Below the pieces are notes generated by a model. The model was not told the origin of the DNA. It made no database searches and saw only the letters and a program-made list of their open reading frames with translations. 64,000 nucleotides of DNA, from the NCBI GenBank assembly GCA_027946365.1, contig JAPEUQ010000007.1, positions 2,136,774 to 2,200,773 on the forward strand. The letters are read 5' to 3'. Positions 1 through 64,000 of the stretch are shown here, piece after piece (position 1 is the stretch's first letter; every line of letters starts with the position of its first letter). Both the position numbers and the translations under genes were made by a program. The DNA comes from Kalmusia sp. IMI 367209 (lineage: Eukaryota > Ascomycota > Dothideomycetes > Pleosporales > Didymosphaeriaceae).

Positions 1-1
1 T

Positions 2-225
2 TCTGCACTAAGTGCTCTTCAAGAAGCTACTGAGGCGTTCATGGTTGGATATCTTGAAGGTATGTACCTCTAATCAGTATATTAACTATTAAGTAAATAC
101 TTATTTTCCTAGACTGCCAAATGAATGCGATCCATGCAAAGAGGGTTACAATTCAGGTCAAAGATTCTTATTTGGCAAAGCGTTACTACCAAAGATACCA
201 TATCCTGCACGTTCTATCAAATTAA
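2..225 (+). CDS. Divergent histone H3-like protein, C-terminal part (5' cut by window edge)
   Basis: Two exons can be read, 2-59 and 113-225, separated by a 53-nt intron that starts GTATGT and ends TAG; the codon split across the junction restores Asp. The product carries the signature of the H3 histone-fold alpha-2 helix and loop 2: ALQEATEAFMVG, then LED, then NAIHAKRVTI, then a KD..LAKR segment. Canonical H3 has LQEASEAYLVG, AIHAKRVTI and KD.QLARR at exactly the same spacing. After LAKR the sequence departs from the RIRGERA ending and continues for about 15 residues (YYQRYHILHVLSN at the end) to a TAA. The N-terminal tail and alpha-1 helix lie off the window. Base composition is not RIP-like. 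It could be a CENP-A-type or another H3 variant, or a decaying H3 duplicate; what is visible does not decide between these. Family assignment is firm, subtype is not. Confidence 0.85.
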
Positions 226-591
226 GGAGAAAACCTGTTAGGGGTAGTAGTTATAGGTCATGAAGCTCTAGTAGCAATGAATCTAGTTATACTGTTATAA
301 TTAACTGTAATAAATGCGTGATAGTTGATATTACCTAGCTACCCTAGTATCCACCTTAACAATAATCATAATTAAAAACGACTAAGACGTAAATAGAAAT
401 ATATTAATTGATTATGATTACTCAGACCCTAGACATAACCATATACCCTAACCCTAACCCAACCCTGATTTTAGTAACCTAACTCCTAACCTATACCATT
501 ACTAGCGCTAAATTAATGGGTTTAGGTATAGGTTAGGTTAGGTCTTATGTAATCTGACCCAACCCCAACCCAACCTATACCCATTTGCCAG
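226..591. repeat. Intergenic stretch with telomere-like and inverted repeats
   Basis: No gene is seen. At 446-466 there are two exact CCCTAA units followed by degenerate ones. A G-rich run at 517-544 (TTAGG/TTTAGG units) faces a C-rich run at 556-583 that is nearly its reverse complement. A 13-bp block at 485-497 is perfectly inverted at 525-537. Homology to the GC-rich module copy begins only at about 592, so this patch sits exactly at the edge of the duplicated segment. Confidence 0.7.
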
Positions 592-2149
592 TCTAGTATA
601 ATTAGAGAAAAGATAAAGCTTATTATAGGCTATTATTAAGTAGAAGCTTTTAAAGAGTATCTCTAACATTTTTAATTACTAGAGGAAGAGCGTTAGTAGA
701 TATATAATATCTATAATAAAGATTAGTTTTACCCCTACTTATATTAGTCAAGGTAAGCTAACCCTAAGAGATAGATATACTTCTACTATACCTGTGGATT
801 AAGCTCGTGTTAATTAAGAGAATATTATATTTCTAGATAACTATGGCCAGATCTAGACTAAATTAGTAAATCTATCCTTAAATAATAACTAGCTATTCTA
901 GGGGTTAAACTAGTTAGTTGAGCAGAAGATACTAGAGTAACTTAAATTTAGTAGTTAAGTAAAGTTTCCTATATAATAGCTAACTATACTATAATGGAAC
1001 ATTAATTGGAGCCCTATAATTATAAGATGGTACCTGTACCTTAATTAGATAGGTAACCTTTAATATCTCTATGTTTAAATGGATGGTAAGCTGTAGGATA
1101 GATAATATAAATATAAACCCAGCCTAAAACCCCCTATCTATCCTATATTAAGTAATACTAGTAGTATTGGTTCACTACCTTTAATGAGGTTATTAAGCTT
1201 ACCTTAGAAATCTATGACTAGTGGGGACTAGTAGTCTAATTAACTAATTAAAATAAGCTAGCCAGCTTACTATAGATACGCAGTAGAGGTGACGTATAGG
1301 GCCTATTCTATCCTAGCCTTAAGTATAATATAGAGCCTCACCCATCTAGTAGTTACTGAAGAGGCTTCTTCTTAATAGTAAATAATAATATATATTATAG
1401 CTTATATAAATGGGTATCTATAGAGCTAGGTAGACGCTTCATTAACATCTAGGCGCTCCTTAAGACTAGGAAGCAGGAAGGGAAGCTTATGAATATCTTA
1501 ATAATATACATTAGTTAGTAGTTAAACTAGGAGCCTACTAAGGTCCTTAACTATAAGAATAATAAGCCTATGTTATAGAAGGACTTAGTGCCTACGCTAT
1601 GAGAAAGGTATAGAGAAGAGGCAGAAGCTACCTCACGGATCCTCTAATAATAGGTTCTTAACTATATATATAAGAATGGAAAAGAGTATACTAGTATAAT
1701 ATTTAAGTACTATCTCTATAAATATCTAGCCAGATATAAAAACGCCTATAGTATATACTTTAAGTATAAGGTATAAAGGAGACACTACTTATTATTATAG
1801 ACTTTACGGGGCTAGCTCTCTAGTATAAATATCTAGCCGACTTCCTTCTAGAGGAGATATATATAACTAGTATAGATCTTTTTTATTAATAATTATCTAA
1901 ATCGCGTGTATATTTATCTACTAAATCCTAGAAGTCGTCAACGACCTAGTACTCTAGTTAAAATATATAGACTAAAAGCTATTTATAATAATATAGTTAG
2001 TAATCTAATAGTAGATCTTAAATAATATATAGAAACGCTAGATAGTCCTAGTAAAGAGGAGTAGTCGTTAATAACTAAGGGGATAGAGATAACGCTTAAA
2101 ATGGCTAAGGGGATAGAGGTGACGCTTAAGACGCTCCCTAAAGAGCTAA
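592..2149 (+). pseudogene. RIP-killed copy of the ParB-like protein gene, 5' truncated
   Basis: This is the counterpart of the gene at 57,445-59,298, starting near its codon 131 and ending at the equivalent of the same TAA (2147-2149). In-frame TAG and TAA codons stand where the other copy has TGG, CAG or CAA. It preserves a TGG-derived TAG at about 852-854 where the GC-rich copy has lost a base. It also contains about 88 nt (roughly 872-963) that the GC-rich copy lacks. The 30-bp tandem unit near the 3' end is present here too (about 2070-2130), so that duplication predates the split of the copies. Confidence 0.9.
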
Positions 2150-2852
2150 GTATACCCATTCTAATCTAAAGATAAGAAGTATCTATAATATATTAATAGT
2201 ATAGGTCTTTATTTCCTAGAGTATAGATGGTATTATATAGGCATAAATCTATAAAAGAGTAAGACGCTACCTAAACCTTATAATATAGATTATAAGTAGT
2301 ATTAGGTAGAGAGTCGCCGTATAATAACGTAAGTAACCTTATCCTAAATAAGCTACGTAGCCTTTATAAATAATATTATTAGTAGAAGGATCTAATATAT
2401 TAGGTCTTCTTAATAATTATTACTAGATTAATAACTACTGCTAGACTCTACTAGCCTACAGATTCTAAGCGAGCTAGCCCCATATAGACTATTATAGACT
2501 TATAATATTAGAGGTAAAGAATATTAGTAAAATATAATATAAAGTAAGTTTACTAATCTTAAATAATTAATGTGGTTCCTTACTAGTCTAGACGGCCTAA
2601 ATAGTATAAAGTTATTATATAGATAGGAGTACTAGTTCCTATAAATTACCTAGACTATATATTATCTTCTAGACTTTATATGTTTAGCGTTAGTGCGGCT
2701 GATAATTTAATATTAAATAAATATATATTATATTTTACTTTAAAGTTCCTTTTCCTTATAACTTATTTTTAGGGGTAAGGGATAGGACTTAGTACCTACT
2801 CTACTACTTTTATCCCTAAAAGTAGCTCCTCCTCTATACTATTCTATTAATA

Positions 2853-5800
2853 ATAGATCTATTATTAGATGAGGTAGGCCTAGGTCCGCTTAGTAATATA
2901 GACTAGTGGCTAAACTTTTTATCTATCATTCCTATAACGCCTATACCTGCATCTATAATGCCTACATCTATACCTATAATACCTATATCTATATATACAT
3001 CTATAATACTTACATCTATAATATCTATATCTACACCTATACCTATAATACTTATACCTACAACATCTATATCTATAATATATATATCTATAACACCTAT
3101 ACCTATAACGTATCCAACATACCTAATATATAAATAAGAGAGTAATAATAATTTATCTAATACTTCTAAAGATAACGCTAAACCCTAGGATAATATTACG
3201 CCTTATAAATTAAGATAGAATAATAACGAAGATAGTTTTAGTAATAAAGAATAGATAATTATAATATTTAAATAATATATATGGAAGATTAACTATATAA
3301 AGGGGATTATAAGTTTAAGGATAAGTAATAGATATATAGGAGAACTTATATAGCTATTAACTATATAGTAGTGTAAGACTTTATCATAGTAATAGAGTAT
3401 ATCTCTTTTAATAATAGTTACGCCACCGATATACTATAAAGGTGATATATACTTAACTATAAAAGTTAAAAAGCTAGCTCATAAGCTATAGTACTAAAGG
3501 ATGACTATATATCCTTCTTTTTCTTAACCTTCTTATAATTGTCGGTCAGCCACTAAGGCCAATTATATAATAGTTAAGCCGGTTCTTTAATAATATAATA
3601 ATAAGCTTTAAGAACTAGAGGACCTTATATAGCTATAAGTATATCTATAGACTATTATTTAACCTAAAATATTAGATATTTTGGCTAACAATCGTTACTA
3701 TAAGGAGGCCTAGTACCTTATTATATACCTAATTACTAATCTACCTAAAGAGCTTTTAATAAGAGGTAAACTTTAAAGATATTATAAGAAGATATTCTAA
3801 TATAGTATCCTAGAAGACTACTACGCGGAATTCCTAATCTTATATATTAAATAGATCTTCCTCATCGGCGAACTACTAGGCGAGGATATAGAGTTATTAT
3901 AAAGACTAGGTAATTTATATATATAAAAGATAACCGTTAATAAGTAGATGCTATTCTAAGAGAAATTTATAATAGAGTGACCCATATACGTTAGATAGAG
4001 TACGCGAGACGCCTTTTAATTAAAAAATAAACTAGTGTTCTATATATATAACTATAATATAAATATTAAGATTAAGGTAATAGAGTAGCTATAATTAGTA
4101 CTAAAGGAGACTTAACTTTAATCTAAAGAAGATAAATTTAATTTATTAGATAAAGAGACTAGAGAGACTATAGAGTAGAAAGATATTATTACGTCTAATA
4201 AACTGGCTGAAAGTAAAGTACTAGAGGCTAGTAATTTTTATATTAGTTATAACTATTAAAGTCTCTTTACTAGCGGACTCAACTAGCTATAAATAAAGTT
4301 AAAATAAAAGTATATTCTTAATAATATTAAAACTATCTTTTATACGCTAGCGGTTAATATTAATTACCTAAATAAATAGTCTCTAGATCTATATAGTAAT
4401 AGACTAGTATGCTATCTTCTAGCTAATTATAATAAGATTCTTAGGGAATATTAAGGGCGCTAAGACTTTACCTTCTACCCACTTACGTTCTATCTAGTCT
4501 ATAGTAACTTCTCATTAGCATAGCCGCTAGCGTTCCTTATAGATAACCTCCTTATAATTATATAGGAGAATATAAGCTACTAGTATAATAGAGTAAATAT
4601 ACTAAAGTATAAATACTTTTAGGTATACTCTAATATTAAAGGAGCATTTAATATAGGCCTAATAATCTATTTACTACTAAAGATATTATAACTATAGCAC
4701 TAACGCTCCTAATTATAATAGAGCACTACCTATATAGGTGGTAATGAAGCGGAATTACCTTTATAATATTTAAAAAGGGTAGCTAATGTCTAATAACTCT
4801 AAAGTATTTAGGCCCTTTATTTATAAATGATAGCATATTAGGTAGGCTATCTAAGAGAAAGAGTATATCTTTAGGATAGAGTAGGTGCTCTCCGTATAGA
4901 TATTAAGGCTAAATAAGAATAGGTGGAGCTTCTCTACTATCCTTATCTCTATCTTTTAGTTAATACGTTTCTTCCTTAAAGAGTTATAATACTATATATA
5001 TCTCTTTCACTCCTTTATATTATCTATATTTTCTAGTATTTTAATATTCTTTATAAACCTCTTTATATAGGCGATTAATAATCTCTATACTTAATTTAAG
5101 ATTACTAGCTCTAAGAGACTATATATAGTATTAATAGAGGGTATATCTATTCTTAATTATTTAGATAGCTACTACTTTATTAGCTTTCTAAGATTCCTAA
5201 TAGGCTTAATACTCACCCCACTTAGGACGATCGATAGTATTAAATAGAATAAATAACTATTTATTAACTCTAGTATTTAGCCTATAAGGTACTAACTATC
5301 TTAGCCTCACGTAGTGGCCTTGATGCGGGAATAGATAGCCTATTCTAATATATATAGTATCTATCACCTTTTATTACTCACTAGAGGTTGTAGCTAGCTA
5401 CTATAGTAAAGTATAGTTTAGGGAGCTAGGTAGACTATAGGTATAAGGGCTGAGTAGTACTAAGAGGTTTATTAAAGAAATATTATAGAAACTCTAAAAG
5501 CCTTAAATAATTATCTTTATTACTAGCCGCCTCCATTAAGCGTTGAATAAGGGTAGTTAAGGTTAAGAAGGGGACGGTAATAGTCTGGAGATGCTATAAT
5601 TACTAGAAGAATAATAGGAGTAGATAAGGTAATAGGCATAGAGTGAGGACCCCTTCTTATAAAGGTTTAACTTTTAAGCGCTATTTTAGCCATTATAAAG
5701 AAGCCAGCTAACTATTATAGATTATAGAAAGTACTAGTCGATCGTTCCCTACTACTTAATATAAAGAATAGTTATATTCTCTATTATATTTCTAACCGCG

Positions 5801-6735
5801 TGACGCGACTTTATGTAGGATCTATATAATAGCTATATATAACATAACCTAGTAGTAGAAAGGCCATTCTATTTATAGAATATAACCTAGTTCTTAATAC
5901 TCTACGCTACTATATGATATACTAGGGAGAAGACTATAAATAAAGACTAATAGGTTGGCGTAATTATTACATCTATATTTATATATTAGATTAAGTATAT
6001 ACTAGGCTTCTACTAGGTTAAGGTTAGCTCCTAGAGGGTTATCTAGCTAATAGGATTAGCCCCTATAGTATTAGCTATCGCGGTGAGGCCTGGTAGCCTT
6101 AAGTATTTAGTTATTAAGGTGGAATACTAGGCGAAGTAACTATTATTATAATAGAGTATAATTAACTTTAACTATAAGTTATTCTTCCACGTTATACCGC
6201 TACTAATAGAGAATAACTTTTAATGGTATAAGAAGCTCTTTATAATAGATAATTACATCATATTAGAGTACTACTAGATAATTTATTAGTATCTAACTAA
6301 GTGTCTGGGCGATCCGCTTTATAATCTAATATTTATAATAATATTAATATTAGTCTCCTCATCTATAATACCTATTATAGTACCTAAAGCGTAGGCGTTT
6401 AGTATAGAATCTAAGAAGAAGACTAACTTATTTATAGTAAGCCTAGTAATTAGGATACTCTAGTTTCTACGATCTAGATTCTTTCCTTAAAATAATAATA
6501 ATATGGATAACGTAGTACTATAGATATTAGAGATAATAAAGAAGATTAGTAAATTAGTAAAAGATAAGATATAGATAGAGCTAATAACTAATACTATAAA
6601 ATATAAGGAGTTAGTAATTAATTACTATGAGAACTAGGCTAGATAGAGATCTTTTAAAATAATTAAGATAGTCCGTATAATAGTAAGGTTAGGCTTTAGG
6701 ATTAAGAGTCCTACTTAATTAATATAAGGGCTTAA
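2853..6735 (+). pseudogene. RIP-killed copy of the large unrecognised protein gene
   Basis: This is the counterpart of 59,629-63,261. The start codon has become ATA (2853-2855) and the stop is the equivalent TAA at 6733-6735. Premature TAA/TAG codons fall throughout at former Trp, Gln and Arg codons. Apart from these the frame runs on across positions where the GC-rich copy is shifted (about 3830, 4150, 5215 and 6395), so it is a useful frame reference. The low-complexity stretch at about 2935-3135 corresponds to the proline/threonine-type repeat of the GC-rich copy, now mostly CTATAx units. Confidence 0.9.
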
Positions 6736-8830
6736 TATCCCTTTAATTAGATATGGTAGGGTTTATAGGGTTTATCTTTTAGAGTAATGATTCTATCTAG
6801 GTTAAGTGCTATACTTTTATTATAATAGACTCGTAGATCAACTTTACTTTTATGAATAATTATTAAGGATAGACCATTATAGATATTATAATTATAATAG
6901 ATTATACTCTTAAATATATTTACCTACGGACTCATCTATACTAGTATCTATAGTAGAACATAAACCCCCGTCATAGAAATGAGTAGGATAAGTGCCTAAT
7001 TATATATAACGTATCTCTAACTAGTAATAAACGTATAGGGTATTAGCTTTATAATCTATATATTAGATTATAATTAGATTAGTATAAATACTTTATAGTC
7101 CTTTATAATACTGAAGAGATATGATATTTATATAATAATACTAGAGTATTTATTATAGTTAAGTAAGTAATAGATTAATATCTATACGTTTATATAACTA
7201 TTCTATTATATACACGACGTTATATAGTAAAGTAGTAATAATATAGATTTTATTAGTTCTTTCGTATAATGTATAATTGCAAAAAAGAAAAAAAAAAAAA
7301 TAAATATTAACTAGATAGTATAAACCATAATATTTATACTAATCTTAAATAGTTTTATAAGAGGCTTATAGTATAATATTTTAATTCTCTATACTTTCAT
7401 GACTCCTTTATAAGACCTAAGTAGTTAGGTAGTTTCTTTGAGTAGATATAGTTGCTGGAGCGTAGTAGATCTACCCTAAGACTTAAGCTATAATTATGGG
7501 AATCGAGAGGTAAGTAAAAGTTAAGTAGTAATATAAAATAGTATATTATTATAGACTATAATGATATACTATAGACTATATTATATAAAGATATACGTAT
7601 AAGGTATTTAGACTAGCTACGTTCCTATTAGGAATGAAGCTATAGTAATCCTTAATATATTATAAATAAAATTATAAAATTATCTAGAGGTATTATACTA
7701 ATATCTATTATATTACTAACTATCTTTTATTATTTACTCCTTTAGCTTAAAGAAGAGTCGCCTAGATAATATTTCTATTTAGTCCTCTTACGCAGCATTA
7801 TTAGCATCTACTATAGTAGAAGAGTTATCCCTTCATCCCCTTTCTAAATAAAATATCTATCTACTTAAACTATATAAACTTTTAAGACTATTATTTAAAG
7901 TATACGCTATGTAATAATTTAAAATATAGATATCTATATAAGATTTTTTTTATTCCTTCTCATACTAATTATCGATCTAAAAAATACTTAATAGCCTCTT
8001 ATAATATAAATAAGACCTAATAGTAGAAAATACTATAGTATAAAAGTACTTAATATAGATAAATTAGTATATAATAAATATCTCTACATCTATATTATTA
8101 TTCTAGCGTATATATAATATAATATAGTAAAGAAGTTTTAGTTAGAATTTTTTTATTATTTTATATAATGTCTTATTTTAAGAAAAACTATTAGTATATA
8201 TTAGCAACCAGACCTTATACGCTAGTCCTTAAATAAGTCTAGTAAAGGGCCTATAGTATAATATATATATAAATGAAAGCTTTAGTAACTATTTTATAAA
8301 ATCTAGATATAGTTATATAGTTCTTTGGGTAGGCGTAGTAATGGATAATTATATTAAAGTATAGTAAGACTACTATAAAGATATAAGATATAATTATAAG
8401 ATATAAAGAAGGAATATAAAGTTATTATATAAAATAGTATACTACTTTATAATAGACTATTATAGTATACTATAGATTATTATAGATTACACGTAAAGGT
8501 GGGTAGGAATAGAGATAGAAAAGGCGCTTAGACTCTAAGATACGTCCCTAGTAGGAATACAGCTACAGTGGTACTGATTAACGTTATAAATTAAACTATA
8601 TAGATGATTAGAAAACTCTAAAGATATTATATTATACTAGAATATTTATTATAATACTAACTTTATATATATAAAATATTATATTTTATTATCTAGAATC
8701 CATCGCTCACTCCTTAGGCTTAAAGAGCTCTATTAGTAATAATTTTATTTAGTCCTCTCATATAGCACCATCGCTACCTATTATACTAGAAGAGTTATAA
8801 TTAATCTTTCTATACCCTCTTTATCTTCTT
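6736..8830. repeat. 3' flank of the RIP copy with an internal direct duplication
   Basis: No gene is seen. Two stretches, about 7490-7870 and about 8390-8830, are related: each runs through a TATAGACTATNNTATACTATAGA cluster, an acceptor-like GCTATAG/GCTACAG patch, and a block ending TTTAGTCCTCT followed by a tract with TAGAAGAGTTA. The same tract occurs once in the GC-rich copy at about 63,740-63,870. The duplication is therefore specific to this copy or was lost in the other. Confidence 0.6.
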
Positions 8831-11800
8831 CGTCCCTCTCCTTTATTATCTTTAACCTCTAGGACTCTGCTCAGTAGTAGAGGCGCTTTAATCTATAGAA
8901 GTGGCTTCTCCTATATTGGCCCCTATAATCTTAAGCCCTAACCACGCCTCTAACGCCTAGCTAATAGTATATATTTATAGGTTTACCTTCTCTACTAGTA
9001 CTAGCTAGATAGTCTATTTTACCCACGCGTAAGGTCTGCTTAATCTAGGTAGTAGTAATAGACTTATATAATATAAGGTAGAGAATACTTTAATTAAGCT
9101 TCTAGGTAGTATTATACTATTAGATAGTCTAGTATAGGCGCTTCCGAAAGTCCTTTAGATTAATATAAAAAAGTCTAAGTTAAAGATTACACTATACCTC
9201 TAAATAAATTTTATTTTAGCTACTATAACTACTATTCCGTCCCTACTCCCTATCTATACGCTAGAGCTTCTTAATCTTCTTAATATAATAGCGTTCTAGG
9301 AGGGCCATCGCCTAGTAGTATTAGATATCTATATATATTTTTATTATCTTAAACGGAGAACCACGTCCTAGGCCTAGTAGAATTAATTATTAATAAGGAT
9401 ACGCTAGGATATACCTTCCACGCCTATCTAGACTATAGAGGAGGTGGGCGTTAGAGATATTATTATACTAAAGATTCTAGTATTAAAGGGATCCCTACGC
9501 TTATATTAATTCTATAGAAAGGTGGAGGTATAGCCTTATATAATCTTATTACTAAGTAAGTGGGCTTTCTTAAGCATAGCTACGGATGTATAGTATGGGT
9601 AGATTATTTTAGTATAAAAGTTTAACTTCCCTATAGACTATTATAGAATTTACGTAACCAGCGTTTCGTCCTTACGTATAATAGTATTAAAGGCTACTAT
9701 TTCCTTATAATTAATATTAGCCAGAGGCGGTTAAAGCGTTAAAGTATATTACCTTATAGTTATAATATGCTAGGCCTTATTAAAGGAGTATTATTATTAT
9801 TAGGTATATATATTATTCTCTACTACTTTTAAAGCTATATTTACTTTTTACTACTACTACTACTATTACTACTATTACTACTGAGTTGGGGATTGGAGTC
9901 GAAGGCGCTAAGGACTTATAGAGTTAATATTCTCTCTAGTAGAATATTTATAGCTATAGTTAAATATACTTATATTATCTTTATACTTTATCTCTTTTTA
10001 TTTATAGTCTTATCGGCGTCGTTTACTTTATAATAGCTATAATATTTATATGCCTAGTAGCTACCATCCGTTTATATTTACCTAGAATTAAGTTATATAT
10101 ATAGTGGTCTATATAAAGCCACTCTATATTAAATAGGATATTCTATAAAAGGGACTGCCTTACTAGCCATATTACTATAAATAAGGAGTGGGTGATAAAG
10201 ACTAGCTTATAGAAGGATATTTTAGTCACGCGTAGGGGAAAGATTTATCTAGTATTATATTAGACTAGTATTATATTCTTATCTTTATTACTATTAATTA
10301 TTATATACGGCTCCTAGGCTATTTATACTAGTAGTACTCGATACGCGTCATTAGGCGTATAATAGATATATCTAGATATAAGATTTATTTTTACTTCTAT
10401 AGAGAAGTTCCGCTAACCCCTATCCTACTATTATATGGCTAAGCTAGTATAGTCGGGCAGCGTAGATAGAGGTGAGGATAGTAATAAGTTTAAGTGGGAC
10501 GTTAATAATGATATGATTAAGACGTAGGAAAAAGGAGATAGTAGATTTTTAAGACGTGATCTTATTTACTATAAGCTATTCTAGCGTATTAGGGCGTTCA
10601 TGCGTTAAAGTAAAGTATATAGTAGTATATATTATATTATATTATAAATAAATTAGACCTAGGATGAGAGACTAATAATCGTGACGGTATTATTACTAAG
10701 CTGGCCTATATATATCTTATACGTTATTAGTTAATCTATAACTTAACCTAATTATTATATTAACTTAGCATAACTACTATAAGGCTTAACTTAATTACTA
10801 GATCTACTTAACCTATCTACTACGTTATCTTATAATCTATCTAGTATTACGTAATAATTAGTTATTAATATATAAGTTTACTAGGTTGTAAAAGGTTATC
10901 CTACTATTATAATAACTCTTAAGGAGTATATCTAATACTATAGGAGGGTACTATTAACGATAGTATATTTAGAGAAATATAAATAATTATAGGTAGAGTA
11001 CTAGTAAAGTCTATAATAATAATCTAAAGACTATTATAAATTACTATAAAATTATAAAGATTACTAATAATTAGAAGTATAGGCTATAGTGGGAAATGAA
11101 CCGGAGCTATCTAGATTATTATCTAGATATATGAGTAATCTAACGGGTGTAAGAGCTCTAAAATGACTCTCTAATCCTAATTTATATATATATAAGAAGT
11201 CTATATTATAAAGGACCTTTTCTCCTTATCTAATATCTTAAAACCTTAAGGTAGATTATAGATATAATAATACTTAATTAACTCTTCTTTAGACTTAATT
11301 AAACTCGCTCGTTACGTGGAAGTCTATTATAGTAGAATAGAAAGGTTTATAGTAGATTATTTAGTTCTATTAATCTAATTTACTAGGTAATATATATCAG
11401 ATAATAGGTAATGTTAGCCCACCTCATAATAGTTAACTATAATTATTAATAATTTTTAGTAGTCTCTAGAAGTCTCTAATAGTCTATAATAATATATTAT
11501 TATCTAGACTTTTATTTAAGCTCTAGCGTTATAGAATGGTATGATTAGAGGAAGTAGAGTTTTATTTATTATAATAATAACTTTAGACTATTAGAAGTAG
11601 TATGATTAGTTATTAGAAGATAAAGAATCTTAGAATGAGGATTAGAACTATACTAACTAACTATAACTCCTTATACTAAGTATTGACGGAGGTTGGCTAT
11701 TAACGATAGTTAATTAACCTAGAGTTAAAAGATAAGGTTAAAGAAAGTAGGGCCCTAGAGATAAATAGAATTAATTAACCCTTAATTAAATCTATAAAAT

Positions 11801-12606
11801 AGTTCATCTATAGTTTAGCTAACGGTGCTAAAAATTAATAGTAAAAGTCTTACTACCTTAATTAGTTTTATAATATAATGTAATGATCTTAACGTAATCC
11901 TTTAGTAATACTAAAAGACTATACCGATTATATAAGCTAGAAAGGCTTAGCTAAAGGCTAAATGTGTTATCTATAATATCTAGATTAAGATTAATTCTAA
12001 AGTATATATTCCACTATTATAAAAACTAGTTAAATTAAGGCTACCTCATCTAATGGATTACCTAGTAGTGGTAAATATTAAAACCTTTAAAAATAATTAG
12101 AGATATCCCCTATAGGATAAAAAGGCGTTTAAGGAGGATATTAAATACTATAAAATCCTCTATGAGTTATTTAAGAGTGATAGACATGACTATGACACGG
12201 AGAGAATAAATCTATAATAAGTAGTCTCCTTTATTTAGTTAATTATATCTCTATATCTACTCTACTCTTACTATCTTCCTAAAACGCTAGTATATAATTA
12301 ATTTATTAATTTAAGATTAGTGATCGGCATTAACGATTAATTTAAAATAATAAGAACTTATAATTAATATCTATCTATGCTAAACCCCTATAAAGTACTA
12401 TAAGATGGGATATATAACTAGTAGAATATAACTAGGTAGCTATAGAAGTAGAGATATATAATATCTCTAAGTTAGCATTAACTAACGCAGTAACAAGCGA
12501 TTTTCTAATAGCTATAAATAAGATTATAAATACCTAGGTTATAGCGTTTAAGGAGAACTCTCGTTATATTACTAGGATGACTAGGTGAGAGATGGTGAAA
12601 CGATTC
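8831..12606. other. RIP-degraded AT-rich DNA without recognisable gene
   Basis: Every frame is broken by TAA/TAG at short intervals and CpA is rare. A (CTA)n microsatellite lies at 9849-9882. I could not identify a protein family in any frame. The right edge is cut by the LTR element that starts at 12,607. Confidence 0.6.
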
Positions 12607-12954
12607 TGTAATGGGGCGGTCGTGAGGCTGTCTTAAAGGGGGTAAGTAGGAAATGAGGATATATAGGGTTATATAGTTATAAGGGGTAAACGTTAATTAA
12701 CTACTATAAGTATTAATTACTAATAGGGTTAATGGTAGTCTTCCATAAAGAACTACTTATAAGAGAATTTAATAGATTAATAATAAGGATTACAGGTAGT
12801 TATTCATTATCTCTATATACTACTATCTAGGGTTGGCTCTATAGGCTCTATGGGTAGAGTCTATAGAGTTGGCTCTATAGGCTCTATAGATAGAGCCTAT
12901 AGAGTCATTATGTAATTATATTATATATTTATATTATACTTAGTATTACTTCCG
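12607..12954 (-). repeat. LTR of Ty3/gypsy element (3' LTR by coding orientation)
   Basis: The stretch is a near copy of 19,126-19,473 and has the same length, 348 bp. It starts TGTAAT on the plus strand, which is ...ATTACA on the coding strand. Positions about 12,834-12,904 hold imperfect palindromes built from GGCTCTATAGGCTCTAT and its complement, able to form a long hairpin. Differences from the partner are mostly transitions. The outer end near 12,954 is not the usual TG/CA, so that boundary is approximate. Confidence 0.9.
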
Positions 12955-15900
12955 TGATTATAATACCAGTCCTTCTAATCTTATTAATTATTATTATTAA
13001 TATTATTATTGTCGTAATTTTATTATGGTATAGTAGTTATAATACTATTTCCCCTCTTAGTTCTTTGGCCTAAAGAATGTTTCGTTATAAAAATAGAGTT
13101 ATATTAATAGGGTAGTCTCTATTAATTCTTAGGTTACTATTATTCTTTATACCTTCTTATAAAACTACCGAACATCTTATACTTATTAATAAAATTAGTT
13201 ATTATAGGTTTATTACTATATCTTATTTTTAATATACTAGGCTAAATTTAAATTATATTATTTCTCCTTATGATACTCCGAAAAGGCTGGCTTATAAGCC
13301 TTATATAAGATCTAGTGTTTAATATTCTTATAACGTAAATAGTATTTTAGTAGCTAAGAGTAAGTAATTTATCTAAGTATCCTATCTTATACTAATTATT
13401 TATAGTGCGATCTGTTAATCGTTCCTAAACTAAAATTTAAGCTAAACTAGATAAGGCTAAGAAAGTCTAGGAGGTAGTGCTAGATATATTAGCTATTATT
13501 TATATTAGGGTGGTAAGGCTTTAAAAATAGAAAGAGTTTTTTAATAAATAGGAGGATTATTAGTCTATAGTTCTAGAGGTGGAGTTAGATTAAAAAGAGA
13601 TGGATTTATAGGCTACTAGCCTATAGAATAGTCTAGAGGAGGTAGGAGTTGACCTAAGTATTACTTATACCTCTAGTGGTAACGTTATTCTTCCTAATTT
13701 ATAGCTAGGCGGTCTAGGTCTTAGTCTATTATCTTTTAGTTTTCTTTATAAGATTAGTTTAGCTAGTACTCCTCTAGCTTCTTAGGGTAGTTAAGGTTTT
13801 CTTTTAGTTTCTAGATATTATCCTATAGGTTTCTACTTTTATCTATTCTAGCCTATTTAATCTAATAATAGTTCTTTCCGTTCTAATAGTAGTAGTCTAT
13901 TATATATAAAACTTTTTATTCTTTTTTATCTCTATACATGTCTACTTTATACACCGTGGGTTATATATTCTAAGGTGCCTTTTCTAATAGTACTATATAA
14001 AAGATAGAGTAAATTTTATAAATTCTAGTAGCTTTAGTTAATATATAACTAGTGTAATTTATTCTATTATCTTATATAGTTTAATTTTTAGGTGATTAAG
14101 TTTTCCGGAAGGTCGTTTACTGGCTATATTTTTTTATAGTAGCTAGACTTTCTCTCCTTTTTCTAATAGAGGCGTAGCCTTTTACTTATAATTATAATAT
14201 TTCTTTATTTAAAGTTATAGGAACGTGATATTATTTTTAATATATTATATGTTTATATAATCCTTTTATCTAGTTTTTTTATCTATACTTTATAATTTTA
14301 TTACTTTTGGTACCTGGTATACTTTTAGTATAAACCCATAATTTATATAGAACGGCGTGACCCTATAGCGCTGTATTATAAGCTATTATAGGCTAACTAG
14401 GCCATAGAGTAGTCTCACCTAGTTATTTTATTAATAGTTTAAGTAGCACCTTAGATATTATTCTATTATTTAATTTATATGTTTAGTTTATTCGTCTATT
14501 TAGGGGTGATATACCGTGGATATACTATACTTAATTTCAATTAATCCGATTACTATTATCTATAGTTTTAAGATGAATTAGACGTCTTAGTCTATAATAA
14601 TCTTGTCTAGTATCCCATAGTAGACTACTACTATTAATAGGAATCTAAAGGCTATCTGTTCTATTTTACTAATTTTCTAATATAGGAGAAAGTAACTATA
14701 CTTTATTATTTTATTAATGATTATTATAATTCTATTATATTCTATTCTATTATTAGGTCCTTAGATTTTAGTAATTATATAATAAAATCCATTATTACCA
14801 TTTCCCATAGTCATTTGGGGTTTCCACTAGTTAGAGTTCTCTATAGGTATATATTATTTAGGTTTATTTCGGTGATAATTAGTATAATTATAAAGAATTT
14901 TAGTAATTATTTATTTTACTTTTAGAAAGTAGTAGCTTTATATAAGTTACTCTAGGTTCTTTTAATTTCCTAGTATCTATATACTAGTACTTTATAGAAT
15001 TGTCTAACAAACTCTCGTTATACTTTCTTAAAAATATAGGTTTAATTAAAGACTTTTATTAGTCCTACCTTAATAGTAATTTTTTTAATAAATAACTTAA
15101 GTCTTTCGTCGCTTATTCTATTTCCCATTGAATCCATTTCTCCTACTTACTAGTTTAAAGTTCTATTAAGGCTACTAGTTTAGGATGATTATAGATTATA
15201 TTTTCCTTATTATTATATGTTAGTAAAGTTGCCGAGACTAGGGTTATTCCTTATAAGTCTAGTCTTCTACTTAAGGCGTTAATCTTTAGATTATCTATTC
15301 CTTTAATATAAATAATTTTAAAGTTAAATATAATTAATTATTTTATTTATTTAGTTTATCGCTAATTTAGGACCTTAATTATTATGAATCCAGTAAGATT
15401 TTTATAGTCTAAATAAACTAGGATCTAGTATTTTACCCCTTAGAGATATATCCTTCATTCCTTAAATATTATAAATATGGCTAGTATTTCTTTATTATAT
15501 ATATTATAGTTTAACTCTGGTGGTTTTATCTTCTATAAGTAATATTTTACTAGGTGTTTCTCATCTGTTTAGGGTCTCTCTAGAGTAGGTATGCCTTAAT
15601 AATAAAGTTGAATGCGTCCATTTCTAGAATTATTAATAGATATAAGTTAAAGATTTATAATACTAGATACTTTATAAATTTCTTTTTTAGGGTACCCATT
15701 ACCGTCGCGCATTCCTAAGTCTATTTAAAAGGGGTATCCTTTTTATTAATTTTATTAAAGGGTTGGTTATTTTAGACTAATGTGGAATAAACTTTCTATA
15801 AAAATTATAGAATTCTAAAAGGATTATACTTCCTTAATATTCTTTAGTTCTAGTTATTTAAGGATATCTTTAACCTTTACTGATTCTATCTTAATCCTTC

Positions 15901-18900
15901 CTAGTTCTATTATATATCCTAGGAAAATGGTTATAATTATATTAAATTCGTATTTTTAGAGCTTAAGGTAGAGTTTAGTATCCCTTATTTACTAGAGGAC
16001 CTTATTTATCTATTACTTATGTTCTTCTGGTTTTTTCAAATAGATTAGGACGTCATTAAGATAGGTTATAATATATTTTTTTAGATAGTCTTTAAGGATA
16101 GTGTTTATTCACCGCTAAAAGAAGGCTAGTATATTTATAAGACTAAACGGCATTACATTCTATTTATATAGCCCTATTTTAGTATAAAAGACTATCTTTT
16201 ATTTATATTCTTTCTTTATTCTAATTTAGTGGTATGCGTTTTTTACGTCTAGCTAGGTGAAACGTTTAGCATATCTTAATTAGTCCTAAAGATCTAATAT
16301 TAAGAATAGGGGTACTTATTTTTAATAATGATATTATTTATTTTTAGTAGTCTATATAAAACTATAGTATAGAATCGTCCTTTTTATAGTAAATATAACC
16401 CTATAGGCTGCTAAAGAGGTGGATTCTTAGATATATTCTTAGATTATATGTTTAATAATTATATTTTAGATGATTTCATCCTCCTATATCATTATCTTAT
16501 AAATGGGTCCCACGTAGGTTACTTTCCTTCTATATAATTAATCTCATAGTCCCATTCTGCGTGTTCTAGTAGATAATCTAGTGGCTCCTAGAAGATTTCC
16601 TTATATTCCTAATAAACGTTAGGAATTTCTTCTTTCTAAACTCCTTATTTACTAAAAGATGATAAGGATATTCTATTTATTATTTCTACTAGTTAATTAT
16701 TAGGTTAACTTATTTTAGCTAGGGTAACCTAAGAATGACGTCCTGGAGGTTATTAATCTAGATGACATCTATAGTTATATTCCTTATTTCTAATCCTTAG
16801 GATAGGAATAATCCTTTTCTTATTTCCTTTATTATTTATTTTTAGAATGGTAACCCTTCAATCCCTAAAAGGACGCTAGGTTCCTTTTTTATTAGATTTA
16901 TATTTCTTATTTCTATATAAATTCTTTAGAGATAAAGTTTCTTATAGCTCTACTATTAATTATTACCCTTATGGGCTGTCTATAATACTCAGCCTCTAGT
17001 ATTAGATGGATTCCTCTTATTCCCTTAAAAGTTTCTTTCTCTTTATGCCAGTATTTAGTCTGGATCTTTTTTCCATATATTTTAGATATTTATTTTCTGG
17101 ATATTCGTACTATAGTCTTCCCATAACATATTCCATTAGTAGTAAGGATCCTAGTATAAGGATGAGATATCCTCCTTATTTCTTTTAGGTATTATTTATA
17201 TATTTCTTTTCTGGTGATAATATCGGTGTATAAATCCCTAAAGACCCTAGTTAAATATATTTAATATTTTATTTTTAGTACTAGGTATAATAAGCACTTG
17301 TTACTAATATATAAGACCCATAAGATTTTATAATATGCGGGATATTTTATGCTTACTTAGAGGTTATCTTTTTATTAGATTCTTCTTCTATTACTATATT
17401 ATGTTCCTAGATTAGGATCTAATATTTTACTAGAATTTAGGCGTATATATTTTATTAATTTATTTAACTTCTCTGGCTACGCTATATCATTCTAAGTTAT
17501 TAAGAGATTTATTTACTAGAATCTTATTTTACTCTACCCACCTCTAGAAATCCGTAAATTTAGTATTTTGAGGGTACTTAATTTTCTATTCCTTATATAC
17601 CTCATGGACGTTCTATTCTGGTGAGGCCTATTTAAAGAATTTCCATTTTTTAATTATTTCCTAGAATAACTATAAACCTTAGGGTTAAGCTATTTACTAT
17701 GCTAGTCTAGTAGACTAGAAATATTCTATTCCTCTAATTTAAATATTCTTTATAGGGTATTATTTCCTTTTTGAGCGATTAGGGATAAGTATAACTTATC
17801 TTCCTCTAATTTTTTTCTTTAACTTACTTATTCCTTTGGAGTTAAATTAATTATTGGGAATTTAGGCGTCTTATTCTTTTTTATTTATGGTAAGGCGTTC
17901 TTTAGTCTATTTTAATTAATATCTTATAACCTCTTTTATACTTTTATAGGTGTTATAGTTATCCTTTAAATACTTAGCCTAATAGGTTACTTTATATTCC
18001 TAATTTCTAGCTAACTAGTCCTTAAATTCCTTTTAGTTTCTTTCTCCTAGACTTTTACCGTTGGTGTTTCTTTTATCAGGGTAGTTTCTAGCTATATAGC
18101 CTTTCTTTTTATATCTAAAATATACTTTTTCTTTCCTAAGTTAGTCCTTCTTTAGATCTATTTTATTATTATTCTAAGGCTTTCTACCTTCCTTATTAGC
18201 GTTAAGAATTATTAGGTCTCCTATATTAGAGTTAAGTTTAGACCTTCCTTTCACCCCTAGCTATTTTCCTATTGGTTATCCTACTTCCAAAGATATAATT
18301 TATTATTTACCTAGATAATCTATTAGATTATAGTAGGGAATATCGTGGATTTTTCTATATAGATTATCTTATAACGGATATCCCTTTTCAGGCTCTTATA
18401 AAACCTAGTTATTAAGGCTTATTCTCCCTAGTCTAATACTAAGGTAGCCAACTATTTAAATATAGATATATAAGCTACCACTATCTTAGTTTAGTATAGC
18501 TATAATAATCTTTATTCTACTATTTATTCAGCGTCTATATTATTAAAGGTCCTATAGAGTTTCTATTTAAAGTATTTATAACTTTAAAATATTAAGTTAG
18601 TCTCTATTTTCTTCCGCTTTTTATATTTATGTGGAAATCTATTAGGAATCCATTAAACCAATTCATAACTCATCCTATAAAATAGATAGTTATATAAGCT
18701 ATCTTTACTTCTTCGGTTTCAGGAAGTCATGGTTTAAATCCAAGTATAGAGATATAAAGATAAGGAATCTTCTTAGTTTATTTTAGATTCTATTAAACTT
18801 CTTAGGTTCTACTAGCTTAGGGGCGGTTTTAAAGTCATATTTTAATCTTATCTAGTTGTTATTTTATCTCTCCTCCTCCTTCCCCTTCTTCTTCTTTTCC

Positions 18901-19125
18901 TTAAGCTACTAATAGGGCTTTAATCTATTTAACTATTTTATTATATATTTCCTTTTATTTCTTACTTTTATCTCTAAGATGATTAATTTATATTTTTATC
19001 TAAATATACTTTGTATTATTTATAGATATTACCTTAAGTAATTCTAATGGAGTAGTAGATACCATTATTAATAAGGGTGCGACCTAATATATTTATAGTA
19101 GATTCTTAAGATATAATTATTAAAG

Positions 19126-19473
19126 TATAATAGGGCGGCCATAAGGCTATCTTAAAGGGGGTAAGTGGGAAATAAGGGTGTATAGGGTTATATAGTTATA
19201 AGGGGTGAACGTTAATCAACTACTATAAGTATTAATTATTAATAGGGTTAATAGTAGTCTTCCATAAGGAACTACTTATAAGAGAACTTAATAGATTAAT
19301 AATAAGGATTACTGGTGGTTATCCATTATCTCTATATACTACTATCTAGGGTTGGCTCTGTGGGCTCTGTGGATAGAGCCTACAGAGTTGGCTCTATAGG
19401 CTCTATAGATAGAGCCTATAGAGTCGTTACATAATTATATTATATATCTATATTATACTTAGTATTACTTTCG
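19126..19473 (-). repeat. LTR of Ty3/gypsy element (5' LTR by coding orientation)
   Basis: This is the partner of 12,607-12,954. It begins TATAATAGGG where the other begins TGTAATGGGG, which fits RIP of a TG/CA end. It keeps GGCTCTGTGGGCTCTGTGG where the partner has A for G, so the two LTRs were mutated to different degrees. Confidence 0.9.
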
Positions 19474-22059
19474 ATATAATAAGAAACTTCCCTTTAGATT
19501 AGGAAAGATATAGCCAGCTTTATAATTAAGGAGGTATTATACGGAACGACTCTTACTGACGATATATTTAATTAGGGTTATAATAAGGATGCCTCTTAGG
19601 CTAAAAGTACGTTATTTATAGACTAAAATAGATCCCATAACTAACGTTCCTGAGAGGTAGTAGAAATGATACCAATTAGAAGTGGGCTTAAGTATAAGAG
19701 TCTTAGGTGATGGGAAGATAATATCCTATTTATAGTTAATAATATATTATTAAGGATTATTATTATATTAATCCTGAATAAGCACCTGAGTGGTGAATAC
19801 CTAACTTAGTAATTAGCGTCACTTATAAGCTTTAAGTATAGGTATAATTTAACGTTTATAGGGTTAATTAGAGGATAGAGTATACCTTAAATCTAAATAC
19901 TAGTCATGAGATTATTATAGATAATAGAAGTCTAAGAAGAGTAACTATATACGGTAGAAATATAGTAGTTATTAATATTTATTTTATATTAGCCTCCTTA
20001 GGTCTATTCTATAATAATACCTGCTGCAGTCATTATATAAACTTAACTTAGAATTAATATATCTTATTATAAATAAACCTAACCATATTACTAACTACTA
20101 TCTATTTATACCTAGGGGTTCTATCTGCGTAGGCAATATATAAATAAAAGTAAAAGAATATATTTAGAAGAAAGTTACTTAGCTTTAACTAAATACTTCT
20201 TATCTAGGTCTTTAGGTTTATAGTAATGGCCTAGATTGGGCCGGCCTTAATAGGTACTAGAGGAAAGCATTACTATATAGGATGATAGATAACTAGCGCT
20301 TACTTCTATGATATATTAATATATATATAGTAAATCTAGTTATAGAGCTCTAGATTTACTTAGTTACATTCCTATATAATTGAACCAAAAGACCTACTAG
20401 ATAGAAGATTTAAGAAGTAAAAGGGCTTTCTATTTACCTTATTTTTACTATTATTTCTTATAGTAATGATGAGATTACCAACCTTAATACGCTTAATAAT
20501 AGAAATAGTACTAGACCTAAGAGTAAGGCGCTTCTTCTAGGTAAAGAATAGTCTAGGCTTAAATATAGTAGGAGGCTCCTTACGCTTATAAGGAGTTGGT
20601 GGTAAATGACTAAGATATTATTAGTAAAAGTAACTATAAGAGCTTCTTAGACGTATATACTAATATAAGGCTAATAGCTACCATTGAAATTAGTACCTAG
20701 TTAACTATAATAGAAGCTGAACGGTGAAGCCCTATATTAAAAATAGAATATAGAGTCTTATTTAGGTCTACTTTATATAAGCTAACTTTCTTAAACGGGT
20801 GCGGGTTTTACGTTAGTTAATTCTTTAAGGTATAATAGAGCTAAGTATTTATAATATAATATACTTAATTTTTAATAAAATTAATTATAGAGTATAGGCG
20901 ACTATCGATTAAGCTATTATTTAGGGGAAGAAAAGATTAGTTAATGGGGTCTCAGCTTTATATAAGGCGATAGGGACGTACTAGCCTCTAGTAAAGATAA
21001 AATAATTATATTATATTATTAGAAGTATAGATTATATAAGCTTTATAAATGAGAGCCTGTCTCTATATACTTTTAGATATATAGGGTCTAGTAGTCTTAA
21101 AGTGGAATAACATAGAATAAATATAAATAGCTACTTAACTATATCTAGTAGGCTTAATGATATACTTAAGTGCCATATTAGTATATCGCTACTAAGCTAA
21201 TTTATATATATCTAAATACATACCGCCACATTAACTTAACTCTAAACGTTATATAGACTTAATCTATTTATTATACTAACTTAACTATTTCTATATTATA
21301 TTATACTTAATATAGTCTTCTATAAGCTGATCTATTCTTTATATTAACGTTAACATCTGTCCATTATATTGACTTATGGATATACCTAATCTATATATAA
21401 TCTTAAGATAAAGATTAGATATATAAATTAGAATAGCCATTTAATATTAATCTATAAAAGGATTTATTAACTAATTAATATTCCAGGATTTATTATAGAC
21501 TTAGAAAAGTATCCTTATTAATTATTTAATCTATTGTTAGACGTACGGTAGTCTCTAGTAGATTAAATATAGTATCTATTATAATGACTTATCTACTATA
21601 CGACTCAACCTATCCTTTCTATTAACCTAACATACCTAGTATGTATATAATCTTAATATAAAATTAAGATCTAAATTAGAATTACTATATTATACCTCTC
21701 TATCTAGATTATATACTAGAATATTACTAAGAACTAAAAGTTTATTCTTTTCTATGAGAATATATTATAGACTATGATAGTTCCTTACTTAGCTCTACTA
21801 TTAATGACAGCCTGTCTCTACGGATGTACTTTCCTAGACTTATTTAGGGCGTTAGAGTATAGTCCTAGTATTAAAAGACCGTATCTAAAGGATATTATAT
21901 TCTCCTTAATGGGCTACTTACTTAAAGGGCTATTCTATAGTCTAGTATACGTTAATTCTAAACCCTATATTAAGAATCTAAAGTAGTATATTATTAAATC
22001 TTTTACTTAGAGGGCTATCCTTTATAACAGTCTACTAGTAGTAGTATTTATCCATATAT
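19474..22059. other. RIP-degraded AT-rich DNA without recognisable gene
   Basis: There are stops in all frames. A 70-codon open stretch at 21,774-21,986 is hydrophobic and AT-driven, shows no family motif, and is treated as chance. Nothing else was recognised. Confidence 0.5.
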
Positions 22060-23090
22060 ACCCTAGTACTAGTATTGAAGAAGCTAAACTAGCTTATTAT
22101 ATTATTCTTCTATACTCTAGCCTCTTTTAAAGCTAATCTTCCCTAACTATACTACTAGTAGGGTGTTTGACGTCCGCCCTAGCGTATTAAGAAGAAATAA
22201 ATTAGCTTAATATTATTCTATAGCTATAAGTTAATAGTAGGGTCTAAAGAGGCGTCACCTCTATATAGTCTACTAGTAGTATATTAACGTCCGCCCTAGT
22301 ATTAAGAAGAAGCTAAACTAGATTAATATTATTCATTTATAGCTACTATTTAGAGGGCTATACTTTTCTATTATTTATCCTAGAGGGCGTTAACGTTTCC
22401 GCCCTAGCATTAAGAAGAATCTAAACTAGCTTAATATTATTCTCCTTTATTCTTTTTAGCTACTACTTAAAGGGCTATACTTCTCCCTAATTATAGTCTA
22501 CTATTGGGCGTTAACATCCGCCCTAGTATTAAAAAAGAATCTAAACTAGATTAATATTATTCCTCTTAACTATTACTTAGAGGATTATACTTCCCCTATT
22601 ATATGTTGCTGGGGCGTTAATATCTATCCTAGCATTAAGAAGAATCTGAACTAGGTTAACGTTATTCTTTTTAACTATTACTTAAGGGCTATACCTTTCT
22701 TTATAGTCTACTAGTGGTGCGTTAATATTCATCCTGGTATTAAGAAGAAGCTAAACTAGATTAACGTTATTCTCTTTAACTACTTATTTAGAGGACTATC
22801 CTTCCTAAATATCTACTACTGGGGTGTTGACATCCGCCCTAGTATTAAGAAGAAGCTAAACTAGATTAATATTATTCTTCTTAACTATCACTTAAAGGGT
22901 TATTTATCTTCCTAAATAATATACTACTAGAGCGTTAACATCCGCCCTAGTATTAAGAAGAATCTAAACTAGCTTAATATTATTCTCCTTAACTACTACT
23001 TAGAGGACTATACTTTATAATATATATTACTGGAGCGTTGACATCCACCCTAGTATTAAGAAGAGTCTAAGCCAGCTTAATATCACCTTT
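22060..23090. repeat. Tandem array of roughly 100-120-bp units
   Basis: About nine to ten units share the core CATCCGCCCTAGTATTAAG followed by AAGAATCTAAACTAG and then ATTAATATTATTC, with a variable A/T-rich tail containing CTACT..TTAGAGGGCTATAC. Cores start near 22,062, 22,170, 22,289, 22,388, 22,508, 22,615, 22,725, 22,828, 22,933 and 23,035. The units carry RIP-type differences from each other. Confidence 0.9.
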
Positions 23091-26000
23091 CCTAGAAATA
23101 TACTAAAGGGTAGTTACTTTTAATATATATAAGTTTAGGTTTACTCCTATATTAATATACTCCTATATTATTTTAGGCATATAGACTATACTATAAGTTA
23201 AAAAGGATATTCTATAAAAGCTTCTACTATTAGGTATTATATTAATAGGAGAGACTTTAAAACTATATAGTCCTCTCTTCTTAGAGAAGTTTTAGCTAGT
23301 ATACTAACTATATTACTATATAATATATTATTAGTTAGTAGATATACCGCTAGGCTAAGATACTATATATTTCTATAGATCTAAATAAGCCTACTAGGAC
23401 CTTTAGCACTCGCTCTTATCTTACTATCTAGGTCTTCTAGAAGGATGCGTATAGATAATTATAGAACTACTAGGTAGTATTTAACTAGTTTATAGCCCTC
23501 GTAGTATTAACGTAAGCGCGGACTATAGAAGCTATCATCTTTAAAAGTCTATAGGTATTCTACTTAATAACTAGGGCTTCTATAACTTTAATAGAACTAG
23601 ATTACTAACATGAGGAGGATACTTAATACTAGTAGAAATGGTGACTAGGTCTGAATAGGGACTAACTAGTATAGTATTAGCTATATATATAAATATTTTA
23701 AAAGGGTACTTACCGTTAGACTAAATCATAGCCATGAAATAGAACTAGGGTAGGTTATATAATAAAGCGGCGTTAGCTTATAAGACTAGGGAGATAGATA
23801 TATAGACTCCTTCTAGTGTTCTAGGGTTGGCTCTATTGAAATATATAAGTATTTTATATAGATACCTAGGAGCCTCTAGTATTAAGGTCATCACCTTAAG
23901 ATCTATATAAGAATATTTTCTTATAGTTATATATTAGACTACCCTCTTTAGTCTTTTTATTAAGATACGACCTTTCGTTAATACGTAGCTAACTCTCCTT
24001 TCTATCTTATATACGTTTAGTAACTTTTAGTTTAATGGCTTTCTAGAAGGCCTTTATCTAATTCTTCTAAAACCTCTATTACTTAAAGTATATCTTATAT
24101 TGGCGTTTCCTTCTGGTTACTATTAGTGATAGTTAGGATAAAGATTATAGAGGGGAGTTCCCTACGTAGTAATAAAGGTATAATTATGAGGATATTATTA
24201 CTATTACGCCTTAAAGTATCTTTTCCTCTTTAAGGTAGAGAGATCGAATCATTAGCTAATAGCTTTTCTAGGTAGTATTAGTAGGGTGGGGGGCCATGGT
24301 AATGTACGTATAGTACAAAGGAAGAAGTGGAGCGAAGACTAGTTCTAAATATAAATATTAGCTATAAATAATAGTACTAAATCTTTATATCTATCTAGCC
24401 TTTTCTAGATTAACTATTTAGGTAGGTTACTAAGCTATGATCTAACTGGACCTAATTAGTAGGTTCTAAAATCTTATCTATAAACCCTTCTAATTTATTA
24501 ATTCTATAATCTCCCTATATTAACTAGTATAGCCCTAGGGCTAATTTTATCTATATATTACTACTAGCGCCTATTAGCCTTCCGCACCTAGTAGCTAGGA
24601 TACGAATGAGGTTCTATTAAACAATTTTTAAATCTTTTAGTATAGAGATATCTACCTACTAATAAGCCTAGTAATCTAGTGCCTAAGTATTATACTAAAG
24701 TACCTATCTTTTTTATCTATATAAGTCCCCTCTTAGGCCTGGCTATAGCTTAAAAATAGATATAGTATCGTTATTATAGGCTTACTAAGTACTTAAAATC
24801 CGTAGGGCTGTATTAACTAACGTAAATACGATAAAACCTATAAAAATATTTCTTAGAATATACTATTACTCTAAAACTTCTTAGAATATTCTATCTTTAG
24901 CGTTAGTTTGCGCTAACAGGATTAGATATAGTCCTAGTAAAGCTATACCTACTCTTATCCCTTAAATTATATTAGTTATAGGGAGTCTTATAATACCTAT
25001 TACTATATTTACTAGGTTGGTTCTAACCGCCTAACTATTAAGAAGATAGAGTATATGATTAGTACTTTATCTTAATTTATTATTACTCTATATATACTAA
25101 TTGAATTTACGACCGTGGTAATCTTCCTTAGTATAATCTAGATTATTAACTAACTTCTTTTTAGCTTTTATACCACGAACCATATTATGACCTATATAAG
25201 AATCTATAGTCTATCTATATTATTATTTATAATCCCATCCGCCCTACTATCTATAGCCCTACTTACTCTATTATTTATAATTCTATCTACTACTATCTAC
25301 ACCTTTCATATTATAATAGTATTAATAAGCCCTTCTATTCTATTCCTATACTTGAGCGTATAGAATAGTAGAGGGAGGATAGTAATTAGGATGGTAGATC
25401 TAGTCTTTTAGTTAGATATTAGTAGAGGACGCTTAGACCTAAGTAAGTAACGTTATTAGCGTTATATTTTAGTATAGTATTAAACTTATTCTATATTTAT
25501 AAATACTAGTTAAGAGCTATATTAATTCCTTCTTTATAAAAGCTTCCCTACCTTACTATTTAGCCTATAGCCTCTAATGGGATAGATAGACTATTAGACC
25601 TCCACCTTTTAACCTCCTATATATATAACCTTAGTATTAAACTAAGATTTAAATTAGAACTACCATATTATATCTCTCTATATAGAGGAGTATATTAGTG
25701 CTCTAGAAGTTTATTATAGATAATTAAAGTTCCTCATTTAGTATTAGAATCTACCTAGACTATAGAAGGTTTTTATAGTAAACTAAAGACTATAATAATT
25801 TCTAATAGCTTAGTTAATCTATCTATTATAGTAACTTATCCGCGGAGTCAGGATGATTAATTTAAATAGAAAGGACTTTCTAAAAGGATAATATTTATAT
25901 TTATATCCTCTAACTACTCTAAGACTTATTATTATAGTAGCCTCTCTAATGATGTCCGGTAGCTATTTAAAGTTATTAATAAATCTACTAAAGTACTTTA

Positions 26001-26754
26001 AGATAAAGAAGTCTACCCTTTTAGCTAGAGGAGTCTATTATAGATTATAGAGGCTGTCTATAATTTATTATAACATATAGTAGGCTGCCGTAGTCTATCC
26101 TAGAATACAGTATATTATAGATAAGTATAAAAGAAAAGTCTAGTCTCTAGGGTACTCTAGTATGACTCTTTTACTTAGTATATATTTATAATATTATATA
26201 GCTCAACTACTACGCTATAGAGTTAGTATAGTTAAACTATCTCTCTCTTTTATATTTATTTATGTTTACTTTATATTATATAATTATTATAATATTAGGT
26301 TTCATATATACCGCCGCCGCTTATAGGCGCGTGCCTTCCTTTTCTATTATAAGTATAAGGCCTCCATTTACTAGTCGCGTTAGTATAAATGAGCTATTAT
26401 TTTTTATACTCTTATCTATACTCTTTTCCTTTAGTATTTATATTATATTTTTACTAGTCCTCTTTTACTTTACGCTTATATTATCCTCTTATCTATCTTT
26501 CTTTATTTTAGTATTTATAATTATTACCTTTCCCTCTCCTCTTTTATTTTAGTATTTATACTAATACCCTCTATATTACCCTACACCACGCTCTTCTAGT
26601 GGACTAATGGGTATACCCTAACGCCCTTCCTAAACGTCTCTCTAATAGTAGCTAACTAAAATAGTAAGTTAGCTATTATTATAACTATAGTTATTAAAAT
26701 AATCCTATTATACTTATTACTTTAATATATTCGTCCTCTATAAGAGGCGGGGTA
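23091..26754. other. RIP-degraded AT-rich DNA, unidentified
   Basis: No family was recognised on either strand. A small patch at about 24,280-24,345 (GGGTGGGGGGCCATGG and following) is clearly less AT-rich than its surroundings. An open stretch at 26,262-26,552 would encode almost only Ile, Leu, Phe, Ser and Tyr and looks like an effect of base composition. Confidence 0.5.
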
Positions 26755-27140
26755 GCTTCCTAAGTATAGGATTCTTAATTCTTTACTTTAAGCGCCCTAG
26801 AGGATAAGAGGGTAATAAGGTAGTTATACTAAAATATTAATCATTCGGACTTATCTAATTTTATGATAATATTAATTATAGTTACTTATAGACTTATAGT
26901 AAGTCTTAAAGCTAACAATTAATAAAGTATATATAAGACTAATAGATAAATAGGCTATATAGCTTAAGGACCCTTAATCCCTCGCTTTGAGCGCCCTAGA
27001 GGATGAGACGGGCGATAAGGTAATTATACTTAAATATTAATTATTTAAACTTATCTAGTATTATAAAAGTATCCCTAATCTATATTAATAGTTTAAACTT
27101 ATCTAATTTTATAATAATACTAACTATAGCTATTTATATA
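26755..27140. repeat. Two direct copies of a ~130-180-bp sequence
   Basis: The phrase AGCGCCCTAGAGGAT followed by GATAAGG/TAATAAGG, an ATACTNAAATATTAAT tract, CTTATCTAATTTTAT and AACTATAG occurs near 26,790-26,895 and again near 26,985-27,135. The second copy contains a further partial internal duplication around TTTAAACTTATCTA. Confidence 0.7.
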
Positions 27141-27439
27141 AAGGGTGCTGCTGCCTTACTATATAAGATTAAAGTTGGGACTATTAAGGATAAAATAAGA
27201 ATATATTTACTCTATCTATTTATATATTTATAAACTCTATAAGAGTACTAACTTCTAAGATCGCGTTTTTTAGCGTTCTAAAAGCCACGAAGCCAGGCTA
27301 TTAATAATATATAAATAACGTCGCGAGAACATAGTCTAAGCTAGTAAGGAATCTATAACCTATTAAAGAATAAGAGTAGTGTAAAACGTTAATGCTAATA
27401 AAGGATCTAACGTCCTACTAAATATAGTGAAGTACCCCT

Positions 27440-27800
27440 TCCACCAATATATAATTAATGGTAAGGAGGAGAGTTTATCTTTATAGATCTCTAGAAGGTG
27501 GGATCATTGATCATAAGATTATAGAGAGGTTACTAGTATTTAAATATATTATACTAAGTACTACTTCCTTAGACTTATGGATAGGTGGAACTTTAAAGAC
27601 GACGCCTTAAAGGACCTAACTCATCCTAGGTATAAGATTAATAGATAGGCTTAAGTTAGTTTATGAGGAGTGGAGGGACTAATAAGGTAGAAAGTATAGA
27701 CTAAGAAATCATCTAACTGGTAGCGAAACTACCTTAAGTAACTTTTAAAAAGACTAGGTGGATACTATTAGAGTTTATTAGTAATAGTCTTTAAATAAGA
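27440..27800 (+). repeat. Dispersed repeat, copy A (former coding sequence)
   Basis: The stretch is related to 33,950-34,330 in the same orientation. Shared blocks include AGATTATAGAGAGGTTA, AAGTACTAC..CTTAGACTTAT, GATAGGTGGAACTTT followed by AAGACGACGCCTTAA, and AGGCTTAAGTTAGTTTATNAGG. The plus-strand reading of copy B is the better preserved. The family was not recognised. Each copy is broken by stops. Confidence 0.8.
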
Positions 27801-29875
27801 TAATAAGAAGTATATAGACTCTTCTATAATAAAAGATAACTAGGCTAATAACCTTAAAAATAGTTAAGATGAAAATTACCCTTTCACTCCTTCCCCCTTC
27901 CCTAGTTAATACTGGCGGAAGGCCTTATTAATTTCTTTCTTTAGAAAGACTTCTACTAAGCTATAGGGTAAGGTAGAGGGCAACATAGAGGGTAGAGTAA
28001 AGGATAGAATAAAGGATAAGGATAAGGTAGAGAGTAGAAGTATAGTAAGAATAAATAAAGCTTAAGTCCCCTTTAATTAGGCCTTTTAGCTAACGTGCGC
28101 CGGACTATATATAACGGCTAGATAGAGACTTACGTATAGATATAATAGGATAGAGAGGTCTACTATAGATTAGGGATGTTTATAGTAGCCTACCTAAGTC
28201 TACCCTAGACTATAGAGGTTTACTATAGTCTTAGTAGGTCTAACTGGCCTAATCTCAATTCAGTATCCACTCTCCTTATATAATAACTAGTACTAGCCCT
28301 CCTAATAAGAGGGGCTAGGGTTGGTATAGGGTTAGTATAGGGTAAGGGGCTATGGAATTTCTCCCTTATACGGTCTAATACGTCAGTTAGTATCTTTTTA
28401 GGATATTTAAGATTATTTTACTATCTTTATCTACCGTATTGGTGGAAGGTACTATATAAGTACTAAATAGAAATATAGACTTCTACTATAAAAGATATAC
28501 TACTCTACTTCTATCTTTTAGTATAGAGACGCTATTAAATCTAGCTACTCTCTATATTAATATTGAGGAATTAGTTAGAATAAAATCTACTATTTATCTT
28601 CTTATCTAGACGCCGCCTTCTATAACTCATGAGGCTTACTAATATCTAGATTCTAGGTGTTACCATTACTAGGTTGTCATAAGGCCGACTTATAATTATA
28701 AAGGCGCCTAGCTTAGGCCGTAATTATCCTCTCTAAAGAAAGACGATTGAGGAGTATTACTATAAATAGTTTAATCTATATAGCGCTAGGACTAGGTCTA
28801 GGTCTAGTACTATTATCCTTATTATTATCTATTTAAGTTTACCACGTATACTCCTACCTGTGTGGTAGTGGGTTAGCTCTAGTACTATAGTATCTATTAA
28901 GTTACCGAACGTAGTCGACGATAATATAAATATATTATCTATTAAAGATATAGAGTTACTATATATTAATATATTATATCTTAGTTAAAGCTTATATATA
29001 TATTTATTAATTATTTAGAACCATCCTTACTAACTAGGTAATAAAGGGTAGATGGCGTATGTAGACCCTTTATTATAATATTCTAGATATTTATTATAGA
29101 CTAGGAAGGATCCCGTAGCGTATGAAGTCTATAGTATACTACCTTAACTATCTATTATTATAATCTTAACTTACTCATCTACTTTATTTATATATTTTTG
29201 GCGTTAAATTAGGAACTAAATTAGAACTAGGTAAGAGACGTTAAAGCTTACCACTACTAGGAAGTTTATTACTAATTATAGAGACTTATTATAGATTATA
29301 AAGAATATATCCTATACTACTAGGGCTCTTTATAGATATAGATATATCTAGTTTACTAGGTTTAGATTATAGTAAAAGACTTAATATAAACGTTTATACT
29401 CTTTACTTAGTACTTCTATATTAATATATATCTAATTCAACGCTAACGACACCGTTTAACTTAATAGGCATCTATATATTAGGGTTAATAGATAAAGTTT
29501 CCGGCCAAAATGATATAGAGTTAAGGTATAAACTTAAAAGGATAACGTTTCTAGCCTAGGCTCAGCATCCACCTAGTAATGCCTAACATAGATAATCTCT
29601 TAATTAAAAACTTTAAATATCTTTATTATAGTTTCTAACTAAGGTAGGAAGTCCTATACTACTAAATAGGGCGTTATAGTCTCTAGTTAAAAATTAGATT
29701 TAAATGATAATATTTCCGGCGGAGACGCTATTTATAAATAATATTATAGATATATCTTTTATATAGGGTAGCGCGTGTGGATGGCTATTATAATAGATAA
29801 TAAAACGCTCTATATTCTATATATCTAAAATATATATTTAAACTATTTACTTTTATCCTTTAGTAAATAAGATCT
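27801..29875. other. RIP-degraded AT-rich DNA, unidentified
   Basis: Purine-rich stretches at about 27,960-28,060 (GGTAGAGGG, AAGGATAGAATAAAGG) stand out from the TA-rich background. No domain could be read in any frame. Confidence 0.45.
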
Positions 29876-30275
29876 ATTTTTATTATTATTATTACTACCG
29901 CCACCACCACCACCACTACCACTATTAATAATATCTCTTAAGAATCTATTTCTACTATTATTATTATTACTACTATTATCTATATCTTTCGTCTATATCC
30001 GCTTTTAGGCGGACGGTTGGCCCGGCCTATATAGTAGAAATACTATATAGGCTAGTAAAGATAATCCTAGTAAGTAGATAGTTTAGAGAGTAAAGTATAT
30101 ATAGTCTTTATATCCTTAGATCTAGATAATAGAGTAGAGGATTTAACTAACTATATATAGATATTTAAGACGTCTAGACTCCCCGCGTTAGAGCCTACCC
30201 ACTCCTAACGCTCTCTAGCTTAGAGAGACTAGTACTACTATTACTACTACTACTACTACTATTATTATTATCTCT
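29876..30275. repeat. Trinucleotide microsatellites (TTA/CCA and CTA)
   Basis: A run of TTA and CCA triplets lies at about 29,876-29,930, a TTA run at 29,955-29,980 and a CTA run at 30,231-30,270. The CCA triplets are unusual here because CpA is scarce in the rest of the block. The stretch between holds a short palindrome at about 30,034-30,060 (CCTATATAGTA..TACTATATAGG). Confidence 0.8.
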
Positions 30276-30926
30276 ACTACCCCCACCGTTCCTACTAATA
30301 AGGATATATAGATAGACGTAGATGTTACTACTAAGTTATAAGTATACTATAGATATAGATATACTAGTATACTAAGGATAAGTTATAGATTACTAAGAAA
30401 GCGTAGTCACCTATATAGATAAGTCCCCTATATTAATCTAACTAGCTGGCCCTTTAAGGAAATATTTAGAGTAGTAGGAAGCCCTAGTAAATTATATAAG
30501 CTGGCATGTTCACTTTAAGTAGAAGTAGACGAGGGTAAAGGTTCTCACTTACTATAATCTAATTAGTAGAGAGGCGTTTAGTAAGGTTAAAGATCCTCCT
30601 ACTCTTATTATAAACGCCTAGGGCGGGCGTGTCACTTATATAAGTCTAGTATCTAGGGTAATATTAGTATACATATATATAAAGTACTACTAGGGTATAA
30701 TATATTATAACCTACCTAAGCGTACTCGCACGCATATATCTTATAAGAGGTAGTATAGGGAGTTTAGGGTTATAGTAGACTAATAATACTGTAAGGTAGA
30801 GGTTATAGGATGGTAGATAGAAATAGAGGGGGTTTCTTATTAGGGAGGGCCCTATTGGCGTTTAATTATGCTAGGTACTTTTTTATTTTTCTCGTCCTTG
30901 GTTCCTCGTCTCCTCCCTTCCTTATG
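30276..30926. other. Moderately AT-rich stretch, possible decayed coding sequence
   Basis: Plus-strand frames from about 30,480 to 30,790 have relatively few stops and read like a degraded protein, but no motif was identified. The GC content is somewhat higher than in neighbouring DNA. Confidence 0.3.
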
Positions 30927-31019
30927 CTTCTTCTTCTTCTTCTTCTTCTTCTTCTTCTTCTTCTTCTTCTTCTTCTTCTTCTTCTTCTTCTCCTTTTTTT
31001 TTTTTTTTATTATTTTTTT
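30927..31019. repeat. (CTT)n microsatellite running into poly-T
   Basis: About 21 uninterrupted CTT triplets are followed by a run of T with a few A. Two long Leu- or Phe-only reading frames across it are artefacts of the repeat. A (GAA)n/poly-A in the opposite orientation could be the 3' tail of a non-LTR retroelement on the minus strand, but no coding sequence supports this. Confidence 0.9.
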
Positions 31020-32856
31020 AATTCTATATTTAGTTCCTTCTCCTTATCTTTATCTAGAGTTAGAATATAAGCTTATTAAGGATATCATATGGCTCTATTT
31101 AATGAGGAAGTCATTTAGTCTAGATAAATATATTTAGGATCTAGCTTAGAACCACCGTATTATATTTCTCTACGTAGAAGGGTATTTAGGAGTTAATAGT
31201 ACCCCAGGAGTTTACCGTAGACTAGGGAAGTCTCCTAGTCATTATAAGAGCTTACTATAGACTAGGGGAGATTATTATAGACTATGGCAGTCCCTAATAG
31301 ATTTACTTAACCTAAAGGAATATAATAGGCTATTTATCTTACCTAGTATGATAACCTAACTCACCTAGGATAGTCTTAACACAAACTCCCACCCTTAGTA
31401 AGGGTTATATAGCTTATACTTAGTAAACGCTAATCTAAGTTATATTTATAGACTTAGTATCTATACTACGCTAGAAGATTCGCCCAGAATCGTTAACCTC
31501 TATAAGGAACTAGTATATAATAGTCATTAACCCTTAGTTACCATTAATACGTTATAGACGACTCCTATATTAGGTATATAAGTTAGAAGTACTAGTCTTA
31601 TAGTTCACCCTAACCATAACCTCTAGATTCTATATATATAAAATATTATCTAGGTATTTTTCCTACTTTACTGTGATCGCACCATCCCAAATAGTATTAG
31701 CTAGTTTAAGATAAAAGATACTCTTAGCCCTCTACCACTACCCCTATTTTTAATATGAGGTAGTGATAACTTTGCTACTATAGTATCTTAAGCTTTATAT
31801 CTACTTCCTAAGCAAGTAGACCGAGAGAGGTTATAGTTATTAATAACTACTAGTTAAGCTTATATGTTTAATTAAATACATTAACTTAGAAAAGACCTAA
31901 TATATTTTACTATAAATATATAGGATCTTTCCACTCATTAGCCGACGCTTCTTTTTAATCATTAATTAAGAAGTACTACTATATATAGTCTATTTATATA
32001 GCACTAGGCCAGTTTCGGTAATACGGTCCCCAGTAAATCCTCTAATATAGTCTATAGAATATAGAACCATTACTCCTTAAAGGGAACTAAGCTACTCTAT
32101 ATTAATATATTATATCCTAGTTAAAGTGGCCGAAGCGTAAAAGGAGTAGGAGAATAAGATAATTTCTAAAGAGGAGCTAGGGTTAGATACTATAGACGTT
32201 TTAGATGAGGAGCCTAACATCCTAAATACCCTCTTAGTAGAGAGCTTAAATATCTTAAATAAGGACTAAGGATCCCATCCCTCTATATAGTATTATAATA
32301 GACTATTTATTCTACTAAAATTATATTAGATCGCCTATAACATTGACTTAACTAAGCCGTATATAATTATAGTAGTAAATTAAGATCTAAATTAGACCTA
32401 AGTAGGACGCTTTTAGATAAGCTATCCTAGTTAAATAGTTTATTATTAACTTAGAAAGACTATCATAGATTATAAGAGAGAGTTATATACTACTAATACT
32501 TTTTATAGACTACGCACGACCAGTCTATACGGTCTAATAAATAGTAGAAATACTTAGTATGTATATATATCCTAAACCGACTTACTAATTTAATATTAAT
32601 ACGTACCATCTAACTTAAAAATAATCTAAAGCCTTGGCCGGAACCGTACTTATTATCTAACCTAGAACTATAGCTAAGCGTATAGATAGTTAAGGTATTA
32701 AATAAAGTAGATAAAGTTTTTAACTAAAATATTAATACTTTATCTAGTAATATTTTATATAGGCTAGCTCTTAGTTAGAAACTTCGCCGATTTTAATTAT
32801 AATCCCTAGTAAAGATGGGAATCCTAGTATAGTTAAATAATCAGCCATATAAGTCT
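31020..32856. other. RIP-degraded AT-rich DNA, unidentified
   Basis: No motif was recognised. Repeated TATAGACTA/TAGTCTATA words occur here as in much of the block and probably derive from one ancient repeat family. Confidence 0.45.
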
Positions 32857-33272
32857 ATAATATCTATAACCTTACGCTAATTCTTAGTCTAGATGGCCTC
32901 CTTAGTCTATACTACCGCTAGGATCTATACATTAAAGGTTATCCGTAATGTCTATAATCTTATGCTAATCCTTAGTCTAGTGACCTCCTTAGGCGTTTGA
33001 GCCCTTACTAAGCCCTATACGTTAAAGGTTATTTATAATATCTATAACTTTATACTAATCTTTAGTCTAGGTGGCCTCCTTAGGCGTTCCACTAAGTCCT
33101 ATACGTTAAAGATTATCTATAATGTCTATAACCTTATACTAATCCTTAATCTAGATGGCCTCCTTAGGGTATTTCACTAAGTCCTATACATTGAAGATTA
33201 TTTATAATATTTATAACCTTATACTAATTTTAGTCTAGATGACCTCCTTAGGCGTTCCGCTGGGACCTATAT
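32857..33272. repeat. Five tandem units of ~85-100 bp
   Basis: Each unit contains TCTATAACCTTATACTAAT, CTTAGTCTAGATGGCCTCC followed by TTAGG, and then CCTATACGTTAAAGGTTAT. Units differ by transitions and by small length changes around the GCGTTCC..TAAG part. Confidence 0.9.
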
Positions 33273-33949
33273 ATAGAAGTTTAATATAGAGTATTAAAGT
33301 CTATTATAGCGTATTAAAGTTTACTATAGACTAGAGTAAACTATAAAGATTCTAGATAGTATAAAAGGCTTTAATTAATAATACTAGAGATAGATATTAA
33401 TAAAAGTGACTCCACGGTATCTACTAAAAATACTATATAACTAGCTTAGTAGTTTCTATAGTAGCATCTCCTATAAACTTTAATAATTAACTTTTTAATA
33501 CTTTATTAACGTCTATGGTGAAGTACGTATAGATCTAATTTATTAAGGCTATATATGATTTTTATATAAAACTAAGGATTTAAACTAAAACTACCCATAA
33601 TACGCCTCCCATAACGTCCCTATTAATATTCTTAGAAAAAGGGGATCGTAGGGTGCTTTTTCACACTAGGAGTCACACGATGTAACTAGATGTCTAGTAG
33701 ATACTATAGCTCTAGCGCCCTAATTAATATAATCTAATCTAATAGCATAGACCTAAGAACTATAATTAATAATAAGAATATTATTTATATATTTAATCTA
33801 GAGACCGCTGAGACCACTATATAGAACTAAGACGAAGACGTACTTAGCTTTAAGATTTTATATAGTAATAGACGTGTTTAATTAACTAATTCATCTATAT
33901 AGAAGATTGAGATATATCTTATAATATACGCCAATCTTAAGTGGTACCA
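33273..33949. other. RIP-degraded AT-rich DNA, unidentified
   Basis: Nothing was recognised. A less mutated patch at about 33,650-33,690 contains TCACACTAGGAGTCACACG with intact CpA dinucleotides. Confidence 0.4.
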
Positions 33950-34330
33950 TAAATTAAGATTTATAATTAATAATAAGGATGAGGGTTTATTTCTACTAAC
34001 TCTTAATGGTGAGGTCGTCAGTCATATAGTTATAGAGAGGTTATAAGCTTTTAAATACGTTAGTAAGAATAAAAAGATATGGGCGCTTACTAAGTACTAC
34101 CCTCTTAGACTTATAGATAGGTGGAACTTTTAAGACGACGCCTTAAGGACCCTATTTATCCTAGGTATAATATTAGTTAATAGGCTTAAGTTAGTTTATA
34201 AGGATTTCGAGGAACTGGTAAGGTAGAAAGTATAGAGTAAGAAGCTATCTAGTAGTATAAAATCTATTTTAATTAACTTTCTAAGAAATTTAGATGGACG
34301 TTATTGGAGTTCGTTAGCGGAGATCTTTAA
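33950..34330 (+). repeat. Dispersed repeat, copy B (former coding sequence)
   Basis: This is the partner of 27,440-27,800. The plus-strand frame reads through with only a few RIP-type stops and contains TKYYPLRLIDRWNF, then DDALRTLFILGIILVN and RLKLVYKDFEELVR. The family was not recognised. The preserved amphipathic sequence suggests a repeated protein-coding element rather than a non-coding repeat. Confidence 0.75.
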
Positions 34331-36959
34331 AGAAGATAATAAAAAGTTAAAGATATATATTATATTATATAGACTTAAGATAGGAGTAAAGTATATTCTT
34401 ATAAAAGAATAATAAGTATTAACTAGTCTTCGTCACGTGATTAATATACTTATGGGGTATTTTAAAAAGATATCCGTTATTCTATACTTTAGATGAGAGC
34501 CTTATACTTTATAAATATTATCTTACTTTATTAATCTATCTATAATAGACCCTTTAGAAAGATATTTACTATAGCTTTACTTTAGATTTAAATTCGACTA
34601 CATAAGTAACGAAGGGAAAGATGCTTAAGAAAGATATTATACTCTAGGCTTAAGACACTCTAAAGCCATTAATATCTAGTATATTTAGGAAGACTTTAAA
34701 GTCTTAATGTGAGAGATTAAGTCTTTATATTAGTGCGCTAGTCTATAATATAGATTAAGTATTCTTAAGGATACTACCATTATAAGCGCCCTATCGTGAA
34801 AGAGTATAAACGCTAGGCTTATAGGAAGATATATTTTAGAGAAGATATAATAATACTATATAAGATATTTATAAATATTTTATAGCTTATATATCCTCCG
34901 TTCACGTTTATCATCCTTAAGGGGTATATGGTATAGAAAATGGGATCAGTAGTAGGAAAGAGGAATTAGTAGATACTATAGTATGGTAAGTTCTCATCTA
35001 AGACTATAGAAGAATAGTATCACTAGACGTTATAGGAGTATACTATATAGTGCGGTAGGTTAGGAGTGGGAGTAGAAGGATTTGGCTTATAAATCTATAT
35101 CTTTTTTTTTTTTTAAATTTTTTTTTTTTAAATTTTTCCTTTTCTTTTCTCCCTATTGCCTGCAGACTGTAGAGGTGTATAGATATAAAGGGGAGTAACT
35201 CCTTTCTATTCTAAGCTTTACCAGTCGTAAAAGCCTAACATATAAGCTATATGATAAATTATGGCTCCTATCTCTCCTAGCTCTCTACGGACAGTGACCT
35301 TCCACTTAGATCCTCTCTTCTATCTAAAGCCCTGGCCTATAACGCTTACTATATAGCTTAATATTAATATACTTTACCAGCCGCCGTTAGTATTGCCTGC
35401 CTAGCTAGAGTTACTACTACCACTACCATTCTAGCTAGAATTAGCCTATAGATTATCTTTATTTCTATTATTAACTTTTATTCTATCGCCATTATTAAGT
35501 TCGGAGATGTCGTGGTTAACATTATAAATATACGCGGTAATGGGGTTGGACTCCTTACACCTAGTATAGAGATACTTAAGCATCTCCTAATAAAACTAGA
35601 TTGGAAAGGGGCTTACTGCGCTTATCTACTAGCCGATTAATGTTAATTAGTAAGCTATTATTAGTATAGTACTTTATAGTCTTATAGTAAGTAATAGTAT
35701 AGAACTACGTATTTAATTATTATTATAGTAATACTCTTTCGACGCCCTTAGGTTACTAATAATAAATAACGCGGCCTTAACCCTACTAAGCGTAAGTAGA
35801 ATCTAAGCTATATTAGTTATAAAGCCTAGCTTTCCAGAAACGACCATATTAAGTATAAAATAGTTAACCTTATTACCTTAAATACTATTAATAATATATA
35901 CGACGATATTAAGTATCCTAGATAAACTAGATAAGGTGAGGTATAGAGATGAAGTACTACGTGATATTATATAAGTTTATATATATCTAGCGGACCTTAA
36001 ATATATAATTAGCTCTAATAACTATAGAACTACCTAGAATACTGGTAAGGACTAGCTAATAAGTAGTCTAGATAGATAGATCTATTAGCTTAAAATTATA
36101 TAAGAATTAGTTATGGGACTCTTATCCGCCACGCCCCTCTTTACTAGGAACACGGTCGACGTGTGCTTAGTCTTAAAAAAGTTAACTAATTACCTCTTTG
36201 GCTCACACGCACCACGGAAGCTCATTAACCTTAGGCTAGTATAGATCTAACTAAATAATAGTATAGCATTAATCACCTTTATAATATTGCTTAGGTAGCG
36301 ATACTATATATTAAACTTAACCTTATCTATACTATATATTATTAAACGCTAGAATAGGGAGGTAGACTATTAGGTCTTAAAGGGTAAATCTATATTCCTC
36401 TAATTATCTCTAGGTTAGGCTATAAGATATCTCTATAGAAGACTTAAGATACTAAATTATTAATAATTATCTAGTCCATATCATCGCTAGTCTATGGATG
36501 GGAGAATAGTAAGAAAGATAGACTACTTAGTTTAAGCGGCCGTCCGGCTTCGTCGTGATAATAAGTTTAAGCCTAGCTATAAAGATATAAGCGAGGTTAG
36601 GTTAGATATAATAAAACTTAAGTATAATATTTACCTTCTTTATAAGGTCCCGCATCACGCGATTGGCGTATAACTTAAAGTTAAATTTATCTTCTAGGGT
36701 TATCTCTTCACCCTAGGCGTAGGCGTTAAGTTAGTTACGGAATTTAGTATACCATGATAAGTCTAGGTGGGCTATAGGATACCTCTACCAGACGCGTTAG
36801 GTATACTAACGAAGCGAAGGAGCCATTATCCTTTTAAAAATTTAACCTTTCTTATATACTTATTATGGCTGGTGGAGCGGCTATTTATATATATATTATA
36901 AATAAACCGCGTGGTTAATAGGATCTCCTATAGCTATATATTCTTATTAGTGACTAGGT
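34331..36959. other. RIP-degraded DNA with a poly-T/A tract
   Basis: A T-rich tract with AAATTTTT lies at 35,101-35,146. From 35,150 to 36,900 the base composition is somewhat less AT-rich and may belong to the 3' part of the minus-strand gene whose remnant is at 36,960-37,850, but no motif was read there. Confidence 0.4.
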
Positions 36960-37460
36960 CGAGTTCTATAATAAGTAGGTTAGTATCCTTAGGTTTATCT
37001 ATATTAGTTATCTTCGTCTTAGTAGGCTTAATTAGCTTAGTTAAATCCTCATCTTTAGGGTTATCTATATTACTCATCTTCTTATTACTAGTCTTATTTA
37101 TATTACTTATCTTTTTATTACTAGACTTATTTATATCGCTTATCTTCTTATTACTAGGCTTATCTATATTATTTATCTTTTATTACTAGGCTTATCTATA
37201 TTACTTATCTTCTTATTACTAAACTTATCTATATTACTTATCTTTTTATTACTAAGCTTATCTATATCGTTCACCTTTTTATTACTAGGCTTATCTATAT
37301 TACTTATCTTCCTTATTACTAGGCTTATCTATATTACTTATCTTTTATTACTAAGCTTATCTATATTACTTACCTCTTTATTACTAAGCTTATCTATATT
37401 ACTCACCTCCTTATTACTAGACTTATTTATATTACTTATCTTTTTATTATTAGATTTATT
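36960..37460 (-). repeat. 33-bp minisatellite encoding an 11-residue repeat
   Basis: About 14 units of a 33-bp sequence occur, with core TTATTACTAGGCTTATCTA followed by TATTACTTATCTT. On the minus strand the unit reads roughly SNIDKLSNKEV/K, a polar, charged 11-residue repeat. Most units keep a length divisible by three, with a few one-base losses. The array lies directly downstream (minus strand) of the Walker-A-like remnant and probably belonged to the same gene. Confidence 0.85.
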
Positions 37461-37850
37461 TTTACTACCGTCTTCGCTGCGATCAATGGAGTTATGGTTA
37501 AGATAGTCTAAAATATAGTTAATATCTATCTCCTCTTATATCTTTTAGGCTTTCTACTTCTAAATTTTGGCCTCTATCTTATGTATATAATACTAGAGGA
37601 TAATTTAGTATTAGGGGATTCGCCTATAATAATTATAGCCTAGTACTTATACTTAAGTAGCTTAGAAAGCATCTTAGTAAGATCATCTAGCTAATAGTTA
37701 AATAGTAATATAATCTAGAGTATATATAGATAAATAGTACCTAATACCTAGTATTAATAGAGGATAAGATAGTATAGAATTATCGTCTTACCTATACTGC
37801 TGGGTCTATGGTAGACCATTACGCTAGCTTTTATCTTCCTTAGCGCTTAT
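37461..37850 (-). pseudogene. Remnant of a P-loop NTPase-like gene
   Basis: On the minus strand, 37,784-37,807 read RPSSIGKT, which after undoing a G-to-A change at the first base is a Walker A form GxxxxGKT. It is preceded by a hydrophobic MVYH and followed by IILYYLILY, as expected for the strand and helix around a P-loop. Further downstream LDDLTKMLSKLLKY and AIIIIGESP are readable. The frame then enters the 11-residue repeat. Several in-frame stops are present. I cannot say which NTPase family it was. Confidence 0.5.
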
Positions 37851-40800
37851 ATACCCTCACGCTACTTATTATCGAGAGCTAATAAGTTATAGGTATAGTC
37901 TAGGGCTATCTATACTATTACTTTACTATAGCGTATAATATCTACTATGAAGTAGTCCATTTTATTAGTCTACTTAAAGTTATTACTAAGGATTACCTAA
38001 ATCTTATGGTGGAAGGCATCCTAGTACTATTATAAAATATATAGTATATTTAGTTTAGCCTTAATACTAGCCATTAACGTCTCCTTCTTATATGAAATAC
38101 TTAATGCCCGCATATCTTATTAAGAGTGTGGCTGAGGTCGGTTGAGTTAGTATAGTCCTTAACCTTAAGGATATACTATTTCTTAAAGTTAGGCTCATCC
38201 GCGAAGCCTACGCCAACATAAGATTAAAAGAGAAAAATAGTATAGTTATAGCTATAGAATAAAGGTAGTCTATTAATAATATAAACCCTCTACTTAGTCT
38301 CACTACTTATGTCCTAGCCTAGGAAGCTGACTTGGGTGGTAGAGTTAGGGTATAGATTAAATCTATTATATATCTTAATTACGTTAAGGTAGAGTCAGTC
38401 ATCTCCCTCCTTAAACTAGATAAGATAAACTAAGGTCTTAATTATAAGTAGATTCTAGGTATCTTCTAGGCTTATGATGAGGTGGTTGAAGTATATAATA
38501 ATATACTTAAGTAGGCTATTAAACTATAAGTAGGGTGGGAGCTTATACGTAGGCCACTTTTTAGAATTTAGCTATATGTCTAGCTAGATGTTCGGGCGAC
38601 GGTTTAGATACTAAGTAATAAGAGAATTACTAGTACGCTATATAGTGAGGCTAATCTATACGTCTTAAGATATACTCTAGAAGCCACGCGCCCTAGACTA
38701 TAAAGAAGTGGATGGAGATGGGTTATATTATAGACGCCTTAAGTAGCACGTCTTAAATTTTATAGATGGTATAGGTAAAGGGACTAAAGTTACCATTAGT
38801 ATAAAAGTATTTATTAAGTAGACTATCTTTAGACGCGGGATTAAAAGTTAATTAAATATAGTAGAGTATACTATCTTTATTAAAAGCGTAGATACTTATC
38901 GCCTACTAGTATTATCTAGTGCTTAAGAGATGACTAATTATATCTATATATATATTCTACTTTTACTTTTACTTTTATTTCTTACCGTCGTCGTTCTCGC
39001 GGTCGCCAATATGGATATAATAAATAATAAGGTTAATTATATTCTATATAGTAAATTATATAATGGCGGACCTATATATAAGACCTATAATACTCTTAGG
39101 GGTAGTAAAGGAAACATTAAACTAAAGACTATAAGAAGTTATATAGTACTCTTAGACCTTAGTATAAAGCTTAACGGATAGAATCTTATTTATAGATAAC
39201 TTAGGACGTTATTAGATACTAATAAGGGACCCTCATAGTCTAGAAAGCTAATTACTATTAACTTAGTGATAGTATTACCGTTAATGGGCCACTTAACGTT
39301 CTACTATCTCCTATGACTAGAGGAGCGGGACTTAATGGGATAGAGGTGAAGCCATTTAGAGGGGGTAAGTAAGACTTAATAACGCGCTCTACTAGTATTT
39401 ATATAAGGGATATAGGTTTAGGTTATATTATTAGTCTTAGGCTTTATAATATTCTAGTTAATAGTATAATCACCTAAGGGTGTTTAGTTAAGCTATAATA
39501 CTTATAGTTACGCGTTCCTTTCCTTTACTTAGGTAGGTTATCTACTTATATCCTTACTCGCCATATTAGAGGTATGTAATAATGGGATAGTCTATCTTAA
39601 TATAGTCTTTCATGCTATAGTTTTTATAGATAGGTACTAGTTTAGTAGAATATTTATACTAGTAGTAACCGCGTTCTCTGTAAAAGTAATACTTAATTAT
39701 TAACTCTTTCTAGGACATGCCGCTTTCATATAGATTGGCGGAGTTATAGATATAGTATCTTATAATCTTAATAGTTAGAAGAGTAATATTATCTAACTCT
39801 AGAAGGATTTTACTAGTATTATTAATCTTATTAATATTACTAGTCTTACTATAGTCGCCGTTATCTACTTTAACATCGCCTAGTAGTTTAAAGACGATAA
39901 TATCTTTAGTAAATTTACTTAGATTATATACGCTAGAGGTATCTACCATGAGAAGATACTAATCTGTAGGATTTATATTAAAATAGGCCTATTATAAGTT
40001 AATTAGTAGGTAGATTCTTATCTAGCTTTGGCACTATACTGCGGCTTACCTATTCTAATGAACGCCTAATACGGAATTTACTTAAAAAGTAAACTCTAGG
40101 CTTCTAGAGGAGATATATAGAGACCTATAATTACTATAAGATAGTTAGACTTATAAAGCTTTTAATGGAGAGATATTAAGAATATAAAGGTATAAAGGGT
40201 ATATAGAATATTAAGGATAGGAGAAGGAGCTAAGTGATAGGATTATATATCTAGAGGGGAATTACTATAGACTAGATAAGCTAATTATTAGGTAAATAGA
40301 TAAGGTACTTACGTTATTATTACGTCGCGTCACGTACGCGGTGGTAAAGTGAAGAGACGAGTAAATATATTATTAATAAATAGTATATAAGAAGGTTAGA
40401 TTTAAGATTATAGGGGACTATTTAACCTAGCCCACTACCGCAGCGCTATAGTAGTAGACTAGATAATAGTTTAGCACCGTTAAGCTCTTATAGATTATGG
40501 TGTGAGCGTATAGTAGAAGGTTTAGAAATAAACCTTAGTAGAGACCATCTCTCTAAATAGTAGAATAGAGGGTGTATATATATATAGGAAAGAGAGTATA
40601 AAATAGAGATAGAGAATTAGAGTCTTAGTAGATATCGTTGCTAGCGTACTTGCCTAAATAGTCTACGTAGTCTAGTAGTGAATGGGCGGACCAACTAGCA
40701 ACTTAATATAATATTTTTTTTTTTTAATTTTATTTCTTTTTCTTTTTATTATTCTTTTTTCAAAGTCTTCTCTTACTCCTCTACTAATTATGCGAGACTC

Positions 40801-43489
40801 TAAGTGATGTCATTTATAAAGGAAAATCCCACAGCCAATATAATATAGTTATAAGAGTATCTAGGTTAACTAGGGATTACAGCGATATATCTATTAATAT
40901 AACTACCTAGATATTAAATATTAGCCGCCACCCCTTTGCCCTCATCTTACTTACTTAAGGATATCTAGTGTGCCCTACTCCAAAACGAATACTACCACCT
41001 AAATATAATATATAGAGGTGAGATACGGTCTACTTTACCTTCTTAGGACTATAGATCGTTGGCCTGCCTATGACGGTATAATAGAGTGATATAAGATAAT
41101 CTCTTAATAGATTAAGGGAGTATAGCTAAGGTGACTATATCTAGGATCGGCCTACCTTCTATGTCTTAGGGGTTAGGAGAGCCTATAAAGTTATAGGGTA
41201 AGAGCCTTATCTTTTATATAGATGTAAGCTAATCTTATCATCCTCTCAGTATACCCAGTGCAGCCTACGTGATAATAAAGAATCTACTATAAAATAAGTT
41301 ATAACTATACTATTAGCGTATTTATAGTTCTCTCATTAGTGTCCTCTTTAAGCTACATAGGATAGATATAGGATTAGAGAGATGTCTTTATTTATTAAGA
41401 CAGGCCGCGTACTATAATCTATTAAAAATAAGGACTAGTATAGCTATCCGTTATCCTTTCTTCCCTCCTATTTATATTTTATTTATAAGGGTTATGCTTT
41501 CAGCGACTTCGGTTATAGGCTGCGTCTCCTTATAAGGTGGTCTTAAATACGCTTATATTATAATTTATAAGAGCTTAATGATATTAAATTATTACCTAGC
41601 CCACTATTATAGTGCTGTACTAGTAGGCTAGGCTAGGTAGTTCCTTATAATCTTAACTCTAACCTACGTAGAATTCCAGTGTAGCATAATGGCGCCCATC
41701 CTATATAGCTATTTATTCTACTATCTATTGTATTCTGTAGAAGACTGCCGTAGCTTCTATTTCTAATATATTATAGTCTATAGCTCTCTATCATCTAGTA
41801 GATACTATAGAAAGAGTTCCTACGCTGCGTTAAGATACGACTTATCACTTTTATTAAGTATCTAACTCTTCTCCTTATATTTATCATTATCCTTTTACTA
41901 TAACGCTACCCTAGTAATAACTACGCTCCTTTTTATATTATGATAGACTATTCTTCCGCCCTCTTCTATCATAGACTGCGCTATTTTCTTTTCTATAGTA
42001 GACTATCCTTCTATTCTCTTTTATCGTAGACTATCTTTCTACCCTCTTCTACTGTAAACTACGCTATTTTCCTTTTTATAGTAGATTACGCATTTTCCTA
42101 CTCCATTTACCATAGGTGACAACGCGTGGGCGTAATCCTAGGTATAGTATAATAGCTATAATAATCTATTTAAAATATTAACCTTCTAACTAGCTTTAGT
42201 TTTAATAAGGTAGGCCTAGTAATACTAAAGACATAAATTAGTAACTATATTAATTAACTTAAGCCTAATAATATTAATCTATAGGGTAATAAGATTAGTT
42301 CCTTTAAGAGAATTATTTAAGTATATTAAGATACCCTTACCACCGTTCCTTAGAATCGAGCTTTAGTTAACTAGGCTGAAAAGGCCATTATAGGGTTAAC
42401 TGGTTAGATTAAGATACGCTCGACGAGACCCTCCAGAAAAGTAAAGATCCTAAATAGTATAAGAGAAATAGTATTAATAGAGGAGACTTCTATAGTAATT
42501 ATAATGAATATATTAGATCTATAGGCCCTAACTTTTATATCTACGTCTAAACATGTAAAGTAAGTAGTTAAGCTAGCCCCTTAAATATCTATATAGATAT
42601 TTCTAGTCATCTATATTATTATTACCCTATAGGGTGAGCGTAAGTCTAAAATATTAGAGCTAGATAAGATTATATAGTAGGTTGATAATATAGAAGAGGA
42701 AGTGGCTAACCTTAATTTACTTATTATCTACCTAGTTAAAGTTAAACGTATCTAGATTTTATAGAAGGTATATACTTTAGAATAAATTATAAGAAATAAT
42801 GTATATATTTATCTTTAAACTATATCTTTACTATACTTCTTAAGTAATACGCCAAAGATATATTCTATATTAAGATCTATATTACGCTACTATAGGGTTA
42901 CTAGGCCCTAAGTATCTAGGGAGTCCCAGCGACTTACGCTAGGGCTACCTAGTATCTAAAAATATAGTATAATATATTTATATCTACCATATATATCTAA
43001 TTAATATCTAATTATTTTATTCATCTATATATACGCTCATGATAGCCTATATAGTAGACCCTTTCCCTACTTTAGTTATATTATTAATCGTTTAATGCAT
43101 CCACTTTACCTATATTAAATCTATAGATAATTCTATTAGTGAGGTTATTAATCAATCGTTTTATAGACAGGTAAGATAGTATTAATAACCTAGAGGATTA
43201 AATTATTTAAGTAACTATAGAGCCTTTAGAAGACTCCTTTAATAAGTATATTAATAAGATACCTATTAATGTCTTCTACAGCGCTATACTAGATAGAGTG
43301 AGGATAGTTAATATAGGTAAGAGGGATATAGGAAGCTTATAACTTTCCTTAACCCTAGTAATTATAACCATGATAGCAATAGTCTCGTTAAGCTTAATAA
43401 TAATAATAATATTATACTATACTAGAGAAAATTACCTACGCTAGTAAGCTTATTATAAAGAAGTAGAAGCTACTATTAAGTCTAGTTAT
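37851..43489. other. RIP-degraded AT-rich DNA, unidentified
   Basis: An open minus-strand stretch at 39,710-39,949 (79 codons, starting MVDTSSVYNLSKF) is less degenerate than chance would suggest. It may be the N-terminal part of the gene with the P-loop remnant, but there is no motif to prove it. A T-rich tract lies at 40,710-40,765. No other gene was recognised. Confidence 0.4.
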
Positions 43490-43640
43490 AGTATTAGTAA
43501 TAGTGATAAATATAATAATAAATATAATAATAAAGATAATGATAAATATAATAGTAAAATAGTAATAAAGAGAGTAATAAAGATAGTAATATAGATAGTA
43601 ATATAGATAATATTAAAGAATAGTAATAGGTCGCTTTAAT
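43490..43640. repeat. A/T minisatellite of GATAAATATAATAAT-type units
   Basis: Irregular tandem units of AATAATAAATATAATA, AATAGTAATAAAGA and ATAGATAGTAATAT follow each other. The 61-codon minus-strand reading across it is Leu/Tyr-only and is not taken as a gene. Confidence 0.7.
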
Positions 43641-43724
43641 ATAAGACCCATAAAGAGTACCACTAGTATGAGTAAACATGTTAACGTAAAGAAAATAAAT
43701 CTTTTTAGTAGACTAGAAGCTATT

Positions 43725-43945
43725 AGAAAGATACTAATTAGTTAATATTACCTATAAAGCCTTTAGAGTAAGTAAAGCCTTTAGCGTAAGTAGATAATTA
43801 TTAAAAAGATATTAATTAGTAAGAGTTATCTATAAAGCCTTTAGAGTAAGTAAAGTCTTCTAAATAGGCGGATGATAGTTATTAGGAGGATATAAATTAG
43901 TAGACGTTACCTACGAAGCCTTTAGAGTAAGTAAAGCCTATAGAG
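43725..43945. repeat. Three tandem units of ~70-90 bp
   Basis: AAAGCCTTTAGAGTAAGTAA followed by AGCC/AGTC occurs repeatedly together with GATATTAATTAGTAA-type and ACCTA..AAGCC blocks. Unit boundaries are near 43,725, 43,790 and 43,875. Confidence 0.75.
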
Positions 43946-46299
43946 TCTCTAGATATAGAGAAGGGTAATTAAGAAACTATTAAAGATCCCTAGTAGTTAA
44001 TAAATCTCTTATATTATCTCTTACTCACGTGACTATCGACCAGACCAGGAGCTGTAAAACCTTAGATAGCTATATAGTAAAGACTTTAATCTAGTAGACT
44101 AAAACTCTACTAAGATATATAAGATAATTAGTCGTAAGCTACTAGCTTTAAAAAGGTATTCTGCTTTTTAGCTTACTTATAGTTTCCTCCGCTAACTAAT
44201 AATTAGGGCTGAGGCAGCAATCTCTAAAGAGGTAAAGGAGATAAATAGTTAATTAAGTAAGTTCTACTACTTAAATATTATTAAAATATTTATACTTCCG
44301 CTAGACACGTTGCTGTACGACTATATTATTATTTTATTTTCAGTCACTTAGAGATTAGTAATAAGATATAGTCTCTTTTATATCAATAGGTTACTCTCAC
44401 CAAATACATCTACCAACTCCTAAGGAAGGGAGGTCTTATCAACAGCTCTAATATAAGATATAATAAGATCTACTTAAATAATATTATTATTATTATCTAA
44501 TTCTAAATTATATATTAGTAGCTTATTATAGTAATCGCTCACACTAACCTAGAGAGGATATATAGAGAGTTCCCAGACGTCTTTAAGCACCATCCTAATG
44601 GATATAGAGGCGATGGTTTATATCCTTCTTAAAATAAATTTCTCTCTTATATCTATATATTTAGTTCTCTTAGACCCACCCCTATTATTACTGAATGTCT
44701 AGTAGAATTAGTCTTATTAATATCCTCTCGCGTACTAGTAAAGAGTGGTGAGCTATCTAGAAATACTCTTAAAAGATGCCCTAATTTTTACATTTATATT
44801 TATGCCCCTAAAGGTTTTTATATTATATAAAAATATGATAAAGATTACTATCTCTTATATCTTTAACTAGGTATAGGTATAATATAAGTGAGAAATAGCC
44901 GTCTATAAGTAGGAGTATAGTATGACGGTAGAAGAAGACCAGCTATCTTCTTCTTAGGAGCCTAAATATAGTGCTACTAATATATCTTTAGTAATAAAGA
45001 TAACCCTAAAAGATATAACTTTAATAATATATAGACTAAACTAAGAGCCGCTCCTCCAGTAACTTTCTACTAACCCTAAGAACCCTAAGACTATATAGAA
45101 AATATTAGGTTCTAAATCTACTTAAAAAGGACTAATTTATATTATACCTCCTACTAATGCCACCGTATAGCGCGTAAGCTTTCTAGTAGCTGGCTATCTC
45201 ATCCTTATAATACTTTATACCTTCCTAAATAAGGTCTGCGACTTCTAATATATAGGTATAGCTATTTAACTAGGGAAGAAGCCCTAAACGCTTACGTATA
45301 GTAGGCTTCTTAATATAGCCTTATAATATAGAATAAGTTTTACGACTTTTTAGCTTATCAGTTAAAACTCCTAAGCATATATATTAAGCTATAGTAATAG
45401 AAGTTTTAGACTTTTAAGAAGTACTTTAGGTATATCAGCCTCTCTAGTATATCTAGGGCGAATAGTTCTACTATTCTCATCTACTATATTAGAGAGTTCT
45501 ACTCTTATTCCCATTGGTATGACCAAGATAAGCTTAAGGAAGGGGATGAAGGGTATAGTATAGAGTTTAAAGAGACTTATATTTAGCTCCTTTACCACCT
45601 TATATTTATATCCTTAGTAGCACCCCGTTCGGAGCCGCCGTTTAAGATCCTTATAAAACGCTAGTTAGACCTCCTCTATACCATTAATAAGAGCGGTAAG
45701 ATGGAACTTCTTAATAACTATAACTAAATTCTAGCTAAGTTGGTGCGAACCTTTATAATAGAGCGAAATAAAAATATGCTTAGACTAAATAATTAGCTAG
45801 CCTATATGATTAGTATAATAGATATAGATATTAAGTCTATCCTATTTATCTATTAAACTAAGGACATCGAGTCTATACGCCAAATAAGTAATGAGCTAAA
45901 ACATAGGTAAGAGAATAGACTTTATAAATTAATAACCTATTAGATATCCTCCGGCCGTAAGGGTCCAGAGTCAATTAAATAGGTAATAATACTTAATAGA
46001 ATCTTCTTTTATATTATATTTATTAATATAATTCTTAGACTCTCTTACTACTGCCTGGCTATAGAGCCGGAGTTAGACGTTTAGTTTAAATCTTTAGAAG
46101 TATATTATAATGACCCTAAGGTCTTATTTATATATAAGAACTTCTCTAAGCTGATCGAGGGTAATATAAAGTAGGTATAGCTTATAAAGAATATTAAAAG
46201 GTAGATAAAATCTAGAAGCGTAGTAGCCATTCTAAGGATAAATATAATAAGATCCTTATTAATATTAGGCTTCTCTCTACTACGCTCCTCTATTATATC
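43946..46299. other. RIP-degraded AT-rich DNA, perhaps 5' part of the helicase-like remnant
   Basis: Plus-strand frames between about 44,900 and 46,300 show moderate stop density and may be upstream coding sequence of the helicase-like remnant that follows. No helicase ATP-binding motif could be read. Confidence 0.35.
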
Positions 46300-46800
46300 G
46301 TAAGTTGAGGCGTCTATTTAACCTTAGAGTTACTCAATCCTCTACTAACCTAAGCCATCTAGGATATTATGCTATTAGTTAGATAAGACGACGTTATATT
46401 TCTTATATTTAAGTAGACTAAAGTAGATAACCAGTAGATTATAAATATAAATGTGGTAATATAGTAGTCTAATTACTATACTAGTATTAACATCTTTAAT
46501 TAGTATAGTAGCCTGGTCTAATACTTTATAAGTACCATTAACATTATAGCTAAGGGTGTTAACCTAAGCGGCGCCAATATTATTATTATAGTCAACCTAC
46601 ATTTACGTCTAGATAAAGTCTAGTAGTTTATAAAGCGGCTAAAGAGATCTAGTTAGTTAGAGGATATAATCTTAATACTTTAATACTATAACTATACTTT
46701 ACTGGTTGATATAAGCATCTAACTAATATATACTTATAAGTATAAGGTTAATAGTAGAATCGATAGCATAATTATTAAAGAAGAACTAGTAAAAGATAGT
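46300..46800 (+). pseudogene. Remnant resembling the C-terminal helicase domain of an SNF2-type protein
   Basis: The plus strand at 46,552-46,680 reads KGVNLSGANIIIIVNL, then DKV, two TAG codons (former Gln), FIKRLKRSS, TAG and LEDI. This follows the SNF2 superfamily-2 helicase motif V/VI pattern, G.NL.GAN..I......D...Q...R..R.GQ..., at the right spacing. Upstream, LVQYFISTINIIA fits the motif V approach strand (..V.V.ST...A.G..L). The remainder is too damaged to read. It could derive from a host gene copy or from helicase cargo of a mobile element. Confidence 0.55.
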
Positions 46801-47660
46801 AATAAGAATAACTTATTTATAACCAATGGTGGGCTGTTCGACGTATAAGGGCTTCTTAATAATAGAGCTTTAGGGTCTAGCGATTTAGGCGTCCTCATCT
46901 AATAGAGATTCTTAAGGTTATAGGGATAAGGGTATAGAGATAATAAAGAGGGCGTTTCTATCTATAGTATTAGTAAATTAAGTCGTACCCTTCCATTCTA
47001 TAGTTTCTATATATTGTGTCATCTAGGTTATCATACGCCTGTAATGATATACGTTAACTTTTTAATATACTTTATTTAAACTATAGTAAATACCCTTAAG
47101 GCTAGAGTCATTATAAGGGTATTAAAAGTAGATGAGTTATTTCCTTATAATAGGATCGTGAAACGCTAAAGACAACGGAAGTATAGGAAGTAGATTTATA
47201 GTATTTATATATTAGTACTACTAGCTATACTATATAGAGTGTCCTTACATCGAGATAAAGAGGGCTGAAAATTCTATAACTATCCTTCTAAGATTACGAC
47301 CTCTCATTTTACTTATTATTCTAGCTAATGCTAAGCTAATTATTAGAAGCCATCTCTAATATTTACGTACTAATCTAGTTTAGTTAATCCTATATTTTAT
47401 ATACGTTTTCTTCTCCTCGTTAGTATCCCCCTCTATAAGGTTACGTTATAAATACTAAGAATCTATAGAGATTATAGTCTACTATAGAAGATTATAGATT
47501 ATTAATAGCTACGATTAAGAAGAGACTATTATAGACTATTATTTACTAGGGTAGACTGGCTTCCGTAGCCTTTCTACCTAGTAAGTAGCCAGAGAGGGGG
47601 GGAAGAAAAGAAAAGAATAAAATAATAATTTATAGGACTCTAGAAACTATCGTGCCAAAA
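46801..47660. other. RIP-degraded AT-rich DNA, unidentified
   Basis: Fewer stops occur in plus frames near 46,950-47,150 (a CHLGYHTPVMIYV-like reading), possibly a continuation of the helicase-like gene. A purine run lies at 47,593-47,620. Confidence 0.35.
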
Positions 47661-47662
47661 TA

Positions 47663-49741
47663 GTCTATACACGCGGGATAGTTAGTACACGCCAATATTT
47701 AAAATTTAGGCAGCTTTCTAAGACTATAAAACTTACAATAATAGCTACTATAATGAGATGTTTTAATAGAGAGCTCTATAAGTCTTATAAATTAATACTA
47801 GCTAGTAAAATTATAATAATCTAGTTGACTTTTCGATCGCATGACCACTATAGGAAATTTAAGATAAAGAAGCCTTAGTAGCTTTAGTAGTACCTATAGT
47901 CTTCTACGTAGTTTAATCTTTTATTATAACTTTTATAGAAAGTCTTATAGTATTTTCTTTTCTTTTTAGCAACTTCGATGCGATTCTAAAGTTATTCTTA
48001 AACTTTCTAAACTTCTTAAGTTTATACTTTTTAAGCTGCCTTATTAGCCTTCTACTTTTTCCTAGATATTTAAATCTAAGCTCTAGCAACGCGTCTTTAT
48101 TCAGCTAGATTTCCTTTAAGTAGTATATTCTCCTTTATAATCTAAACATCTTCTTATTTTTAAAGCTATAAACTTACTTTCTTAGCCTCTTCTTATTATA
48201 GATTATCGCGCGCCTTTTATACTTTACTAGGCGACCAGTAGATTACACTTCCATAATAGTTATGAGGCGCCTTAATGGGTAAAGCGTAATGTTTAGTTAT
48301 ACGTCTACCTTTTACTACTAGCGCTTTTTTAACACCTTAAAGCTTATGCGCAAAGATTTCTAACTTAGTAGTTAAAGAATAGACGTCTTAGTGTAGTTTC
48401 TCTACTTAATTCTAGTCTTCTAAGCTTATAGCTTTTACACGCCTATTATATTTTCTAAAGTTAGTAGTACTAGAAGAATTTAAACTTTCATGAGAGTCTT
48501 ACTTAGGTTGGTTGGTAAATTTTTTAAGGATAGACTTTCTATCTAGGGGCGCAATGCCAGTTGCTTCAAAAGATTTTAAAATTAAAGCCTTACTAATAGA
48601 TATAACCTAGGCGTTCTAGAATAAGCTATAAAAGTCTCTTTTAGCTATTAAGATTAGCTCTTGACTGTTTAGTAGAAAGGCTAACAACTCAGCTGAGTAG
48701 TCAGCTGAGAGACTTTTAAAAACGTAGATGTTAAGTAACTATAAGATAAGTATTATATAAAGAGATAGAATAGTAAGTAGGATTCTTTACTCATCGCAAT
48801 AGTCAATGAAATTAATAGTTACGTAGAAACCATGCCTATAAAGGATAAGGAGTTAATAGACTTATTATGATTCCTTCTTAGTACAGTGATTAAACATCTA
48901 TATAAGCTATATAAAATCTATTTTATTATTTATCTAGCCATAGCTTAACGCTGTAATAAAGATTCAGATTTCTAAGTTAATCTCTTATAGTTAGCTTTAT
49001 TATAGATCTTCTAAATGGACTAATAAATAAGGGCTAGTTTTATAGTAGATCTATTAACGCATAGATAGACTAGAACTGAAATCTACTCATGATTTCTATC
49101 TTATATTAGCTACATTACTTATTTATACTTATATAGAGATCTGTTATAAATCCGTTTTATTCTAGAGATATTATCAACTAGAAAGTCATTTTCATCCATA
49201 TTATAGATACTTAACTTTTTTAATTTTATACTAAGAGATCTTTTACTATAGTAGCTTAAGTATAATTTATATCTTACTTCTGAATTTACTTTATATTAGT
49301 TACTATTAATTCCAGTCGCCCATTTTGAAATAAGGGCGTTACTATTCTACTTAATAAACTAATCTACCTACTTTATGCTAATAGTAGTTTAAGTAATAAA
49401 CTTATAAAATGTTAAATTAACTATCTTATAAATATTAGGCCTTATTTAGTAAGCTTTTTACATATTATATAAGCTCTTTTTCTTATTATTTACTTATTTA
49501 CTGCGTTCGGAATCCGTAGCTTTATATAACTATATAAAAGCTCTATACCTTCGCGCTAAGATAGTTTATATAACGCTAAGTCTTTTTGCGATCTCCGTAT
49601 ACGCTAATTATTTAAATAGAATCTTAAGATTCTAATCCTACAATTATAGCCTTAATAGGATCTATATTAGCTGAGAAAGCTGGTGTTAAAAAGTTAACAC
49701 GTTTACGATACGCGTGTATTGACTATCCCATATACATAGAC
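47663..49741 (-). mobile_element. Fot1/pogo-type (Tc1/mariner superfamily) DNA transposon
   Basis: The element is 2,079 bp and is flanked by TA on both sides (47,661-47,662 and 49,742-49,743), the expected target duplication. Its ends form an inverted repeat of at least 30 bp, with left end GTCTATACACGCGGGATAGT and right end its complement except for seven mismatches, all transitions as RIP would cause. On the minus strand at about 48,860-48,420 a transposase remnant is readable: RHGFYVTINFIDYCDE (the DGHGSH..NFIDYC region around the second catalytic Asp), VFKSLSADYSAELL, then AKRDFYSLF and ALILKSFEATGIAPLDRK. These are typical of Fot1/pogo DDE_1 transposases. Several Gln and Trp codons have become stops. 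Its length is close to the family norm of about 2 kb. Confidence 0.93.
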
Positions 49742-51949
49742 TATATCATTACGGTAGTATCTAGAGCTTTATATACTATAGTAGTCTATAGTATTCTATA
49801 TCCTATACTACTCTCTAGAAAACCTTATACTATTATTAGATAGGATGGCTAAGTACGCCAGTCTACTCTAGTCAATAATAGTCTATAATAGTCCTCATTA
49901 ATCTCTAATAGTCTCTAATAGTCTATAATAAACTATAGTAACTTACGGAAATCCTAGTACGGTCTTATAAAAGAAATTAATAAAGAATATCTTATATATG
50001 AAGTAGGGCTAACTAAACTTACTCAACTTATAAAAATAAAGAATAATAGCTAACTACTAGCCTGACGTTAACAAGATGAGGAGTAAAAAGAAGCCTAGAA
50101 ACCTTAATATAAATAGAGAATGGAATACCTTTTACCTAGATTTTAAGAATCCTTCTTTTACGTATCAGTCGACAGTAATGATATCTAATAAAATTCTTTC
50201 TTAAAGATATATAAGAATATTAGAAACCCTAATTAATAATCCAATTAATATCTAAACTTAAATAGAAAGGAAGAGGTCTTTATATATACTAAAGAGAGAC
50301 TATTCTATAGTAGAATCTATAGGAGTTTATCTAAGTCTATATTATACTATAGTCTATGATATTCTATACTATAGTAGGATCTATAAGAGTCTACCCTAGT
50401 CTATAATATTCTAGAGTTTATTATAATCTATTCTAGTCTATATTATATTATAGTCTATAGTAGACTATTCTAAACTTTACTCTACTAAAGTCTATAAGTA
50501 TCTATAAGAGAGTAAAGAAACTATATGAGATTATATTCTATTATAATCTATAAGAGTTAATATAAGACTTTATAATAGACCTAAAGACTCTATACTATAC
50601 TATATAAAAAATATTAATGATATTATTTATTTATTTAAAAATACTAATAACAATATAAGATAAATAGGCTTTTTTTAAAATTCTAAAATTTATAGAAGGT
50701 TTATATATTTTATATTAACTAATAACTATAAGTTAGAGGTTCTATAAAGTTAATTTTTAGAAAGACTAATATAGTAGTCTATATAATTTCTATACTCTAT
50801 ACTACTATATACCCTATTCTAATCAATAATATATAGTCTATACTAAACCTCTACTATACTTTATAGTTTATAGGAGAGTATAACAGTCCATATTCCGTAA
50901 AAGTACTATAAGAGACTATACTATATAATAGACTACATAGAACTATGAGAGACTATGAGAGACTATATAATATAAGAGACTATAAGAGATTATATACTAT
51001 AGAGACTACAAAAGACTAAGAGAGACTAGAAGAGATATATAATATTTTATAATAGTATTATAAAGTAGGAAATCTAATAAATAGAAAAAATATATAGTAA
51101 ATTAAAAAGTAATAGCTAAAATCTTATTCATTAAAAAGAATTAATCCTAAAAGATAATTTACTCCTTATTTTAAATTATAATAAGATAGATTCTAAATAG
51201 AATTTATCTATAATTTTAATTAATATATTTAACTATTTTATATATAATATTAATAGGTTTATTTAAATATATCTATTTATTAAGAACTATATATTATTTT
51301 TAAAAATAGTAAAAAAATATAGTTATTATTCTCTTCTATTTTTAATTATATTAATTTTAAATAATAAATGGGTATTAAATTTAGCGTAAATAATATAGAA
51401 TTAATAAAATATATTATAAAATAAAAAAGAAAATATAGATTTATATATAAGTCTATTATATTAGTAATCTCTATTAATTATTAAGTTCTAAAATAGTTAT
51501 CTCTACTCTAAGTAATTCTTTATATAGAATATTTAAAAGAGAAAATTTTTCCTTAGCTTTATAATGGGCTGGGGCTACGCCCTAGCCTTAATAAGGGATT
51601 AGTAAGGAGAGAACATCTACTTAAGTGGAGAACCTTTCCTTTTTCCCCTTTTTCTACCTCAGCTAGAATTCATACCTTTTAATTGGCACCTATAACATAA
51701 TACTTCTAGGGCTAGCCTATAATATTAAATTCTAGTCTTTCTAGAAAAAGGGAACTTTAAAAAAGGGTTAAGGGTCAAAGTAAAAGAGAATCTAGAATAT
51801 CCTAAATAGAATATTAACTTAGTAAGCTACTTATTTAACTCTAAGCCCTTAATATCGTGAGGAGAAAGATTATACTTAATAAGAAGAAGATCGCGCCCAG
51901 ATTAATACGCTACGAGCCTAGAATAAAGAACTATATAAACTAGTACTAG
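49742..51949. other. Very AT-rich DNA with TATAGTCTA-type low-complexity words
   Basis: Between 49,850 and 51,060 the words AATAGTCTATAATAG, TATACTATAGTCTAT and AGAGACTATAAGAGA recur without a fixed period. From 51,100 to 51,540 the sequence is almost only A and T. A less mutated patch lies at 51,565-51,720 (GGGCTGGGGCTACGCCC) and may be the left part of the following retroelement, but no LTR was found. Confidence 0.5.
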
Positions 51950-54900
51950 GTGCCCTTTAACCCTAGAGATATATACCCTCTATAATTTCTATACTTTATG
52001 CCCCTATACTGTCACCGACGCCAACACCTAATAATCTTAAACTAGTAACTATTCTACTTTCTATAATATCTTTTTAAGATTATATTTACTACTACGGCGC
52101 CGGTCCACTGGAAAGCCCTATTAATCCTAAGTAAATTTAAGAGTATAAAAGCGTAATTCGGCGCCTAGAAAATTATAATAAAATATAAGCTTAGGACTAA
52201 TATAGCTTATATTAGAACTATAGAGATTAGTAGGCGCTTATATGGGAATGCCTTAACGAAGACCTATAAGCGACAGTATTAATATTTTATAAAAATAGTA
52301 GAGATAAGGGTAAGTTTAACCTAGTTAAATTTCTTAAATACCTAACCTTCGTATACGCCGATAAGCATATCTAATAAAAGGCTAAGATATACTTAGATAA
52401 TATTATATAAGAAAATTATAAACTATTCTTAGAATTTTATGTCCGCCTTAAGCGTATGATGGTTAAGGTAGGTAAAGTCTTTAATTAGACCTAAAAAGAT
52501 ATGAAAGCTTAGATATATTATATATTTTAATATTAAGTAGATTATATTAAACTATAATATCCTAAGGAATATATACGTTAAACTTATTATGGGATACTCC
52601 TAAATCGCTACTAATATAGAAATAGAGTTACTAGAGGAGAGATTTAGACCCTAATGAGTATACCATAATTCTATATATAATCTAATAAGGGATTATAATA
52701 AGGATACTATAATAACCACCATCGCGTTAGCGAAAATAACACGTATACGTTATATAAATAATATAGTTAAGTTATAAGATAATTAGATACTAGAGGCGCT
52801 GTTCTAACAGTGATGGGAAGTAGACGTATATATATATTATAGATGAGAGGGCTACTAATTCTATGTATACCCCAATGTAATAGTATTATAGCTAATTACT
52901 CCTTTACTAAGAAGGAAAGCCTTCTTATTAGGAAAAGACTAGCCCCAGACCGATGCTAGTATGAGGGTCTATAAATAATTATTTAGTAGAGGTATAACTA
53001 AGATATATCTTAATAGTCTAGGTAGTAAGGGTTATAATAAGAATAAACGGCCCTCTACCTATTATATTAATATTCTTAGGGGACATCCATTACATAGATA
53101 TTTTAATTAATATAGGGTGTAAGTGCTTCGCAGCGATTAGTCTAGGGATAATAGAGATATTTACTATAGAGTGTATAATGATTCCCTAGACGTTAGAATA
53201 GATAGCTAGGGTACTACCTAGAGCCAAAATTATAGAGATGGTTATAATCTCCTATAATATTATAGGATAACGCTAAATACTATATGTATATATAATATTA
53301 GGATTATATAGAGACTTAATATTAGGCTCCCTATAGCTAGATTAGTCTTAGTTAGTAATAAATATCTATAAGGGAGAGATCTGGATTGGAGCGGCGGGGG
53401 GACTTATAGTCCTAGATATTAATATCTTAATAAGAAGATCTCTATGTTAAGATATCCTCGAGGACGTAGACTACGAGCCTAATCTAAATCTAAAGGAGAA
53501 ACTACACTAGAGTAAACTTATCCTAATATTAATCTAAGATATTACTAAGATCCTAACTATCCTCCTACCCCCAGGCGCCGGACGTGGGGGACCCCTACTA
53601 AGCCCTAAACTTACTAAGGACGGACAACGTTTACTACTAGAGCTAATAATATTCTAGGATCTATTTAATAAAGAGAAGGCCTCTAGCCTACCCCTATATT
53701 AAGGATAATCTAACCATCACATCCGCCTAAAAGTAGGGGTAGATGGGTCTATACTACCTTTACTATAGGGTCCCCTCTATGGCATGTTAAGAGAACAACT
53801 AACGGAGCTATAGAAATAACTTATAAAGCTAATAAATAAGGGCTAGATAAAAACCTCTTTCTTCTCCGTAGGGGCGCCAGTCCTACTCACACCTAAGTCT
53901 AAAAAAATAGTAACTATACGTTAACTATTATAAGTTTAATATAATCTCAGAACCGACTACTATCTATTCCTATTTATTAAAGAGATACTATAAACACTCT
54001 CTAAAGCGAGGTAGTTTACTAAAGTAAATATTTAAGTAGTATTCTATAAACTCTATATAACTAAGAGGAAGGAGTATAGGATAGTATTCTAGACCCGGTT
54101 CGGCCTATTTAAATAACTAGTTATCTTATTTAGGCTTGCGAGAGCTCCCACCACGTTCTAATAATATATTAATGGAACCCTTAAAGAAACCCTAGGCACT
54201 ATATATATGGTATACCTAGATAATATTCTAATCTATACGAAGGGGCTATTACTAGAATACTAAGAGTATGTCTAGAAAGTCCTTTAATAGCTCTATAAAG
54301 TAGGCCTTAATCTAGACCTAATAAAGTATAAGTTTGCTATAAAGAAAGTTAAGTACCTTGACTATATTATAATGGTGGGAGACTCCATCCGCCTAAACCC
54401 TAAAAAGATCCAAGCCATATAACTATGAGAATACCCTATAATAATATGAGGAGTCTGACGCTTTATTAGATTTATAAACTTCTACTATAACTTTTTATAG
54501 AATTTTACTAAATTGGCAGAACCACTCCACCGTCTTATAAAAAAAGATACCTGTTCCATTAGATAGAAAGGGAGGATAAAGCTACGCCCTTAAGATAATA
54601 TTTATTATGGGGCCAGTCCTAGTACTCTAGAACCCTAAGAGGAATATAAAACTAGAGGCGGACTACTTTAGAAGGATAATAAAGAATTACCTATTATAAT
54701 TAAATAAAGAGATTTAGTACCTAGTTACCTACTATTTGGCTAGCCTTATGTAAGTATAATAGAACTATATAATCTATAATAAAGAACTACTCACTATAGT
54801 ATAATATATAGTAGCGTGGAAACTAGAACTTATTAGTATACGGGACCCATTCACAATCCTTATAAACTATAAGAACCTAGAATACTTCACACGTATCCAT

Positions 54901-56610
54901 AAGTTGAGTGAAAGGTAATATTAATAATTAGAGATATTATTTATTTTCTAATACTACCTCTGATACTACCTTGGCTTATAAGTAGGATGACTAGATGCCC
55001 TGAGCCAATAAGAATAGGATGGAGGGCGTAGAGAACGAACTAAAGGACTATTTATATATCTATAAATTATCCGCGTTTATATAGTAAAAACTTAGGAGTA
55101 AGCTAAACTATATAGAACCCAACTCTTACTGACACCCACCTTTAATAACTATAGAATAGGACTATAATAACGGACGATAGGTACCATATCTAATATAAGG
55201 TAATATTTATAGGAGACTATACCTTCCCTCTAGCCGCGAAAACGTAACGTTAGATTAATAACTATATAATTAGTGTATATAGAAATATATTCTAGAGAGG
55301 AGTACTCTGGGTCCCTAAATGGGAACCTCTAATCACCACCCTAATTTAGAGGGCGCACGAATCAACAATAGCCGGCCATCTAGAAAAGAATATAATATTT
55401 AAGCTATTATGATGGGACTACCACTAGGATAATATATTATAGAATATAATAAGATATATATAGAACTATTACTACTTTAGAGCATATATTAACTGTAGAA
55501 AGTAATAGGACTATTATAGTTACTCTTAATCATGAACTAATATTAGTCTTAGATCTCTATAGACTTTATAATAGACCTGCTATACACCTCTACTATAACC
55601 TATATTATCTACTTATAATAACGGACCGGCTGTCCAAATTTATATAGCTAGAGGTAATGAAATTAATAAAGGCTAAAGATTACGCGGAATGCTTCTAAGA
55701 TATATAGTAATGATTTTATAGGTTTCTTAACTTAATTATCACTAATAGAGGATCAGACTAATTAGAAAATTCTAGACTATACTTTATAAAAAAGTAGATA
55801 CTAAATAGCTATTATCTACCGCCCACTACCCCTAGACTGATGGCGGCACGGAACGTTTAAACTAAAAGATATAAATAGTTCTATAAATAATAGTAAACTT
55901 TAAATAAAATAACTGGTGGAATGCCTTCTAGCCTACTAACTTATACTTAATAATTAAAATTTTAGTGTTACTAGGATGTCTTTGATACTACTACTAAATG
56001 GATACTATGTGGACCTACTTAAATATATCCCTATAGAGGACAAATCCCGCCATATACCTATAGAATAAGTGGTCCAGTTCCTTAACTACCTAAAGTAGAG
56101 AATAGTATTAGTCTAAGCCATAATTATATTTACCTAATAATAAACTATAGAGTAGATAGACTCCTTTTATAGACTAGTGGAATGATTCTAAAAAGGTAAT
56201 AAAGTCTAGTTCTCTATATATAATATTAAAAACGAACTAGTCTAAAAAAGTTAAACTAACTTTAGATAAAATATATAGTAGTAGATATACCCTTATTATT
56301 TATAGTAATACTAGACCTTCCCAGAAACCTCTATAAAACTATATATATAGATTTTCTAGAGCGGGCCGCAACCGACCTACTCCTAAGCTAGACGTAATAT
56401 AATCTATAACTAGACCTAACTCTAAAACTAGAGGAGGAAAATCCAGACCTATATAAATGGGAGGTGGAGGAGATACTTAGAATATAAAATATATAAGGAG
56501 GAGACTAATAAGCTCTAGTAAAATAATTAGGATAGACTACGCTAATATAGGTCCCACTTAACAACGTAGTAGATATGGAAGCGCTAGACTAGTTTAAAAC
56601 CCTATAAGGG
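51950..56610 (+). mobile_element. Ty3/gypsy chromovirus remnant, RIP-degraded, plus strand
   Basis: The polyprotein domains occur in the usual order. A Gag-like region lies at about 52,150-52,900. A protease remnant has LINIGC at about 53,104-53,121 (the LIDSG active site after RIP). Reverse transcriptase spans about 53,870-54,480, with APVLLTPKSKK, LARAPTTF and VYLDNILIYTKG at 54,210-54,245 (YLDDILIY). An RNase H end lies at 54,780-54,900 (AWKLELISIRDPFTIL). Integrase has an HHCC region at about 55,347-55,490 (AHESTIAGHL, then NYYYFRAYINCRK) and the block YPxTDGGTERL at 55,818-55,862. A C-terminal chromodomain-like stretch lies at about 56,457-56,605 (WEVEEILRI, ALVK, VPLNNVVDMEALD). Many in-frame TAG/TAA replace Gln and Trp. 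LTRs and exact ends were not found. Confidence 0.9.
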
Positions 56611-56735
56611 GACGTCTAAAATAACGACGGCCCAAAGAGGAGATTAAAGTAATACTTAGGGGTGAAACGATGCCAGTAAGGTAGGGTTAGGTTGCCCCCA
56701 GAGGCGAAAAAGTGGTGCAAGGACGACCCATAGGG
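56611..56735. other. Transition from AT-rich to GC-rich sequence
   Basis: RIP-like composition fades between about 56,620 and 56,690. There is no gene. It may be the 3' untranslated part of the retroelement. Confidence 0.5.
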
Positions 56736-57300
56736 GTAAAGACCCTGTAGAAGACTGCCCTGGGGCAAAGACTTCGGCAGACTGCCAGGAGTAAAGACTC
56801 GGCAGACTGCCCGGGGCAAAGACTTTTGGCAGACTGCCGTAGGAGTAAAGCTATGGAAGACTGCCCCCGTGGGCAAAGACTCTGGCAGACTGCCGTAGGA
56901 GTAAAGACTCTTGCACTGCCCCGGGGCAAAAGACTCTGGCAGACTGCCGTAGGAGTAAAGACTTACGGAAGACTGCTCCCGGGGCAAAGACTGGGCAGAC
57001 TGCCGTAGGGTAAAAACTGCCCCGGGCAAAGATCACAGACTGCCGTAGGAGTAAAGACTTGCGGAAGACTCACCCCGGGGCAAAGACTCTGGCAGACTGC
57101 CCTAGGGAAAAGACTTTACGAAAGACTGACCCTTCTGGGGCAAAGAGGCAGACTGCCGAGTAAAGATTTATAAGCACTAGACCTACTCCGAACTAGTTTA
57201 GTAGATAGACTCTGCGGAAGACCACCCCCGGGGCAAAGACTCTGGCAGACTGCCCCTGGGGGCAAAGACTTTGCGGAAGACTACCTCAGGGGCAAGAGGT
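56736..57300. repeat. GC-rich minisatellite with GGCAGACTGCC palindromes
   Basis: About 17 half-units of 26-32 bp alternate between two forms. One is GGCAGACTGCCGTAGGAGT followed by AAAGACT; the other is CGGAAGACTGCCCCGGGGC followed by AAAGACT. Together they make a unit of about 57 bp. GGCAGACTGCC is a perfect inverted repeat and CCCCGGGG is another, so every unit could fold back. The last units are interrupted at 57,165-57,215. Several overlapping open frames on both strands arise from the repeat and are not taken as genes. The array is not RIP-mutated although it abuts a fully mutated block. Confidence 0.95.
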
Positions 57301-57362
57301 TCAAACTAGACCCATAGATTTATAAGCACTAAACCTACTCCCGATTAGTTTAGTAGATGACA
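57165..57362. repeat. Two direct copies of a ~45-bp sequence bracketing the last minisatellite units
   Basis: GATTTATAAGCACTAGACC followed by TACTCCGAACTAGTTTAGTAGATAG at about 57,165-57,210 recurs at about 57,317-57,360 with a few transitions. Three minisatellite half-units lie between. Confidence 0.85.
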
Positions 57363-57444
57363 ACTCCATAAAATCGACGTTGTATCTTAAAAGACCCCAC
57401 TCTCCCTTTACCTTCTAATCTAATCGCACCCAGAGCTACCTACC
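57363..57444. other. Short 5' flank of the ParB-like gene
   Basis: A pyrimidine-rich stretch at about 57,395-57,420 (CCCCACTCTCCCTTTACC) precedes the start by some 25-50 nt and resembles the CT-rich tracts often found just upstream of fungal start codons. No TATA box is clear. Confidence 0.35.
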
Positions 57445-59298
57445 ATGAAGCGCAAAGGCACAAATGATACAAGAGTAACAAAAAGGCAACGTACAACGAT
57501 TAAGGAAGTCAGAGAGGTAGATTCCCTCTACGATCAAGCTGCGCCATACGAACTGGCAACAGCTAGATTTCCGATCGACGCGCTCAGCCCAGATTGGAGC
57601 CTCGGTATCAATCGACCTATCGATGAAGCGCATAAGCGTCGCCTCTATGAGATTTTCAAAGAGGTGGGTGTCCTTCGGCGAGATGCAAGCCATCGGTTAC
57701 AGGTTGCTTGCTCCAAGGCGCAAGTACAGCAGATGCTAGACCACCTTCACCAGGAGGGCCAGGCTCAGACTACCGTCGCTTCAGGCGAGAGCGGTAATGA
57801 GGATAGTACGAAGTGGCCATCGTTCAAAAGCTGGGATAGCGTAATTGGAGAAAAGGTAGAGCTTATCGCGGGCCATCATCGAGTGGAAGCTTTCAAAGAG
57901 TATCTCCGACATTTTCGATTGCCGGAGGAAGAGCGTTGGTGGGTATGCAGCATCTACGACAAAGGTCAGTTTCACCCCCTACTTGTGTCAGCCAAGGCAA
58001 GCTAACCCTAAGAGGTAGATACGCTTCCACCACACCTGCGGATCAAGCTCCGTGCCAATCGAGAGGATACCATACTTCCAGATAACCATGGCCAGATCTG
58101 ACCGAATTAGCAAGCCTGTGTTTCCTATACGACGGCTGGCTACACTATGGCGGAACACCAGTTGAGCCCTATAATCACGAGATGGTGCCGTACTCGATCG
58201 GACAGGCAACCTTTAACATCTCCACGTTTGAATGGATGGCAAGCTGCAGGATAGACGATGTGAGCGCAAACCCAGGCTGAAACCCCTTACCCATCCCATG
58301 CTAAGCGACACTGGCAGTATTGGTTCGCTGCCTTTGACGAGGTTATCGAGCTTACCTCGGAAATCCGCGACCGGTGGGGACTGGTGGTCCAATTGGCCGA
58401 TTGGACCGAGCTGGCCAGCTTACCGCAGACACGCAGCAGAGGTGACGTACAGGGCCTATTCTATCCTAGCCTCGAGCCCGACGCGGAGCCTCACCCGTCC
58501 AGCAGTCGCCGAAGAGATTTCTTCTCAACAGCGAGCGACGATGCATATCATGGCTTGCATGGATGGGTGTCTGCAGAGCCAGGTAGACGCTTCGTTGACA
58601 TCCAGGCGCTCCTCAAGACTAGGAAGCAGGAAGGGAAGCTCATGAGCATCTTGATGACGCACATCAGCCAGTGGTTGAACCAGGAGCCTGCCAGGGTCCT
58701 CGACCGTGAGAATAACAAGCCCGCGTTACGGAAGGACTTGGTGCCTGCGCTGCGAGAAAGGCATGGAGAAGAGGCAGAAGCTACCTCGCGGATCCTCCAG
58801 CAACGGGTCCTCGACTACGTGCGTAAGAATGGAAAGGAGTATACCAGCACAATGCTTGAGCACTATCTCCACGAATATCCAGCCAGACACGAAAACGCCT
58901 ACAGCGCACGCTTCAAGCACAAGGTGGAGGAGACGCTACTCATCGTCGCAGACTTCACGGGGCCAGCTCTCCGGCACAAGTACCTGGCCGACTTCCTTCC
59001 GGAGGAGACGTGCGCGACCAGCGCAGATCTTTCACCGACGATCGCCCAAATCGCGCGTACGCTCATCTGCCAAATCCCAGAAGTCGCCAACGACCCAGCA
59101 CTCCAGTCGAAATGCGCAGGCCAGAAGCTACTTGCGATGATGCAGCCAGTGATCCAACAGTGGATCTCTGAACAATACGCAGAAGCGCCGGGCAGTCCCA
59201 GCAAAGAGGAGCAGTCGTCAACGGCTGAGGGGATGGAGGTAACGCTCGAGACGGCTGAGGGGATGGAGGTGACGCTCGAGACGCTCCCAAAGAGCTAA
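57445..59298 (+). CDS. ParB/sulfiredoxin-like domain protein (DUF3723-like layout), spliced, frame-damaged
   Basis: The ATG at 57,445 has A at -3 and is followed by a basic, nuclear-localisation-like N-terminus (KRK..KRQR, residues 2-16). Residues about 139-170 read ELIAGHHRVEAFKEYL, then EERWW, the GxHRxxA motif of ParB-like folds followed by a double Trp. From memory fungal DUF3723 proteins share this layout (GxHR..A, then WWTVDLY). Intron 1 is 57,965-58,012 (GTCAGT, CTAAC branch, AG); intron 2 is 58,260-58,317 (GTGAGC..CAG). Exon 3 encodes YWFAAFDEV to the end, with HYLHEYPARHENAYS and IPEVANDPALQSK. Within exon 2 the frame is broken: one G is missing near 58,099 (TGA where the other copy implies TGG), about 88 nt are absent near 58,119, one G near 58,164 and two bases near 58,186. 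The gene is probably non-functional as written, unless these are sequence errors. DNA binding or cutting is inference. Confidence 0.75.
59221..59280 (+). repeat. 30-bp in-frame tandem duplication near the 3' end of the ParB-like gene
   Basis: ACGGCTGAGGGGATGGAGGT followed by AACGCTCGAG occurs twice with one difference and encodes TAEGMEVTLE twice. The RIP copy has both units as well. Confidence 0.95.
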
Positions 59299-59628
59299 GC
59301 ACACCCACCCTAACCCAGGGCAAGGAGTATCCACGGCGCATCGGCAGCGTAGGTCTCCATCTCCCGGAGCGCAGGCGGCATCACATAGGCACGGATCTGC
59401 TAGATGGGGAGCGCCAGTCCCACAAACCACCTAGACTATATATCATCTCCCAGACTTTGCATGTTCAGCGCCAGTGCGGCTGGCGATTCAGCGTTAATGA
59501 ATGCATGACGTCATGTTTTTTGCTTCAAGTTCCTTTCCTTGCAGCTTTGAGGGCAAGGGGCGAATCGGTGCCTGCTCTGCCGCCTTTCACCCTGAAAGTA
59601 GCCCTCCCTCCATACTATTCTATCAACG
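59299..59628. other. Intergenic region between the two module genes
   Basis: This is about 330 nt in the GC-rich copy but about 700 nt in the RIP copy. The two copies match next to both genes (for example CACCTAGACTATATATCATC at 59,429-59,448) and differ in the middle. It presumably holds the terminator of the first gene and the promoter of the second. No clear TATA box was seen. Confidence 0.5.
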
Positions 59629-62600
59629 ATGGACCCGTCGTTAGACGAGGTAATTAGGTCCGCCTGGCGATGTGGACCAGTGGCTAAACTTTTCACCTAC
59701 CATCCCTACAACGCCTACACCTGCACCTACGACGCCTACACCTGCACCTACAACACCTACACCTGGACCTGCACCTACAACACCTACACCTGCACCTGCA
59801 CCTGCAACACTTGCACCTACAACACCTACACCTGGACCTGGACCTGCAACACTTGCACCTACAACACCTACACCTGACCTGCAACACTTGCACCTACAGC
59901 AATGGCAGCTTGTCCGAGATTTCTGAAGATGACGCCGAACCCTGGGACGACGTCACGCCTTACGAATTAAGGCAGGATGATGGCGAAGGTAGTTTTGGCG
60001 ACGAAGAACAGGTGGTCGTAGCATCTGAGCAATATGTATGGAAGATCGACCATACAAAGGGGGATCACAAGTTCAAGGGTAAGCAACGGGTGCGTAGGGA
60101 GAACCCGTGCAGCCACTGACTACGTAGCAGTGCAAGACTTCATCGCAGCGACGGAGCGCACCTCTTTCAATGGTAGCCACGCCACCGACATGCTGCAAAG
60201 GCGATACACGCTCGACTATGGAAGCCGAAAAGCCGGCTCACGAGCTGCAGCACTGGAGGACGACTACATACCCTCCTTCTTCCTCGACCTTCTCATAATC
60301 GTCGGCCAGCCGCTAAGGCCAATCACGCGACAGTCGAGCCGGTTCTTTGATAACATAACGATGAGCTTCAAGAACTGGAGGGCCCCGTACAGCCACAAGC
60401 ACATCCATGGACTGTCGTTCGACCTGGAGCACCGGACGTTCCGGCTGGCAACCGCCGCCACAAGGGAGGCCTGGTACATCGTCATGCACCCAATCGCTAA
60501 CCCGCCCGAGGGCTCTGACGAGAGGCGAGCTTCGAACGTCGCGAGAAGGCATCCTGGCACAGCGCCCTAGAAGACCACCACGCGGAATTCTGGCCTCGTA
60601 CATCAAGCAGATCTTCCTCATCGGCGAACTGCTGGGCGAGGGTGTGGAGCCGTCGTGGAGGCTAGGCGATCCGCGCACGCAGAAGATGACCGTCAACAAG
60701 TGGATGCTGTTCCAAGAGAAATTCACAGCAGAGTGGCCCGCATACGTCAGACGGAGCACGCGAGACGCCTTCTGGTTGGAAAACGAGCCGGCGTTCCACG
60801 CGTACGACTACGGCGCGAACATCGAGATCGAGGTAACAGAGCAGCTACGATCGGTGCCAAAGGAGACCCGACTTCGATCCAGGGAAGACGAATCCGACTC
60901 ATCAGACGAAGAGACCGGGAGACCGTAGGGCAGGAAGATGTCGTTGCGTCCGACGAGCTGGCTGGGAGCGAAGTGCCGGAGGCCAGCGACCCTCACGTTA
61001 GCTACGACTACCAAAGCCTCTTCACCGGCGGACTCGACCAGCTGAGAACGGAGTTGGAACAAAAGTACATCCTCGACAACATCGAGACCGTCTCCTATGC
61101 GCTAGCGGTCGATATCAATTGCCTGGATGGACGGTCCCCAGACCCACGTGGCGATAGACCGGCACGCTGTCTCCTGGCCGATCGTAACAAGGTTCTCAGG
61201 GAATATCGAGGGCGCCGAGACTTCACCTTCTACCCGCTTGCGTTCCATCCGGCCTACGGCACCGCCGTCGGCGCAGCCGCCAGCGTTCCTCACAGACAAC
61301 CTCCTCGCAGTCATGCAGGAAACATGAGCTACCAGCACAACGGAGCAAACGTGCTGAAGTACGGATACTTTCAGGCGTACTCCAACATCAAAAGGAGCAT
61401 CCGACACGGGCCCGACGACCTGCTCGCTACCAAGGGCGTCGCAACCGCGGCGCTGGCGCTCCCCGATCGCGATGGAGCACTGCCTGCGTGGGTGGCGACG
61501 AAGCGGAATCGCCTCCTGCAGCACCTGAGAGGGCAGCTGACGCCCAACGACCCTGAAGCGTCCAGGCCCTTCGCTCGCGAGCGGCAGCGCATCAGGCAGG
61601 CCATCCAAGAGGAAGAGTATGCCTTCAGGATGGAGCAGGTGCTCTCCGTGCAGGCATCGAGGCTGAACGAGGACGGGCGGAGCTTCTCCGCCATCCTCAC
61701 CCCCATCTTTCAGCTGATGCGTTTCTTCCTCGAAGAGTCGCAATGCTATACACATCTCTTCCGCTCCTTCACGCCATCCGTGTTTCCTGGCGTTCTGGCG
61801 TCCTTTGCGAACCTCTTCGCGCAGGCGATCGACAGCCTCCACGCTCGATTCGAGACCACCGGCTCCAAGGGACTATGCGTGGCGTTGGCAGAGGGCGTGT
61901 CTGCCCTCGATCGCCTAGGCAGCTACTGCTTCACCGGCTTCCCAAGGTCCCTGATGGGCTCGGTGCTCGCCCGCTCGGGACGATCGACAGCATCGAACAG
62001 GGCGGATGGCGTTCATCGACCCTGGGTGCTCAGCCTGCAAGGTGCCGGCCACCTCAGCCTCACGCAGTGGCCTCGATGCGGGAACGGACGGCCTACCCTG
62101 ATGCACATAGCATCCATCGCCTTCCATTACTCGCCGGAGGTCGCAGCCAGCTGCCACAGCGAGGCGTGGTTCAGGGAGCTGGGCGGACTGCGGGTGCAAG
62201 GGCCGAGCGGTGCTGGGAGGTTCATCGAAGAGGTGCTGCAGGAACTCTGGAAGCCTCAGATGATCACCTTCATCACCAGCCGCCTCCGTCGAGCGTTGAA
62301 CGAGGGCAGTCGAGGCCGAGGAGGGGGCGGCGATGGTCCGGAGATGCTACGGCTGCTAGAAGAGCGACGGGAGCAGGTGAGGCAATGGGCACAGAGCGAG
62401 ACCCTTCTCGTGGAGTTCGACTCCCAAGCGCCGTTCCGGCCGTCGTGAAGAAGCCAGCTAACCATCATGGGTTGCAGGGAGTACCAGTCGATCGTTCCCC
62501 ACTGCTCGGTACGGAGGACGGCCACGCCTCCATCGTATCCCCGACCGCGCGACGCGACTTCGCGCAGGACCTGTACGACAGCTGCATGCAACGCGACCAG

Positions 62601-63261
62601 CAGCAGGAGCGGCGAGGCCTGGCAGCCTCAAGCGCTTGGCCATCGAGGCGGAACACCGGGCGAAGCGACCATCGCTACGGCAGAGCGTGATCGACTTCGG
62701 CTGCGAGTTACCCTTCCGCGTCATACCGCCGCTGATAGAGGATGGCTTTCGACGGCACGAGAAGCTCTTCGCGACAGGCAACCGCGCCGTGCCAGAGCAC
62801 TACCAGACAGCTCATCAGTGTCTCGCTGAGTGTCTGGGCGATCCGCTTTGCGATCTGATGCTCATGATGGTGTTGACGCTGGCCTCCTCGTCCGTAACGC
62901 CTACCGTAGCACCCAAAGCGCGGGCGTTCAGCGCGGGCCTAAGAAGGAGACCAACTCGTTCGCAGCAAGCCTGGTGACCAGGATGCTCTGGTTCCTGCGA
63001 CCCGGATCCTTTCCTTGGGACGACGGTGATACGGATAACGCGGTACTGCGGGTGTCGGAGATGACGAAGAAGATTGGTAAGTTGGCAAGAGGCAAGACAC
63101 GGACAGAGCTAACGGCCGACGCCGCAGAACACAAGGGAGTCAGCAATCGATTGCTACGAGCTAGGCTGATAGAGGTCTTCGAAACAATCGAGACAGTCCG
63201 CGCAATAGCGAGGTCAGGCTTCAGGATCAAGGAGTCCTGCTCGGTCGACGAAAGGGCTTGA
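59629..63261 (+). CDS. Very large unrecognised protein of the module, interrupted by frameshifts
   Basis: ATG 59,629 has A at -3 and G at +4. After a repeat (59,693-59,890) the coding frame reads SLSEISEDDAEPWDDVTPYE up to 60,078. An intron at 60,079-60,130 (GTAAGC, CTGAC branch, CAG) leads into VQDFIAATERTSFNG. Coding then continues to 63,261. A second intron with branch GCTAAC and acceptor TTGCAG near 62,493 bypasses a TGA at 62,446-62,448; its donor is unclear. Readable stretches include FFLDLLIIVGQPL, IKQIFLIGELLGE, an acidic EDESDSSDEE, FSAILTPIFQLMRFFLEES, HIASIAFHYSPEVAAS, VIDFGCELPFRVIPPLIED and LWFLRPGSFPWDDGDTD. The frame shifts near 60,590, 60,914, 61,255/61,320, 61,977, 62,010-62,025, about 62,610 and 62,943. 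At nearly all of these the RIP copy has one base more and stays in frame. About 210 nt are also missing near 62,605. Expected length is over 1,100 residues. I recognise no family; a transposase-like or other mobile-element role would be speculation. Confidence 0.7.
59693..59890 (+). repeat. CACCTACAACACCTACACCTG-type minisatellite inside the large gene
   Basis: CACCTRCAACACYTRCACCT units of 6-bp periodicity are combined into units of about 18-48 bp. The three plus frames give Thr-Pro-Ala, Tyr-Asn-Thr/Cys-Thr or His-Leu-Gln repeats. The frame leading into the downstream protein is the His-Leu one, while the frame from ATG 59,629 is the Tyr-Thr one. A unit with one base missing near 59,874-59,880 (CACCTGACCTGC) switches frame, so the encoded repeat is uncertain. 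Confidence 0.9.
60079..60130 (+). other. Intron in the large gene
   Basis: The 52-nt segment begins GTAAGC, contains CACTGAC as branch site about 14 nt before the end, and ends AGCAG. Splicing joins HKFK to VQDFIAA through a split Val codon and avoids a TGA at 60,117-60,119. Confidence 0.8.
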
Positions 63262-64000
63262 TGTCCCTTCGATCGGATGCGGCAGGGTTTATAGGTTTAT
63301 CTTCCAGAGCACTGATCCTATCTGGGTTGAGCGCTGCACTTCCATCATAGTAGACTCGTAGATCAACTTCGCTTCCATGAACGATCATCAAGGATAGACC
63401 ATCGTAGATACCGTAGTTACAATAGACCATGCTCTTGAATACGTTCGCCCACGGACTCGTCTAGCACCTATAGCAGGACGTGAACCCCGTCATGGAAACG
63501 AGTAGGATCAGTGCCTGATCATATGTAACGCGTGGATGCTTTGCAGTCCTTCGTGATGCCGAAGAGACATGGTATTAGGATATATGATAGCACCAAAGCG
63601 TTCGTCGCGCCAAGCAAGCGATAGATCGATACCTGCACGTTTATATAACCATTCTGTCGTGTACACACAACGTTGCATGGTACAGTGGTGGTAGTGTAGG
63701 ATTTTTTAGTTCTTTCGTAGAGAGCATACGCATGAGGTGCTAGACTAGCTGCGTTCCCGTCAGGAACGGAGCTATAGCGATCCTGGCACGCCGCGAATGG
63801 AACTGCGAAACCGTCTGGGGCGGCCACTCTCGCAGCACCATCGGCACCCACTATAGCAGGAGGTCATCCCCTTCGTCCTTTCCGGAATAAATACCCGCCC
63901 TCAAACCGTAGCTTTTGAGACTACCATTCAAAGTACGCTATGCGACAATTCGAGATCATGAAACACCTACCTGGGACCTTTTCCCATCCTTCTCATGCTG
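63262..64000. other. 3' flank of the module, still part of the duplicated segment
   Basis: No gene was recognised; a minus-strand open frame at 63,519-63,851 has no counterpart supported by the other copy. The sequence matches the RIP copy from about 6736 to 7970 except for roughly 320 nt absent near 63,720-63,740. The match continues to the last base, so the module or its flank extends beyond the window. Confidence 0.6.

What the first reader, a model, noticed from the sequence alone, without database searches (positions are those of the whole stretch)
57445..63261. Two-gene module: ParB-like protein plus a giant unrecognised protein
Both copies keep the same two genes, same order and strand, which suggests a mobile or selfish unit or a co-functional pair. 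The first protein has a GxHR motif and a double-Trp arrangement like DUF3723, a family known as auxiliary cargo of Starship elements. The second, with more than 1,100 residues, matches no family I know. No tyrosine-recombinase captain is visible in the window, so it may belong to a larger element cut by the edge or be a different kind of element.
Basis: partly seen in the sequence, partly recalled or inferred. Interest (0 to 1): 0.75.

Follow-up and report, generated by a model that had tools for sequence, protein, structure and literature searches.

The report
Chromosome-tip element with ParB-like gene
The two genes sit at the inner edge of a large repeated DNA block found at many contig ends of a fungal genome, facing the end and starting at the same base, which suggests a kind of element that is added to chromosome ends.

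Summary
The window is the last 64 kb of a contig of a 42.8-Mb fungal genome. Gene 1 has a predicted ParB-type N-terminal fold; gene 2 relatives reach about 1,200-1,300 residues, occur across several fungal genera and gave no Pfam, PDB-sequence or fold match in the tests run. The pair is the proximal part of a repeat of at least 30 kb. Of 25 proximal termini found in the genome, 24 of 24 informative ones point at the nearest contig end. In 17 of 17 junctions read the unit starts ATACTTAG; the bases before it differ, except that C2 and C14 agree. In three nested cases a copy cut at a different point is joined directly to a fresh terminus, as expected of addition to broken ends. Fourteen loci differ from an unmutated copy mostly by RIP-type transitions; four copies are unmutated. 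No reverse transcriptase or DEAD helicase match fell in the two long unmutated blocks (helicase test incomplete); the Starship-captain test was uninformative. Best reading: a telomere-linked element with new gene content. How it spreads, and whether its genes drive this, is inferred.

The parts
56652..56749 (+). proximal terminus of unit 2: ATAC|TTAGGGGTGAAACG..., holding telomere-like TTAGGG and TAGGGTTAGG; exact junction with foreign flank
56750..57358 (+). minisatellite of about 29/58-bp units directly upstream of gene 1
57445..59298 (+). gene 1: ParB-N-like domain plus helical C-terminal part, introns near 57965 and 58260; lacks about 88 bp that C6 has
   Evidence: intron borders read from sequence
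59629..63350 (+). gene 2: giant protein without a known family; first intron about 60079-60130; deletion and frame breaks in this copy
   Evidence: start and intron read from sequence
590..6600 (+). RIP-degraded copy of gene 1 and gene 2 in unit 1. Its terminus lies outside the window, probably C28:2129817, which is about 6 kb further from gene 1 than usual
594..31453 (+). RIP-degraded body of unit 1, colinear with the unmutated block at C6, interrupted by an LTR-type element
8720..10330 (-). approximate place of the RIP-degraded gene 3 (541-aa frame in C6)
   Evidence: place by interpolation
22077..24474 (-). RIP-degraded equivalent of the ankyrin-repeat frames of the unmutated block

Best explanation
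A telomere-linked repeat element. It has a fixed proximal terminus, a minisatellite, a ParB-like gene and a giant conserved gene, followed by at least 20 kb more, and runs toward the chromosome end. Shown: placement near contig ends, single direction, exact terminus against differing flanks, cut-off older copies joined to fresh termini, RIP of most copies. Inferred: when a chromosome end breaks or erodes, the tip of another chromosome, starting exactly at the terminus, is added to it, so the element hitch-hikes on end repair and stacks head to tail. Further inferred: the ParB-like protein loads on the minisatellite next to its own gene, as ParB loads on parS, and with the giant protein marks or handles the terminus, which would explain the exact start. 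Whether this is selfish or useful to the host is open.
Confidence: 0.55

Rival explanations
1. Passive subtelomeric segmental duplication: ectopic recombination or break-induced replication copies chromosome tips, and the two genes are passengers. The terminus is only an old boundary.
For: Long colinearity toward the contig ends; C2 and C14 share their last 169 bp of flank at 98%; tip sharing is described in other fungi (PMC5576322, PMC4522978, passages read).
Against: Exchange between homologous tips would carry flanks along or break at varied points. Here 17 of 17 junctions start at the same base, nearly all with unlike flanks, including joins into the middle of older copies.
Confidence: 0.28
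2. A large DNA transposon (Starship-like or other) that prefers subtelomeres; its recombinase and distal end were not recognised.
For: Exact terminus, first gene reading inward from it, unit of 30 kb or more, flank sequences that run on uninterrupted elsewhere, distant DUF3723 kinship.
Against: Strict one-way orientation; no second copy of the interrupted stretch in the distal sequence held. The DUF3435 search found nothing but is uninformative.
Confidence: 0.1
3. Contig-end artefact: an internal repeat makes contigs break inside it.
For: Repeats break assemblies, and no telomere repeat arrays are present.
Against: An internal repeat would break contigs from both sides, giving both orientations; 24 of 24 informative termini show one. 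Contigs C25 (3.9 Mb) and C26 (2.7 Mb) have gene 1 DNA at both ends.
Confidence: 0.05

Closest known systems
Telomere-linked helicase (TLH) repeats of fungi, e.g. DHX_G198 of Colletotrichum higginsianum (PMC5576322, passages read)
   Same: Repeat at many chromosome ends, single orientation relative to the telomere, separates unique sequence from the tip
   Different: Those carry RecQ-like helicase domains; here a ParB-like and an unrelated giant protein, and no DEAD match in the two unmutated blocks among those scored
Yeast Y' elements (recalled; PMC4222662 seen in a search listing)
   Same: Subtelomeric, spread between chromosome ends
   Different: Y' carries a RecQ helicase (passage of PMC4522978)
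Telomere-attached Penelope-like and non-LTR elements, MoTeR/FoTeR (PMC4522978, PMC8381367, PMC12857005, passages read); Drosophila HeT-A and rotifer terminons (listing and recall)
   Same: One orientation at chromosome ends, tandem arrays, truncated copies, telomere-like bases at a terminus
   Different: No RVT_1 match in the unmutated C6 and C13 blocks; gene 1 and gene 2 read outward from the proximal end
Starship elements and DUF3723
   Same: Large fungal elements; gene 1 shares the ParB-like stretch with DUF3723
   Different: Found near contig ends only, one-directional, no captain seen (test uninformative)
Bacterial ParB, Noc, KorB
   Same: Predicted fold over about 93 residues; GxHR and NR motifs (motif comparison from recall)
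   Different: Fungal, different C-terminal part; nucleotide binding and site loading untested

Membership tests
Telomere-linked subtelomeric repeat | occurs at several chromosome ends in one orientation | tested here: met
   25 termini, 24 of 24 informative ones point to the contig end; contig ends stand in for telomeres
Telomere-linked helicase (TLH) | encodes a RecQ-type helicase | tested here: inconclusive
   no DEAD match in C6 1219331-1277204 or C13 1-60207 among 40 rows, but 37 of 68 candidates were scored
Telomere-attached retroelement | encodes a reverse transcriptase | tested here: inconclusive
   53 RVT_1 matches from 55 candidates, none in the two unmutated blocks; an intron-split or distant RT could be missed
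DUF3723 (PF12520) | score above the Pfam cut-off of 22 bits | tested here: not met
   window N-terminal exon 14.9 bits (the spliced window protein was not scanned); full-length relative P0121 19.2; 2 of 10 relatives reach 22; 16 of 75 match at E<=0.05
Starship | DUF3435 tyrosine recombinase captain | tested here: inconclusive
   0 matches, control silent
Starship | distal terminus and target duplication | not tested
ParB/Srx fold superfamily | ParB-N fold | tested here: met
ParB | CTP hydrolysis and loading at a cognate DNA site | not testable with these tools
   needs protein

The most novel reading that the evidence does not exclude
A categorically new element: a chromosome-end-capturing unit that carries its own parS-like minisatellite and ParB-type loader plus a giant protein of new fold, and adds itself to broken chromosome ends at an exact terminus without a reverse transcriptase or RecQ helicase.
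Probability: 0.25. Interest if true: 0.92.

Novelty: new variant of a known kind. Interest (0 to 1): 0.72.

Why it matters
Fungal chromosome ends are known to carry telomere-linked helicase repeats and telomeric retroelements. This unit occupies the same niche with other proteins: one with a ParB-type fold, which I know (recall) mainly from bacterial and plasmid partition systems, and one from a widespread family of about 1,200 residues with no fold match in the searches run. An exact terminus joined to unlike flanks makes end addition directly testable, and the RIP pattern shows that copying between ends happened from nearly one sequence.

Full report
Setting. The window is the last 64 kb of contig C28 of a 42.8-Mb, 30-contig genome. 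Introns, AT-rich stretches and repeat-induced point mutation point to a filamentous fungus; the closest named relatives of both proteins are from Pyrenochaeta, so a Pleosporales host is likely (inference).

The copies. Gene 1 DNA matches 18 places. Four copies (C28 end = this window, C30, C13 at 57 kb, C6) are GC-rich; they are 99% alike over the gene 1 core and 98-99% over the gene 2 stretch, less in the minisatellite, and the window and C30 copies have deletions against C6. The other 14 loci compared differ from C6 mostly by C>T and G>A: 86.7 to 98.7% of differences, CpA mutated at 67-92% (alignments under 250 columns dropped; the C13 unmutated copy was not in that table; one further C25 piece gave no alignment). 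For the window's unit 1 it is 2245 of 2274. Leaving those changes out, divergence is 0.37% in unit 1 and 3.9% in the short C26-end piece. C30 and the window copy show no such bias (36 of 78 and 22 of 73). So copies arose from nearly one sequence and most have been through RIP.

The terminus. Upstream of gene 1 lies a minisatellite of about 29/58 bp. The word GCAAAGACTCTGGCAGACTGCC with up to 3 mismatches has 90 hits, control none, all at these contig-end loci. Before it the unit starts ATACTTAGGGGTGAAAC. In 17 junctions at 13 contig ends ATACTTAG is invariant; the two C1 copies differ in the next bases. Position -5 and beyond vary. Over the 30 bases before the terminus C2 and C14 are identical, all other pairs are at most 50% alike (median 27%). 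Dispersed repeats recur in some flanks: the flank that stops at the terminus in C27 runs on in C13, and that of C24 runs on in C30. Four loci (C26 start, C3, C25 start, C26 end) showed no terminus in the sequence held; C3 and C26 start have one further out. A 34-base pattern finds 25 termini, control none. They are within 101.3 kb of a contig end; 24 point to the nearest end and the last is on the 26-kb contig C24, which is uninformative. Several ends carry two to four termini in the same direction (C7 four; C13 and C28 three; C1, C6, C27 two). Nine of the 25 (three at C7, two at C1, one each at C6, C13, C27, C28) have no gene 1 match of their own, as truncated copies would; the two at C1 lie at the contig edge and the search lists only its best candidates.

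Nested joins. At C7, C1 and C13 an older copy breaks off at element position about 759 (in the minisatellite, so approximate), about 2050 (in gene 1) and 1038 (in gene 1) and is followed at once by a new terminus. In the distal sequence held for C13 (9,451 bases) and C7 (11,014) one copy of element 2000-3200 is present. Insertion would leave the remainder further on; addition to a broken end would not. Sequence beyond was only partly held, so this is strong but not final.

Extent. C6 and C13 are colinear and GC-rich from the terminus for about 30 kb, with about 3 kb extra in C6. From their termini to the contig ends it is 57.9 and 60.2 kb. The block carries gene 3, a gag-like fragment (my reading of a Zn-knuckle; no Pfam support) and ankyrin-repeat frames. 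No RVT_1 match falls in these two blocks (53 matches from 55 candidates) and no DEAD match, with 37 of 68 candidates scored. The distal end was not reached.

Interpretation. Placement and direction match the telomere-linked repeats of Colletotrichum higginsianum (PMC5576322) and the interstitial-telomere-bounded arrays of Magnaporthe (PMC8381367); truncation and stacking resemble telomere-attached retroelements (PMC4522978, PMC12857005). I read passages of these papers, not the whole texts. What differs is the gene content and an exact terminus against unlike flanks. I therefore favour a telomere-linked element spreading by addition to chromosome ends, at 0.55, and leave the role of the two proteins as inference.

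Noticed in passing
window 12609-19427: LTR-type element of about 6.8 kb inserted in unit 1: 300-bp direct repeats 92% alike with a degraded reverse transcriptase match on the minus strand at 15941-16285.
   Followed up: partly
window 55200-56640: Dispersed RIP-mutated repeat, 16 genome places including itself, both strands, directly proximal to the unit 2 terminus.
   Followed up: partly
L029 5858-9460 (C6 1235258-1238860): Unmutated ankyrin-repeat frames built of about 105-bp units, on the minus strand; the arrays of C6 and C13 align in many registers.
   Followed up: partly
window 59705-59895: Pro/Thr-rich 21-bp repeat near the start of gene 2 that differs in length between the window and C6.
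   Followed up: no
gene 3, L011 9372 to L029 1093: 18 of 18 relatives carry a precomputed accession PF28402, which the Pfam copy at hand did not report for two of them or for the query.
   Followed up: partly
window 36950-37468: 33-bp tandem array overlapping a 153-aa open frame in an otherwise stop-rich region.
   Followed up: no
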